Shown one piece after another: positions 1-64,000 of a DNA stretch of 64,000 bases. A program made the translations under genes and the position numbers. The notes beneath the pieces are model-generated. The model was not told the origin of the DNA and did no database searches. It saw only the letters and a list, made by a program, of their open reading frames with translations. Position 1 is the stretch's first letter. The number at the start of each line of letters is the position of its first letter. The DNA is taken from NCBI GenBank assembly GCA_015227615.1, contig JAALGZ010000022.1, positions 310,001 through 374,000 on the forward strand. Reading direction: 5' to 3'. The DNA is from Labyrinthula sp. Ha. Lineage: Eukaryota > Sar > Bigyra > Labyrinthulida > Labyrinthulaceae.

Positions 1-2117
1 GCATCTCTCTTAGCTAATTTATTTGAGATGAAAGGCTTAATAATTTCGAGTGCGTTGTCAAGAATGATCTGTGTGACAAATATTATTACCAATAAATAAC
101 CAACTGTTCCATAACAAGTATCTATCTTCGAAAGCTCATCTAGCTCAAAGATTGGTTCATCTGCATCAGTTGAATCTATGAGGTCATCTAGTTGTGAAAC
201 ACAAAATTCTTCCCCGTCTAACAATCTACTACCATTACGAAAAAACGCAAAATATGCAAGAGTTGTGTAGCTGTTGAAAAAACTAAACACAAAAGTTTTG
301 CCGATCAAGTAATTTTCATGTTCTAGATCAGTCCGATGGTTCTCCCACTCTGTCAAGATTCTAGCCAGGAACTTGAACAAGTATTGTAGGAAATAGATTG
401 CAACCGCATTTACAAAATATGCTATTCCTTCTGCAAGGTTTGGATGCAAATTGCTGCTAGCTGAGATAAAAATCTCAAAGATATATGTTGCTGCAAATGC
501 TGCTAAAGTAACTGTGCCTGCTGTGAAGATTAGAGAGCCTGAAGCCGCGATTCTTAGTTTAAAGGTGTTAGCAGAGGTAAAAGGTACCGGAAGGCCAGTA
601 ACGGCATCAGGTACAGTATATTTACTCTTGAACTCTGGTCTCGTTACTGCTTCCCTAACATACTCACTTGTGCCCCAGTAAAATGCTAAGACTTGTTCTT
701 TTTGTTTCCAAAATTCGAGGAATAATGCAGCCCAAAAAGAAACTAGGACAGAGTATACAGGGATGATGTAGGGCAATTCAATAGGAACAAGTGTAAATAG
801 TACAGTGGTATTTTCTGTGTCTAGTGCAAAAGGTGTTCTAATAGTCGTATGTTCTTCTTTAAGTATCAGTTCCTGGATTTCTTCTCTTTCTAAATAGGTC
901 ACGTTTTCAAGGGAAAGTGAAAAGACTGGAACAGCTTTGGTAACAAAGTTTAAACTTCCACTTTCCACTTGCAGCGCCATCAGTTGTAGTACAGATACTA
1001 AAATTGCCAGTACTGCAACCGGAATTAACCACCATGAATAAGATTCTAAGAATGAGAAGTAAAACCCTATCTTTTCCCCTGTGAAGTTTCGCACATCTTG
1101 AATAGGTTGCTTAAAAGGAGATGGAATTCCAAGACTTGTAAAAGGGATCTTCTTAAAAAACTTCCCATATAACTCGTTAGCGGTTAGATCCTTAGCTTTG
1201 GAGGCCTGACGACTGAATTGAATGGGATAGTGCGCACTAATAATTCCTTCAAACTGCAATTTCATGAGGTCAAGCCCAGCACCTTTAATCCCTTTCACTT
1301 TTCTAGCGGATTGTTCAAGAGCTACTTGGAGCAAATAAATCCGATCAGCAGTCCTTAGAATTGTGCCATCATTGTATTTTTTATACAGCTGAACTCCATG
1401 TTGTTGACAAATCTTAATTTCCCAATCAAAGTCAAACTTAAAGTGTATGTGACTGAAAGGGTTAATTAAGCTCTGCAACAAAAAGGATTTCTTGACTTGC
1501 TCAAGCCCTATACCGTGTTGTTCGTGATTCTCCCCATCATTGTAATTGAAAGAGTTCATAATAAACAAAGGAGGAAACTGATTTCCATGTGGATACTGAA
1601 TTTTATAGTAATCCTCCTCAGTATAATTCTGAAAATCCAGATTAATTTTCTCTACTGGGTTTTCGGGGTAGACTGCGCCGGTTCTTTCTTCCAATGCCTT
1701 AAGTTCAAGCACATGTTTTAGAGCTCCTGGATCTACCTCTAACTTATACTCGAGAAAATCAGCCTGTTTCAATAATCTCAAATCATTGCATCCAATTTTA
1801 CACAGGACATGTTCTTTGTTTGCTGTATAAATAAGCTGGGTTTGGAATCCAGCACTTCTAACTGCTCTCAAGACTTTTACCCTTTCGCTTTCAAGCCAAC
1901 TTTCCGCATCTTCTTTATTCAAATCTTTTCCAGTTTCAAATAATGAGGAAAAAAAACTCTTAACTTCTGCCTTCACTGGGAACACAATACAGTATAAGAA
2001 TATCAAGTCATTTTCTTTTTCAGACTTTCTTCTCTCTTTTTCTCTTTCAAACTCCTCAACGGATAGCTTGTACTCTGAATCATTTTCTAAAATATTTTGG
2101 TTGAAGATTTTTTGCAT
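1..2117 (-). CDS. Anoctamin (TMEM16) family protein A, C-terminus cut by the window edge
   Basis: The minus-strand frame opens with ATG at 2117 and runs without a stop to position 1, about 705 codons. It is therefore the N-terminal three quarters of a protein about as long as its 913-residue neighbour at 9553-12294. The two align throughout: both share the N-terminal stretch SVEEF-x-(K/R)EKERR, a cytosolic N-terminal domain with NYTEE and YPHG, and the membrane region in which a conserved FxNxYTTL-type segment is followed by an aromatic-rich helix. Anoctamins are ten-helix membrane proteins that act as Ca2+-activated chloride channels or phospholipid scramblases; which activity applies here cannot be read. 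The calcium-site helices lie beyond the window. A copia element lies only 9 bp upstream of the start codon, so the promoter is now separated from the gene by 5 kb of inserted DNA. The gene is probably a tandem duplicate. Confidence 0.9.
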   Translation of the reverse strand, partial: MQKIFNQNILENDSEYKLSVEEFEREKERRKSEKENDLIFLYCIVFPVKAEVKSFFSSLFETGKDLNKEDAESWLESERVKVLRAVRSAGFQTQLIYTANKEHVLCKIGCNDLRLLKQADFLEYKLEVDPGALKHVLELKALEERTGAVYPENPVEKINLDFQNYTEEDYYKIQYPHGNQFPPLFIMNSFNYNDGENHEQHGIGLEQVKKSFLLQSLINPFSHIHFKFDFDWEIKICQQHGVQLYKKYNDGTILRTADRIYLLQVALEQSARKVKGIKGAGLDLMKLQFEGIISAHYPIQFSRQASKAKDLTANELYGKFFKKIPFTSLGIPSPFKQPIQDVRNFTGEKIGFYFSFLESYSWWLIPVAVLAILVSVLQLMALQVESGSLNFVTKAVPVFSLSLENVTYLEREEIQELILKEEHTTIRTPFALDTENTTVLFTLVPIELPYIIPVYSVLVSFWAALFLEFWKQKEQVLAFYWGTSEYVREAVTRPEFKSKYTVPDAVTGLPVPFTSANTFKLRIAASGSLIFTAGTVTLAAFAATYIFEIFISASSNLHPNLAEGIAYFVNAVAIYFLQYLFKFLARILTEWENHRTDLEHENYLIGKTFVFSFFNSYTTLAYFAFFRNGSRLLDGEEFCVSQLDDLIDSTDADEPIFELDELSKIDTCYGTVGYLLVIIFVTQIILDNALEIIKPFISNKLAKRD

Positions 2118-2126
2118 TAAACAAGT

Positions 2127-2426
2127 AGTCAGACACTAAGCAGTCGAGTGTACGACTCTCTCCATACTGACTGTTTACACTTTACATAGTTATAATACAA
2201 TATTACATTACTGCACAATTGGTGCAACTTTACATAATACATTTTTACTAATACATAAGCACCGGAAACAACAGATCGTAAAACCTTAATATCTCAACAA
2301 CTACTGGGAGTTAGAAAACGTTACTTATATCATTTTAAAGCTCTTTTCAAGCTCTTTCAGTTTATTTTATTTAATATACGTATCCTCATACATATATAGA
2401 CGATACGGACAATTACTTGTCTAACT
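2127..2426 (+). repeat. 5' LTR of copia copy 1
   Basis: This is a 300 bp direct repeat matching 6891-7190. It is preceded by the target duplication CAAGT. It begins AGTCAGAC and ends GTCTAACT. A primer-binding site beginning TGGTTGCG abuts its 3' end at about 2426 and overlaps the start of the gag frame; the tRNA it would pair with was not identified. Confidence 0.92.
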
Positions 2427-2434
2427 TGGTTGCG

Positions 2435-5400
2435 ATGGAAGTAAACGAAAATCAGAGTGATCCCGTGGAAGAACGAACAGCACGGAGTGAAAACTCCAAC
2501 TTGACCCAAGGGGAAACTCATTTACAAAACTTTCCTGCTTCAACTACAACACTTACAAAGCTAGAAATTGCAAATGAAGCAATTAACGAAGAATTCTACA
2601 AGAAAGGACGAAAAAGATTGGAAAACCTTCTACGATCAAAAACTGATCAAAATCAATTCGAACTTCTGAAACAAGGTGTTGAGATGTACCTGCTTGCCTT
2701 AAAATTACAAATTAATGGAACATCTCTATGCAAATTTTTTAAATCTCATGATCGCAGCATCATTGATGAGCTGTTAGAATCTTACAATCCGCTTACTCAA
2801 AAATCTAACTACATTCTAGAGGAAGAAATTGACGATGAACTTTCAGATGACATCATTTCTCTTTGGAAAAAAGACGTTGTTTTCTTACGAACAATCCGAA
2901 CCCCACATCGTTTTTGCAAAATCCTGCGACGCATCGGGGCTGGTACATTCTTACCTACACAAACCAGAAAAAGAATTAACTTTGGAAACTTGATTTACAG
3001 CTGTTGGGAGGAATCAGAACCCATTACAGACTTCGTTAAACGCTTTGATTCTTTGGTACAACAGGCTAATCAGATCAAGATGATGCAAAATGACTCTGAT
3101 TTACTTACACTTTTTCAAACTAAGATTCTCTTCAGAAGAAACAACAATCAGAAAATTTTTACAGTTGTCAACAATTTGGATTCAAAAGATCTACCATTAA
3201 AGGATTACATGAGTGAAGTGGCACAAGCCGTACTTCAGCATGACAATTCAGGTTTGATCCCTTTTGATGCTCCAAGTACATCAGTTGTTGCATTTACAAA
3301 GAAAATTGTTTCTTCTAATTCAAAAGGTACATTGTGTTTCAATTGCGGTGAAGATTTTCTACACAAAGGCAAACAATGTGCTGCTAAAGGTGCTACCTGT
3401 TCTTACTGTGGCAAACCTAATCATTTTGCAAAGGTGTGTTCAACCAACCCAGAACGTACATTACAACTTCCCAAGATGAAGAAAAAACCAACAAAGAAAA
3501 CAGTAGCAGTAACATCTACAAAAGAAAATTTTAATCCTTTCAGTTTCGCTACTTCTCTTTGTACCACAGGTTCAAACTCTTTAGCTGGGCTGGATTCATG
3601 CAGCGATGTTTTCGTTTTTAGAAGCGCTGATTTTTTTACACACATGGATCAGAAGCCGGGTAAACTTACCCTTACAGAAAATTCTGGTAGCTACGAAAGC
3701 ACTGGAACAGCCAGATTTGCATTCAAAGAATTTCCTTCTAAGTTTTTTACAGTACAGGCAATTTACATGCCAAGTGCAAATTTCAACATTTTGTGTACCT
3801 ACGATCTAGAGCAACAGAATGTTAAAGTCAACCATCGTTCTAGAAATGTACAACTAGAAACAGGAAACAAATTAAAAATAATTTTACTTGGAAAGAAAAG
3901 CTTCATTGAAATCATTCCACTAGGGAAATCAGTCTTACAAACCTCTGATCCAAATCTAATGCATCGTAGATTGATGCATCTCTCAGAGGACAAACTTAAA
4001 CATGCTGGTTTCATTAAGGGTTCTCAAAAACTAAACAGCTGCCAAGTCTGTCTTCAGACAAAAGCTAAACACAACCCAGTGAAGAATTTAATTCACAAGA
4101 TGAAACTCTCTCCTGATTCCAAAGGTCAAGCTTTTTCAATGGACGTACTCATTCCGCCAAAACACTCGATGAAACCAGTCAATGGTGTTGTGGCTGCATT
4201 GATTTTAGTTGACCTGAAAACAAAATTAATTAGAGTTGCTCCTTTAAGAACACTTCAATCGAAAGATTTACTTGCAGCTCTTTACTACCTTCTTTCTACA
4301 CTCAAAACTTTACCAAAAACGATTGTTACAGACCGCCAATCTGGTTTTACGGCAGAACACTTTGTCAACTCAATTTCCGCAAAAGGCATTCATTTACGTT
4401 TTGTCCCTAGAGATCGACATGACACTTTCAATGGAGTTGCTGAACGAACGATTGGCATCTTAAAGGTCATGGCTTCAGCCGCCCTACTACAGTCTAAACT
4501 TGATGACTCCTTTTGGATCTACGCGGTCAAATTTGCAAGTTACATCAAGAACAGAGTGCATCACAAAACACTTGGTGAATCACCTTACAAACTAGAAACT
4601 GGGCAAGAACCAAACCTTTCTTCACTTAGAACCTTTGGTTGCTGTTGTTTTACGTTAAAATCTTCTGGAACGAAGACAAACAAATTTCAAGAAAGAACAG
4701 ACACTGGTCTCTTTCTTGGACTACAGGAACATTCAAGCTTCAACACAGCAATCATCTACAAACTTAGTACTGGAAAAATCATTTACCCTCAACTAACCGA
4801 TGTTTGGTTCCAAGAATCAAGAACACATGATCAAATCGATCAAAATCCACCAACTTTCTCATTTGGTGACATCAAAATTGTTGACAAAACTGAAAATGAC
4901 CCAATTTCTGAGGACGATTTTGAATCTGATGATGACGATGATTTCAGTCCAGATTTTGGTATACACTATGTACGTTATGGCCAGAAGGCAAATCAACAAG
5001 AAAATCATGATTTTGAGCATGATGATAATTTCGATGAAAATCCCCCTTCAGCAGATGTTCAACTCGATCAGGATCAAGATGCACATGATCCAACCCCATC
5101 TGCCGAAGTAACAAACCCTGAAACACCTCAAACGAGCGAAAACAGCAATGCTCGTCTACCAGTCACAACGCGATCTGGGAGAAATGCAACGAAATTCGAC
5201 CTAAATCGGATGTCAGCTTTCACGTTGAACACAACTGAAGAAACAACACACATCATCAAGCCTAAAACAAAAGGTCAGAAAGAAAAGCTACGGAAGAAGA
5301 TCATTCAGTCTAGAATTGATCAGAAACCTTCCATTTACCGTGACACAAGAGGTCACCCAGACGAAGCATCTTACAAGAAAGCGGTCGAAAAAGAGCTCAA

Positions 5401-6877
5401 AGCTTTGGAAGAACGAAAGGTTCTCAAAGTGATTAATCGCTCTGAACTTCCTGAAAATGCTTACGTTGGAAAATGCACGATGCTTGTGAAACAAAAACGC
5501 AATGGGAGTTTCAAAGCAAGATGTGTGTACAATGGAAGATCTCAGAAATTCAAAATTACACCTTACCGCAGTTCTCCTACCTTAGACTACAACAGTCTTG
5601 CAGTTGCACTAGCAGTTGCAGCTCGAAGACAGTTCCATTTTAACACTTTAGATGTTAGTACCGCATTCTTGTACGCGGATCTACCTGCTGGCACTACACT
5701 CTACTGTGAAATCCCTGATGGACATGAACTGAAACATGACAAGACTAAAGTAATGAAGATTGAGAAAGCGCTTTACGGTCTGAAGGAAAGTCCCAAGCTT
5801 TGGTTTGACAATGTTTCTGCTAAAATTCAAAAACTTGGACTCAAACAAGCAATCTTTGACGAGTGTGTCTTCTACAAGAAAGATTTAATTACTTTACTTT
5901 ACGTTGATGATGTACTGATGCTCGGTACAAAACAAGAAATTACAAACTTCTCAAAACAGTTTGGGAAAACTTACAAAATTACATTAGGATCACTAGATCA
6001 GAAAACAGACTTCTTAGGAGTTAACATTGAAAGAAAACCCAATGGAGACTACCAAATTGACCAAACCAAACACATTGAGAAAATTTTAGAAAAATTCAAG
6101 GATTTCAAGACTAAAGACAAATTTACACCATTACCTTCTACTTTCGCTGAGGCTGTTAAGAACAATTCCAATGCTAAAAGCATTAAATTTCCGTACAGAG
6201 AATTGCTTGGATCTTTAATTTACTTACGACTTACAAGATTTGATTTACTCTACGCATTACATGCGCTTAGTCAACTTTCTGAACACGTGACAAGTTTTGC
6301 AGTAAAGTCAATTCTCAACACATTAGGTTACATTAGTAGAACGAAACATCAAAAACGAATTTTTTACTCAGATCAATCAAATGGTGAAATTACACTTCTT
6401 GCCTTTTGTGATGCTGAATGGGCCTCTAACACACTTAACAGAAAAAGTGTTAGTGGTAACTTCATTTACTTTGGTCAATCGCTCATTACTGGCAGAAGTT
6501 CAAGACAAAGGACAGTTGCTACCTCTGCTGCTGGAGCTGAGCTGATTGAAATTTACAAAACAGCAAAACATTTGCAAGGAATCTACGGATTGTGCATGGA
6601 TTTAGATTGCAAAGTCAAGCTACCTTCAGTGATTTTTACAGATTCACTTAGTTCAACTAAAACCTTAGAAAAGACAGTTTCTCCAGAGCAAAAACACATG
6701 AGTGTTGCAATTCATTTCTTAAAAGGACTCATTCGTTCAGGAAAACTAAAGGTGATTTTCATCAAACGCGAATTCAACATTGCTGATCTTCAAACGAAAC
6801 AGAATCCAAGAGCTGAGTTTGAAAAACTTTGGAACATGACTCATTCAAGGATGAAGTGGCAGCATTTGAAGATCTAA
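2435..6877 (+). CDS. Gag-pol polyprotein of copia copy 1
   Basis: A single frame of about 1480 codons starts at the ATG at 2435, just inside the 5' LTR. Visible parts in order are: an acidic gag region; two CCHC-type zinc knuckles near residues 310-340 (the second is a canonical CX2CX4HX4C); a short protease region with LDS; an HHCC integrase zinc finger (HRRLMH...CQVC); an integrase core with D, D and E around TDRQSGF and FNGVAER; an acidic linker; a copia-type reverse transcriptase with YVDD; and an RNase H domain. Integrase preceding reverse transcriptase defines Ty1/copia. The frame looks whole. It is a mobile-element protein, not a host gene. Confidence 0.95.
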   Translation: MEVNENQSDPVEERTARSENSNLTQGETHLQNFPASTTTLTKLEIANEAINEEFYKKGRKRLENLLRSKTDQNQFELLKQGVEMYLLALKLQINGTSLCKFFKSHDRSIIDELLESYNPLTQKSNYILEEEIDDELSDDIISLWKKDVVFLRTIRTPHRFCKILRRIGAGTFLPTQTRKRINFGNLIYSCWEESEPITDFVKRFDSLVQQANQIKMMQNDSDLLTLFQTKILFRRNNNQKIFTVVNNLDSKDLPLKDYMSEVAQAVLQHDNSGLIPFDAPSTSVVAFTKKIVSSNSKGTLCFNCGEDFLHKGKQCAAKGATCSYCGKPNHFAKVCSTNPERTLQLPKMKKKPTKKTVAVTSTKENFNPFSFATSLCTTGSNSLAGLDSCSDVFVFRSADFFTHMDQKPGKLTLTENSGSYESTGTARFAFKEFPSKFFTVQAIYMPSANFNILCTYDLEQQNVKVNHRSRNVQLETGNKLKIILLGKKSFIEIIPLGKSVLQTSDPNLMHRRLMHLSEDKLKHAGFIKGSQKLNSCQVCLQTKAKHNPVKNLIHKMKLSPDSKGQAFSMDVLIPPKHSMKPVNGVVAALILVDLKTKLIRVAPLRTLQSKDLLAALYYLLSTLKTLPKTIVTDRQSGFTAEHFVNSISAKGIHLRFVPRDRHDTFNGVAERTIGILKVMASAALLQSKLDDSFWIYAVKFASYIKNRVHHKTLGESPYKLETGQEPNLSSLRTFGCCCFTLKSSGTKTNKFQERTDTGLFLGLQEHSSFNTAIIYKLSTGKIIYPQLTDVWFQESRTHDQIDQNPPTFSFGDIKIVDKTENDPISEDDFESDDDDDFSPDFGIHYVRYGQKANQQENHDFEHDDNFDENPPSADVQLDQDQDAHDPTPSAEVTNPETPQTSENSNARLPVTTRSGRNATKFDLNRMSAFTLNTTEETTHIIKPKTKGQKEKLRKKIIQSRIDQKPSIYRDTRGHPDEASYKKAVEKELKALEERKVLKVINRSELPENAYVGKCTMLVKQKRNGSFKARCVYNGRSQKFKITPYRSSPTLDYNSLAVALAVAARRQFHFNTLDVSTAFLYADLPAGTTLYCEIPDGHELKHDKTKVMKIEKALYGLKESPKLWFDNVSAKIQKLGLKQAIFDECVFYKKDLITLLYVDDVLMLGTKQEITNFSKQFGKTYKITLGSLDQKTDFLGVNIERKPNGDYQIDQTKHIEKILEKFKDFKTKDKFTPLPSTFAEAVKNNSNAKSIKFPYRELLGSLIYLRLTRFDLLYALHALSQLSEHVTSFAVKSILNTLGYISRTKHQKRIFYSDQSNGEITLLAFCDAEWASNTLNRKSVSGNFIYFGQSLITGRSSRQRTVATSAAGAELIEIYKTAKHLQGIYGLCMDLDCKVKLPSVIFTDSLSSTKTLEKTVSPEQKHMSVAIHFLKGLIRSGKLKVIFIKREFNIADLQTKQNPRAEFEKLWNMTHSRMKWQHLKI

Positions 6878-6890
6878 AAAGACCGCATGG

Positions 6891-7190
6891 AGTCAGACAC
6901 TAAGCAGTCGAGTGTACGACTCTCTCCATACTGACTGTTTACACTTTACATAGTTATAATACAATATTACATTACTGCACAATTGGTGCAACTTTACATA
7001 ATACATTTTTACTAATACATAAGCACCGGAAACAACAGATCGTAAAACCTTAATATCTCAACAACTACTGGGAGTTAGAAAACGTTACTTATATCATTTT
7101 AAAGCTCTTTTCAAGCTCTTTCAGTTTATTTTATTTAATATACGTATCCTCATACATATATAGACGATACGGACAATTACTTGTCTAACT
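6891..7190 (+). repeat. 3' LTR of copia copy 1
   Basis: This is a 300 bp repeat, apparently identical to 2127-2426, lying 13 bp after the gag-pol stop and followed by the target duplication CAAGT (7191-7195). No clean polypurine tract is visible directly before it. Confidence 0.92.
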
Positions 7191-7195
7191 CAAGT

Positions 7196-9552
7196 TGTTT
7201 CTTTTCTTGGATTAGATTTTAATATGCTGGGAATAATCGAGAAGTTAGAAACTGCTTTTCTAAGAATACTTGTTTTGCAGTTGCATCTTTTTATTCTTGT
7301 GTTTATCCGGGTATGGAATATAAAAGAATTTCATTGAATGTTTAAATAAGTAAATATGAATTTGATTGGAAGTTAGTAAAACGTTGAAATATATTCAAAA
7401 GATATATATTTCTTTTGGTTTTTGCTATTTAAGTATACAAAAATTAGTGTGGAAGACTTGGAGTAGCTCATCATTAGGATCTTAAAGGTATAAGTTTTTC
7501 ATTGCTACAATTACCCACATCCGGAAGAATTACACTCTTTCATGTTTACTTGGTAGAACATGGAGCCAAAGCAGTTTTCTGTACAGAAGCAAAAAGAAAA
7601 TGAAGTAATTTACAGAAAAATCGTTTGGTCACAAAGAATAATTAAATAAAGTATAGACTGGTCGTTGTTCTTTTAGGGAATAGGAGCTGCTAATAAAAGC
7701 AGAAGAAATAAGAAGAATCTGGACCAGAAAGATTTTCGCTAACTATAACTGCTACAATAACGAAAGATATATATAATAGTCCAAGCAGCCCTAAAGTACC
7801 ATTTGAAATCTTTTTTTTATAAATCATTTAGCCTAAGACGTAGATGTGCTTTAGTAATTCATGGAGGCTATGAGACATTGACTTCTCGCAAGGTGGCTCT
7901 TAAACCACTCTTTGTTCTGTATTTTAGGCACGGAAACTACATTTTACTTCAGTTATGTTAAAATACTCAACAAGTATATTCATTCTTACAGTATTTTTTT
8001 AGAGATATAAAATATATATAGCTTTTTCAACATTGTTGAAAGAAACATATTGAGGTAGAAGAATATATCCAATAACTATAAAGGTCAAGTGCCGTAACGA
8101 ATGAATATTCGAGTTTTTTTCTTGATATAAGAAACTATTTACGCGTAAGAAATGAGTATTGAACTAAAATTTGAGACCAACCAAAGAATATGTCTAGTAT
8201 TCTCATTGTATTCTAAGGGGAAAGGTCTTTTTTTTATTAGTTAGCTTCACTTAGGTGAACACTATATGCCTAACCGACTACTTAAACCATGAACTGTGAT
8301 ACTAAGAAAGATCCGAGTAAGATAATTATTCTACAATTCTCAAAGTAATTAAAATGTTGAAGTATAAGCAATATATATAAATTTTACATCGCACAGGCTT
8401 TAATGCATTTATAATTGCGAGCAGATAGTCTATCGCGGGAAAGCAGCTTGTATATATGACACGGCAAGTAGATTGAATCCTTTTGACGAAGAAGATTCAT
8501 TTACTTCGTGTAGCAATACTTTATCAGCCAAACTACAAATAACCAAATTTTCTATGTTTTTCTAGTTACTGATAAAGAAGGTTTGTTCGCTTTTCGATTA
8601 ACTCTATGGTTTTAACCTTTTAATTAGGAATGGTGTTATAAATTATTTCTTAGTTTGAATTAATCGCAGAACAGTATATTCAATTTGTGACAACTGTAGA
8701 AATGTTCCTGATATTTAACAAAACTGCCAAATGGTTTTTTCCAAAATCTTTAGCTAGAAAGTAATATCAGTTTAATCTCACAAGTACAGAGATGTGGTAG
8801 CTACAGACTCTGTTTCTACAACACAAGCCAGATAGAATCCCAGCTTCAACTTCGAGCCAAATGTTTAAGTAGGGTTACCTTACTTCATATATGCCCATCC
8901 ATGCCGAAACCTCTCTTCATTGAGTGTTACTCTGCACTAGAGAAGTTACTGGACAATCGCAAGACCTAACCCAGTTATCACGATTGCTAGAGAATAATAC
9001 CTATGTACCGGTTCTGCTTATATTTATCGACCACGAGACTGTGATAAACAATCCCTTCAAAGAATAATTAAATGCCAATAATGTGGTCAGGTTGTAATAA
9101 TAGTAAGTTTATAGTTGAGTTCTTGATCACGAAAAGAAGCTCAGGAGACAAATTTCTTCGATGAGAACCAGTACCTCAAATTCACGAATTATAGATCTGG
9201 CTAACCATATTTCAGAGCTCAATGCACAAGCTATGCGCAGAATTCAGTGTTTCCAGCAAAAATAAATTATAGAAATAAATCTTTGGATACTAGGAAGGTC
9301 TGGCTGCCGAATGTTATGAAATATAAAAGTTACTTTTCACCAAATACTGATACAGCTCTAATGGGAAAACTAGATTTCTTGAAAGAGAGTAACTGAATTT
9401 CTAACACTCCCGGAATATGGATGAATTAATTCTTGCTCAAGACATGAGAAAGGTTTCTAGAATGCGAATGTTGAGCGTCAGTTTAGTTCTTCTATGGTAT
9501 CGCTACATCTAGTTTTCCTGGGGCTATGTATTAAGCAAAGGGAAACACTCTC
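7196..9552. other. Intergenic, 2.4 kb, no supported gene
   Basis: This is AT-rich sequence between the copia element and the anoctamin B stop codon. It must contain the ancestral upstream region of anoctamin A, at its left end. A short frame of 48 codons at 9119-9265 (+) has a coding-like composition with many Arg, Ser and Gln residues. It has no recognisable family and no clear start signal, so it is not called. Confidence 0.6.
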
Positions 9553-12294
9553 CTAACACATTGCTAGGTTATGTAACTTCGGGTCTTTTTCCGGCGAATC
9601 TGCTGCTAACTTGATTTCATTAATATGTTCAGCATCCACGTGGTGGATACCTCGCTCTTGCTCTGGGGCCTTCATCTTTTCTTCAGAATCATCCTCGTAG
9701 AAAATTTTCTGTTCGTAGTACTCCTCCCTCCTCTTCTGAATCTCTACCCAGCGCGGAACCTCTGGCACCAAACACTGAACTATATATTTTACTATATACT
9801 TTAAACATATTATTCCTAGAAATGCACATACTCTGACTTCGATTTTGTTAATTGGCAATACTTCATTTGAAGAAAATGCAAGAATAGCAGCATTGAGCAC
9901 AATACCAATATACAGAAGCACATAGAAGATCTCCAACCAACTACCTAAGCCTGCTGCCCTTTCAAGCAATGGTCGCCTTGACTTAATTAGGATCGCTGTA
10001 GCATTTATCCATACTTCAATGGACCTGCTAAGCATGGCTAACGCTGGTGCCAAAGGAAAAGCAGCAATGAATAAAACCATATAACCAAACTGAATGGCTA
10101 AGTCAAGGTATTCATCAAATAGTTTATACTGAGAAAGGAGAAATTGCTTTCCTGGAGCCTCAGTTGTAGAAGCACCTGCAGCTTTCTTCCTATCAGCATT
10201 CGAAAAGAATAACTTCTTCAACTGCTTAGCTTGAGGAAGAATGTTCTGAGTCAAGAATCTTGCGATTAAAAGATTTCCTAGAGTAGGATAACAGGTGTCA
10301 ATTGAGAGAAGGTTTTTCACAGAAACATTTATATGACTGGCTGAATTGTCTTCATCTAGCACATCAAGGTCAGAAATACAAAACTCATTACTAAATGAAA
10401 AGGTTGTCCACTTTCGAAAAAAAGCAACATATATTAATGTGGTGTAGTTATTAAGAAAACTGAACACGAACATTTTCCGAACCAAATGATTATTGTAGTC
10501 TACATCAGTTTTGTGATTCTCCCAATCCGTCAACGACCTTGCCAAATAATTAAATGGATACTGCAAGTAGCGAATTGCTAAGGCGTTCACGATTGAGGAG
10601 ATAATTTCCGCAACATTTGGCGGAAAATCATCAGTAGCCTTCAAGAATGCTTCAAATACAAATACTCCAGCAATAGCTGCAAAGCTAACTACTCCTGTTG
10701 TGAAGATCAACGAGGCAGAGGTCGCTATCTTGATATTATAATTGTTTTCTGATTTGAAAGGAACCGGTACACCCGTAACTACATCAGGTATGATTAGCTC
10801 TGCTTTAAACTCGGGCCGGATAACGGCCTCCCGACTGTAATCGGAGGTGCCCCATTTTCGAGCTTGCTCCAATTGTTTGCGTCTCCAAACCTGAAGAAGA
10901 AGTGACATCCAAAAGAAAAAGAAAATACAAAATGCAGCCATCACATAAGGAATTTCTGTCGGAGAAAGCGTATATACTAATGATGTCCTATTTAAATCTA
11001 GAGCGAAAGGTGTTCTTTTCGTTGTAAACTCCTGCTTTAGAATTTCACTTTGAAGTTCACCATGAGTGAAGCTAGAAAATCTGCTGTCAGTAATACTATG
11101 AACTGAAGCTGCGTTGGTTGTAAAAACCAATTTCCCGGTGTACTTCAAAATATTTAAAAGCTGCACTAGGTAAATAATTATACCAATTATAGCAACCGGA
11201 ATTAAAGAATATGAATAATGCTCCATGAAAGAGAAATAGAAAGCAACTTTTTCCCCTGCAAAATCTCTAAGCTCTTGAATTGGTTGTCTAAAGGGAGAAA
11301 CAACTTTGCACTTAGTATAAGGAACTCTAATGAATAACAATTGATATATTTCGCCAGCAGTCAAATCATGTGCTTTATATGCTCTTTGACCTAAGTGAGT
11401 TGGAAAATGAGCAGTTATGATCTTATCATATTGGAGCTGATCTAAGTTCAAGCCAGCTCCGCTAACAGCTTCCTCCGGATGCCTTGAATATTCTAATGCA
11501 AGGTGAGTTAAATAAATTCTATCAGCTGTCCGTAAGATGCTGCCATCATCATAACGCTTATATAGTTCAACTCCATTCTCTTCAACAATCTTCTCTTCCC
11601 AAGCAAAACAAAACTTGAAAAAAATGCTTTTAAAGGGGTTATAGGAGCTTTGTGATGATAAGGCTTTTCGAACAGCTTCTAGATCTACTGGAGCAATTGA
11701 TTTTGAATCAACTTCTGGTTCTTCTGGGGAATTCTTAACGAAGACTGGCAGAGATCCTTCTCCATGGGGGTACTCTATCCTTTTAAATTCTTCCTCCGTG
11801 TAATTTTGAAAGTCAACATAAACTCCATGTCGAGCTTTTTTTGAACCAAAATGTGCTATGCTATCTTCCCAGTTTCTCCGTTCAAGTATATACTTTAAAG
11901 CAGTTGGATATACTTCTAATTTGTACTGAACAATCTCTGCCTGCTTTAGCAATCTCCAGTCGTTACACCCAACCATGCAGATTAAGTGCAGCCCATCTTC
12001 GGTGTATCCAAATCTTATGGAAAAACCAGCATTTCTGATTAAATTGAAAATTTTTTGACCTTCTGGTTTAGCATTTTTTTCAATACTTTTCTGGCTGTGT
12101 GTTTCACTTGTGCCTCCTAACAATCCATATGGATCTCTAACCATTTTTAATACCGGGAGCACAATACAATACACAAATGTCAAATCATCTTCTTTCTTTG
12201 ATTCTCTTCTTTCTTTTTCTTTCTGAAACTCCTCAACGGATAGTCGAACACAGTGTTCACCATTACTAGAATTTTTTCCGTTAATTTTACTCAT
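9553..12294 (-). CDS. Anoctamin (TMEM16) family protein B
   Basis: An intronless 913-codon gene with ATG at 12294, preceded by a TATA-like CTTATAAG about 45 bp upstream. The N-terminal 350 residues form the cytosolic domain; the rest is the multi-helix anoctamin domain. Family landmarks are NNYTTLIYVAFFRKW (around TM6) and EYLDLAIQFGYMVLF followed by FPLAP (TM7-TM8). Four of the six canonical TMEM16 calcium ligands can be placed by spacing: E728, D731, E760 and N764, against E, E, E and D in TMEM16A. Two acidic positions are therefore changed, one conservatively and one to Asn. The C-terminal tail is charged. Family members are Ca2+-gated chloride channels or lipid scramblases in plasma or internal membranes. 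It is paralogous to the partial gene at 1-2117 on the same strand. Confidence 0.95.
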   Translation of the reverse strand: MSKINGKNSSNGEHCVRLSVEEFQKEKERRESKKEDDLTFVYCIVLPVLKMVRDPYGLLGGTSETHSQKSIEKNAKPEGQKIFNLIRNAGFSIRFGYTEDGLHLICMVGCNDWRLLKQAEIVQYKLEVYPTALKYILERRNWEDSIAHFGSKKARHGVYVDFQNYTEEEFKRIEYPHGEGSLPVFVKNSPEEPEVDSKSIAPVDLEAVRKALSSQSSYNPFKSIFFKFCFAWEEKIVEENGVELYKRYDDGSILRTADRIYLTHLALEYSRHPEEAVSGAGLNLDQLQYDKIITAHFPTHLGQRAYKAHDLTAGEIYQLLFIRVPYTKCKVVSPFRQPIQELRDFAGEKVAFYFSFMEHYSYSLIPVAIIGIIIYLVQLLNILKYTGKLVFTTNAASVHSITDSRFSSFTHGELQSEILKQEFTTKRTPFALDLNRTSLVYTLSPTEIPYVMAAFCIFFFFWMSLLLQVWRRKQLEQARKWGTSDYSREAVIRPEFKAELIIPDVVTGVPVPFKSENNYNIKIATSASLIFTTGVVSFAAIAGVFVFEAFLKATDDFPPNVAEIISSIVNALAIRYLQYPFNYLARSLTDWENHKTDVDYNNHLVRKMFVFSFLNNYTTLIYVAFFRKWTTFSFSNEFCISDLDVLDEDNSASHINVSVKNLLSIDTCYPTLGNLLIARFLTQNILPQAKQLKKLFFSNADRKKAAGASTTEAPGKQFLLSQYKLFDEYLDLAIQFGYMVLFIAAFPLAPALAMLSRSIEVWINATAILIKSRRPLLERAAGLGSWLEIFYVLLYIGIVLNAAILAFSSNEVLPINKIEVRVCAFLGIICLKYIVKYIVQCLVPEVPRWVEIQKRREEYYEQKIFYEDDSEEKMKAPEQERGIHHVDAEHINEIKLAADSPEKDPKLHNLAMC

Positions 12295-15200
12295 TTTCCT
12301 CTCTTTAGGTTAAACTTAAAGCAGATAAACAAAAAGACCCTTATAAGACCAGCAATGGAGTTGAAGATAGATTTCTGGACTTGCCTAAACAAAACACCCA
12401 ATTTAGACGTCTTCTCCCACAAAATTGGGAACAGGTATGTATGGAATTTCATATCCTATCGCATTTTTACACAGGATTTTTAAAGCTGAAGTTTGATTGG
12501 ATGGACTTACAAAATTTATCCAATCATACTTCAAGGTGTAATATGCAGAAATATATTCTGCAGTAAAACTTATCATGTTGTAATCTAAGAGTTCGTCCGA
12601 AGTAAACAAACATAATGAACAAAAAATATTAGAAATAAAAGAATTCTTATTTTCGTTCTAATCAAAACTGAGAAACAATTATTTTTATTCTTATGAAATA
12701 ATTCTAATTTAATTCTTTTTATTGAAACAAAATTTGGCGAGCTTGTGATGATATTCATTTTATAGCAACGATAAGTGTGAACCCACTAGCAGTCATAAAT
12801 CTATTCTTCAGTTTTTTACAGTAAATTATTCTGTTAGCAGTCTATCAGACCTACACTCTTAGAAAATTCCACATCTTGCAAGTAGCAATGGTAGCCAAGA
12901 ACCTAATTAAGTATAATCTCGTGAATACGAAGTATTGAAAATTTAAATCTACAGTATTGCTCTATTACAATTCTCACTCTACTATCAAAAGTACCTAGGC
13001 AGAGTAACTAACTCAAGGCTCTAGCTGGACACATCTAGTTATAGGCGCTGAAAATTAGAAAATATAAAAGCTTGAAACCTAAATGTAATATCTCAACGAC
13101 AGAACCATCGAAAGACTGAGAGAAATTTCTTAACTTGTTCGCGGCTAGCAATATATTCTTAAATAGTATCAGCCAGCTATTGGACTACCTTATTGTTATC
13201 GCTACCACTTAATGGGAATATTGATTTGTTTACCCAAAAACAGCGCAAAAACACCAAAATGCAAGCGACCTTCCATAAGTTGTATAACTCGTGACTCATG
13301 AAGGAATATTTATGTTATTTCAACCCTCTACATTACTGAATTAATTAAGTTTTTCATACTTGATATCCAATGTAGTATGGTGGAAAACAACGTCCTGCAA
13401 TAGGTAATTCTTTTCTTGTTATGTGAATTACGTGATGTAGCATTTTACTTAAAGAAATTTTCCATAATGAGGGCAAAGTAGATATAAAATAAGTTTCTAC
13501 GATCAATCCGTAATTTATCCAAAGGTTATTGACAATGAAAATACTTTTATCTATGTGGAAGCCAAAGATGATTTTAGGAAGCCCTATCTCAAGCCTGAAT
13601 TTCAGTGCAAGGAAACTAATTTACCTAGTAATCTAATAATGAAAAACATATTTCACAAAGCAAAGTAAGAGCTCTATCATCACGAAATTCATTTAGTTAC
13701 TTTTAATTTAAGGTTTAGGTTGAAAGAGTTGAGCACATTTGCTTAAAGGCCATAGAAGGTAACGCCATTCAACATGCTCGAGCGACTTATCCTGGATAAT
13801 AGTCTTGTAACTTACTTTGTTTAACTGGAGAGAGATTTACCAAAACCGCATATCACATAAGAATCTATCTGGTACAATATCATACATCAATTAAAATCTC
13901 GCGGTTATCTCTTCTCCGGAGTTATTCTATGGGTTAATTAGCGGTTACACCGAAGTTTCCAATTTTCACCGGGATCGTAGTACCTAAATACTAGCAACAT
14001 TAGAAATACGAAATAAAATTCGATTTCTTAGAACTAGATATACATTACTTTATCCGAACAGTTTCAATCTTAAGGGCAATGAAACTTTTGAGAAGGAATT
14101 ATTCGCACCAAATATCTTATTTATATGTTATTTAAAAAAAATCAAGACAATAAAGATAACTTTAATTAAAGACGAAGATTCGACTTAAGCTTGATATATA
14201 GTTTTTAGAATGAGTTTGGAAATTCTCAATAAGGTACATTTCCTTCAGCACAGCTTCATCTTTTCGTGTTTAAATTTAGTTTTATGTCTATACTTATATT
14301 TTCACAAGTCACGCAGAAATGAAATTTAAGAATGTTCCAAAAGATTTAAGAATATTCTAATAGAGGAACGTTTCATCTACCGCTGCCTCTTAGTCAAAGG
14401 TTATGTGAGTGATATAACTTAAACATGCTTTTGTTTAAATGATACAAATCAGCAAGTCTTCGAAATAATAAGAACCAAATAACAAAAAAATATGTAAAAA
14501 CATTGAGTTTGTTCATTTTATACCCATTCTTCAAGTTTTGAACAACTCTTGAGCTCGTATTCTTGCATTCAATAGCAAAAATATTGAAACAGTTCATGTA
14601 TGTGCAGTAATTTTTTTGTGATGTCTGTATTCTTACATACAATGAACTTGGCTTTAAGATGCACTCCATTTTCCTTCAGAGTGTTGCACGACATTTGAAA
14701 AACGAAAAATTAATTGCCGTAATGTTACTTAATGTCAACACTTAACTTGAACCTTTTAGAGATATCAACCTCAAAGCTGCGTTCCGTGTTGTCAAGCCTG
14801 TAGAAGTAAATCTATCAAGAAAGCAAAATCTCTGAGTTCTAAGTGAAAGCAAGGGGAGGTACAGAAAAGTGCAGTAACTCTTCACACAGATTGCTGAAAA
14901 GGACATGGAGGGATGATTTCTCTCAGAAATGACTTTTTTAAATCATTCTTGGGTAATTCAGTAATCTCAATCATCAGTGACAACGCAATACCTCAAAACT
15001 TATCAATACAGCGAAGAGTGCTTGAATCTTCTTTCCAAGAACTCAAGTAATATTTTGTTAACTCTTTTTCCCTCTTCAGTGGTATTTTTTTCCTTTATTT
15101 TCTTTATTTGAGTCTAGGGGCTGCATTCTTGGAAACTAAATGATTATGACTAGGAGAAATGATACAATGGTACAACATAGCACTCAAGTCAAAGGTCATC

Positions 15201-16099
15201 CGACCTTTTTTCCACCAGAATTTTAGTATCTGAGTTTAATAATCATCCAAGAAATTGAACAACTTGCTAAAAGGATTAGAATCGGCATTGTTTGCATACT
15301 TTGTTGTAACTTTAATTCTTGTTACTTTGATGAATGACTAAGTCAGATCACTTGAGTAAAATCACCTATTAGTCAAGTCGCTACCTATTTGAAATTAGTG
15401 CATGAGTTAATTTTGAAGTAGACAATACTTTATTTTTTGTATGTTGTTGGTATTGTCTCAGCTGGGGGTGTAGTTATTTCTTGTAAAAATTTCGACTAGG
15501 AGTTATTGCTGGTTAATTTACATTTTCTCATGCCTGAGCACGTTCTCAATGTACAGTTTTGGTAGAGCTGTTTCCTTGCTTGAAAATACAGGCGGTGTAA
15601 TTATAGGGACTCCGAGCTAGTACAGGTAGTAGAATAACTTCTGGATTTACCTGTGATTGCAGTTAGGGTATCTGACACCGGTTACCATAGCTGATAGATT
15701 CCCTCTGTGAATCTATCTAACAGTGACATCGATCTAGCCACAAATTGTTGGATTAGGTTATCGTCGATTAAGACTTAATAATAAAAATCGAGTTTACCGA
15801 AAACCATTTTACAAGAACATATTAAATAAGGACTCTTGAAAAAGGTCCTGACACGTGAGAAAAAAATATGATAAGGATAGAAATGGTGAAATCTAACTAT
15901 AAAACAAACACTCGATCATTGCATGAATAAGGTCTCACTTTTAAATGATCATGATTTTCCAGTTCAACTAGTATAATACTAAAATCATTAAGCATGAAGT
16001 TATAAATTATATTTGCCGTTCTACCTCTTAAATTTTCAAGTGCTCAATAGTTAATTTTGATAACTAATAAATTATCCACTAAGCTTGCGTATTTGGTCA
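12295..16099. other. Intergenic, 3.8 kb, no supported gene
   Basis: AT-rich DNA. The first 100 bp hold the anoctamin B promoter region, with a TATA-like element at about 12341. No domain, RNA gene or terminal repeat was recognised in the rest. Short open frames here look like chance. Confidence 0.6.
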
Positions 16100-16596
16100 T
16101 CAACAACTAAAAATTTTCAACTATTCGTCAAGAGTGTTTTCTTTGAGAAGATGAAGAAACTATTTAATAGTATCAAGCTTCTTTTAATACAGCATTTGAA
16201 CCTGTTATTGATGACTTATCTCCTAATGAAGTTAATGAGTTTAAGGAAACACTTGCTAATGATGAACTTTCTCTACAAGAAAGATCTAATCAACTTTTTG
16301 ATCTTCTACGTGCGCCTGAATTATGTGTTCCAGAGTTCATTGAAACTCTTTCTTTTTCATTGTTTTGTCGTAATAGTTGTGAAGATGGGTTCTGCGAAGT
16401 AAACTTAAAATCTATTGAAACAACATTAATTCAATTCAAAGGATAATTTGGATGTGAATTTGACAGTACAAGTATATGTGAAGTATTTATTGAAATCACA
16501 AGTTAAGAAAATGCTGCTCCAGGTATATTTTGTGAAGTTTGATTAGGAAGTTTAGTTGTAATCATTGGGTTCTATGTTAATCTATTATTGCATTAA
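16100..16596 (+). pseudogene. Pseudogene of the eight-cysteine small protein family
   Basis: One reading frame matches the two intact paralogs at 25992-26579 and 27634-28218 over most of their length. Conserved blocks include TIRQEC, a helical segment ending DDLSPNEVNEF, LCVPEFIETL, FCRNSCEDGFCEVN, FGCEF and ICEVF. At least six in-frame stops interrupt it (all three stop codons occur), and the N-terminal 35 or so residues cannot be recognised. Seven of the eight family cysteines remain. Because the frame is still aligned end to end, it decayed mainly by point substitution. It lies on the opposite strand to its intact relatives. The Ty3-like element separates it from them. Confidence 0.8.
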
Positions 16597-17781
16597 AAAG
16601 TAGTTAAGTTGGTTAAAGTTTAATATAAAGTAGATTTATTTTGCTATTTATTTTGTTTTTTCTTTTTTTTATCTATTATGAAATATTATAGCTTCTGTAG
16701 TAAGTCTAAGACCTACTCTGATTTTAGGATAAGACTTTGTGTGTATTTGTTTATTATTAACTTTATTGCTATAGATGAAGAAAATCAATATCTTGGTAAT
16801 TTTATTCATAGAGAATATTTTCGTTTTTAAATTCAGTACACCTTTTTACCAAAACAATAGATTCTTCTTCGGTAAACAAAATATCTGTGTGAATACTAAA
16901 AAAATATACTGAGTTTTATTTGTTGAAGCTGAACTTAACTTTTTAGTAAGCGAAAGTACATTTTTGAATAGAAATCTTCTTTTTTTCTAGTTGTTGGTCT
17001 AATAAAGTACCTTTCGATGTAGAACAGAAAAAGTAAGAAAAAAAACGTTCATGACATTTGGAAGATACGTGACAACTTTTAACTTTAGATAAAGCTTCTC
17101 TGTACAAGATAACACCATCAGGCAAAATTGTAGCTTTATGACAATACATATTTCTGTTTTTCACATATCCATCTTTAAAGATTTCACGAAGAAATTTTAG
17201 AAAATACCAAGTTCAAAGCAGCCTAAGATACATACCGAGAAAATATTTAAATGAACTAAGAGCTTCAAGAAAAAAAAAAGGGATCCAGAAAATAGAACCT
17301 AGACAAAATATAAAATCTCCAGTTTCTTCTTAATATTCCATAAATGAAGATAGCAAACAAGATTTTTTAAGATCCAAATTAGGAATATTTTTACCAGGAA
17401 CAATAGTTTTTATATTGTTTCTCGTGTAATTGATATTATTCTCTTCAGCAAACTCATCAATAGCCTCTAATACTTTATCTCTTGAAGAAATAAGATCAGG
17501 AAAAGAAGAAGAAAACATAAAAATATTTGTCGCATCATTGAACTAAAAAACTCTACTTTGTATTTCTTTTGAACAGGGGAAAGAAGAAGGCAATACGGAA
17601 AGAGGAATAAAAACAAGCTAATTTCTGGTTGAACCTCTCTTAAAGAATATTTCACAACAGAGAAATGGTAAGAATATACCAAATAGTAAATATTTTCATC
17701 ATAAACGTCGACAAATGTAACATTCTGAATGAGTTCTAACTATATCAGCTCAATATGAATCTACCCCTTGTTTTTGAGATT
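16597..17781. other. Intergenic, possible decayed gene on the minus strand
   Basis: Three adjoining minus-strand stretches (about 17467-17700, 17330-17518 and 16943-17190) have coding-like composition, including a Cys/His-rich piece with YCHKATILPDG and CHVSSKCHERFF. They could be exons separated by tiny introns or the remains of a transposase-like zinc-finger protein. No join gives a convincing protein and no family was recognised. No other feature is seen. Confidence 0.3.
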
Positions 17782-17946
17782 TGTACGTCTCTTCTTTTCT
17801 CTTATGCTTGCTTGAATTGAATTCTCTTAACAGTTAGTATTTCATTTTACCGATAGTACGTTTATTTCATATATTACAAGAAGGCACTAGGGACACAAGT
17901 CCGTGCGTGCAGTAGATGACGTGGCAACTAAGTTACTGGACGGACA
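17782..17946 (-). repeat. 3' LTR of the Ty3-like element
   Basis: A 165 bp repeat matching 25345-25509, apparently without differences. It begins TGTACG and ends GGACA on the plus strand. The methyltransferase frame stops 14 bp inside it. Confidence 0.92.
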
Positions 17947-19612
17947 TCCCCTCTTCTTCGAGTAGATCCTTCTCCAGTTGATAAATGTACCTCATGTCCA
18001 CCATGGGCAACAGGTCAATACCAATTGATGTCCACCTTGAACGTAGGTTATTTGATCTTGCAAAGAGTTCCACAGCATTAGCATACGGAAAAGTATGTTC
18101 GAGTATCGAGTAGAGTTTTTGAGGTTTACATGAATTGTTGAGCGGCTGAGTTATAATTGGCACGGAGCAGGATTTCCTATTTTCGTCGTTAAAAACATCG
18201 GAATACTGCAAGTCAACTGAAGTTTTTCTCTGGAATACCAGGCATAGTTCCTTGCAATGAGTTAAATAATGCCCCATCGAGTGCCTATACTTGCCGCTTG
18301 GGAATTTCTTAATCCAGGGTATATAATCTACTAGATAAAATTGTTGACTCTCCATCCATTCCAAACATCTGACAAAAGCCATGCTCACTGTCCGCAGCAA
18401 TAAATAACTTCCATAAGGATAATTTTTCACTGGAAAGGTCATAGCAGCTATCTGCTGCACGGCGAGTGTTGGATAGTCCAGCGCGATTCCACGAGTCGGG
18501 TTTTTTACCCCAGTGTTCCAAGGTGGGTCAAGTACACCAATCTTAAAGCGGTTGGGACTTTTCTTTAAACCTGGAAATCTGAAGTTGAACGCATCTCCTA
18601 AAATCGGTCTTGAATTTAAAGGTTCGTAGAAAATAGTTATTTCTTCGTTTTCAACAAAAGTCTTGAATTTATTCCCTCCTTCATAATAAAAGTCTGCTTC
18701 CACTTCGTTTTTAGGCTTGATCTTTAGTTTCAAAGTATCTAGGTCTTGTACTTGCACTGAGCCCTCTGAGCATCTATATGTTTTCTTTGTGACTTTACCT
18801 AAATGGGGTTCGTCGTTCCTAAAGCATACTAAATTTACGTGTAGATCGTTCAAATCCTTCAAAAGCTGGTTACATTTTAATAATAAAGTTTCCAATATAT
18901 CTGCGTAAGGCTTTGCTTTGAGGACTGCTCGTTGATTTGAATCATCGAATGCTCTAACTTCATCCTTTAGCATGTCCCTTGTTATGTTATTTAATTTTAG
19001 AAACTCCAACTGGTCTTCAGATTCATGCTCCTGCAATATCAGCTTTACGTGGTCAATATCAAACAATCGGCGGTAGTACAATACTTTCTGGTAAGTTGCG
19101 GCAAATTCTCCTATATTCCTAGAAATATGCTTTCGTAGCTGTTCATATTCTTGCTTTTCGATCGTAACCCCCGGTTTTCTTACTTTGTAATCCTTGCTCC
19201 CCCAGTATTCATCTAAATACAATCGCACTCTGTCTACATCTATTTTCAATCCATGTAAAAATCCAATGCTTTGAATGTTCAGTTGCTTCTGTATTTGAGT
19301 GTAAATTTGCTGCTTCGACCTATACGGGAGGATTCCTCGTTCCACGTAGCTTGAATACATTCCACAGCCCAACAGCTGGATAGCCGAATTCAATACTTCT
19401 TTCTCCTCAATCAACCAGCCACATGTTCTCGGCGTCTCGTTCTCTTGTAATAAGTGTAATCTTCTAGCTTTAATCGTTTTATTTTCCCTTTTATTAGGCT
19501 TTTTCCCGCTTTCTTCCTGTTCTTCTTTATCCCATTTCCAAAGATTGTGAAGGATGACTTCTTTCTCGAAGGAAGTCAGGTCGGAATCTCCTTTGATATA
19601 TCGGCGGATCAA
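17933..19612 (-). CDS. MT-A70 family adenine methyltransferase carried by the Ty3-like element
   Basis: A frame of about 559 codons lies between the integrase and the 3' LTR. The C-terminal 200 residues are an MT-A70 domain of the METTL3/IME4 type. The catalytic DPPW is at residues 362-365, followed by WIKKFPSGKYRHSMGHYLTH and HCKELCLVF, which match the WVK...TGHWLNHGKEHCLV block of METTL3. Near the end SCKPQKLY and AVELFARSNN match the SHKPDEIYG and IELFGRPHN blocks. Residues about 70-115 look like a Myb/SANT-type helical domain (GILPYRSKQQIYTQIQKQL). The enzyme class transfers methyl from S-adenosylmethionine to the N6 of adenine in RNA or DNA. The frame looks whole over the domain. No ATG lies near its 5' end, so its product may come from a longer precursor or an internal start. 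Confidence 0.85.
   Translation of the reverse strand: MIRRYIKGDSDLTSFEKEVILHNLWKWDKEEQEESGKKPNKRENKTIKARRLHLLQENETPRTCGWLIEEKEVLNSAIQLLGCGMYSSYVERGILPYRSKQQIYTQIQKQLNIQSIGFLHGLKIDVDRVRLYLDEYWGSKDYKVRKPGVTIEKQEYEQLRKHISRNIGEFAATYQKVLYYRRLFDIDHVKLILQEHESEDQLEFLKLNNITRDMLKDEVRAFDDSNQRAVLKAKPYADILETLLLKCNQLLKDLNDLHVNLVCFRNDEPHLGKVTKKTYRCSEGSVQVQDLDTLKLKIKPKNEVEADFYYEGGNKFKTFVENEEITIFYEPLNSRPILGDAFNFRFPGLKKSPNRFKIGVLDPPWNTGVKNPTRGIALDYPTLAVQQIAAMTFPVKNYPYGSYLLLRTVSMAFVRCLEWMESQQFYLVDYIPWIKKFPSGKYRHSMGHYLTHCKELCLVFQRKTSVDLQYSDVFNDENRKSCSVPIITQPLNNSCKPQKLYSILEHTFPYANAVELFARSNNLRSRWTSIGIDLLPMVDMRYIYQLEKDLLEEEGMSVQ
17947..17959 (-). other. Polypurine tract of the Ty3-like element
   Basis: On the minus strand the 13 bases GAAGAAGAGGGGA directly precede the 3' LTR. 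This is the place where LTR retroelements prime plus-strand synthesis. It lies inside the methyltransferase coding end, so the captured gene has been fitted around an essential replication signal. Confidence 0.8.
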
Positions 19613-20309
19613 ATTTGGGATTCGTTTGTATATTTCCTATAGTGGGTGCCAGCTATTTTTTGGTATCTTCAAAACCTAACCATTTTATTAGTACTTCGTA
19701 TTCTGGTCTGCGTGTTTCCGTTAGCTTGATTCCAATGATCTTCTCTGCTTCTAAACTGCCTAAATTCTGAATAAAAAGGGTCTAAGATCTTTATAATTCT
19801 TTGGACGCTTTCTGCTATAGAACCAAAGTCTTTATGCGTGCGCTTCGTATCTCTTTCCGGTTATGGTTTCCAATTCATACACATCTAAGGAGATAATTCT
19901 TGTTATCCGGTAAGGCCCAGTCCAAAACCAAAGCCGTTTTCGTTTTCTCCCTCGGCGTCCCTTCACTGGAGAGCATGACAAAATCTCCGGGAGTAAATTG
20001 GACTACCATTTTAAAATTCTTATTCTTTCTTGCCAATTCGAGCTCCCTAGATAGCTTTACATGGTCATTAATCATGTCCAACCTTTCGTCGATTTTCTCT
20101 TGTATCTTGGCTGTATTGATCTTGACTTACTCGATGTCCTTTGGCTTCAACGTCTTGTCTTGGAGCGTGATCCAAAAACGTCTCGATTCCTGTTCCAGGG
20201 TCCCATAAGTTAGTTTTAAATTGAAAAATAGTTCATCAGGCGTATAATCTTTTCGTCGAGGATTAGGGCGATTGTTAATAAGATACGATATATGCTGTAC
20301 AAGTCTTGG

Positions 20310-21800
20310 TCACTCTTCCTCATTTAGAGAATATTCAGAACATAACACTATTAAGTAGTGTAAAATCTTGGAATTGCCAACTTCTATATACCCGTTTGTC
20401 CATGCGCTGTATGCTATAGTGAAGGACTGTTCAAAGTTGAGTGCCCTTGACAGCAGTTCCATCGTTTGGTTTGCAAAATGACTGGCATTATCTGTTACTA
20501 GTCCGAATTCTGGGAGTAAACCAAGTGTACTTCTCCATAGCAGTATAGCGTCACGGATTCCTTCTGCGTTGGCTTTTTTACAGTAGGTCAACAGGGTCTT
20601 TCGAGTGCAGTTATCGATGACTGCCAAGATGTAGCCTTGGCTGTTAACGTAGAGGTAGTCCGCGTGTAACAATTCCCGCGGCTTATTCGTCAGGAAGGTT
20701 AAATTTAGCGGTCTTCTTAACAGCTTCGGAGATCTATTGCAGTTTAAACATCTGCGCCTAAAAGAGGATATGAGAAGATTTAGATTCTTGCGTGTCAGCC
20801 CTTCAAAGTAGTATTTGTGCAGGAATTTGAGTTCATCTGCTTTTAAAGGGTGTCCTTTTGAAATATGATTTGTAATTAATATTCGCGTAATGAGAGATCT
20901 CGGGATAACTAACATCCTCTTAAAATAGAGGAGTCCATCTTTCAGTTCCATATCCTTCTTAATGCTGGGATCCATTTCCTTCTGTTTTTGGCTCAAAATT
21001 GATTCCTCCAGCGGATCATAATGTTCCCCAGAGTAATACGGACTAACAAAAGAGAGCGGGTGTTGATCCAGCGAAGATTTTAGATCCTTAATGTGGCCCG
21101 GAACGGTAGTTTCTTTTGCTGTCATCACTTCGATATTCTTACCCAGATTTTCGGTGGCTTTAATGCTCGATGCATCCCCTTCTTCTTCACCCTTTTTCTC
21201 CCTATCATCGGCTTCTTGCACGGACAACTGTTTTACCTGAATAGAATCTAAAATGTGTTCCACTTGGGCATTGAAGCAGGAAATGGTTCTCTCTAATGAA
21301 TCTCCATCGACTTCTGAAACTAGTGATGAAGAATTCAGAGAACTGCTCATGTCGTTAAATGCTATTCTTCTTGCTTCTAGTTGCTCAGGTTGGGCCCATC
21401 GTGAAAGTAAATTTGCTAGAAAGTTTTCGCGAGTGCTTATATGAAATACAGTCATTTCCAGCGATTGCAGCTTTAGGGACCACCTGAATAGACGGTCCAT
21501 ATACACCTTCGTTTCCTTTTCCCCTGGCCTTAGTATCGCTAAAAGAGCTTGATGATCCGTATATAGGAAAATACCAGCTCTGTGAGTCCTGATCATAAAT
21601 CCGACTCTTTCAAAACTATATAGAACAGAGTATAATTCTTTGGAGCTTATATTCCATTTCCTCTGTGGGTCAGTAAATGCTCCAGGTAAGAACAGTAAAG
21701 GTTTCGGGCGCAAAGTTTTGATGTCGTTTGTGACGTTTTCGGGCTCGTCCTGAAGTAAGGCTAAACTCCAGGCTTCACTGGAAGCGTCTGTGAATAACAA
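20310..21800 (-). other. RNase H and integrase region of the Ty3-like element
   Basis: The first part shows a Ty3-class RNase H (LLFTDASSEAW, SSKELYSV, TDHQALL). An integrase follows: an HHCC zinc finger (H...H then CLNC), a core with HADYLYV, LVTDNASHF and a glutamate in NGYIEVGN. A small C-terminal integrase-like piece with FTPGDFVMLSSEG lies just beyond, near 19875-20081. Treated as part of a fossil element. Confidence 0.85.
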
Positions 21801-23077
21801 AAGAGGCTTGTCGCGATCGTAGTTTTCAAAACCGAGTTTGTTGCTTTAGCTATTTCTTCCAGTAGCTTCCTAAAATTGGCTCTTAAATCTTCAGTCCATT
21901 CCACTCTGATTTGCTGCTTTTCGACTTCCTTTAACTTTTCCCCTTCCAAATTTATTAGCGGCGCAAATGGTATCCTTAGCCTCGCCATGTTTGGCACTGC
22001 TGGGCTAAGCCAGTTTGCCAGATATATTATCTGCGCGAGCTCATGCTTCATATCGGGGAATGATGCTTTCGGAATTTTATCGAAATATTTTTCAGCGAAG
22101 TTCCATCTACCGTCGAATAGATTTCTACCGCACCATATCGTTTCTTCTCGCACCCATTCACACTTTTTTAGGTTGAAGCCAACTCTCTTTTCGACAGCGT
22201 TATCAAGGATCTCCGTCGTCATGCTTAGCAAACTATTTATATCGTTGCTGTAAAGAATTATGTCGTCTAGCCAGCAGCATGCTCCAGTAGGGTCCCTGTT
22301 AAAGTGTTCCCATATCACTTCGGTAACTACCCGCTCAGTAAATAGTTGAGGAATATTACACCAACCCATGGGCGCACCCAGCATAGTAAATGCGCGCTTC
22401 CTGGTAACCAGGGTGAATATTTCCTGAGAGCTCTCTTGGGTGGGAAGGAAATCAAAGCCAGATAAAATGTCCATTAAGATATAGCAACGCGATCCTTTTA
22501 GGTGACGCATCTGTCTTTCAAGGTTAGGGAGATCCAGTGGGGATCTGATGGCGAAGTCGTTGAGCTTTTTCATGTTAACTACCATCCGATACCTATGCAG
22601 TAGATTATCGGATTCCCACTGTTTCTTTTCTGAGATGTCCCATTCTGCGAACCCCACAGGTTTCTTGATCTTTTTTGGGACTACGAATACTGGGGAGCCA
22701 AACCTGGGATTTTTATTCTTTTTCACTATCCCTGCAGATTCCAGCGCTTGGAACTTCTTGGCCAGAAAGTCCTCCTCCTCATCCGTGTGGTGGTAGCCTG
22801 TAGCTACAATGGAAGGGTGGTTCGGTTTTAGATGACATTTTATAGGGGATAATAAAGACATCTGGGCATTTGACTGGTGAATTCCAAAGGCATTTATCTT
22901 CTTTACCATTAAACTTCTCAACTTGTCTTTATCCTCGTCCCGTAAAGTGCACATATTCATGTGATCATCGATCAATTCTAGTAGAAGGGCTCTTTCATCC
23001 TCTTTCTTGATTTCAGCTTCCCCTATTCCTATTTCCTGAAAAGGTTCGGGTATTTCATCCAGAATATTGGGGACCAA
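21761..23077 (-). other. Reverse transcriptase region of the Ty3-like element
   Basis: Ty3/gypsy-type reverse transcriptase. Conserved blocks include FGSPVFVVPKK, RMVVNMKKLN, YILMDILSGF and the active-site strand CWLDDIILYS, in which the usual tyrosine of YxDD is Trp-Leu. It is followed by the connection to RNase H. A further short piece of the same polyprotein lies at about 23096-23464. Confidence 0.85.
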
Positions 23078-23762
23078 AATGGGCTTTACATCTATTTATT
23101 TTCCTTCGAACTCAGCTAATTCATCTAAATACGTTGTCCCTACTCGGGAAAGTGGTATAGCCTCTAGTCTCTTTACACTGATTTCCTGCTTGCTGGATTT
23201 TTCCTTGGAACTTTGATAATAAAATTTCATGTGAAGGGGAACAGGATAAATCAGCTCCTGTATAATATTCTCGAAACTATGCTCTAAATCAACATTTTCG
23301 AAAACATCTCCACTTTTTTGTAAGTTTAGGACCATATCCATGCTAACGCGCTTGAACAAAAGCAGCGTGGTGTCACAATGTAAAAACAACTCAGCTCTAC
23401 TTTCCTTCTTCTCGTCTTGAACAAAAGTAATAGATTCGATAAACTTATAGCCTTGTAAATTCAAAGATTTGGTAAAGCATATCCAGTTTGACGGCTCTGT
23501 AATTATTGCAACAAATTCTTCGTCAAACTTTATTATAGCTGATGGATCCTTACACAGGTGGGCTCATATATCAAAGCGGCCCTTATTTTCTGCGGTTTTA
23601 TTTCAGGGAAGTCATCTTTTTGGGTTTTCGATTCAGGTGAAGGGGATTTAATAATGTTCTTATCCAGCTCCTTTGCGTTTGTGCCCCCAATGGCTGGCTT
23701 AGGACCGGGACTGCTAAATCCGCTCCCGCCTATATCCTAGTGCTGCTTATTCGTTTCAAAAG

Positions 23763-25331
23763 CTAGCTGAATTCCATGTGCGTCCAAGGTTTTTTGCCGA
23801 TTAGAAGGTCCTTCCAGTTTTGGTCGTTTGTTAAAAAAACGAGCTGCGTTCCAAGGTCCTTTTTCTTTCCTTTTTGCAGCATTATGTGGATTCTCGCTAC
23901 CTTGTATACAGGAATGAACGAATCATCTGGAAACGTAATATGCGTGATCACCCTTGGATTCTCCTCTTTCAAAATAAATGGCTTCATTAGCGAATATGAA
24001 CCAATGTTCCTGAGGGTCCCTGTATCTGGACATCCATGGACTATCTTGAACTGATTTGTTGCCCTTTCCTTGCAAAGAACTTGTATTTCCAAAATCTTTT
24101 TATCGGAGATTTTATTGCAGGATAACTTTTTAACTCTGGTCTTCTTATTATCCATAGGTTGGTGAGACACGACTCCTTCATCTTCTAACGACCAGTTTCT
24201 ATCGTTCGCCAACTTTTTCAGGTATTTCAATTGCTTTAACTTTGGTTTAGTGTTGAGCATATCCTTGGTAATCCTTGACTTTTTTGGCAGTTTATCTATG
24301 ATGATCTTCGCAATAGTTTTTTCATTTGCTTTTCTCTCTTCCATATTTAAGTCAGCTAGAATAATTTTTGCGTTGTCAAAGAATGTATTCACCTGGTCAT
24401 CCAACCCCAATTCTTTCGAAGGCCAACGGAGCTTATCTTTTAACCTCTTCAAAGCTGTCATTTTATTGGATCTTGAATGTCTTCTTGCAAAGTGCTCCAG
24501 ATATTTAAGTACATGAGCTGGTCTGAACATATCTACGTTTCTGGTTCGCAATGCTTTCGTAGCATTAATACTGAGGTAAGATCGAACATCTGCGTTTGCT
24601 ACGGTACTTCTGAAAGCCTTAAATTCATGGAGGAACTCCTCTACCTTTGGTCCTGTTATCTCTGAGAGTTTAGCCATATTGAGTGTAGTTAATGAAATAA
24701 GATTTGCAGGTGCAGGATATCCATTGCTTTGGAAAGGTACCGAAGCTTGAGTCCCATGATCTTCGCGCGACTTCGCATCAGCTTCGTCCAATGTTATATT
24801 TGCTTCAGTTAACAAAGATAAGGTTCTAACGCTTTGAATAAGTGATTCTACGGAGTCAGAATGTTCAGAGTCTTGCTCGGTCGTTTGATCCGCAGCTTCA
24901 TCTTCTTCTCGCTCTTCATCGGGAACCGGCGCTTGCAAGGGATCGACTCCTCTTTGCTGCGTATCCTGCGGAGCAGGCATTACTGTCAAATTCTTTCTTT
25001 TTAGATACTTATCAAGCTCTTCCTCCAATCTGCGTTCCGCATCCGAAGAGGTGTATATTTTCCTTCCCTGAGGAGCTTGCCTTGGGGTAGATACACCTGT
25101 TCTCCTAAGCGATTCTGGAGTGACCGATGCAGGGAGTCCTTGAGGAAGGTTTCCTGACTCGTCAAGAGGCTGATTTTGTGTAACTTCTTCGGATGAAGCC
25201 ATCGGTTTTTTCTTCTGCTCTTCATCTTCTCCAAAAGCCACTTCTTGCTCTTCGGTAGGAGTAGGTGGAGTGTAAGGTAGATTTGGGTCTTTATCTTTGT
25301 CTTCGCGTGGAGTAATGAAGGACATTTCCAC
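23763..25331 (-). other. Gag and protease region of the Ty3-like element
   Basis: A 522-codon frame starts just inside the 5' LTR. It begins with a charged, Pro/Gln-rich segment, continues with a helical, capsid-like stretch rich in Lys and Leu, and ends with a retropepsin-like segment carrying DTGT in HGCPDTGTLRNIG. No zinc knuckle is visible. Treated as part of a fossil element. Confidence 0.75.
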
Positions 25332-25344
25332 GTTATTCGAATAA

Positions 25345-25509
25345 TGTACGTCTCTTCTTTTCTCTTATGCTTGCTTGAATTGAATTCTCTTAACAGTTAG
25401 TATTTCATTTTACCGATAGTACGTTTATTTCATATATTACAAGAAGGCACTAGGGACACAAGTCCGTGCGTGCAGTAGATGACGTGGCAACTAAGTTACT
25501 GGACGGACA
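25345..25509 (-). repeat. 5' LTR of the Ty3-like element
   Basis: A 165 bp repeat matching 17782-17946. Directly inside it (25333-25344), where a primer-binding site is expected, lies the perfect 12 bp palindrome TTATTCGAATAA rather than a TGG-type site. Confidence 0.92.
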
Positions 25510-25991
25510 GATGGTTCCCTTTGTTTTACTGTGGTATTGCACCATTGTGTTTCAATAATATATTCTTTTATTTTTATTCAAACTTTTATAAATATATTTT
25601 GTTGTAAAATAAACCCTTATATTTACTAGTAAAAGATTTATGAATAAATATTTATAAGAATATATAAAGTTAGTTTTTCAAAAGCGTCTATATAGCACAT
25701 TTTAAGCATATATATTTTTTTACATTTCTTATTTGAAAAAACAAATTTCCTGGCTAAATTGAGGTCAGTTACATATCCTTTTTGCACTTGTGTTTAATGT
25801 ATAGATTTAATGTATTTTAAATATATAATATAGAGCTAAAACAAAATATATCTATATTATTTGTATTATAAAAAAAAGAAAATTTACTTTGTTATTTCTT
25901 AGTGTGTAAGTAAGAGAAGTATTTTCTTTCGAGAAAAAAATATCATGACTCTGCTTTAAATCTTAAATACATAAACTTTTTTATTCTTATT
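25510..25991. other. Intergenic, 0.5 kb
   Basis: Very AT-rich sequence between the Ty3-like element and the 3' end of an eight-cysteine gene. Nothing recognisable was seen beyond probable 3' untranslated sequence of that gene. Confidence 0.6.
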
Positions 25992-26579
25992 TTAGTTTAA
26001 AATTCCATTTACCATAATATTAATAAGAGTAATAACTCCACCTAATCCAACTGCTGAAAAAGAAACTGCATCACCAGTAACTTCATTGAATACTTCACAT
26101 ACATCATCCAATACCAACTCACATCCAAACTGTCCTGCAGTCTCAGTTAATGCCTCTGCTACTTCAACTTCATTAGCTTCACAAAACCCTTCTTCACAAT
26201 CGAGTTTACAGAAAACCTGTCGAGGTAATACTTCAAGAAACTCTGGAGTGCATAATCCAGGTTCACCCAAGAGACCTGTAAGCTCCTCAGCTTTTTGTTC
26301 AAGAGATAACTCATCATTGCCGATAATTTCATTAAACTGATCAATTTCTTCATCAGATAAACCTTTAATTATCTCTATTATAGCGTCTATTAATTCAGAA
26401 CGACAATCTTGAACATCCTCATATTCAGCAAGTTCACATTCTTGACGAATTGAAGTTACTCTAGTGCCCCTAATTACCATATTATTGAGAGCATTTGCGA
26501 CATTCTCAATATGAAGAGCTCTATTGTATAAACCTTGAACAAACATAGGTGCAAATCCAAGTAAATATTGAAACTTCAT
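25992..26579 (-). CDS. Small eight-cysteine protein, family unknown, paralog 1
   Basis: A 195-codon intronless gene with ATG at 26579. I do not recognise the family. The N-terminus MKFQYLLGFAPMFVQGL may be a short signal peptide or anchor: one Lys followed by a hydrophobic stretch. The middle is acidic and helical. Eight cysteines lie at residues 48, 59, 110, 124, 128, 133, 153 and 161 and are conserved in the paralog at 27634-28218. The C-terminal 20 residues are hydrophobic (VGLGGVITLINIMV), which could be a membrane anchor or a GPI signal. Even cysteine number and acidic character suggest a disulfide-bonded protein outside the cytosol, but that is inference. Both paralogs share a T-rich 5' leader and lie on the same strand about 1 kb apart, as expected of tandem duplicates. 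Confidence 0.85.
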   Translation of the reverse strand: MKFQYLLGFAPMFVQGLYNRALHIENVANALNNMVIRGTRVTSIRQECELAEYEDVQDCRSELIDAIIEIIKGLSDEEIDQFNEIIGNDELSLEQKAEELTGLLGEPGLCTPEFLEVLPRQVFCKLDCEEGFCEANEVEVAEALTETAGQFGCELVLDDVCEVFNEVTGDAVSFSAVGLGGVITLINIMVNGILN

Positions 26580-27633
26580 ATTATTCTTTTTTTTCTTGTT
26601 TGAGTTTGTTTACATTATATATATTATTCAACTTCTTTTTTCTTGAAGGACAAATACTTGATTTTCGACTGTCGAATTTTATGAAGAAACTGCAAAAATA
26701 TATATATGATAAATAAGAATATATTTCATATCTAAGTATATATAAAATATATTTCTTTTTCCTATCTTTTTCCAGCAGTTTCTTAAAATACGATTTACAC
26801 TTTATGAATATAAAATGCGACAATTATTCCCGTATTTTAAATAAAAAATTTACTTTCTTACTAGATAAAAACAATTCTTTAAATAATATATTCTAATTGG
26901 TTTATTTATTTAAATAAAATAAAAAGTATATTCAAGAAATGCTTACCGAAATAAAAAAAAAGAACAAGAAGACTTTAACCATTATCCTTGCAAAAGAAAA
27001 ATTTAAGAGATTAAATAGATTGATATTTTGACGACTATAACAAACATCGTTTATTTAAGAAAAAACAATATTATATGGAGAGAATATTCAGTTTTTTGTT
27101 TTAGTTTGTTTGCTCAAATTCTTGAATAAATTAGGAGAAAAATACTTAGCTGTTCAATCATTCCAATATATTATATTCGATTTCATACATAGTAGAAGTT
27201 AGTAGAATGAAACTAAGTTGTAAGTTCTTCAGCTTATCATTTAGCATATATCACCAAGAAAGAGTTGCTTTTATTCACTAGAAATAAATTACAGCAGTTT
27301 CTGCAAAGAAAGAAAAGAATCCCTTACTTATGGATTAAAAAAGATAAGATAACTTCCTACATTTCTGAAAAATACAAAAAATTAATAAATATTTTTTTCA
27401 GACTTTCTTGTTTAAGTAGGATTGACTTTGAATAGCGACAATAATTCTATCATCATTTTCTATATAAATATTTTTGAAGAACTTACTTTTTATTTACAGT
27501 TCTCAAGATAAACAATTACAATATATTTATCTCAAAAAGCTCTTCTTGAACATTCTTATTAATACTGTTCTTGTTTCAAAAGGAAAATATTTTAACTCGT
27601 AATATTTTAAATACTTGAAAAATAAAGTTTTAT
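26580..27633. other. Intergenic between tandem paralogs, 1.05 kb
   Basis: Very AT-rich DNA with TA-rich runs near 26690-26760. It holds the promoter of paralog 1, whose leader resembles that of paralog 2 (an A/G-rich run directly before the ATG on the minus strand), and the 3' end of paralog 2. No further gene is seen. Confidence 0.6.
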
Positions 27634-28218
27634 TTAGTATATAGCTAAATTTACAAAAATATCAAGAACTGAAACTAAACTTGCAAAAATAACTCCAGTC
27701 AATCCTTCAGCATCACCAATAATATCATAAAAAGCTTCACAAACAGGATCTAGTATCAATTCGCATCCAAAACCTGCTGCAAGAACTTCTACTGCCGCTG
27801 ATAATCCATATTCATTTGCTTCACAATATCCATCATCACATTCGTAAGTACAGAAAACTACTTGAGGTAAAGCCTCTAAAAACTCTGGAATACATATTGT
27901 AGGATTACTCAAAAGAGAAATAAGTTGTCTAGCTGTTTCTTTAACACTGTTAGAAGTGGCATAAATTTCATACATTTGTTTAATTTCTTCATTGGATAAG
28001 TCTTTAATAAACTCCTCAACAACTTCAATAAAATTAGAAGCACAATTTACAATATCGTCGTATTCAGGAAAAGAACATTGTTGATGAATTGAGTTTAAGC
28101 TAGAATTGCTTATTTCCATATTTTTAAGAGTATTTGTAACATTCTCAATATGAGGAGACCAATTTTCTAAACCTTGAACAAATATAGGTGCAAATCCAAG
28201 TAAGTATTGAACTTTCAT
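27634..28218 (-). CDS. Small eight-cysteine protein, family unknown, paralog 2
   Basis: A 194-codon gene with ATG at 28218, collinear with paralog 1. MK(V/F)QYLLGFAP and FVQGL at the N-terminus are nearly unchanged, as are the blocks PEFLEALP, FCTYECDDGYCEANE and FGCELILDPVCE. Eight cysteines occur at residues 48, 59, 109, 123, 127, 132, 152 and 160. The middle of the protein is more divergent than the cysteine-rich half, which suggests that the disulfide framework is under selection. The C-terminus is again hydrophobic. Function unknown. The second copia element begins 198 bp upstream in the same orientation, so its LTR could drive or disturb this gene. Confidence 0.85.
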   Translation of the reverse strand: MKVQYLLGFAPIFVQGLENWSPHIENVTNTLKNMEISNSSLNSIHQQCSFPEYDDIVNCASNFIEVVEEFIKDLSNEEIKQMYEIYATSNSVKETARQLISLLSNPTICIPEFLEALPQVVFCTYECDDGYCEANEYGLSAAVEVLAAGFGCELILDPVCEAFYDIIGDAEGLTGVIFASLVSVLDIFVNLAIY

Positions 28219-28416
28219 TCTCCTCTTTTTTTTTCTTGTATTTATGTTTGAATTTGGTTTATTAAATATATCTACATCGTAGTTAACTTCATGGAACGAA
28301 TATATTGTGAAATATTACTTTATTCTGTATATCTCATCAACCTGTTCATTAATATTTTTCTAAAACATTTGTCTTTTAGTCTTTTTCAAATATATAGTTT
28401 AGTCTTTTGAAACTGG

Positions 28417-28716
28417 AGTTAGACAAGTAATTGTCCGTATCGTCTATATATGTATGAGGATACGTATATTAAATTAAATAAACTGAAAGAGCTTGAAAAC
28501 AGCTTTAAAATGATATAAGTAACGTCTTTTAACTCCAAGTAGTTGTTGAGATATTGAGGTTTTACTATCTGTTGTTTCCGGTGCTTATGTATTAGTAAAA
28601 ATATATTATGTAAAGTTGCACCAATTGTGCAGTAATGTAATATTGTATTATAACTATGTAAAGTGTAAACAGTCAGTATGGAGAGAGTCGTACACTCGAC
28701 TGCTTAGTGTCTGACT
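28417..28716 (-). repeat. 3' LTR of copia copy 2
   Basis: A 300 bp repeat, AGTTAGAC...GTCTGACT on the plus strand, preceded by ACTGG. About three differences from 33180-33478. Confidence 0.9.
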
Positions 28717-31700
28717 CCATGCGGTCTTTTTAGATCTTCAAATGCTGCCACTTCATCCTTGAATGAGTCATGTTCCAAAGTTTTTCAAACTCAGCTCTTG
28801 GATTCTGTTTCCTTTGAAGATCAGCAATGTTGAATTCGCGTTTGATGAAAATCACCTTTAGTTTTCCTGAACGAATGAGTCCTTTTAAGAAATGAATTGC
28901 AACACTCATGTGTTTTTGCTCTGGAGAAACTGTCTTTTCTAAGGTTTTAGTTGAACTAAGTGAATCTGTAAAAATCACTGAAGGTAGCTTGACTTTGCAA
29001 TCTAAATCCATGCACAATCCGTAGATTCCTTGCAAATGTTTTGCTGTCTTGTAAATTTCAATCAGCTCAGCTCCGGCAGCAGAGGTAGCAACTGTCCTTT
29101 GTCTTGAACTTCTGCCAGTAATGAGCGATTGACCAAAGTAAATGAAGTTACCACTAACACTTTTTCTGTTAAGTGTGTTAGAGGCCCATTCAGCATCACA
29201 AAAGGCAAGAAGTGTAATTTCACCTTTTGATTGATCTGAGTAAAAAATTCGTTTTTGATGTTTCGTTCTACTAATGTAGCCTAATGTGTTGAGAATTGAT
29301 TTTACTGCAAAACTTGTCACGTGTTCAGAAAGTTGACTAAGCGCATGTAACGCGTAGAGTAAATCAAATCTTGTAAGTCGTAAGTAAATTAAAGATCCAA
29401 GCAATTCTCTGTACGGAAATTTAATGCTTTTAGCATTGGAATTGTTTTTAACAGCCTCAGCGAAAGTAGAAGGTAATGGTGTAAATTTGTCTTTAGTCTT
29501 GAAATCCTTGAAGTTTTCTAAAATTTTCTCAATGTGTTTGGTTTGGTCAATTTGGTAGTCTCCATTGGGTTTTCTTTCAATGTTAACTCCTAAGAAGTCT
29601 GTTTTCTGATCTAGTGTTCCTAGTGTAATTTTGTAAGTTTTCCCAAACTGTTTTGAGAAGTTTGTAATCTCTTGTTTTGTACCGAGCATCAGTACATCAT
29701 CAACGTAAAGTAAAGTAATTAAATCTTTCTTGTAGAAGACACACTCGTCAAAGATCGCTTGTTTGAGTCTAAGTTTTTGAATTGTAGCAGAAACATTGTC
29801 AAACCAAAGCTTGGGACTTTCCTTCAGACCGTAAAGTGCTTTCTCAATCTTCATTACTTTAGTCTTGTCATGTTTCAGTTCATGTCCATCAGGGATTTCA
29901 CAGTAGAGTGTAGTGCCAGCAGGTAGATCCGCGTACAAGAATGCGGTACTAACATCTAAAGTGTTAAAATGGAACTGTCTTCGAGCTGCAACTGCTAGTG
30001 CAACTGCAAGACTGTTGTAGTCTAAGGTAGGAGAACTGCGGTAAGGTGTAATTTTGAATTTCTGAGATCTTCCATTGTAAACACATCTTGCTTTGAAACT
30101 CCCATTGCGTTTTTGTTTCACAAGCATCGTGCATTTTCCAACGTAAGCATTTTCAGGAAGTTCAGAGCGATTAATCACTTTGAGAACCTTTCGTTCTTCC
30201 AAAGCTTTGAGTTCTTTTTCGACCGCTTTCTTGTAAGATGCTTCGTCTGGGTGACCTCTTGTGTCACGGTAAATGGAAGGTTTCTGATCAATTCTAGACT
30301 GAATGATCTTCTTCCGTAGCTTTTCTTTCTGACCTTTTGTTTTAGGCTTGATGATGTGTGTTGTTTGTTCAGTTGTGTTCAACGTGAAAGCTGACATCCG
30401 ATTTAGGTCGAATTTCGTGGCATTTCTCCCAGATCGCGTTATTACTGGTAGACGAGCATTGTTCTTTTCACTCGTTTGAGGTGTTTCAGGGATTGTTACT
30501 TCGGCAGATGGAGTTGGATCATTTGCATCTTGATCGTGATCGAGTTGAACATCTGCTGAAGGCGGATTTTCATCGAAATTCTCATCATGCTCAAAATCAT
30601 GATTTTCTTGTTGATTTGCCTTCTGGCCATAACGTACATAGTGTATACCAAAATCTGGACTGAAATCATCGTCATCATCAGATTCAAAATCATCCTCAGA
30701 AATTGGGTCATTTTCAGTTTTCTCAACAATTTTGATGTCACCAAATGAGAAAGTTGGTGGATTTTGATCGATTTGATCATGTGTTCTTGATTCTTGGAAC
30801 CAAACATCGGTTAGTTGAGGGTAAATGATTTTTCCAGTACTAAGTTTGTAGATGATTGCTGTGTTGAAACTTGAATGTTCCTGTAGTCCGAGAAAGAGAC
30901 CAGTGTCTGTTCTTTCTTGAAATTTGTTTGTCTTCGTTCCAGAAGATTTTAACGTAAAACAACAGCAACCAAAGGTTCTAAGTGAAGAAAGGTTTGGTTC
31001 TTGCCCAGTTTCTAGTTTGTAAGGTGACTCACCAAGTGTTTTGTGATGCACTCTGTTCTTGATGTAACTTGCAAATTTGACCGCGTAGATCCAAAAGGAG
31101 TCATCAAGTTTAGACTGTAGTAGGGCGGCTGAAGCCATGACCTTTAAGATGCCAATCGTTCGTTCAGCAACTCCATTGAAAGTGTCATGTCGATCTCTAG
31201 GGACAAAACGTAAATGAATGCCTTTTGCGGAAATTGAGTTGACAAAGTGTTCTGCCGTAAAACCAGATTGGCGGTCTGTAACAATCGTTTTTGGTAAAGT
31301 TTTGAGTGTAGAAAGAAGGTAGTAAAGAGCTGCAAGTAAATCTTTCGATTGAAGTGTTCTTAAAGGAGCAACTCTAATTAATTTTGTTTTCAGGTCAACT
31401 AAAATCAATGCAGCCACAACACCATTGACTGGTTTCATCGAGTGTTTTGGCGGAATGAGTAAGTCCATTGAAAAAGCTTGACCTTTGGAATCAGGAGAGA
31501 GTTTCATCTTGTGAATTAAATTCTTCACTGGGTTGTGTTTAGCTTTTGTCTGAAGACAGACTTGGCAGCTGTTTAGTTTTTGAGAACCCTTAATGAAACC
31601 AGCATGTTTAAGTTTGTCCTCTGAGAGATGCATCAATCTACGATGCATTAGATTTGGATCAGAGGTTTGTAAGACTGATTTCCCTAGTGGAATGATTTCA

Positions 31701-33179
31701 ATGAAGCTTTTCTTTCCAAGTAAAATTATTTTTAATTTGTTTCCTGTTTCTAGTTGTACGTTTCTAGAGCGATGGTTGACTTTAACATTCTGTTGCTCTA
31801 GATCGTAGGTACACAAAATGTTGAAATTTGCACTTGGCATGTAAATTGCCTGTACTGTAAAAAACTTAGAAGGAAATTCTTTGAATGCAAATCTGGCTGT
31901 TCCAGTGCTTTCGTAGCTACCAGAATTTTCTGTAAGTGTAAGTTTACCAGGCTTCTGATCCATGTGTGTAAAAAAATCAGCGCTTCTGAAAACGAAAACA
32001 TCGCTGCATGAATCTAGCCCAGCTAAAGAGTTTGAACCTGTGGTACAAAGAGAAGTAGCGAAACTGAAAGGATTAAAATTTTCTTTTGTAGAAGTTACTG
32101 CTACTGTTTTCTTTGTAGGCTTTTTCTTCATCTTGGGAAGTTGTAATGTACGTTCTGGGTTGGTTGAACACACCTTTGCAAAATGATTAGGTTTGCCACA
32201 GTAAGAACAGGTAGCACCTTTAGCAGCACATTGTTTGCCTTTGTGTGGAAAATCTTCACCGCAATTGAAACACAATGTACCTTTTGAATTAGAAGAAACA
32301 ATTTTCTTTGTAAATGCAACAACTGATGTACTTGGAGCATCAAAAGGGATCAAACCTGAATTGTCATGCTGAAGTACGGCTTGTGTCACTTCACTCATGT
32401 AATCCTTTAATGGTAGATCTTTTGAATCCAAATTGTTGACAACTGTAAAAATTTTCTGATTGTTGTTTCTTCTGAAGAGAATCTTAGTTTGAAAAAGTGT
32501 AAGTAAATCAGAGTCATTTTGCATCATCTTGATCTGATTAGCCTGTTGTACCAAAGAATCAAAGCGTTTAACGAAGTCTGTAATGGGTTCTGATTCCTCC
32601 CAACAGCTGTAAATCAAGTTTCCAAAGTTAATTCTTTTTCTGGTTTGTGTAGGTAAGAATGTAACAGCCCCGATGCGTCGCAGGATTTTGCAAAAACGAT
32701 GTGGGGTTCGGATTGTTCGCAAGAAAACAACGTCTTTTTTCCAAAGAGAAATGATGTCATCTGAAACTTCATCGTCAATTTCTTCCTCTAGAATGTAGTT
32801 AGATTTTTGAGTAAGCGGATTGTAAGATTCTAACAGCTCATCAATGATGCTGCGATCATGAGATTTAAAAATTTGCGTAGAGATGTTCCATTAATTTGTA
32901 ATTTTAAGGCAAGCAGGTACATCTCAACACCTTGTTTCAGTAGTTCGAATTGGTTTTGATCAGTTTTTAATCGTAAAAGGTTTTCCAATCTTTTTCGTCC
33001 TTTTTTGTAGAATTCTTCGTTAATTGCTTCATTTGTAATTTCTAGCTTTGTAAGTGTTCTAGTTGAAGCAGGAAAGTTTTGTAAATGAGTTTCTCCTTGG
33101 GTTAAGTTGGAGTTTTCACTCCGTGCTGTTCGTTCTTCCACGGGATCGTTCTGATTTTCGTTTACTTCCATCGCAACCA

Positions 33180-33478
33180 AGTTAGACAAGTAATTGTCCG
33201 TATCGTCTATATATGTATGAGGATACGTATATTAAATAAATAAACTGAAAGAGCTTGAAAACAGCTTTAAAATGATATAAGTAACGTCTTTTAACTCCAA
33301 GTAGTTGTTGAGATATTGAGGTTTTACTATTTGTTGTTTCCGGTGCTTATGTATTAGTAAAAATGTATTATGTAAAGTTGCACCAATTGTGCAGTAATGT
33401 AATATTGTATTATAACTATGTAAAGTGTAAACAGTCAGTATGGAGAGAGTCGTACACTCGACTGCTTAGTGTCTGACT
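33180..33478 (-). repeat. 5' LTR of copia copy 2
   Basis: A 299 bp repeat partner of 28417-28716, followed by the target duplication ACTGG at 33479-33483. Confidence 0.9.
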
Positions 33479-33483
33479 ACTGG

Positions 33484-34106
33484 GAACTCAATCAGGAATA
33501 AACAATACAAAAAGGTAAAAATTTAAAATTGATAAGAAAATAGAGAATATTTCAGACAATTATCTGGAAATTGTATTTCTATTCCCAATTGTTCCGAATA
33601 AATAATTTTAATGAATAGATATCGGTACTGGAATAGATTTCACAGAATTTTTCAGCAAAGTTAAGTACAATCTCTGCTATGGAACAGATTCTTCATTTTT
33701 TCAAAACAAAATGTGAAAACGAGGAACTGAAGATTAAATAAATAGAAAAGGATTTTTACAATATTTCAATACTATTAATACATTCAAAAACAACTCACTT
33801 TTTACTTGATTAGGAAATTCTACCAAACAAAATAGTTTTAAAAGCGAAGAAAAAACAAGAATAGCTCTCCCGTTCTTTGTGAAACACCTTTTAGACAAGA
33901 ATCACCCCTCTCTTGAGACTGTGCGCTTCTTACTTGCTTTAGTTTGGGAACGAGTGCTTCAAACACTTTTAAGTCCAAAGTAATATTTTCTTACTGTACT
34001 GATTAAGTTATTAAAGTGACCTATAGTACTGTTATTTTAGAGAAAAACCGAATTTTCTACGAAAACAAGAGAGCAAGTTAATCAATTTCCTTTCACTCCG
34101 TCGTAT
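33484..34106. other. Intergenic, 0.6 kb
   Basis: AT-rich. A plus-strand stretch near 33805-33987 stays open for almost 60 codons with a coding-like composition (RIALPFFVKHLLDKNHPSL) but has no recognisable family or start. It may be another fossil. Confidence 0.4.
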
Positions 34107-34397
34107 TCAGATGTGTTTGAAATATGCCATCTCAAAATTGTTCTTATCCTCTGTACTGGATTCCCTTCGGTCTAAACTCCCTTTCGCTTGCCAAGAAACT
34201 AGGTTGTGTTGATAAGTCTCCCTAGCAACTCCAGCAAGTACAGGAAGATGAAATTCGTTCATCGACCACCAACCTATTACATCGCCTTCAAAGTCAACCA
34301 CAACCATAGAGAGATACTTCCTCAATTTCGTTTCATCAGCTGCAAAGGCCCTATTTTTTCGTTCTGAGACTATAAGCGGCCTTCTACTTTTCGCAAT
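34107..34397 (-). pseudogene. Remnant of a hAT-type DNA transposase (C-terminal dimerisation region)
   Basis: An open minus-strand stretch carries GDVIGWWSMNEFHLPVLAGV followed by ARETY and, 18 residues later, SLDRRESSTEDKNNFEMAYF. This spacing and wording match the C-terminal hAT dimerisation domain, where a WW motif, a P(V/L)LAxxAR block and a DRR...PE segment follow one another. The usual SER-F segment between them is not recognisable. No further transposase parts, terminal inverted repeats or target duplications were found nearby, so it is a short decayed fragment of a class II transposon. Confidence 0.5.
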
Positions 34398-37300
34398 CTA
34401 GTCTTTAAAGTTTAACATCGTCTTTCTAGCAAACTCTATGATTCCAATATTTTTTGAAGTGACAACAGTTTTAGGTTTTTCATTTCATACATAATAAATC
34501 TAAAACCCATTTTGAAGTTCCTTCTATTAGATTTCATCAGCTTTCCTAACTTGCAGTGCAACAAAGTAATGATCATTCATAATACCCGAATAACACATGA
34601 AGGAAGCCACTTTCTTGTTTCTTTCATCAGTTCAAAAACCATCTTTGAACTTTCTTAATGACCAGTGTTAAAAAGTTTTTTCTTAAATTGAAAGGTTTTA
34701 GCTAGATATAACCGAAACGAGTATCAAAGGAAGAGGAAAAAATTATTGAATGAAACCATTGAGAACAGTGATTGTTTCCTATGCATAACAGTCACAGAGT
34801 GAAATATTTCTTATGCGGAAAGATCATTTCATGACTTGTGATCAGGCTTTGAATTCAACACTCTGGTAACGATGGCTTTCCGGGTATTTCTCAGAAACAA
34901 GAACGAGGAGAAACAATTCCGGTGCACTGACAAGAATCAAAAAGGGTTACGAGAAAGAATCTAAGCTTCAAGAATTTTAGAGTTTCCTGTTTCGGAATTT
35001 CTTATCAATGGAATTTCGAAACCCACAAAATAAGTATTAAAAACGCGTCTAGAAATGTCAAAACCATGGAAGTCAGTACAGAGTATTAAAAAGAGCATAG
35101 TTCCTCTTGTTTTCCTAAAATTCTAGTAAGAAAAACTCTTTATGTGCAGTAGAGTGTGAATTGAAGTGTTTATAGAGGTCTTGAGCTTAAAGTAAGCAAC
35201 ATCGTGATCCCTTTTTAGTAACTTGGTGGAGTACAGGTTAACTACAGTAAATAGAAGTTTGACAATCTTACTTCAATACTTAAGTTGAAACAAAGTTCTT
35301 TCATAATTCTTGCTCCCTTGTGGTAAAGACTTTTTTAGAAGAAATATCTAGTTTCATGTACTTTGTTTAAGTCTTAACTGGGGACATAATTCTCCGTAAA
35401 ATCTCTATATACAAAAACATTGCTAGCCTAAAGAATATTCATTGAATACGTGCCTATGGATATCACTTCCAACACCAGTAATAAGTAATACTATGGTGAT
35501 ACCAAGAAGCAGAGAAAATTTAACTAGCTCTCAGCTTAAGTCATAAAAGAGAAGCACTCCAGTTAAAAGTAAAATTTTCATTCTCTTTAAAAGATATCTA
35601 ACATGTATAATTAAATCAAGATTTAGATGTTTAACTTTTTGAAAAATGAATATCAATTTTAACCTTGAATACGTCGGAATAACAACCACTATGCGAATTT
35701 AAAAATGATATCCTTAAGTAATAAGGTTTCCCTTTGTATTAATTTATGTATATATTAACACTCTATCACGTGTTGGACTAAAAACAAATGTTATTATTTA
35801 GGATTATGTAAAAATATGACAAAGATTTGTATAACTAAAACCAATAAAACTTAAAACTTTATTCGTTTCTTTTCTAAGTTAATGGAAAATAAATTTAGAT
35901 AAGGTTAAAGTCAAAGTTTCTGATATTTGACCTATTAGATGTTCAGTATTAGCTATTATAAAGTTGAGGTTGACGTCAATTTAAGTTAAGTCAATTAAAT
36001 ATTGTTGAAATCAATAGCGAAGTTCTTGGATTTTCACCGAACAAAACGAATGGAATTTCAAAATAATCCATAGCAGAAGGTGGCAACAATTATTCCGAGT
36101 GCTTCTTTACTTGGTATCACCCTTTCATGAATATTTGACATTTAAGGTTATCCTTTTTCAGAGTTTCTAAGATCTTAGAAATAGGATACATTGTTAGGAA
36201 GTCTATACAGAATACTCGAATTATCAAATAAAGTTTCTTCTAGACCTAAGTTTACCCGTTATATTGACAGGTGAGGTTTGTTTGGGCTCTAGACGAGTAT
36301 TTCTCGAGGTATTGCACCGATTGAAGTTTATAAAAACAGTATTTTAGCCCAATATCGACTTTTCTTAAAAAAAACATTAAAAATATCCTAAAACACAGAA
36401 TTAAAGGTCACAGGTCATGTTTATTAGTTTTTGAGGGTTCCCTAGTACAAAAACTTAGGGGATTGGAGAAAAACTGAGTGATTTCGTATTTTGCAAAGTG
36501 CATATTTTCAGCATTTGACTTTTTTGAATGAAGTTTAGCTCAGTTTCAATTAACTAGAGAAGAAATACCCTGAGAAATTATTCTAAAAGTCAGTTACAGT
36601 GAGACTCTAGGAATTAGCAAGAATCAGTTCATCTATAGAGTTGTTCTTCATGATGTTACGTTTGAATGTATGTTGTTTAGAGACCTTTAAACTTAGTGAA
36701 AAGGCCCCTTAAATTTAGCCTTTTTAGGGTTTAAAGAACTCATCCTTATCATATACCTTGACAAAATACATGGTTAGAAAGATTCTTTAAATGAGAAACA
36801 GATTGTGGGTGATATTATTGTATTTCACGAAGATTTAGTGACAAAAACTAACAAATACAACATGCTTTATTCTCAGTAACCGTGATTTTATTATACTTTA
36901 TATTGTTTTGATCCTCAAAATTTTTCATGCGTAAGTGCTTTGTAGGGAATTTAATATATATTGAGCTTTATGAACCAGTTAAATAGGTATTATAGATGGT
37001 GGCTGTTATACTGTATTTTGGGAAGAGTCATCAATACTCTTCTGAACGTCATCTAATAAACAGAAAATAAGAAGAGTAATTTTTAGCTTAATACATGAAT
37101 TTAATATAAAATTCAAAACTGAGAGTTAATAAACGTGTTGTATCTTATTTCTTCGCTGTTTTCTAGCTTCTACAAAATGGATGTACTATAATTTGAAGAT
37201 ATTTGGTGTTATATATAAAATTAAGTATTCTAAGTCTTACATTATCTAATCTGACTAGAAAGGAATTCTAAATATTTTTTGAAAACTGTGTCCCATTTTT

Positions 37301-40300
37301 CATAACTAATAAATTTTACCAAGAAATAAATTCTGTACTTATTTGATGCTTCACCTATTATACGTATTGACCTCAAGCGAATAGAAAGAAAAAGCGGTTT
37401 AAACTGATCAAATATAAAAAATAAAGTAACTCTTAGATATAGCTATATTTAATATTTCCCATAGGTTAAAATGACGCTGTAAACATAGATTGAATTTGAT
37501 ATAAACAGAACAAAATACTGGAGTGAAATTCGCTATTATATGAGAAATATGGAAATAGTCTGTCTAAGTAGAAATTAATTTATAAAAAAAGAAAATTCTA
37601 GTCTATTTGAAGCAATTTATTAGAATATTTAGATTTTTAAATTATATAAACAGGGAAATTATTCACTGTTGAAATAACTCTTACTGGGGAAGATGCTATC
37701 ACGTTTGAATCCGGTAACGACCGTGGCAATCAGTAAAATGGCATGAAAAGAAAACATAGTTATAAGCAATGGTTGCGTGTGTGAAATATTTGTAGTTTAG
37801 CGGGGACAGAGATTGTCCAATGTGGAGGAGGTTGTGATCTCAAAGTGCACATACATCATGGAAAGAAACAAGGCTGGAACAAGAATCAGGAAACCGCCAC
37901 AATTGCTTCGACAGACTCAAGATCCGGGCAAGGCGGTCTGAAAATGGAGCTGTCCAAGAATAAAGAATTCGGGGGAAACCTTGAAAAGTTCAGGGTGTAA
38001 TATCAGGTAACTTTCACGAGAAAGGATAAAAATGCAGAAGGTGATTTGGAGCTTCGGCAAAAACTCCCGATAACATATCTTGTTTTCTATCTCTGGATGA
38101 TGTAAGCGACTGCACAATAGTGCCAACCAAGAATTCAAAATCTGTAACATAATACTTTCCCAGTAAATGGTTTGAATAGCCCTGATATTTCTCTGAATAT
38201 TGCATATCTTTCTTATTTTTGATGAACTGCATTCTTATCCAAACCTCGTGATTTTTTCTAAAAAAGGTCAAATTGTTCTTAATCATTAAAGTTTTATTGA
38301 ATTAAACTACCATGTTGATAAAAACTTAATGATTTTACGATTCTGGAAAGCATGTTTAGTTTCCCAAAACTTATCTTCCAACCTTTGAGTTGTAACTCAA
38401 GTATATTTGCAAGTAACAAATCCAGGCCTAGGTACAGATAGTCTAACATTATGTTCTACTAAGAAACAATAGCTTCATGGAATATACCGTCTCTGCGTAT
38501 AAGTCTATTAAGGTAATATTGAATACGATTGTCATGGCTTAGAATATATAGAAGAATGGTTCTTTAGAAAGCTTATTTCTCACAAAACTCACATGCTTCG
38601 CTCCATCTTTGAGACATAAAGATATATTCTATCAGAGTTTCGAAAAATATAGAAAGCTGGAGCTATACCAATAGATAATTTAATTACGCATTCGTCATTG
38701 TAAGCATCTTAATATTGGTGAAGTTTCTGAACTGGTATTAATAAAAGCTATCAATGAGGAGTTTACAATAATTACAAAGGTTTTAACCGTAGAGATGATT
38801 GGAATAGATAACATTGTTGCCCTTTCGTGTACAGCTCTTCTAAATAAGGGTGACTTGAATTTGCACCATCTGAAAGCTAAAGAGTTATGCAAGAAGTTTA
38901 CATAATAATCCAAGTATATATGTCCCCAATTGGCCCATGGAATTACTTAAGAATGTACATTTCATTACCAGCTGTAGATTCAATCACATCTTCATTTACC
39001 AGAATTGTTTCAAAGTCATTGTACAGGGCATTTCAAAGGTCCTACTCTAGATTATCAAATTTGAACATTGTCACATATGTAGTCCATGGGCAAACAGCAG
39101 TCAATACTGAAATTGAGAAGCTCATTAAGTATCCGATGTAGTTCTATGGTTTTAAGCTTCATGGAATATTATGTTGTACTTGGCAAAAATGTAACGTAAT
39201 GATGTCTTAGCACAGACCACCTAGTCAAACTTCTGTCTAAAACTTCTTCACTTCAGTGAATCTTGATTTTTTACTGTAAATTCTCGCAAAATTCAAAAGG
39301 AAAAGATAAGCTCCTACTACATAGATCCAATTCATCATTTGAATAAGAAAATTTTCCTACGTGATATGGCTTTGGGAAGTCCCGGCCACTGAAGTTGCTA
39401 TTATTTTCTCCAGAAACTAACCGAATGTAGTTGCGTAAGACCGAAGAAACTGATAAAAGTCTCACTTTGCTTGAAATATGCCAGCTCTAAGCAAGCACCA
39501 TGTGATTGAGAATACTTATAAGAGCATAGACAGTTTTGAGTTTTCAGAGTTTGCTCGAATTTCTAACTGTAGAAAACCCCCCTTTTCGGCTTTAAATACC
39601 ATATTCTCATTAGTTTTCACAGTTAGATAGCAACGTTAGTTATTTTCTTTAGATTGTGCTGTACCCATTAATAAATGTCTTTATTTTGTTAAGAATAAAC
39701 CCAAATATCTAAACCTTGATTAATATAAGAAAGTGCCGTTGCGGGTAAAGATATTGTTTAGTTGCACCGTAATGTCGCCTTAGCCTATTGAAAAATAAAG
39801 TATGTTTTGTTGACTGCTTACTTCCTCTGTGCAATGGCAGAACAAACTATATACGTGTATAAATACAGATTTAGCACATGAATCTATTGCTTGTAGAAAA
39901 TGTAATGAGGGGCCACCGGTCATGGTTTTGCAATCAAGTCGCTATTAAGTTGCACGCCGACACAATTTTCCAACAAACCCCTTGTTTGCTACCAAATTTC
40001 TTAACTCTCATTCAATCAACTTCTTAGCTTACATATATGGTGTTCAAGAAACTTGCTATTTAAGTTGGTGTAATTTAAATACGGACCACATCTGCGTTAG
40101 ATAGAACTCGTTGCGGTGATAGAGCAAATGATAACCTAAATCTAGTCGTATGAAAGAGGTTTTCTCACTCGAGCACACAAACTAAGAGTTATATTGCTTA
40201 GACTCACTGCGTTGATGAACACTATCCATAGTTTATATCAATATATTTGTATATACATAACACCTCTAGTTTAATTGATATAAGTATTGCAAAATTAAAA

Positions 40301-40537
40301 CTCCATATATATATATATCATATGAAACTACTTTTAAAATATATTTATCATATAACCGAAGGAAAGTTCATTATAGGGTGACTTATTAACTTGTTCTACT
40401 ATATTTATGGTAGAACATAAAACGTTTGTCTAGAATTCTAGGCATGTCCTCGTAAGAACTCTGAATTGATATCAATTTCCCAAAATAATTCCTTATTAGA
40501 TCCAAATCTTACTGAAATTTTCACATCACCAAAACAA
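34398..40537. other. Long intergenic region, 6.1 kb, no supported gene
   Basis: AT-rich and mostly unstructured. A stretch at 37785-38000 is noticeably richer in G and C and is open on the plus strand for 71 codons (with QCGGGCDLKVHIHHGKKQ). The opposite strand is also partly open. It may be a gene fossil. A short TA repeat lies near 40305. No RNA gene was recognised. Confidence 0.5.
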
Positions 40538-40591
40538 CACCCTTATACTAAATCCGGGAATGAGAACACTTTCAAATAAGGGTGATATAAA
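40538..40591 (+). promoter_or_regulatory. Inverted repeat and TATA box upstream of the LVIVD protein gene
   Basis: CACCCTTAT at 40538-40546 and its complement ATAAGGGTG at 40576-40584 form a perfect 9 bp inverted repeat with a 29 bp spacer. A TATAAA at 40586-40591 follows directly, 46 bp before the start codon. A related ATAAGGGTC lies in the anoctamin B promoter. Confidence 0.45.
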
Positions 40592-40637
40592 CTCAACTTA
40601 AACTGTCAAACACCAAATAAAACGAAAACAAAGAAAG

Positions 40638-42443
40638 ATGAAGAAGGTTTTGTATTCTGTTCTTGCACTAGCAACTTCTGCAAAGGAGGTTGTTCATCCT
40701 GCTCCTGTACATGGCCTTGTGGAAAAGAACCAACCTGTTAGCGATGCTGCGCACATGAGGATGGTTCAAGCTATGAAAGATAAGGAAGAATATTGGACTG
40801 AGCACCAAGCGTCCGGAGAGTATCTTAAATATGAATCGGTTTTGGACCAAAGGGTAACCTGTCCAGGAGGTGACAGTGGAGGATCTATCAGTGCAGGAGG
40901 TACGAGTTATCCCTGTAGAAATATTGATTTCGAGAGTTTTATTTCCTTGAGCCAGCTCAGTATTTCTGGAAATGGTGGAACTAGTGCAGGAAGTGATATT
41001 TGGGGATGGAGATCATCAACAGGAAGAGAAATTACTCTAATGTGCGTTGACAACGGAATGTGGTTCATCGATAGCACCAACCCAAGCAGTCCAGCAAGAT
41101 TAGGTTTCATGCGTTCAGGAAGACCAAAAGCTGCGTGGTGTGATGTAAAAGTATACCAAAACACTGCATACGTTGTAAAAGATGGATCTGGAGCCAGCAC
41201 TTATGGAGTAGAAGTGTTTGATTTGAACAGATTGAACTCTGTAACTGGAGATGCACTCATCAGTTTCTCCCCAGACTTTGTATATTCTGAACACGGCGCC
41301 TCCCATAACATCGCAATTAACACTCAAACCGGATACGCATATTCGGTAGGATCCAATACTTGTTCCGGTGGTTTGCATATGATCGATCTTAGCAATAGAT
41401 TAGCTCCACAATTTGCAGGATGTGTTTCCGGAGACGGCTATACTCATGACGTAGAGTGTATTGTGTACGACGGACCAGACTCCAGATACACTGGTCGTGA
41501 GATTTGTTTTGCTTCTAATGAAGATACATTGACCATATGGGATGTAACAAGTAAGAGTTCCCCAACATTACTATCCAGAACTGGGTATAGCGGATCTAGA
41601 TATTCCCACCAAAGCTGGTTAACAGACGATAGAAGATATGTATTGCTAAACGATGAGTTAGATGAAAGTGGTGGAAGTGTAAGTAGGACAACAACTTATA
41701 TCGCTGATGTTTCCAGTTTGACATCTGTCAGTTTTGTTAACACTTTTGTTTCAACGGAAACTAGTCCAGATCATAATTTATACGTTTGGGGAGCAATTCA
41801 TAGAAGAGGACAAGGAGGAAATGGAGCTTTATCAAACCCACCAAGCGCTGATTATGCTTACTTGTCAAACTATGTAGCAGGAATAAGAGTCTTGGATATT
41901 TCTAACCTTCCATCTGCAAACGAAGTTGGGTATTTTGACGTTGCACCGAATATTGGAGGAACTACTTTTGATGGAACGTGGTCAAACTACATGCATCCAT
42001 CTGGAACTCTTGCAGTGAGCTCTATTGATCGCGGACTATTCTTCTTGACACCAAGAATGGCATTTGGAGGAGATTTTGGTGGAGGTACACCAACAACGCC
42101 ACTACCAACTCCATTTCCATCAGCAGGACCTGATTGTGTGGATCTATCGCCAAGTGGCATTACTGTAGGAGGTGTTCCTACTGAATGTCCTGATTTGGTG
42201 ATTTACTGTTCGGGTTATGACTTTGTTAGAGAAAGATGTCCTTTGTCATGTGGAGAATGTGGATTAGTTACCTTGGCTGCTGACAATGGAGAAGTGATTG
42301 AGATTCCAGTACAAGAGGAAGGTAGCGATCTTGTTTACTACTTAGCTATTGGAGTCTTAGGATCTGTTGCTACAGCACTTGCAGTGATGCTTGCAGTAAA
42401 GAACAGAAAGAATAAGTTGCAAGTAAAGCAGATCTCTGTATAA
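40638..42443 (+). CDS. LVIVD-repeat (choice-of-anchor B-like) type I membrane protein with ShK-like domain
   Basis: An intronless 601-codon gene. The N-terminus MKKVLYSVLALATSA is a signal peptide. Residues about 95-480 form a beta-propeller-like region with repeated units of the kind (W/V)xI(D/W)xxxPxxPxLL, characteristic of LVIVD repeats. Examples are MWFIDSTNPSSPARL, LHMIDLSNRLAPQF, LTIWDVTSKSSPTLL and IRVLDISNLPSANEV. HNIAI, HDVEC and SPDHNLYV are the usual His-containing loops. A Pro/Thr linker follows, then a six-cysteine ShK-like module (DCVDLSPSG...CPLSCGECG). A single transmembrane helix (YYLAIGVLGSVATALAVMLA) and a short basic tail end the protein. This makes it a surface or endomembrane protein facing outward; ligand unknown. 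Its stop is 6 bp from the stop of the convergent glycosyltransferase. Confidence 0.85.
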   Translation: MKKVLYSVLALATSAKEVVHPAPVHGLVEKNQPVSDAAHMRMVQAMKDKEEYWTEHQASGEYLKYESVLDQRVTCPGGDSGGSISAGGTSYPCRNIDFESFISLSQLSISGNGGTSAGSDIWGWRSSTGREITLMCVDNGMWFIDSTNPSSPARLGFMRSGRPKAAWCDVKVYQNTAYVVKDGSGASTYGVEVFDLNRLNSVTGDALISFSPDFVYSEHGASHNIAINTQTGYAYSVGSNTCSGGLHMIDLSNRLAPQFAGCVSGDGYTHDVECIVYDGPDSRYTGREICFASNEDTLTIWDVTSKSSPTLLSRTGYSGSRYSHQSWLTDDRRYVLLNDELDESGGSVSRTTTYIADVSSLTSVSFVNTFVSTETSPDHNLYVWGAIHRRGQGGNGALSNPPSADYAYLSNYVAGIRVLDISNLPSANEVGYFDVAPNIGGTTFDGTWSNYMHPSGTLAVSSIDRGLFFLTPRMAFGGDFGGGTPTTPLPTPFPSAGPDCVDLSPSGITVGGVPTECPDLVIYCSGYDFVRERCPLSCGECGLVTLAADNGEVIEIPVQEEGSDLVYYLAIGVLGSVATALAVMLAVKNRKNKLQVKQISV

Positions 42444-42449
42444 GAGACT

Positions 42450-43814
42450 TTAATTATTTAAATGTTGATTTTTATATAAACCTTTTTGTTTTGCAGAATA
42501 ATCTATTTGGGCAATATAAAAAGGACAATATGGTTTAAAATACCATTTGTTTATATCGCTCAGTCTTCTTGCTTTATCATTACTAATAGCATGAATAACA
42601 AATGTATTGTTATGGTCACAGTTAATCACAGTGGTGCTTTTCCACATACTAAAAAATAAACATCTAGGTAAAATTCTTTGTTGAACTTGTTGCATTTTAT
42701 AATGTCTTAAGATAGTATTCCACAGTTGTTGATCACTTCTTTTCTTTATATACGATAAGTTCTCATAACTTTGTAGTAAAATTTTAGATGTCTTTGTAGA
42801 GCGAAAGTAAAGAAAACCAGAATTCATATACCCATATTGATCCTCTCTTGGTGAATACATTCCAACTACATCTCTTCTATATACAGCTTTGTTCAAGAAC
42901 TCAAAAGGATTTTTTAGGAACACAATATCAACATCTAATATCAAAACATTTTTGTTCAATTTAATAACAAAATTTGCTGCAAAAACACAAAGTGTATTTA
43001 TAAGATTATGTGAATTAATATTTGCTCTACCATCATATTCTTTTTTTATTTTCAAACCTTTTTCTTTTGATAAATAATACCAACCTAAAGGCTCTACAAT
43101 AAAACCAAAATCCTTCAGAATATAAAAAGTATCCTCATCTGTTGGAATCAAATACATCAGACTTCTAGGATCTGTTTCCGTGTTATTCAAAAAACTACAA
43201 ACTAAGTTTAGAAATAAATAAAGTTGTCCTTTATTTACAGTTGAAACTAATATATCTCTACCAGGAAAGTATTTTTCAATTCTATTCTTCCTCTCCAGAG
43301 ATATTTTTTCATTCAAAAATCCAAAAGATAAAGCTGATGTCTCTTCATATTCTTTTTTTCTGCATTTTCTACAAGTAGGATCTTTTGAGCAAATGAATTC
43401 GTCGTTATTTTTTAACATATTAATCAAATCTTCATCGCAAAGACGAGCTGATCGAATGGTGAAAGGTTTCAAAGGCTCACCTTCAAAAGAATTCATACAG
43501 TTGGAATCAAGCACGTCGAATCTACATGGATTTATATTTAAATCTTCTATGAAATCTTTTGCAGAATAGTTTCCTGTTTTCATGGCCTGAAAAACAGTGT
43601 TTTGTTGTTTGAGAAAATGTATCTTTTGTTGCAGTTCAAAATTAATTTTTCCTATTGCGTTTGAATGATTGCTTCGTAAATATATTTGTGGCTGATTCAA
43701 AAAAGAGTATAAGTTATTATTTTGTGTAGTTAGAAAGAAGCCGATGAGAATAAGAGAAATCGTAAGAAAACATATTCTTTTCATTCCATTTTGTATTTCA
43801 TAAAATTTGGCCAT
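42450..43814 (-). CDS. Type II membrane glycosyltransferase (nucleotide-diphospho-sugar transferase family)
   Basis: The gene reads on the minus strand. The first ATG (43814) gives 454 residues; a second at 43784 would give 444 and places a signal-anchor helix (RICFLTISLILIGFFLTT) right at the N-terminus. A stem region with several cysteines follows. The catalytic domain resembles the Nucleotid_trans / GT77-like family: a DxD motif in NVLILDVDIVFLKNPFEFL, then GYMNSGFLYFRS and SDQQLWNTIL. Such enzymes sit in the Golgi lumen and transfer a sugar from a nucleotide donor, often to cell-surface glycans or hydroxyproline-rich proteins; the acceptor is not predictable here. The first ATG lies inside a palindrome (43809-43823) that recurs at 55587-55601. 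The stop lies 6 bp from that of the convergent LVIVD gene. Confidence 0.85.
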   Translation of the reverse strand: MAKFYEIQNGMKRICFLTISLILIGFFLTTQNNNLYSFLNQPQIYLRSNHSNAIGKINFELQQKIHFLKQQNTVFQAMKTGNYSAKDFIEDLNINPCRFDVLDSNCMNSFEGEPLKPFTIRSARLCDEDLINMLKNNDEFICSKDPTCRKCRKKEYEETSALSFGFLNEKISLERKNRIEKYFPGRDILVSTVNKGQLYLFLNLVCSFLNNTETDPRSLMYLIPTDEDTFYILKDFGFIVEPLGWYYLSKEKGLKIKKEYDGRANINSHNLINTLCVFAANFVIKLNKNVLILDVDIVFLKNPFEFLNKAVYRRDVVGMYSPREDQYGYMNSGFLYFRSTKTSKILLQSYENLSYIKKRSDQQLWNTILRHYKMQQVQQRILPRCLFFSMWKSTTVINCDHNNTFVIHAISNDKARRLSDINKWYFKPYCPFYIAQIDYSAKQKGLYKNQHLNN

Positions 43815-43823
43815 ATGGCCCAA
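43809..43823 (-). promoter_or_regulatory. TTGGGCCATATGGCC motif at the glycosyltransferase start
   Basis: On the minus strand TTGGGCCATATGGCC contains the 12 bp palindrome GGCCATATGGCC with the candidate ATG in its centre. The same 15 bases occur at 55587-55601, again with an ATG of a minus-strand frame in the same place. A shared start-site or core-promoter element is possible. Confidence 0.4.
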
Positions 43824-46800
43824 TAAGTTTCTAGCTTTTTTTCTGGCACAAAATGGTAATTTAGATTCTTTCAAGGAATGAAATCCAGTTTAGCAGAATT
43901 CTGTGGAAATATGGGTGTGAAATGAGAACCCTTAAGAAGTAAAATGAGGACTGGACAATATGATTTAAATTAGGATTTCAGTTTGGCTACTTCTTAATGG
44001 TAGCCCCATTTTAGTCCATTATCATGACGACTCTGTCTCTAAGAATAAAATATGGTTCCATGTCCAAAATAATTTTAGAATTGTTAGAATTTTCAACGAA
44101 AAATAAATGAGTTGTAATTCTCTACGTGTTCATAGTGGAACTTTTTCCTTCTTAATATTATTCAGAGATTCCTTAGAATTCCTCAAAAACCTTTGGTTGA
44201 GGAAGTGCAAAGCTCCTCAAAACAGCTTATTGATTGTCTTGTAGTGGACTAAAAATACCAATGGAAACTTTGTGCAACATTGGAGCTTCAGTATTTTACA
44301 ATCAGTTACGAGAATATTTCCCAAACGTAAATCTTCCCATTGGGCGCTCTGTGCACAGTTCCTGTTCAATAGGGTGAGATCAATATGCACCATGGGTTAA
44401 GGAATTAGTTATTAAGGGCACAAGAAAACTCCTAGGCTCTTCCGTAGTAATAAACATTATATATCAGATAGAGGATATATAGATAATGATCTTCACTTAA
44501 GCAGCTATAGTATAACTTTAGCAATGCTTTCAACGCGTATTAGAACTAGTAGTTTACTTAAAAGATGAGTTCGAATTGCATGTGAAATATCGTCAAGGTG
44601 AAAGCCTTTGCAAATAAACAGAATTATTTAAAACAATTGAAATAGCCTACTCCCATACATATTCCATACATTTAACCTATCAAACACTCAAAACGTCTCC
44701 AAATTCAATTGAACTCACTCAATTCTTCGAGACAGATATTATTCTTAGGAAGCAGGCGTTTTGGGCATCCAATTTCAAAACGTATATAAATTTGCTCTGC
44801 TCTTTGCGAAAAACGGGGGTGATTTAACCTTTTAGCCCAGTCATATATTCTTTGTCATTTTCTTTTTCACCTCTCCGTCATATGTCTCAAGGTATAAAGC
44901 GGCAGTAACGCACAAGAGCGATAGGGTAGGAAAGATAAAAAACAGAGAAACAAGCAACTTCCGTGGCCTGAATCTAAGAAATAGTAGAGGAGATGCTTCT
45001 ATTATTGAAGGAACCATTTATTTTAGAAGTTCCCTCTCAATTCGTTTTTCAACTAATTTTCAAAAGCAATCATACTCTTCTTGGCTCCCAATTATGAGCA
45101 AATTTAGACTTAGAGAAAGCACATATCGTCATATATAGAAAGGATATATTCTGAATAAATAGCCCAAGTGATGGAATAAACATAACAGTCTGATCATTTC
45201 AAACTTCAGGAATCTCTATTTAATGTAGAGATTAACTGCTAATATTACTTAGTTCGGAACTAGAATTATTTCCATATTAGAAGTATGTACCGATGACACC
45301 ATTTTGGTAAAGTAAAATGTATTTGAGTGGTTTCTACTAGCCTCTACAAGGAAATTACATAATAAAAGTTGGCAACAAGTTCTTAGTTGGCCTTAGTTTG
45401 AAGATTCCCGATAAATGTTCATTTGCTTTAGTCCTCCTGACTTCATCTAGTAAAAAGTATGTGTCTTTAGTTCAACATGTAACAACCTTCAGTAGCTAAG
45501 ACTAATATTACACTAGTAGAATAATTTATTTTTTTCATACCCATTAATATGGTGAACATTTGTAAGGGTAAGATTGGTCCAGTAGACGATGGTTTATGAG
45601 CCCCTCAGTTCAACCATGAATATAATTAGCCTATGTTGTCTTCACCAATACAATAAGCTATATGAAAATTTATGAATCAGTGAAATGGTCTAAAATAATT
45701 TTGAATTCAATTTTTGTTTTACTCTAATTATTGCCTTGCTTCTAAGTGTTTGTGGTGCTCAAGGTAAAATCCTGGCACTATATTAGAAACCCAAGCTGAA
45801 CACGTGGGGACGCTGAAAGTGGCATAATCCTGTTTAAAATTCAATATAGTGTTAATTACCTAACCAGAGACAACCATCACCCATATATTCATGATTATCA
45901 GTGAAATTCTGAGTTATATATCATTGGCAAAGGCTGCCCCTCAAAGTGAAGTTGAAATATCTCCTTTACTGGCTGATTAACACAGCCTCAAGAATGTAAA
46001 ATTTCAGAGCTTTTCATCATAACCCGTATTTTCATGTTGGTGGCTGTGAATATATGTTACCTGGGCACATGATTGCTTATCAACAAAGAAGTTACATTTT
46101 GAGACTAGACACTCGAAAAATGTACTTCGTTGGAAGTAACTCTTATGGTAACCTACAATAGTACAACAAAATGTTTATTAAGAGCACCAACTGCCTTGTT
46201 ATATGTAAAATTTATTATTAGCTGTGAAATTACTGTTTTCACCTTAGGCAATGTTGCAAGAAGAGCAATCAAACCTGTTCAGGAATCCTTCAATTGAGTC
46301 TTTGCTCATCCAGCAAGATATCTTACACTTCTTAAAGTATAATTCAGAGAAGAAATTAACAGTCTCGTATCGAGGTTCAGGAAGAGAAACTAGCCCAAAT
46401 CTCGAACTGAGTTTTTCAAAATATATATCCTGGAGTTAAGAATGAAGCAAAGCTCCAAATGCTGAAGGCTTCACGTGTCATTTGTTGTAGTAGACGTAAA
46501 GTGCCAGAGCATGAAAAAGAAACAGAAACATAGCCAAGCACCTTATCCAAATTATTGCTCTAATGAGTTCATTTTTTGATGGAACAGGGGTATCATTAAT
46601 GTAATCTACTTATTTTTGACTGGTCGTATTCCATTAGAAGAAGGCTGCAATTTCTCATAGAGAGAGTGGATCTTAGGAGCTTCAGCTAATCTCGCTCAGC
46701 GAAATAAAAGGAAACCTAGCCGAAAATTTATTACTTAGATTTCGGGTTTTTCAGTTATATCATATTTACATGACTTTGTCTTTTTAGTTTTTAACCCAAC

Positions 46801-47021
46801 ATTTTGAGGCATGTACTATACGGTACATCCCGTGGTTGAACTAGATCGCACAAATGGCTATGAAATAAAATTTACTAGTTCAAACATGATGGACTAGACA
46901 ACTCTTTCACTATAGTGAGGTTCGAGGATGATTACCTTTGATAAATTACACTGGTCACCATTCGCTTTAGTACTTTTCTTACTTAAGAATAAATATTTTC
47001 CTCTTCGTCAAAACTTGAAAC
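43815..47021. other. Intergenic, 3.2 kb, no supported gene
   Basis: AT-rich DNA upstream of the glycosyltransferase. No homology, terminal repeats or RNA gene was recognised. The frames present are short and lack coding character. Confidence 0.55.
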
Positions 47022-47231
47022 ATGGGTCGCAAAGGGAGGTTTAGAGGAAAGGAGAAGAGGTACGATGTAAATGAATACAGACTAACCCAGGACAGCACTG
47101 GTTATCAGTGTGATAAGAAGAGTTCTCAAAACAGGCTCTTTCTTCAAAATATGCTCAAATAAGTCAAGCATAAGTTGTGTTTGAAAGAACAAGACGACGT
47201 ACTGGTTAGAGCGGGTGAATTATTATTTTAA
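47022..47231 (+). pseudogene. Probable pseudogene of translation initiation factor eIF1A
   Basis: From an ATG at 47022 the frame reads a basic start (MGRKGRFRGKEKR). Next comes YRLTQDSTGYQCDKK-x-SQNRL, which aligns with the VFKEDGQEYAQVxKMLGNGRL region of eIF1A. After an in-frame TAA at 47160-47162, VKHKLCLKEQDDVLV aligns without gaps to the LRKKVWINTSDIILV block. About nine codons between the two blocks are missing, and the conserved C-terminal acidic tail is not recognisable. The fragment is richer in G and C than its surroundings. eIF1A binds the 40S ribosome during scanning; this copy cannot make it. An intact copy must be elsewhere. A small unrelated gene is the alternative. Confidence 0.5.
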
Positions 47232-47646
47232 CCAAATACAAGGTGCGCGTTATGCCAAACCTAGAAAGGTTTTCCTTTATTGTTGTAACTTTTCAAAAAC
47301 TAGTAAGGAAGACCCTTATATTATAAGGTTGTATAATATTTTTGCACTATTCCTCACTCGTGGATGAAGTTATTGTAAAATAATATGTTTATCTTTGGTT
47401 TAAACAGATATAAACAAAGTTGTAATAAAAGAATGGTTTTTCATTATTGAGAACATAACGCAATTAATACAAAATATAGGAATAACTCCCGTTTAACTAG
47501 TACAATGAGACCCCGTAATATTGTGCTGAATTTGATATTTATTGGATAACCATGTTAACGGTTCAATAATTAAAGTAGACTTTTACATATGGGACTAACG
47601 CGTCAAGTAATACGATTTGATAAATGAACCAATCATATGCTTCAAA

Positions 47647-47652
47647 TATAAA
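47647..47652 (+). promoter_or_regulatory. TATA box of the RGS gene
   Basis: TATAAA lies 61 bp upstream of the start codon and is followed by an A-rich leader, much as at the LVIVD gene (40586-40591). The 400 bp before it hold nothing else that was recognised. Confidence 0.4.
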
Positions 47653-47713
47653 CAGGACTTTTACTTAAACACCAAACCAAACATAAAAGTAAACATAAAA
47701 AGAAATAAAAAGA

Positions 47714-48754
47714 ATGTTAAATCAACTGAATAAGTTTGTATGTGCTGGAAACACAGATGTGGCTTTAGAACCTATTCTAGAAACTGACATCACTGAAATT
47801 CTAAACGATGAACTTGAAGAACCTTTGAGAAAAGAGAACCTCAAACTATTCCTGGAATCCAAACACTGCGGTGAAATTTTCAATTTTCTTCAAGAAGTAA
47901 AAAAGTACAATGACTTAACTGAAGGAAAAATCAATAAAAATAATGATGTAGTAGTTCAAATAAAAGATGAGGAAGAAGTAAAAAAGGAAATTGAAGAACT
48001 CAAGCAGCAGGGTCAAGATGAGTGGGACCAATTCTTTAAAGTTGTCAATTCAATCCAAGAAACTTTTATTCGACCAGAATCTGACCAAGAGATTAACATT
48101 TCAGCTGATTTGAGAAAAAGGATCATGCAAAATATCAGAGCGGTAATGACAAAAAGTCAGAGAGTTGCAATTAGTGCAGATTCCAAACCTACTGAAGTTT
48201 TTGATTCCACTTTGTTCAAAGACGTAGAAGGTGAAGTCTTAGCTATGCTTTCTATGGATCACAAAAAACCTTTTCTAAGAAAAGCTACGACTGAAATTCT
48301 TTCTGAAGATCACAAGATTTTCTACGGCAGAGTTTCTGCTGTATTGACTACAATGTCAATTACTACTACTGGATTGCTATTAGTATTTGTACCCGGATTA
48401 GTGTTCCTAAGATTGATTATTTTTCCTATGCTCGCTTTTGCTATGATTACTTTCTCAGCGTATAAAAGCGGATTTTGCCCTGTTTTATCTAAAGGAGGTG
48501 TTTATGATAGTTTTGGAGATAAAGATGTTGGTTTGATTAAAATGAGTATGATGAATGTTCGAAAGAGTGTGAAGATTGAAACCAGAGATAAAGAAAAGTT
48601 GTGTAATTATACACTTGAACCAAGAGTTCAACAAGTTCAGAATCAAATGGCGATGTCTCTTTTTGCAAGGGTATTTATTGTTTCTCTTGTGATCAATGTT
48701 GGTGTTCTGTTTCTTCCACCAGCAGGTTTGGGTGTAACTTTAGGGTTATTTTAA
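47714..48754 (+). CDS. RGS-domain protein with C-terminal membrane helices
   Basis: An intronless 346-codon gene. Residues about 35-190 match the regulator of G-protein signalling fold: LRKENLKLFLESKHCGEIFNF gives the first helices, then FIRPESDQEINISADLRKRI, and FDSTLFKDVEGEVLAMLSMD with KKPFLRK near the end, in the canonical order. A lysine- and glutamate-rich insert (about residues 70-100) interrupts the domain. Two closely spaced hydrophobic segments (about 208-250) and a third at the extreme C-terminus (about 314-346) follow. RGS proteins accelerate GTP hydrolysis by heterotrimeric G-alpha subunits; membrane tethering would place this one beside its receptor or G protein. It converges on the ferroportin gene with 115 bp between stops. 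Exact family assignment needs a profile search. Confidence 0.7.
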   Translation: MLNQLNKFVCAGNTDVALEPILETDITEILNDELEEPLRKENLKLFLESKHCGEIFNFLQEVKKYNDLTEGKINKNNDVVVQIKDEEEVKKEIEELKQQGQDEWDQFFKVVNSIQETFIRPESDQEINISADLRKRIMQNIRAVMTKSQRVAISADSKPTEVFDSTLFKDVEGEVLAMLSMDHKKPFLRKATTEILSEDHKIFYGRVSAVLTTMSITTTGLLLVFVPGLVFLRLIIFPMLAFAMITFSAYKSGFCPVLSKGGVYDSFGDKDVGLIKMSMMNVRKSVKIETRDKEKLCNYTLEPRVQQVQNQMAMSLFARVFIVSLVINVGVLFLPPAGLGVTLGLF

Positions 48755-48869
48755 TTATTCATTGAGTTAATAAGTATGAAAAAGAAAATTAAATTTTTTT
48801 CTCATAGTTTTCAGCAAATAAAACCTGTTCTACCTCTAGCCTAAAGTCTACACAGCTTCAAAAACATCT

Positions 48870-50940
48870 TCAAGTTTCATCCGTATCCAATGGTAAATAT
48901 GAACGTGATTTAAAGTTCAAATACCAGTATCCAAAAACACCTAAATATAAAAAGAATACAAATATATACAGGCAGCTAAGGATATACAACTGACAGAAGA
49001 AACCACGAGAACATTAAAATCACTTGCTTTATCAAACACCATAGCTAATATATTAACTTTGAACAAAATAAATACCAAGTATTTGAATAACCAAATAAAA
49101 TACTGTATTATTTGCCATTTGGAAACCACCTATTAAACCTCTGAATTCTTCTTCAACATGTTCTAAATATTAGAAAAAGAAGAAAGCAGTACTTTGACAT
49201 ATTTCTGTAAATGCGAGATCAAAACTCCATAAAGCAGGTCGTGAAAAAGCTACAATTACAAGCAAGATATAATCAGTGTGTAGAGTTTGCTCGAATATTG
49301 GTAGGTAGAGAATCCCAACAGGTAAAAGTAAAAAAGAGAAAGTAGCAATAGAAAACAATCCAGAAAGTTCACATCCAAATCTTTTTTCCAAAACAGGATA
49401 AATTATGGTCCCCATCAACCCAAGTAAAGCACCAGAAGCAAAGGCAGTACCAAAAACTACAGGAGAAACTTTTTCATAATGTAGATATCCAGTCATTAAA
49501 GATCCATTACTAATAGCAGTCATCCAAAGCATTGACGAAGCAAAGCTAGCAGAAAAGAGGGAATGCTTAAAATAAACTTTCAACCCAGCCCACAAACCTA
49601 AGAGATTACTTTTTTTTGAAAAAAAAATACCTAATTCATCAGGTAGTCGAGAACCATCGGCTTCATCTTCTGTTTCAATAGGTTTAAATGACGAGTTAGT
49701 AGATGCTACTGAATCAGAATCTGAGTCACTAGAGAGCAAATATTCTCCTTCTTCCAACTTCTCACTTTTTTTCTTATTTCTGGTATTCTCTTTTCTAGAA
49801 TGCGAGTGAGAGAAATCACCATTTTCATGACTATGTTTTGTTCCATCACTATGTATATGAAATTTATAGCTAAGTGAAGAAAAGTTAGCATAAACATTCT
49901 GCATATAAATAACTTCCAAAGGGTAAGAAAGAACATTCCATAATATTATTAAGCCCATAGAAAGGACAATTCGAGAACCACCAATATCGGGAAGTGCAGA
50001 GTAAATTGCGGTGAAAGCAACTGGAGCAAGGGTTTTGCACAGCAGATCTAATCTTCGAAGCTTCGAATTTATATCTTTTACAGGTACAGAAAGCTCCTTG
50101 GCAAGGATGATCACCCAATCCTTCTCTAAGGAAATTGTAGCAGCATTGGAACCAATTTCACCCATTATTCCTAAGAGTTAGATTCAATAAAATTAGATAC
50201 CAATTAAGCAGAGCCAAAAAAATACCAAAATAGCCTTTGAGTCATTCAATTCTTTCATTTTGAAGTCAACAAACTAAACATTAAGCTATATTTTGAATAT
50301 ACTGTTCCGTGGTAGGAAGATAAAATAAGTGTTAGAGAAGTTGCGACAATGGAAAAGTTTTCAACAGAGACGGCTGCTACTTGAAAATTCAATCTTTTTG
50401 CTTTGTCTCCTACTCTTCCTACGATGGGTTGCAAAATCATGATGCTGATGTAAATAACTGCAGTATACAGTGCTGTTGGGAGAAGAGTGTCCTAAAATTA
50501 GAATAAAGAAACGAGGATACTTTAAAAATATCCATAAATACTAAAGGAACTGAAATTGCCCACATGCGATCACTCCATGCAGAATAAAAATGTGCAGTAT
50601 AAAGATCCTTTAGACTTGGTTTTTCATAAATTTCAGTTGAGGAGTAGCATTTGTGGATATATGAAAAGAGGTGAGGTACCATGATGGCCAGAGCGACATA
50701 AACAAGACCTAGGTTTATTCCAAATAACAGTTCTGTCTCTATTTCTGGATCTGATGTTCTCCATAACTGACCAATTAACTTCGCGTGTCCACACTCAACC
50801 CCTGTGTCAACTTTTTTCCCACCAAATATTTTCAACTTTGACGAAACTTGACCTAGTAAACAACTTACACTCAAAGTTCCTAGAACCACAGCCAATATGC
50901 ACACAAAACCTTCGATAATTATGTTTATTCTAGATTTCAT
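48870..50940 (-). CDS. Ferroportin-like iron exporter (SLC40), seven exons with 29-31 nt introns
   Basis: Minus-strand exons are 50521-50940, 50303-50491, 50201-50273, 49193-50170, 49076-49162, 48970-49044 and 48870-48940. Introns of 29, 29, 30, 30, 31 and 29 nt all begin GTA and end AG; most have a CTAAT/CTAAC or TTAA-type branch site about 9 nt before the AG. Splicing gives a continuous 630-residue protein, and the phases agree at every junction. Ferroportin landmarks appear in order: LYTAHFYSAWSDRMWAISVP, QPIVGRVGDKAKRL, ATISLEKDWVIILA, LRRLDLLCKTLAPVAF, LWSFDLAFTEICQ and a GGFQMANN block. A His-rich loop (HSHENGDFSHSHSR) lies in the large central cytosolic region. Ferroportins export Fe2+ (sometimes other divalent metals) across the plasma or vacuolar membrane. 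Two extra hydrophobic segments precede the core. Confidence 0.92.
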
Positions 50941-53900
50941 TGTTTATCTTTACATTAAACGGCTATCTACGTCTCGGGGCTATTTATGCACTGTCTTATT
51001 AGGGTAAAAGAATGATGCGAACAAATGGGGAAAATGATGTAAACATGATATTTTTGCATACTAAGTATATGATGAGAAATCAAAAAATGGTAAGTAACAC
51101 GTCATTAAGGATTAATAGTAATTACTTGTTTTTACAACGATTTTTATACACAAGGAATAAAACAAACAATTTTGGGGACTTCTTAGAAAAGACAAGAATA
51201 AGATCTGCGACCCCATTGGATAGTACTGATTTTATGGAGATGATTTCGTGTAGGTATTGTTCCAATTATGAGGAAAAGATAAAAAAGACGGCTTAAGCAA
51301 ATACGCTCCCTGTTGTAGCACAACGTTGCCTTGCCTCTCTAGAAGCATTATCCTTAATATCTGGGCTTTGCCGCTTTTCAATGTAATATCGGTTGAAGTA
51401 ATACTTTTCTGTATTAATCATGTCCCCTAAACTAACCGACAGTGGTGAAAGCTCTCAATAAGTCATCATGGTGTCTTCTTATTGTGCTATCGAAACTAAA
51501 ATACTCTTGGGGAACTTAGCGAAACAAGAAATTAGGTACCTTTTCGGAATTTTCTGATTTCACTTTCATTAAGTTTCTTGAGCATTTTCTGGGTCTAAAT
51601 GCAGATAACCCAAGAATCAGTAACATCAAATCATTTCTTCAATCTTTTCTTATCGTCTAAGAGAATATTTTTTGTTATGTCTAAAGATCAAGTATTGATT
51701 GTCTACGCATAATAGAATTTATTCGATAACTATCTGCTCTGGCTCTGGTAGCTGTCTTGTAGTTGTAAAGCGTGTTGATTGCCAGAACCTGAGTAGCAGC
51801 GACATTCCTGGGGCAACTATTATGAAGATATGGACCATTGTGTTACTGTTGTTAATTATGTTCTTCGTTAGTAGAAAAAGCACGTTGTTAAGTAATAATA
51901 ATCATACGTAGTGTATATAGTAGAATATCTTGATCCTTAATCAGGGAGTATCTTCTTAAACTCGTAACGGTAAATTTTATAATAGCTCCATCCTCACAAA
52001 TTAAATAAAGATTCAAATTTTTCTATGTTATATTGCGTGGCTGGTACGTAGTAGCTGAAAACTTGACTTTTTAGGGAAAAAAATAAATTCATCACAAGTC
52101 ACAAGCGTAAATCAACTTTTTTTCGGATTTTAATTGAACATTCATGATGGACATGAACAAATTTTTCCTCATCTATGTTGCTAATAACCATTAGGTGCCT
52201 GCAAAGCTTTTCAGATTTTTAAATATTGGGTTGGATTCTGGGAGCTATTCAAGAAGCAGCAGTGCAGTTGAATTTTACCACAAGGTTTTAGAAACCAAAA
52301 CAGTTTAAGCGATAGACCAATGCACAACTTCTGGGTCAACAACTGTTGAACTGTATAGGAACCAGATATAGAACATATGACTACTAATCCAATTGATTTT
52401 TCTTTAGTTCTTAGGTGATACACCACCTGTACCCGCACCTCATCGCTAAGAATAGTTCATTAGGGGAGCTAAGAATTAAGTTGCCTCCACGCAATATTGT
52501 CCATAATATAAATTTGTAAGAAATTAGTTATGCCTGGATATGACCAACCCTCTGGGCATCTACGGGTCTTACTTGGAAATCAAAGACACTTTATAGAAAC
52601 AATCTAAGCAGAACCTTATATAATCTGAATGAGCACGTAATATTCACCACTTATGTTCTGTACCAGATTCCTCTAGTCTGCATATTATGAATTCAATAGT
52701 AAACAGATAATTCACAAGAGCCTCAAAACTCATCGTCAATCTGTAGAATGCTGCTATTAGCTCTAATCAGCACTAACAGTTCATGAAAATATCCTATTTG
52801 TCCACTTCATGGAAATACTGAAGAATAATTGAATGAAATGTTCTGAAAGTCGGTAATCAAGCACTGCCGTAGATTCTTGTGCCCCAACCATAAATATGTA
52901 GAGGAGCTGAACGTACGCTCTACGGCTCACTTCTGAATTGATTCCTGAGGATCTGAAATCTAACTTAACGCTGTGATAACTATATTTCACTATGCTCAAG
53001 ACATACCATTCAGGTTCTAGGCTGCTGCTCAAAGCATTTTGTGCCATGCTCTTTTACGATATTCTAGATTTGCGGCGATGAGTTTGAAGTTTTCAGATGA
53101 ACCAAAATCTCTGATATAAGAGACGCTATCTTGAAACTTATTATTTTATGGTAATCATTGTGCTGCTTAAAATATTAACTTGCTATCAATGCTTTTCCTT
53201 GACTTTTTACCTAAGACTTCAGAGTTGTAAGAAATTTCGATGAATACATGGTCATTAACGTTTTTTTCCTTGATGGCGTTAAAGAAAAATACATATATCC
53301 TCTATTAGGTAGTCAGAAGATATCTGAATTTATTTATAACCAGCTATAGTGCAACTACAGTCTTGGCAAATATCTCAGTACGATATGGAGAAGGATGAAA
53401 GCAACAAAAACTGTTATCACTTCTAATACTGCAATTTTTGCATAAAAAAAACACCTACATATGATTCAAATAAAATATAATTTTTAATTAAAAGAGCCCA
53501 CTGGATTCTTTTTTCTTGTAATAGACACGCAAAAGTATTAAGTTAACTTCCCAATATTATGTTTGAAGATATGATGTACCGAAATTACTGTACCTATCTT
53601 AGAATTAATCAATCTAAAATTAACACAGTTCAAGCCAGTAATTTTATTGGAATACTTAACCAAGTCATATTTAGTTTCTTTATAGTGCTAAATTTTTATG
53701 TATTGTTCATATTACTCTGGTGTTACATGATATTTAAACTATGTTCAGCTTTTAAGTGCAATTGTGTAGGAGCTTGTGAAAGTTTGGTTGCACGTTACAG
53801 CATTTTTATTATATGGGTACAACAAAGTTAAACGAGACCTGGAGTTTCTTCAAGGGCGGTAGATTTATCAATAGACCGAAAAATAAAGATTCGATTATAA

Positions 53901-55338
53901 TACTTTAGCAGTGAATAAAATAACAACAAACTAAAAAGACTCCATGTAGAGAGTTGGCACGGCGAAGGCTTACTCCAATCTTCTTAACAAAAAATTGGTT
54001 GTATTTATTAAATATTCTACCTGGATATTAAACATGTATTCTATGGTAAAAAAGCGATTTTGAATCAGAAAAACTATCTCAAAGAGTTTCTACAAGAGAA
54101 TACATAAGTTTTTATCGGATGACTTATCAACGATACCACAACTTTACTGTATCTGTTTCTAGTTGTTGAGATTTAAAATCAATTAATTAAAGGGAAGTCA
54201 TGTTTTCGGAACCTCGGGAAAATTGAGTATGTGTGGGTATTCTAAAGGAATGTAATACTAACATTTATTTATTTAAGTTTTTTCTACACGCTGAGACAAG
54301 AAAACTACTTTGTAACCCATATCTCTATTGAGAAATCTTCTTGTTAGTATGATACTTGTACCTAAAACATTGGTCACCACTAATAATTAATGCAGACACT
54401 ACCAGTTTATGCTAATATTGACAGTAGATCAAAAAGACTCAACACGCTCAATACATAACTCCTAACTCATGTATATACAACATGGAAAATTTCTACAAAG
54501 ACAGGAATACTTCTTCACTTCTCGCTGGAGATACAGCTTTTATAAATCACAATATTAGTAGAGCTTGTCATAAGAACAACATAATATATAATAATTCTTG
54601 TAAAAGATTTGGTCTCTTCTGTGTCAACTGAGAAGAAGACGAATACTAAGCTACCATTTATTAATAAGATGCCTATAGAGTTAATTGCGACCGTGTCGTA
54701 TCATCTGTGCAAACATTGATGATGCAAATTATCTTTTTTTTATTTGTCTATCTAGATCTTATTTTTGGTCATGGGTTGTTTATTGGAATTGAAAGTTTGA
54801 TGGTTGAGAAAAATTGATATTTTTCCAGAATAACAAGAGACGAAGGAAAATCAAGTAGATTCACACGCGCACTTTCGCTTCTCATAGGCTATAGATAATA
54901 CGTACTAATTGTTGCTCGGAAAATATTCTACCCATTGTTACTTCATCAATTTTAGCCATTTACTAGTAGCATTTCCCCCTAAAATTTTGTCGTAGACAGC
55001 TTGGAATGCTCTGGTTTGATGAAACAGGCATCCATCTTGTGGATGTTACTGCCTCTTTGTCGACATTACCTTCAAATCTCTATACAATTTATTCCTTTTA
55101 AGATTCCCTCAACTTTTTGGGGCGAATATGTAATTCTTAGACTTAATAATAACTGGTGTTTCAGTGGTTCAATTTATCTTCCTTGCTGGGGTAAACAAGA
55201 CAATGTTTCTTATTAAGTTAACAAAATTCTGAAGAAAGTATAGCTATAAGCTCTAATGGAGCTTTAACACTACTAGATCAATAGTCGAAGTAATAAGCTG
55301 GGGTTTATTTCCTCCTTAATATACAATTTTATTTTTGT
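50941..55338. other. Intergenic, 4.4 kb, no firmly supported gene
   Basis: Begins with the ferroportin upstream region. A 94-codon plus-strand frame at 51012-51296 starts 71 bp from the ferroportin ATG, and a hydrophobic 90-codon frame lies at 53559-53831. Neither shows a known domain. At 51829-51911 a short frame (MKIWTIVLLLLIMFFVSRKS) resembles a tail anchor. None could be confirmed. The rest is AT-rich and featureless. Confidence 0.5.
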
Positions 55339-55592
55339 CTACACGTTAGAATATGTATTCTATAGAGAACCCAAGATCGAGACATTACCATCTTAAACAT
55401 GGCAAAAGACGAAACTCTGTCTCTAAATCTTTTCTTCGACCATTTACGATTTCGTGCGAACCCTAAGGTGACTATTCCCAATGCTAATCCCTTTAGTATT
55501 ATTTCTTGTGCCCAAAATCTTTTGTATTTGATTGTCATAGCTTTGTTTTTTATCTTTTTGAGTTTTAGATTCGTTGCAGTTAAGAAGGCCAT
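55339..55592 (-). CDS. Small basic single-pass membrane protein, function unknown
   Basis: From ATG at 55592 the frame encodes MAFLTATNLKLKKIKNKAMT, a helix around IILKGLALGIVTLGFA, and a basic tail (RNRKWSKKRFRDRV). A GT...AG segment of 29 nt (55360-55388) has the size of the introns in neighbouring genes. Removing it gives a 74-residue protein ending at 55339 with an AATAAA just downstream; without splicing the frame ends at 55329 with 87 residues. Length, one helix and many lysines and arginines are typical of small mitochondrial inner-membrane subunits, but no family was recognised. Its ATG is 34 bp from that of the divergent TXNDC9 gene and lies in the same 15 bp motif as the glycosyltransferase start. 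Confidence 0.5.
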
Positions 55593-55601
55593 ATGGCCCA
55601 A
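55587..55601 (-). promoter_or_regulatory. Second copy of the TTGGGCCATATGGCC motif
   Basis: Identical over 15 bases to 43809-43823 and in the same relation to a minus-strand ATG. It also lies 26 bp upstream of the TXNDC9 start on the plus strand, so it could act in a bidirectional promoter. Confidence 0.4.
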
Positions 55602-55626
55602 GAGGCAAAACGGTTACAAAACTAAA

Positions 55627-56316
55627 ATGAATATGAAACAACGGCAAGAAGAAATAATTGCTTCTACGGTACTACGCTCCCTGCAAGTAGTTGAAAAGCA
55701 GATGGATGAAAATATAGCAAAGTTAGATGAGAAACTGACACTTGGTGAAACGGATTTGGAAGAACTTCGGGAACAAAGGAAGGTAAAGCTAGAAAAACAA
55801 AAAGAACAAGTTACAAACTGGAAAGCAAAAGGGCACGGAACATATACAGAAATAACAACACAAAAAGAATTCTTTTCTCTATGTAAATCTTCTCAACGTA
55901 TTGTTGTTCATTTTTTTCGAAGACAAACAAGAAGATGTGAAATAGTCGATAAACATCTCGCAAATTTAAGCAGAGAATACTTGGAAACAAGATTTCTCAA
56001 AATAGATGCAGAGAAATCTCCTTTTCTTGTGGAAAGATTAAAAATATGGATGATGCCGAGCATCGTGCTTGTCAAGGACGGGAAGACTGAGCACACAATC
56101 TGTGGCTTCGACGAGTTTGGTGGATCTGATGATTTTTCGTCCGTTGATGTTGCAAATGTCCTATTCGGTCACGGTTTGTTACTAGCCATTAAGGATGACA
56201 AGAAAATTGAAGATTTGAAAAAACAATATGGTGCTACCGAAAAAGAAAATTTTGGAGGAAACGTGGAACAGAGTAAAGTATCTAAAGCTGTTGATGAAGG
56301 AGATGACGATTGGTGA
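55627..56316 (+). CDS. TXNDC9: Thioredoxin domain-containing protein 9 (phosducin-like)
   Basis: A 229-residue protein starting at the ATG at 55627. A coiled-coil N-terminal half with EELREQRKVKLEKQKEQ and NWKAKGHGTYTEI leads into a thioredoxin-fold domain (IVVHFFRRQTRRCEIVDKHL, LETRFLKIDAEKSPFLVERL, MMPSIVLVKDGKTEHTICGF). An acidic C-terminus ends DEGDDDW. The CxxC of true thioredoxins is absent, only one cysteine (RRCEIV) remaining, as is normal for this family. TXNDC9 and its kin bind the cytosolic chaperonin CCT and modulate folding of actin and tubulin. The frame is open a further 76 codons upstream, to 55399, through a hydrophobic segment. That stretch is antisense to the small gene at 55339-55592 and is not part of the family, so the internal ATG is preferred. 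The stop lies 5 bp from that of the convergent LIM gene. Confidence 0.9.
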   Translation: MNMKQRQEEIIASTVLRSLQVVEKQMDENIAKLDEKLTLGETDLEELREQRKVKLEKQKEQVTNWKAKGHGTYTEITTQKEFFSLCKSSQRIVVHFFRRQTRRCEIVDKHLANLSREYLETRFLKIDAEKSPFLVERLKIWMMPSIVLVKDGKTEHTICGFDEFGGSDDFSSVDVANVLFGHGLLLAIKDDKKIEDLKKQYGATEKENFGGNVEQSKVSKAVDEGDDDW

Positions 56317-56321
56317 GGAAA

Positions 56322-56793
56322 TTAAGCGGTTGTGGTAATATTTGTAAGTTTTTCAAGGAAAATTTGAAACCTTTGTGTTTTGGTCTTCTCCTCATCAAGT
56401 AATGCTTTCAGCTTAACTATTTCGTTTTGTAGTGTTGACACTTCATCCAATTTTGTTTCTCCTCTTGGTTTAAGTTTAATTTGAACTTTCTTTACTTTAT
56501 CCTTTGGAATGTTATTCACTGGCGAGAAATTCTCTTTGTTATCAGCGTTCAAAGATTGTTTTTTGTATCGACCTCCTTGTTTTTTAAATCTTTCCTATAA
56601 TCAACACAAAAAAAAAACAGTTTACAAAAAAATGAGGTTTACAATAGAATTTCTTCTCCATCGTTGCGAAGTTTCCTAAATTTAGTTTTCTCTGACATAC
56701 TTCACACTTAAAACAATAATGATGGAATATTTCTGAATTAACTTTCAACATTTCTGCTCTGTATACTTTTTTTTCACAGTTTCCACAATTCAT
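56322..56793 (-). CDS. LIM-domain protein with C-terminal coiled coil, one 31-nt intron
   Basis: Exon 1 is 56626-56793 and exon 2 is 56322-56594; the intron at 56595-56625 is 31 nt, GT...AG, phase 0. The spliced product has 146 residues. The N-terminus is a single complete LIM zinc-binding domain: C3, C6, H24, C27, C30, C33, C51 and H54, with 17-residue spacings as in the family. A linker containing DNKENFSPVNN and a basic segment (KKVQIKLKPRG) follow. A predicted coiled coil (LDEVSTLQNEIVKLKALLDE) ends the protein. LIM domains are protein-interaction modules, often cytoskeletal. The coiled coil suggests a dimeric adaptor. It converges on TXNDC9 with 5 bp between stops and diverges from the ADP-ribosylglycohydrolase-like gene. 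Confidence 0.85.
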
Positions 56794-56823
56794 TTTCTTA
56801 TGAATAAAATATCTTCAACAGTT

Positions 56824-56840
56824 TTTCAATTGCCCAAAAT
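56824..56840 (-). promoter_or_regulatory. ATTTTGGGCAATTGAAA element upstream of the LIM gene
   Basis: A 17 bp sequence 31 bp upstream of the LIM start codon. It recurs exactly, in the opposite relation to its gene, at 61629-61645, 41 bp upstream of the TTL-like gene. It contains TTGGGC, also present in the motif at 43809 and 55587. Probably a promoter element shared by several genes. Confidence 0.45.
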
Positions 56841-57005
56841 AATTATCCAGGAATATTTGACATTTTCAGCCATATTGGTTATCGATTATTAATATTATCA
56901 ATTTTTAAAGTATCGATAAATTGCTGACTAGAAAAGTTTTCCCGTGGAGTTTAGCCGTGCAGTTTGTCCGTTGTAGAGTATATTTCAAAACAATATAACC
57001 GAAAA

Positions 57006-58139
57006 ATGGAATTAAGAAAACAGATAGTTCTAAGTTGCTTTACTGCAGATGCTGCAAATATGCCTTTACACTGGTTTTATGATACAAATAAGCTACGTGA
57101 GTTGTTGAAAGATGAAACGAGAAGCAACGGGATCTTAGCAGAGCCAGAATTTTATGCTGTGAACAGTTGTCCTTACTACAATGGAAGTTCCGAAGACAAG
57201 GAAAAGGGGTTCCCTGGACATTATGGTAAAGGAATGAACTCACCCAATGGAGAAACTGGGATGGTAATGCTGGAATACTTGAAGTCAACTGGAGGAAAGT
57301 ATGAAGGAGGTGAAAGTTTGGCAAGGTTTCAATTCGACTGGTTTAATGCCTACACAGGAAGAAAGGATCATCCAACCAAGACCATGGAAGATAACATCAA
57401 AAAGTTTAAAGAAGAGAAAAAAGTCTCGTTTTATCCAGATTGCGGTGCTGATGATGCACAAACATATTTTGCTTTTAAAATACCGCAAATTTTTCTCAAG
57501 TTTGGTGGTGAGGATGAAGCAAGATATTCAGAAATTGTGGAAGAAAGCATCAGGACATTGCAGAACAATGACCAGGCTGTCGCTTGTGGTAAGACACATG
57601 CCCTTTTGTTGAAAAAATGTGCAGAAGGGAGTTCCTTTGAATCAGCTTTGCAACATATCCTAAACCTTGACGATGCTGTGCTAGACTCTACTGCAGATAA
57701 GACGTTTGCGAAGTTGATTAAGACCTCGATTGAGTTTGGTTTGAATAACGCTGAAGCCCTTAGCGAAGCTGAGTTTGACAAGAATTTGGGATTTGAAAGT
57801 ACAGGATTTGGACAGAAGCTTGTTGAGCAATATGGAATCCCAGAAGATAAGAAGTTTATGGCACTTTCCTGTGGGACACCACAAGCTTTTGCTGTTTCCA
57901 TCAAGTTCATCTTAGATGCTGTAAGAACGTTTGGTGCTGGAACAGATGCTTTTAAGACAAAGGCCCTTCCTTTTGTTGTTAGAAGAAATATTTTATTTGG
58001 TGGTGATAATTGTGGTAGAAATTGGATGATAGCATCATTGGCTACAGCATTAGGGGCAGAGATTCCGAATTACTTTAAGGAGAAATATGTGAATACCGCT
58101 AAGATAGAAGCATTGATAGAAGAGATTTCAAGTTTCTAG
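57006..58139 (+). CDS. ADP-ribosylglycohydrolase family protein (J1-crystallin-like), altered metal site
   Basis: A 377-residue intronless gene from ATG at 57006. The N-terminus VLSCFTADAANMPLHWFYD corresponds to the family opening GxxxGDALGxPxHWxYD. All-helical architecture and length fit the ADP-ribosylglycohydrolase / crystallin J1 family. These enzymes bind two Mg2+ ions through an early TDDT motif and a late GGDTD motif and remove ADP-ribose from proteins or small molecules. Here the early site reads SPNGETGMVML and the late one FGGDNCGRNW, so three of the usual aspartates are replaced. The protein may therefore be a non-catalytic or altered member, as with J1 crystallins. The start was chosen as the first ATG with family similarity; frames further upstream use no ATG. 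It converges on the TTL-like gene with 77 bp between stops. Confidence 0.8.
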   Translation: MELRKQIVLSCFTADAANMPLHWFYDTNKLRELLKDETRSNGILAEPEFYAVNSCPYYNGSSEDKEKGFPGHYGKGMNSPNGETGMVMLEYLKSTGGKYEGGESLARFQFDWFNAYTGRKDHPTKTMEDNIKKFKEEKKVSFYPDCGADDAQTYFAFKIPQIFLKFGGEDEARYSEIVEESIRTLQNNDQAVACGKTHALLLKKCAEGSSFESALQHILNLDDAVLDSTADKTFAKLIKTSIEFGLNNAEALSEAEFDKNLGFESTGFGQKLVEQYGIPEDKKFMALSCGTPQAFAVSIKFILDAVRTFGAGTDAFKTKALPFVVRRNILFGGDNCGRNWMIASLATALGAEIPNYFKEKYVNTAKIEALIEEISSF

Positions 58140-58216
58140 CTTTGAAGTACCCACAAGCTTTATTTATGAAAGTATTGCAAAGTGCTGTAAAAAAATAAAA
58201 AAAACAAACTTAAGCA

Positions 58217-61200
58217 TTACTTTGACCTTTCAGCTTCTCTTTTCGCTATTAAATCACGTATTCTGTTTTCAACATACCCATCTTGATACTCAATCCCTTC
58301 TTTCTGTATATAGATCTTGTATCTATAACTAATTGTGTTTCGGATACAGCTGCTCATTAACTCCCTACTTGCTTTATATTTACACACATTCCACTTATTC
58401 TGAATATATTTGTTTAACTCTCTTTTGTTTGCAGCATGCCGTTTTTCTGCATAATTGGCTAACCAGGAATTCTTATACAAACTTCCTTTTTGAACCTGAA
58501 GGTTTCTTCTAAAATTATCACAAACGTTATTTTTCTCTGTCTGGAATTCGTTCAATTTTTGGTGTTTATTCATCTCCGAGTAGATTAACCTCCAATTTCC
58601 ATAGCTATCTCCATACTCCATACGAATGAAAGCTGTAGGAAAAGTTTGTGCTTCATTTATCAATGAGTTGATCTGCGTCCTTGTGTCGTCTTTAATATGA
58701 TCTGCTGTCACTCCCCTTGTACTCGTGTGTACAATCCTTAAACTTTCATCTAAAATAAACTCCATTTCAAATACTTGATAAGTTCCATTTATAGAAGAAA
58801 TATGTCCAGCACTAACTAAAGCTTCAATCTCCATTGCAGCAACACGTTTAGCAAAAGGATCAAATACAGAATCAAAATAATGAGGACCAACAATAATCTG
58901 TTTTGCAACTAGTTCTTGCATTTCATCGTAAGACATAACTTCTTGCCCAATCTCCCAAGACAAACCGGAAATAATATCTTCTGGATTCGGTGCCCATTGT
59001 TCTTCTTTGGTTTCCGTAAGATCAAAGCCCCCAATACGAGCAATTAAAGCATCATCCTCACTGTTTTCTTCTTGCGGAATTCGCACCTCAATATTTAATT
59101 CCTCCTTCAAATCAGCAAGAAGCTGATCTGCCGTGAATTCAGCTTTAGCTTCCGGTTCGGCAGCTTTCTTTTCTTTCTTCTTGTGAACCTTGACCCCATC
59201 CGAATCCACAGATATTTTAGAAGAAACTACATCACCTCTAGCATAAAATACAAGTAATGGATTTGCTTGAACAATCACAAAGTGAGCTTTGAAATCCCAC
59301 CATTTATTATCAATCAAGAACCTGTTAGGAATTAACTTTTGGACAATAAAATCCCCACCAGAGTTTGCAGATATATCTTCACAATTGCCAAAAACTTCTT
59401 CAAAATCTTTTTTCTCCACGAGTTTAGTTCCAGATTCTGTCTTGGCTACCCACCAATCCTTCTCCTCAGAAGATAGAGAACTAAACGACTCACATTCTTC
59501 TTGATTATTCAAATAATAGGAAATTGTAGAAAATCTAGTTTTATCTCTAGTACATCCATTCGCGACAAAGAGTTGTTTTTCAGCTGCAATCATTTTTGCT
59601 CTGTTAATTTCCGCAAACTGTGATTTAAATTGTGTGATTCCTTTGCCAGAAAACTTAGCAAATTTTCTTTCTGCTAATTTCAGTGGTTTTGAGTATCCTC
59701 TGTTGTATCTAAATTCTTGACAAGCATCGTAATGAAGATTCTCTCGTTGAGAAAACAACTCAGAATAAATCATCTCCCAGCTTCCAAATCTATCTCCAGG
59801 TCTCATCAATGTATAAAACCTTGGGTTTTCATGAACTTGTTGAGCCAATTGAAACATTTCTTCTACCATAGATCGAGAGTCAAAATTAATCGACCACGTA
59901 AAACCAGGATACCCATTTGCTTCTATAAACCAAGGATGAAGGTTTGCGTCTATCATAAAATCAAGCCCAAAGACATGAAAGGTTCCTTTTCTTTTAAGAA
60001 ACTTATCTTTTGCTGTATGAAAAATAAACTTGGCCACCTTCTTAATATAAGGATTCAAAATCGTTTCCACATAATGGGGTCCAGTTCTTTTGAATTCAGA
60101 CAAATGTGCTTGCATCATATGGAATGGCCAAATATGATCCGATAACTTAAATCCTTTCTTCATACTTTGAAAATGTGTATTTGTTAAGTAAACTCTTCTA
60201 TCTTTTGATCTGGGTTCGTACTCAGCTAAAGATCTTCTCAAATATCCTTCATGATAAAATACCAACCAAGGTGAACTACTAGCAATAAGCATATAAACTC
60301 TGACATCAAATTTAGATTTCTTCAACAGCAAAGGTTTTTCAATATACTCTTGAACTAAATATCTTTCTGTAGCTTTCCATCTATGATTCTTACATGGAAA
60401 GAATTTAGGAACTTTGTTAATAATAGAGCTCACCTCGCTATGAAAAGTAATCCCACTTCCTTGAGAGCCAGTTTCAGGCTTCAGAATCCAAGTTCTATCA
60501 TCACTTCTCCCTAATGCAAGTAACTGCTGACATTCCTTTTTCTTATACAACCTATATGTCGCTGGTACAATTGCCATCTGATTAAACGAGCACCCATAAG
60601 GACTCAAATTTACGTACTCTTCTTTTACTAGAACCTGTTGTCCTTTATTTCCTCCTATAGCATCTCCTCCATCCAACGCAGACAAATAGCATTTCCCTTC
60701 ATAATCATGATATATTTTGTCGTATAAATCTGGTCTATTTTTCTGCATAACCGTTAAGTGAGTAGTATCCGTTAAGAGGAACGTAACTCTGTAGTTGATG
60801 TTTTTAAATGTATCGTTAACTTCAGCAGCTCTGAAACGCATTTGCCAACCACGATCGAGTAAATCTTCAATTGCAAGACCTCTGCAACCATCTCTAACAC
60901 ATCCAAAGGTTCTAGTTGCTCTTGGTTCATCCGCGCGCTTGGTTCTCACTGCTGGTCTCTTGATTTGAACCAAATCAGAACTCTTTAATTTAGCAAACTT
61001 CGAAAAGAAAGGTTTCACGGTGTGATTAAGTTCATGTACATGAATATGCTTTTTTATGTCGTCGTAATCCAAGTCAAATATATCATTAGAACCCCAAATT
61101 GATGGATGATCTTCCCAAATGTTCTTTACATTAAGAGGAGAATCGGAGAATGAATACATTGCAGTTTGAATGTATATTTGAGAAACAATAAGATTAAGCA

Positions 61201-61588
61201 TCATTAGCAAAACAACAGCAAAAACACTTATCCTTGACATTGATTTCAGCAAACGTAAAGTCCCTGGAACTTTTTGATGAATAAAAACAGTTTGCAAAAC
61301 GTAAAAATCTTCACGAAAAGTATCCAACAGTGAACCTTTTGGTTTATTTTTTCCTTCTTTAGATGATAAAGTCTCCTTTTCTTCTCCAGATGACAACCCT
61401 TCTTCAATATTCTCTTTGGCATTCTTGTTTCTTCGATGCAAGACGTTCAACTGAGGAAAAGACACGGGAAACCTGAATCCAGGAGCTGGAGAATCTAAAG
61501 AAGTTTCGGGAGCTATAGAAGAATCAGAAGAATAAAAAGAAGATTCGGAATCTGAAGCATCTGAGTCATAAGAAGATGATGAACTCAT
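58217..61588 (-). CDS. Membrane-anchored protein with tandem tubulin-tyrosine-ligase-like domains
   Basis: A 1123-residue intronless gene from ATG at 61588. A Ser/Asp-rich acidic N-terminus is followed by a basic stretch and one transmembrane helix at about 118-141 (ISVFAVVLLMMLNLIVSQIY), giving a type II anchor. The first TTL domain (about residues 340-600) has the ATP-grasp landmarks WILKPETGSQGSGITFH, YLVQEYIEKPLLL, KFDVRVYMLI and FGLDFMIDANLHPWFIEANG and looks catalytically competent. A second, related unit (about 700-1010) keeps the outline (WWVAKTESGTKLV, FIVQKLIPNRFLI, WWDFKAHFVIV, FEMEFILDESLRIVHT) but has lost key residues. TTL-like enzymes add Tyr, Glu or Gly to tubulin and other proteins in the cytosol. 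A lumen-facing copy would act on different substrates. A signal-anchored form is unusual. Confidence 0.85.
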   Translation of the reverse strand: MSSSSSYDSDASDSESSFYSSDSSIAPETSLDSPAPGFRFPVSFPQLNVLHRRNKNAKENIEEGLSSGEEKETLSSKEGKNKPKGSLLDTFREDFYVLQTVFIHQKVPGTLRLLKSMSRISVFAVVLLMMLNLIVSQIYIQTAMYSFSDSPLNVKNIWEDHPSIWGSNDIFDLDYDDIKKHIHVHELNHTVKPFFSKFAKLKSSDLVQIKRPAVRTKRADEPRATRTFGCVRDGCRGLAIEDLLDRGWQMRFRAAEVNDTFKNINYRVTFLLTDTTHLTVMQKNRPDLYDKIYHDYEGKCYLSALDGGDAIGGNKGQQVLVKEEYVNLSPYGCSFNQMAIVPATYRLYKKKECQQLLALGRSDDRTWILKPETGSQGSGITFHSEVSSIINKVPKFFPCKNHRWKATERYLVQEYIEKPLLLKKSKFDVRVYMLIASSSPWLVFYHEGYLRRSLAEYEPRSKDRRVYLTNTHFQSMKKGFKLSDHIWPFHMMQAHLSEFKRTGPHYVETILNPYIKKVAKFIFHTAKDKFLKRKGTFHVFGLDFMIDANLHPWFIEANGYPGFTWSINFDSRSMVEEMFQLAQQVHENPRFYTLMRPGDRFGSWEMIYSELFSQRENLHYDACQEFRYNRGYSKPLKLAERKFAKFSGKGITQFKSQFAEINRAKMIAAEKQLFVANGCTRDKTRFSTISYYLNNQEECESFSSLSSEEKDWWVAKTESGTKLVEKKDFEEVFGNCEDISANSGGDFIVQKLIPNRFLIDNKWWDFKAHFVIVQANPLLVFYARGDVVSSKISVDSDGVKVHKKKEKKAAEPEAKAEFTADQLLADLKEELNIEVRIPQEENSEDDALIARIGGFDLTETKEEQWAPNPEDIISGLSWEIGQEVMSYDEMQELVAKQIIVGPHYFDSVFDPFAKRVAAMEIEALVSAGHISSINGTYQVFEMEFILDESLRIVHTSTRGVTADHIKDDTRTQINSLINEAQTFPTAFIRMEYGDSYGNWRLIYSEMNKHQKLNEFQTEKNNVCDNFRRNLQVQKGSLYKNSWLANYAEKRHAANKRELNKYIQNKWNVCKYKASRELMSSCIRNTISYRYKIYIQKEGIEYQDGYVENRIRDLIAKREAERSK

Positions 61589-61628
61589 GTTTGAGATTTA
61601 CTCGTCCTTGGAATACTTAGTATTTGAA

Positions 61629-61645
61629 ATTTTGGGCAATTGAAA
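61629..61645 (+). promoter_or_regulatory. ATTTTGGGCAATTGAAA element upstream of the TTL-like gene
   Basis: Exact 17 bp match to 56824-56840 in inverted orientation with respect to the gene, 41 bp upstream of the start codon at 61588. Confidence 0.45.
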
Positions 61646-61776
61646 TATACTATTTTGGGGAATCAGTGGTTTCCGTGTTTTTCGGTTATAGTGTGCAGTA
61701 TTTAACTGAGGATAGTTAGAGTGAATACAAGAATACGAGGAGCGTGAGAAATTATATAAATGTGTTTGGAAACTGG

Positions 61777-61971
61777 CTAAAATTTTTTAAACGGTTTTTC
61801 ATCGTCGTCAAGGGAGGATTTTGGCCTCGGATTGTCTTCCAAGTACTTGTCCAGTCTGGGATTAACAACTAAATGTTAAGAACTATGCCTATTAATACCG
61901 GCAAGAATAGTGCATATTCCAATAGCAAATAAAGACCCAGTTGTAGATATCTTTTTAAAGGGAAGGAACAT
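61777..61971 (-). CDS. 54-residue single-pass membrane protein, one 30-nt intron
   Basis: Exon 1 is 61899-61971 and exon 2 is 61777-61868; the intron at 61869-61898 is 30 nt, begins GTATTA and ends TTAACATTTAG, like the ferroportin introns. The spliced protein opens MFLPFKKISTTGSLFAIGIC, continues through a helix to TILAVV, and ends in a hydrophilic tail (NPRLDKYLEDNPRPK, then SSLDDDEKPFKKF). I do not recognise the family. Size and layout suggest a small subunit of a membrane complex, perhaps mitochondrial, but that is inference. Neither exon alone would be found by a length-filtered frame search. It is 188 bp upstream of the TTL-like gene on the same strand. Confidence 0.75.
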
Positions 61972-63885
61972 TTTCTATCGTGTTTGCCTAGGTGTACAAT
62001 AAACTCAATAGGGGTGGAATGAGTTGATTTGTTTTATCGATGTGTGGTAACACACCACTGTGTTTCCACAAGCTTGTTGCTCTCGTTTGACAAGAAACAG
62101 AGAAACAGTCTGTTCTATTATTCTCGAAACACAAAAATGCCATAAGTTGGCTTTATTTATTATTAGAATATTAAAATTTTAAGGCAATGGTCTTTACTAG
62201 CAAACGATAGTGAATCAAAATAGGAACTGGTTTGAAGAAAACCTGTGGAACTTATTGAGGTTATCAAGAAATTAGAATTAGCGACCGAGATTTACTTTCT
62301 CCACACAGTAATACTTCCACAGCTTTATATGAATAAAATGAATGTGGTAAATCCATAATCTTATTATAAGACTAAGGCTTTGTCTTCTCTTGTTCACTTG
62401 AAAGAGATCAGTTCGACATCACAAAGCGTTCTTCGGAAATGTTAGTCTTAAGTATCATTTAATAGAAATAATAAACATTTTTAATTTATATTAACGAAAG
62501 TATATAACTTTTAAATAAATCATAATTATCTGTATACACCCAGACAAGACGACAACTTCATGTTTATGTTCTAGAGTATATGAAAGGCAACCAGAGCTAG
62601 GTATAGGGGCTTTATTAACATTTTCATCAAAGCATTTTTCGAAATGATCATCTCAAAATTTTCCCAAGACAAAAAAGGTGTTTTCATATTCTAAAATAAA
62701 AAAAACAAACTAATTGGAAACTTAATGCTACTTGCTTATTAGTTAATAGAGAAAGATTATACTGGGTTGTTATGATATCATTTTTTCTAAAATGGAGAGC
62801 AAAGGCAAAATATTTTATAAATGAGTATATCTGAAAATCTGATATTAAGTCTTTTTGTTGTAGTTTATGAGGTTTGCTCTATGCAACCACTAATATATCT
62901 ATTACTAATGTGCCATATTCTTTGCAGAAACAAACGTGGCACTTTATGACTAGGCGCCCGTGGGGCTGACAAATGAGGTTTCTTTCTGCTTTAATTACAA
63001 GAAATTTTTTTAATGGCTTTTGTTTGAACACTCAGTATCTGTAACCGGAATCATTACTTATGCCTTTCACAATATCGAATTAACTCTCACAAACAACTTA
63101 CCAAGCATACGTTTCTTGCTTAATTTACTGCATAGAAAAAACCCTGAGCAAAATATCTTATTTAAAGATCTTAAAGAAACAAAAAAACTTAAACTAGCAC
63201 TATATCCCCTCTCTTATTATCCAAGGAATAAAATTCAATTAATGAAGTATATTGGGTGAATATTAACAAATGAAGACAGAGAGTCACTAGATAATATTTA
63301 TACTACTTTTCTGCTGGAAATTCCGGGTGATTTTCCTCTTAAAATAATTGAATTGTATATTTATTCATAAAATATGATATATGTATATATGTAAATACGG
63401 TGATGCTATCTTCTTGACACAAGGAAATTGGAGCAGAAAACCATGGTGCTTTGTCTCAAAGGACCGGACAGGAAAGCTAGTTTTCTTATCGGGCAGTTAA
63501 CCAGAAAAAGAATAATGATTTAAGGAGTCAACCGTAGATTATCTTTAATATTTACTATTTTTCATTAAACTCATTTTCCTTCTGAAATACTTTATCAACT
63601 TTGAAATTCTATCTTGTTAACTTTCCCAACTCTTGTCTTATTAAATCCGAAAGCATTCCATACTTCCTTTTATCCTGAAAACCCTAAGAATGAGTAATGA
63701 TATATTTTATTATTCATAAAAGTATTTAAAAGGTTTGGTAACTTTTGTTTAGGTTGTTGATTATGATGTGAATCGAGTGTTCTATACTTTCGTCTAACGG
63801 CCAAATCACTGTTCATATTCATAACAAATCAATGGGGTATTACCGTACTATCCGACCTAAACTTTTCTTAAAGTTGAAATAGATC
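61972..63885. other. Intergenic, 1.9 kb, no supported gene
   Basis: AT-rich. A plus-strand open stretch of 79 codons ends at 63259 but lacks an ATG and any recognisable domain. Nothing else was seen. Confidence 0.5.
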
Positions 63886-64000
63886 TATAAAAGGAAATCT
63901 ACAATTGCTGTTAACATCCCTCCTCCAAATCCCAAAAATCCAAACCAATCTTGCCAATAAAACACATTCTTGGAAATTATCTTAAATAGGTCATATTTCT
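63886..64000 (-). CDS. C-terminal end of a gene entering from the right edge
   Basis: The minus strand is open from the window edge to a TAG at 63886-63888, 37 codons. It reads KYDLFKIISKNVFYWQDWF then GFLGFGGGMLTAIVDFLL. Composition is coding-like, with aromatic and glycine-rich hydrophobic segments typical of the last helix of a membrane protein. Family cannot be given from so short a piece. Confidence 0.5.

Follow-up and report, generated by a model that had tools for sequence, protein, structure and literature searches.

The capture of methylases by retrotransposons is known, with Dam in DIRS elements and DNMTs in LINE, DIRS and Gypsy elements, and its role is unclear. KnitGypsy-Dnmt3 of Klebsormidium nitens is described as a Gypsy-type element with a DNA methyltransferase within Pol, under purifying selection (Ka/Ks <0.2; PMC5890265), and DIRS elements with a Dam-like N6-adenine methylase join a retroelement to an adenine methylase (PMC5890265, PMC6338049). 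A Ty3/Gypsy element of Phalaenopsis has captured an enzyme of adenine methylation of the opposite kind, an AlkB m6A RNA demethylase (PMC9289625). In chromodomain Ty3/Gypsy elements (chromoviruses, Chronos, Ectocarpus lineages) the chromodomain stands directly after the integrase (PMC5348765, PMC12477816), and the available text of the latter source describes independent gains of chromodomains by other Gypsy lineages. In the Tetrahymena MTA1c complex (MTA1/AMT1, MTA9, p1 and p2), catalysis is the part of MTA1, and p1 together with p2 builds the channel for DNA (PMC9174199, PMC9852454). Here we describe a group of LTR elements, probably of Ty3 type, in Labyrinthula sp. Ha in which a p1-like segment and an MT-A70 domain follow integrase and chromodomain. 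Among the papers listed in the literature searched, with most subscription papers and bioRxiv outside its coverage, we found no published LTR element with MT-A70/AMT1 or p1.

Results

The window is the whole stretch of DNA analysed, 64,000 nucleotides long. Its reverse strand carries at 17782-25509 an LTR retroelement with paired LTRs, gag, reverse transcriptase (RT), RNase H, integrase and an MT-A70 frame (Table 1), as a first-pass annotation of this DNA had proposed. The single direct-repeat family within 17000-26500 is the pair of 165-nt LTRs, 100% identical, and the methyltransferase ORF matches Pfam MT-A70 with E 2.9e-14 (53.8 bits, cut-off 23.9). The annotation had also held that the methyltransferase belongs to the element, and the anatomy bears this out, since its frame crosses the polypurine tract and the stop codon (17935-17933) lies inside the 3' LTR. 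The suggested adenine counterpart to the cytosine and Dam methylases that retroelements have captured is likewise supported. Pfam finds RVT_1, RT_RNaseH (E 1.3e-12) and the integrase core rve (E 1.4e-7, at 32.1 bits just below the cut-off of 32.6). Nothing in Pfam matches the gag-like ORF, and the retropepsin is putative, from a DTG motif alone (24026-24018, near the C-terminus of the gag-like ORF). The 122-aa frame has tblastn matches in only some of the related loci that we fetched. Pol is split in the window copy into several frames, from 23464 to 19612, with the methyltransferase frame itself intact, and the 4-bp target-site duplication is imperfect (CATC/AATC, 3/4). The chromodomain is in frame in the relative P0002 (PF00385) and in loci L027, L034 and L038.

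Table 1. Features of the element in the window
Feature	Position	Strand	Basis or remark
5' LTR, TG..CA, 165 bp	25345..25509	-	identical to 3' LTR
12-bp palindrome TTATTCGAATAA, then CGT	25333..25344	-	adjoins 5' LTR, at the expected primer-binding site position
gag-like ORF, 522 aa	23763..25331	-	no Pfam match; similar ORFs in 19/20 fetched loci
122-aa frame between gag-like ORF and RT	23096..23464	-	no Pfam match
RT frame, RVT_1 at residues 160-316	21761..23077	-	Pfam E 7.9e-13
RNase H (residues 2-113) and integrase core (residues 372-465) frame	20310..21800	-	Pfam
chromodomain region, approximate limits	19615..19755	-	just upstream of methyltransferase ORF, out of frame with it in the window copy
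p1-methyltransferase ORF, 559 codons, no internal stop	17933..19612	-	ORF list
p1-like Myb/homeobox-like DNA-binding domain, ORF residues 63-129	19226..19426	-	against p1 of MTA1c, E 1e-9
MT-A70 domain, AMT1/MTA1 type by score, residues 356-531; DPPW residues 362-365	18020..18547	-	Pfam and PDB-sequence comparison
polypurine tract GAAGAAGAGGGGA, within methyltransferase frame	17947..17959	-	directly before 3' LTR
3' LTR, supplies last methyltransferase codons and stop	17782..17946	-	repeat and frame

The 50.8-Mb genome holds at least 207 MT-A70 loci; a look for chlorophyll-binding families gave none. We fetched 20 of the first 24 MT-A70 rows other than the window, loci that were hence picked for having the methyltransferase. 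Paired LTRs flank 19 of the 20 (84-100% identical, 15/19 at ≥97%). Of the 20 elements with LTRs, the one in the window included, ten have a perfect 4-bp target-site duplication together with TG..CA ends; polypurine tracts are present too. By tblastn, gag, RT, integrase and methyltransferase are matched in this order in 18/20, all 18 with both LTRs; L026 has lost most of its integrase and L035 runs off the contig end. Pol is an unbroken frame of 1,904-1,968 aa in six of the loci, and the three polyproteins scanned (L027, L034, L038) all have the Pfam order RVT_1-RNaseH-rve-Integrase_p58_C-Chromo-MT-A70, RT and RNase H preceding integrase in these as in the window Pol. Against PDB sequences, the RT of L027 best matches 8r0s, 'Enzymatic polyprotein' (E 2e-21), followed by Ty3 Gag-Pol (7e-19) and 4ol8 (1e-17), the rest being weaker.

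Because the fetched loci were picked for the methyltransferase, a count that starts from the RT tests the opposite direction. Among the matches listed, 89 of 95 window-like RT loci have an MT-A70 downstream on the same strand, 87 at 3.2-4.8 kb (99 of 112 RT rows were typed, the other 13 being weak rows beside typed ones). Of 150 RVT_1 rows, 33 lower-scoring ones were typed, and 14 of these 33 have no MT-A70 downstream among the matches listed; the higher-scoring rows look like LINEs, as seen for L017 only. Both RT lists together give 101 paired loci out of 120, again among the matches listed. From the other side, an RT is absent among the matches listed for 106 of the 207 MT-A70 loci counted, and 21 of the 135 p1-like matches in the genome, candidates for a host p1, have no nearby MT-A70. 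Within this genome, elements of the group commonly have the integrase-chromodomain-p1-AMT1 arrangement, a frequency on which the first-pass annotation was silent. The first-pass annotation had suggested searching other copies for the methyltransferase, and the LTR-paired and RT-paired loci above carry it; we also looked for the two outcomes that it had named against its own reading, relatives all lacking the frame and a host gene trapped once, and neither occurred.

Trees of RT and methyltransferase for 18 elements (L023, L024 and L029, with fragmented frames, were omitted) have 10 of 15 splits in common, against a mean of 0.34 and a maximum of 3 when labels are shuffled, and the methyltransferase is inherited mostly together with RT. 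Comparison of dN/dS among copies, another suggestion of the annotation, gives 0.06-0.25 for the methyltransferase in 7 of 14 pairs, the other seven being six with infinite dS and L041/L044 with a dS of 2.9. These values are higher than those of RT (0.06-0.09 in the 5 usable of 11 pairs). The p1-AMT1 module is under purifying selection where measurable. The host has a stand-alone AMT1, at L016, scoring 249 bits against MTA1 and 127 against METTL3. In a methyltransferase tree from which L022 was omitted (it has VPPW and lacks a DPPW-kind motif), lineage C groups weakly with host AMT1 and MTA1 (89/87), and a topology that unites host AMT1 with MTA1 and leaves every element enzyme outside survives the AU test (p-AU 0.43). 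Between one capture and two, the domain order common to the elements speaks for one.

Word-based protein searches gave 11 proteins among the matches listed (3, 4 and 4), namely P0001 and ten EukProt gene models named in one style. One of the latter, P0008, matches L038 with 100% identity over the part searched and others resemble fetched loci by eye, so the models appear to come from the same species. Pattern searches of viral contigs gave 37 matches, none confirmed. A host AMT1 trapped once between LTRs, or an artefact of assembly, has a practically negligible probability: the stand-alone host gene could have supplied such a trapped copy, but the number of MT-A70 loci, the RT pairing (among the matches listed), the LTR pairs and the agreement of the trees refute a single event, and EukProt gene models of this polyprotein also speak against it, although they may derive from the assembly analysed here.

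The first-pass annotation had assigned the methyltransferase to the METTL3/IME4 type, an assignment that we reject, since among PDB sequences MTA1 outscores METTL3: the window protein reaches 93 bits against Tetrahymena MTA1 and 40 bits against METTL3. MTA1 is ahead in four of four lineages (one sequence per lineage), p1 being matched in all four, and a profile of all lineages, with host AMT1 as one of its 12 rows, gives the same ranking. The MT-A70 domain also scores nearer MTA1 than METTL14 or METTL4, for which we take 7cv6 (PDB name, Methyltransferase-like protein 2). By these PDB scores, the methyltransferase is of MTA1/AMT1 type, the type of the DNA-6mA writer. The segment N-terminal to it resembles p1, with homology beyond the generic Myb fold. 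In lineage B about 140 residues match p1 with E 4e-17, the next other match being at E 0.73, and in lineage E p1 is found at E 3e-13 and TRF-type Myb domains at 0.004 or worse; the alignment to p1 is limited to about 70 residues in lineages A and C. We found no convincing MTA9 or p2 segment in the element proteins, the weak p2 match of lineage E having E 0.1. An AlphaFold2 model built from 10 sequences (mean pLDDT 51.3, pTM 0.35) was not used.

The p1 match and the chromodomain that precedes it, neither of them mentioned in the first-pass annotation, make DNA a likelier target than RNA. An RNA m6A writer that marks host mRNAs or the genomic RNA of the element, to aid for example translation, packaging or escape from decay, is unlikely in our estimate. 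MT-A70 enzymes do include METTL3, and the m6A RNA demethylase of the orchid element, as far as the source's available text goes, is a sign that elements of this kind can be affected by RNA methylation (PMC9289625). However, MTA1 stands above METTL3 in the four lineages tested, the partner domain resembles the DNA-binding subunit p1, and Pfam reported no zf-CCCH in the polyproteins or pieces scanned.

In the lineages read, the chromodomain and p1-like segment sit between integrase and methyltransferase, and the chromodomain of lineage C resembles HP1/CBX5 (E 1.4e-6). Both observations would suit a module acting mainly on host chromatin or genes, as a chromodomain-aimed writer that opens insertion sites in silent chromatin or counters silencing. 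We regard this as improbable, because Ty3/Gypsy elements without a methylase, in the available descriptions, also end their integrase with a chromodomain (PMC5348765, PMC12477816), and the chromodomain thus needs no tie to the methyltransferase.

The catalytic motif is largely conserved. Among the 20 fetched loci, all of lineage A, the catalytic Asp is present in 19 and exact DPPW in 17, as in the window, the variants being VPPW in L022 (a decayed copy), DPTW in L023 and DPSW in L032. The other lineages have DPAW (B), DPPY (C) and DPPW (D and E), and two EukProt models have VPPW (P0003) and DPLW (P0005). The Asp is found in the 15 rows of A1 and the 12 rows of A2. Among the equivalents of MTA1 residues, Ser332 and Asn360 are kept in 15/15 rows of A1 and in 11/12 and 12/12 rows of A2, and Arg357 is mostly kept as well. 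Of the SAM contacts (roles as given in the available text of PMC9852454), the N370 equivalent is altered in all element rows of both A1 and A2, and those of D182 and E371 in many or most. The altered contacts, together with the DPAW, DPPY and VPPW motifs, could point to an inactive enzyme whose p1 and MT-A70 fold persist for DNA binding or assembly, in the manner of METTL14 or MTA9. We consider this very unlikely given the retention of the catalytic Asp and of the Ser332 and Asn360 equivalents; an eroded motif, NALW in place of DPPW, belongs to MTA9 (PMC9852454).

Discussion

The reading toward which we lean, with somewhat better than even confidence, is that Pol in this diversified element group, probably of Ty3 type, carries at its end a captured module for DNA-adenine methylation, which methylates the element's own DNA, its substrate and effect being inferred. 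In order, integrase and chromodomain are followed there by a p1-like DNA-binding domain and an MT-A70 of AMT1/MTA1 type. Made as part of Pol, it could travel to the nucleus with integrase and the new cDNA, the fused chain standing in for p1 and MTA1, which in a writer of the host type are separate subunits. There it would write N6-methyladenine, probably in ApT, onto element DNA before or after integration, and the mark would hold the new copy in transcription-permissive chromatin. The chromodomain may guide the writer to chromatin whose histone tails are methylated. The chromodomain could also serve integration targeting alone, which counts against the proposal. So does the requirement of the ciliate 6mA writer for four subunits. 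In the available text of a survey, 6mA accompanies AMT1 and permissive chromatin, as the proposal would have it, and Trichomonas shows no 6mA enrichment on transposable elements, which also counts against it (PMC12695648).

A bolder version, which we find conceivable yet rather doubtful, is a radiation of elements with a one-chain reader-writer (chromodomain, p1 and AMT1) that would read silent chromatin or the element's own DNA and write permissive 6mA on the element, countering silencing. If this were true, one polypeptide would suffice for the core of the four-subunit eukaryotic 6mA writer.

In the five sequence lineages read, the captured unit looks like the eukaryotic DNA-6mA writer joined to the partner that binds DNA for it, which suggests that mobile DNA may bring its own chemical mark for DNA. 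According to the same survey, MT-A70 families have stayed relatively static since the early eukaryotes, a picture to which these elements run counter (PMC12695648). They make directly testable the question of whether a mobile element writes a permissive adenine mark on itself, and the fusion offers a natural single-chain p1-MTA1 for biochemistry.

Set beside Tetrahymena MTA1c, the element MT-A70 is, among PDB sequences, nearest MTA1 and its N-terminal part nearest p1; the elements mostly retain the catalytic Asp along with the equivalents of Ser332, Asn360 and Arg357. The elements differ in having p1 and MTA1 as one chain behind integrase and chromodomain in a polyprotein, in lacking a convincing MTA9 or p2, and in the altered N370 (all element rows) and D182 and E371 (many or most). 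KnitGypsy-Dnmt3 is likewise Gypsy-type, with its methyltransferase within Pol and purifying selection; it differs in its cytosine Dnmt3 and DIRS-like repeat arrangement, and no p1 is described in the available text (PMC5890265). DIRS elements likewise pair a retroelement with an adenine methylase, but they are, as described, tyrosine-recombinase elements with a bacterial Dam-type enzyme, whereas here an LTR/integrase element carries a eukaryotic MT-A70. The Phalaenopsis element, also a Ty3/Gypsy with a captured adenine-methylation enzyme, has by the available account an RNA eraser in a separate ORF (PMC9289625), in contrast to a DNA-type writer inside Pol. The chromodomain Ty3/Gypsy elements share the chromodomain directly after integrase and, in their available descriptions, differ in what comes next, which in the elements described here is p1 and AMT1.

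Results

The methyltransferase of the LTR retroelement in the window had been labelled METTL3/IME4-type in the first-pass annotation, a label that was not borne out when we compared it with PDB sequences. In phmmer searches, MTA1 (AMT1), the catalytic subunit of the ciliate DNA-6mA writer MTA1c, scored above METTL3 for the window protein (93 versus 40 bits) and also for three other sequence lineages of methyltransferase-bearing elements, B (133 versus 109), E (126 versus 82) and C (120 versus 55). The frame of the stand-alone host AMT1 (L016) gave 249 and 127 bits, respectively. A profile of alignment A2, which covers all lineages and in which one of the 12 rows is this host AMT1, matched MTA1 at 1e-76 over residues 47-372, METTL3 at 6e-46, METTL14 at 9e-22 and 7cv6, which we take to be METTL4, at 7e-18. 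The same profile matched p1, the DNA-binding subunit of MTA1c, at 4e-22 over residues 13-257. Single sequences also matched p1 (window 1e-9, B 3e-16, E 3e-13, C 8e-8), and the lineage B segment on its own aligned with about 140 p1 residues at 4e-17, the next other match being at 0.73. The higher scores of MTA1 and the p1 matches argue that the element carries a predicted p1-AMT1 fusion and not a METTL3 enzyme.

Three open Pol frames (L027, L034 and L038) have the same Pfam order, RVT_1-RNaseH-rve-Integrase_p58_C-Chromo-MT-A70. Beyond lineage A, that of the window, elements were read as pieces in lineages B (L009-L015, L045, L046), C (L041, L044), D (L042, L047) and E (L043, L048), and the order chromodomain, p1-like segment, MT-A70 was found wherever a piece was long enough, several single Chromo or Myb matches being below the Pfam cut-off. 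Between the p1-like segment and MT-A70, lineages B, D and E have an aspartic-protease-like segment (LLDSGA or ILDSGA), which Pfam places above cut-off only in L043 and below it in L009 and L042, and which was recognised by eye in L011 and L047.

Features of the window element and of neighbouring frames
Feature	Position	Strand	Basis
LTR retroelement, paired identical LTRs of 165 bp	17782-25509	-	direct-repeat search
gag-like ORF, DTG motif close to its end	within 17782-25509	-	ORF and motif reading
Next: a small frame, frames for RT and for RNase H plus integrase, then MT-A70-domain frame of 559 codons	within 17782-25509	-	Pfam
12-bp palindrome and CGT at 5' LTR end	25330-25344
Ty1/copia-type ORF	2417-6877	+
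Ty1/copia-type ORF	28730-32722	-
Cysteine-containing ORF, 195 aa	25992-26579	-
Cysteine-containing ORF, 194 aa	27634-28218	-

LTRs, frames and Pfam matches confirm the layout originally described for the window element, including a methyltransferase frame that spans the polypurine tract and has its stop codon inside the 3' LTR. Although the identical LTRs point to a recent insertion, Pol is broken into several frames in this copy and the chromodomain region is not in the reading frame of the methyltransferase, so that the template copied was already defective or the assembly contains small errors. The window also contains two closely alike Ty1/copia-type ORFs, with no methyltransferase domain in the Pfam listing of either. 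Two ORFs similar to each other adjoin the element, and a Pfam scan of the first (195 aa) gave no match.

Searches of the genome (50.8 Mb, 153 contigs) with the window methyltransferase and with Pfam MT-A70 show the methyltransferase to be a family trait. Twenty of the first 24 other rows from the search with the window methyltransferase were fetched, and 19 of these loci have paired LTRs (154-295 bp, 84-100% identity), with gag, RT, integrase and methyltransferase matched in order in 18 of the 19 (L026 is missing most of its integrase); the twentieth locus, L035, is truncated by the contig end. Six of the 20 have Pol open over 1,904-1,968 aa, none so long being listed for the others. The window query had 83 matches in total, and a Pfam search gave 150 scored MT-A70 matches among 354 candidates, 33 of the 150 within open frames of at least 1,690 aa. 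Merging both searches with 14 further rows yields at least 207 distinct loci, a count of MT-A70 matches that includes the host AMT1 and not of elements confirmed one by one. As a separate observation, the cytosine DNA-methylase family PF00145 was found at only two loci, both host (G000:C77:362853 and C121:1129060), versus these 207 or more.

MT-A70 lies downstream on the same strand in 89 of 95 RT loci akin to that of the window, 87 of them at 3.2-4.8 kb, when about 1% would be expected by chance (207 loci, half per strand, 6.5-kb reach); three of the six unpaired loci have a p1-like match downstream (C1:1322438, C121:991871, C132:310075). In another 33 RVT_1 rows, which are more distantly related, 19 are paired and 14 are not, so that 101 of 120 RT loci are paired when both sets are taken together. 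Among the matches listed, 106 of the at least 207 MT-A70 loci had no RT, the RT lists being biased toward the window lineage. As for the p1-like matches, 114 of 135 in the genome have MT-A70 within 2.5 kb downstream.

Among the 20 fetched loci, L022, whose LTRs are 88% alike, has VPPW; the other 19 keep the catalytic Asp, 17 of them in an exact DPPW. In the copies read, lineage B (L009-L015) has DPAW and lineage C (L041, L044) DPPY instead of DPPW. The Asp is also present in all rows of alignments A1 (15) and A2 (12), which were chosen for intact frames. Among MTA1 residues whose roles are described in the accessible part of PMC9852454, the equivalents of Ser332 (15/15 in A1, 11/12 in A2), Asn360 (15/15, 12/12) and Arg357 (13/15, 11/12) are kept. 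Pointing the other way, D182 (3/15, 6/12) and E371 (3/15, 4/12) are kept in fewer rows, and no element row of either alignment retains N370.

Comparing copies by dN/dS, as proposed in the first-pass annotation, gave 0.06-0.25 for the p1-methyltransferase frame (seven pairs, dS <2) and 0.06-0.09 for RT (five pairs). RT and methyltransferase trees of 18 elements have 10 of 15 splits in common (label-shuffled mean 0.34, maximum 3 in 1,000 shuffles), and three splits present in one tree only are supported above 90. Shared splits and dN/dS indicate, at the sequence level, that methyltransferase and element have largely been passed on together and that selection acts on the function of the methyltransferase, less strictly than on RT.

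All 20 elements compared (the window and L021-L034, L036-L040) have a 12-bp palindrome where the 5' LTR ends, with CGT after it. It is perfect in 15, and four variants stay palindromic through matched changes (ATATTCGAATAT, TATCTCGAGATA, TAATTCGAATTA, TTACTCGAGTAA). It occupies the expected tRNA primer site and may serve self-priming or RNA dimerisation. L031 and L033, both on contig C2, share the 12 bases that precede the 5' LTR but not their 3' flanks, a hint that copies have been duplicated or have recombined with one another.

Discussion

According to the accessible parts of the ciliate studies, catalysis is the task of MTA1, the DNA channel is built with the help of p1 and p2, and the four subunits are all required (PMC9174199, PMC9852454); robust 6mA is likewise described as accompanying AMT1 and marking transcription-permissive chromatin in 18 unicellular eukaryotes (PMC12695648, in part). 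We infer the steps from binding to effect as follows. Being part of Pol, the module would travel packaged with the integrase and would methylate the element's DNA around integration, and this methylation would favour expression of the element. RNA is the less likely target, and the element's own DNA the one we favour.

Captured modification enzymes have precedents in mobile elements. The portions available of earlier reports place DNMTs in LINE, Gypsy and DIRS elements, with Dam-like enzymes also in the last of these (PMC5890265), and describe an orchid Ty3 element with AlkB (PMC9289625) and a Sola transposon with a ParB-linked N4/N6 methylase (PMC12477816). In the literature searched, part of it available as excerpts, we found neither MT-A70/AMT1 nor p1 in any LTR element, and among the protein-database matches listed such polyproteins are only EukProt gene models, apparently from the same species as the window. 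Three of these models (P0008, P0010 and P0011) have AED values of 0.45-0.48, possibly a sign of evidence behind them. In the accessible text of PMC12695648, ichthyosporean p1 carries a histone-reading PHD domain; in the element, p1 is preceded by a chromodomain, an analogous arrangement of reader and writer.
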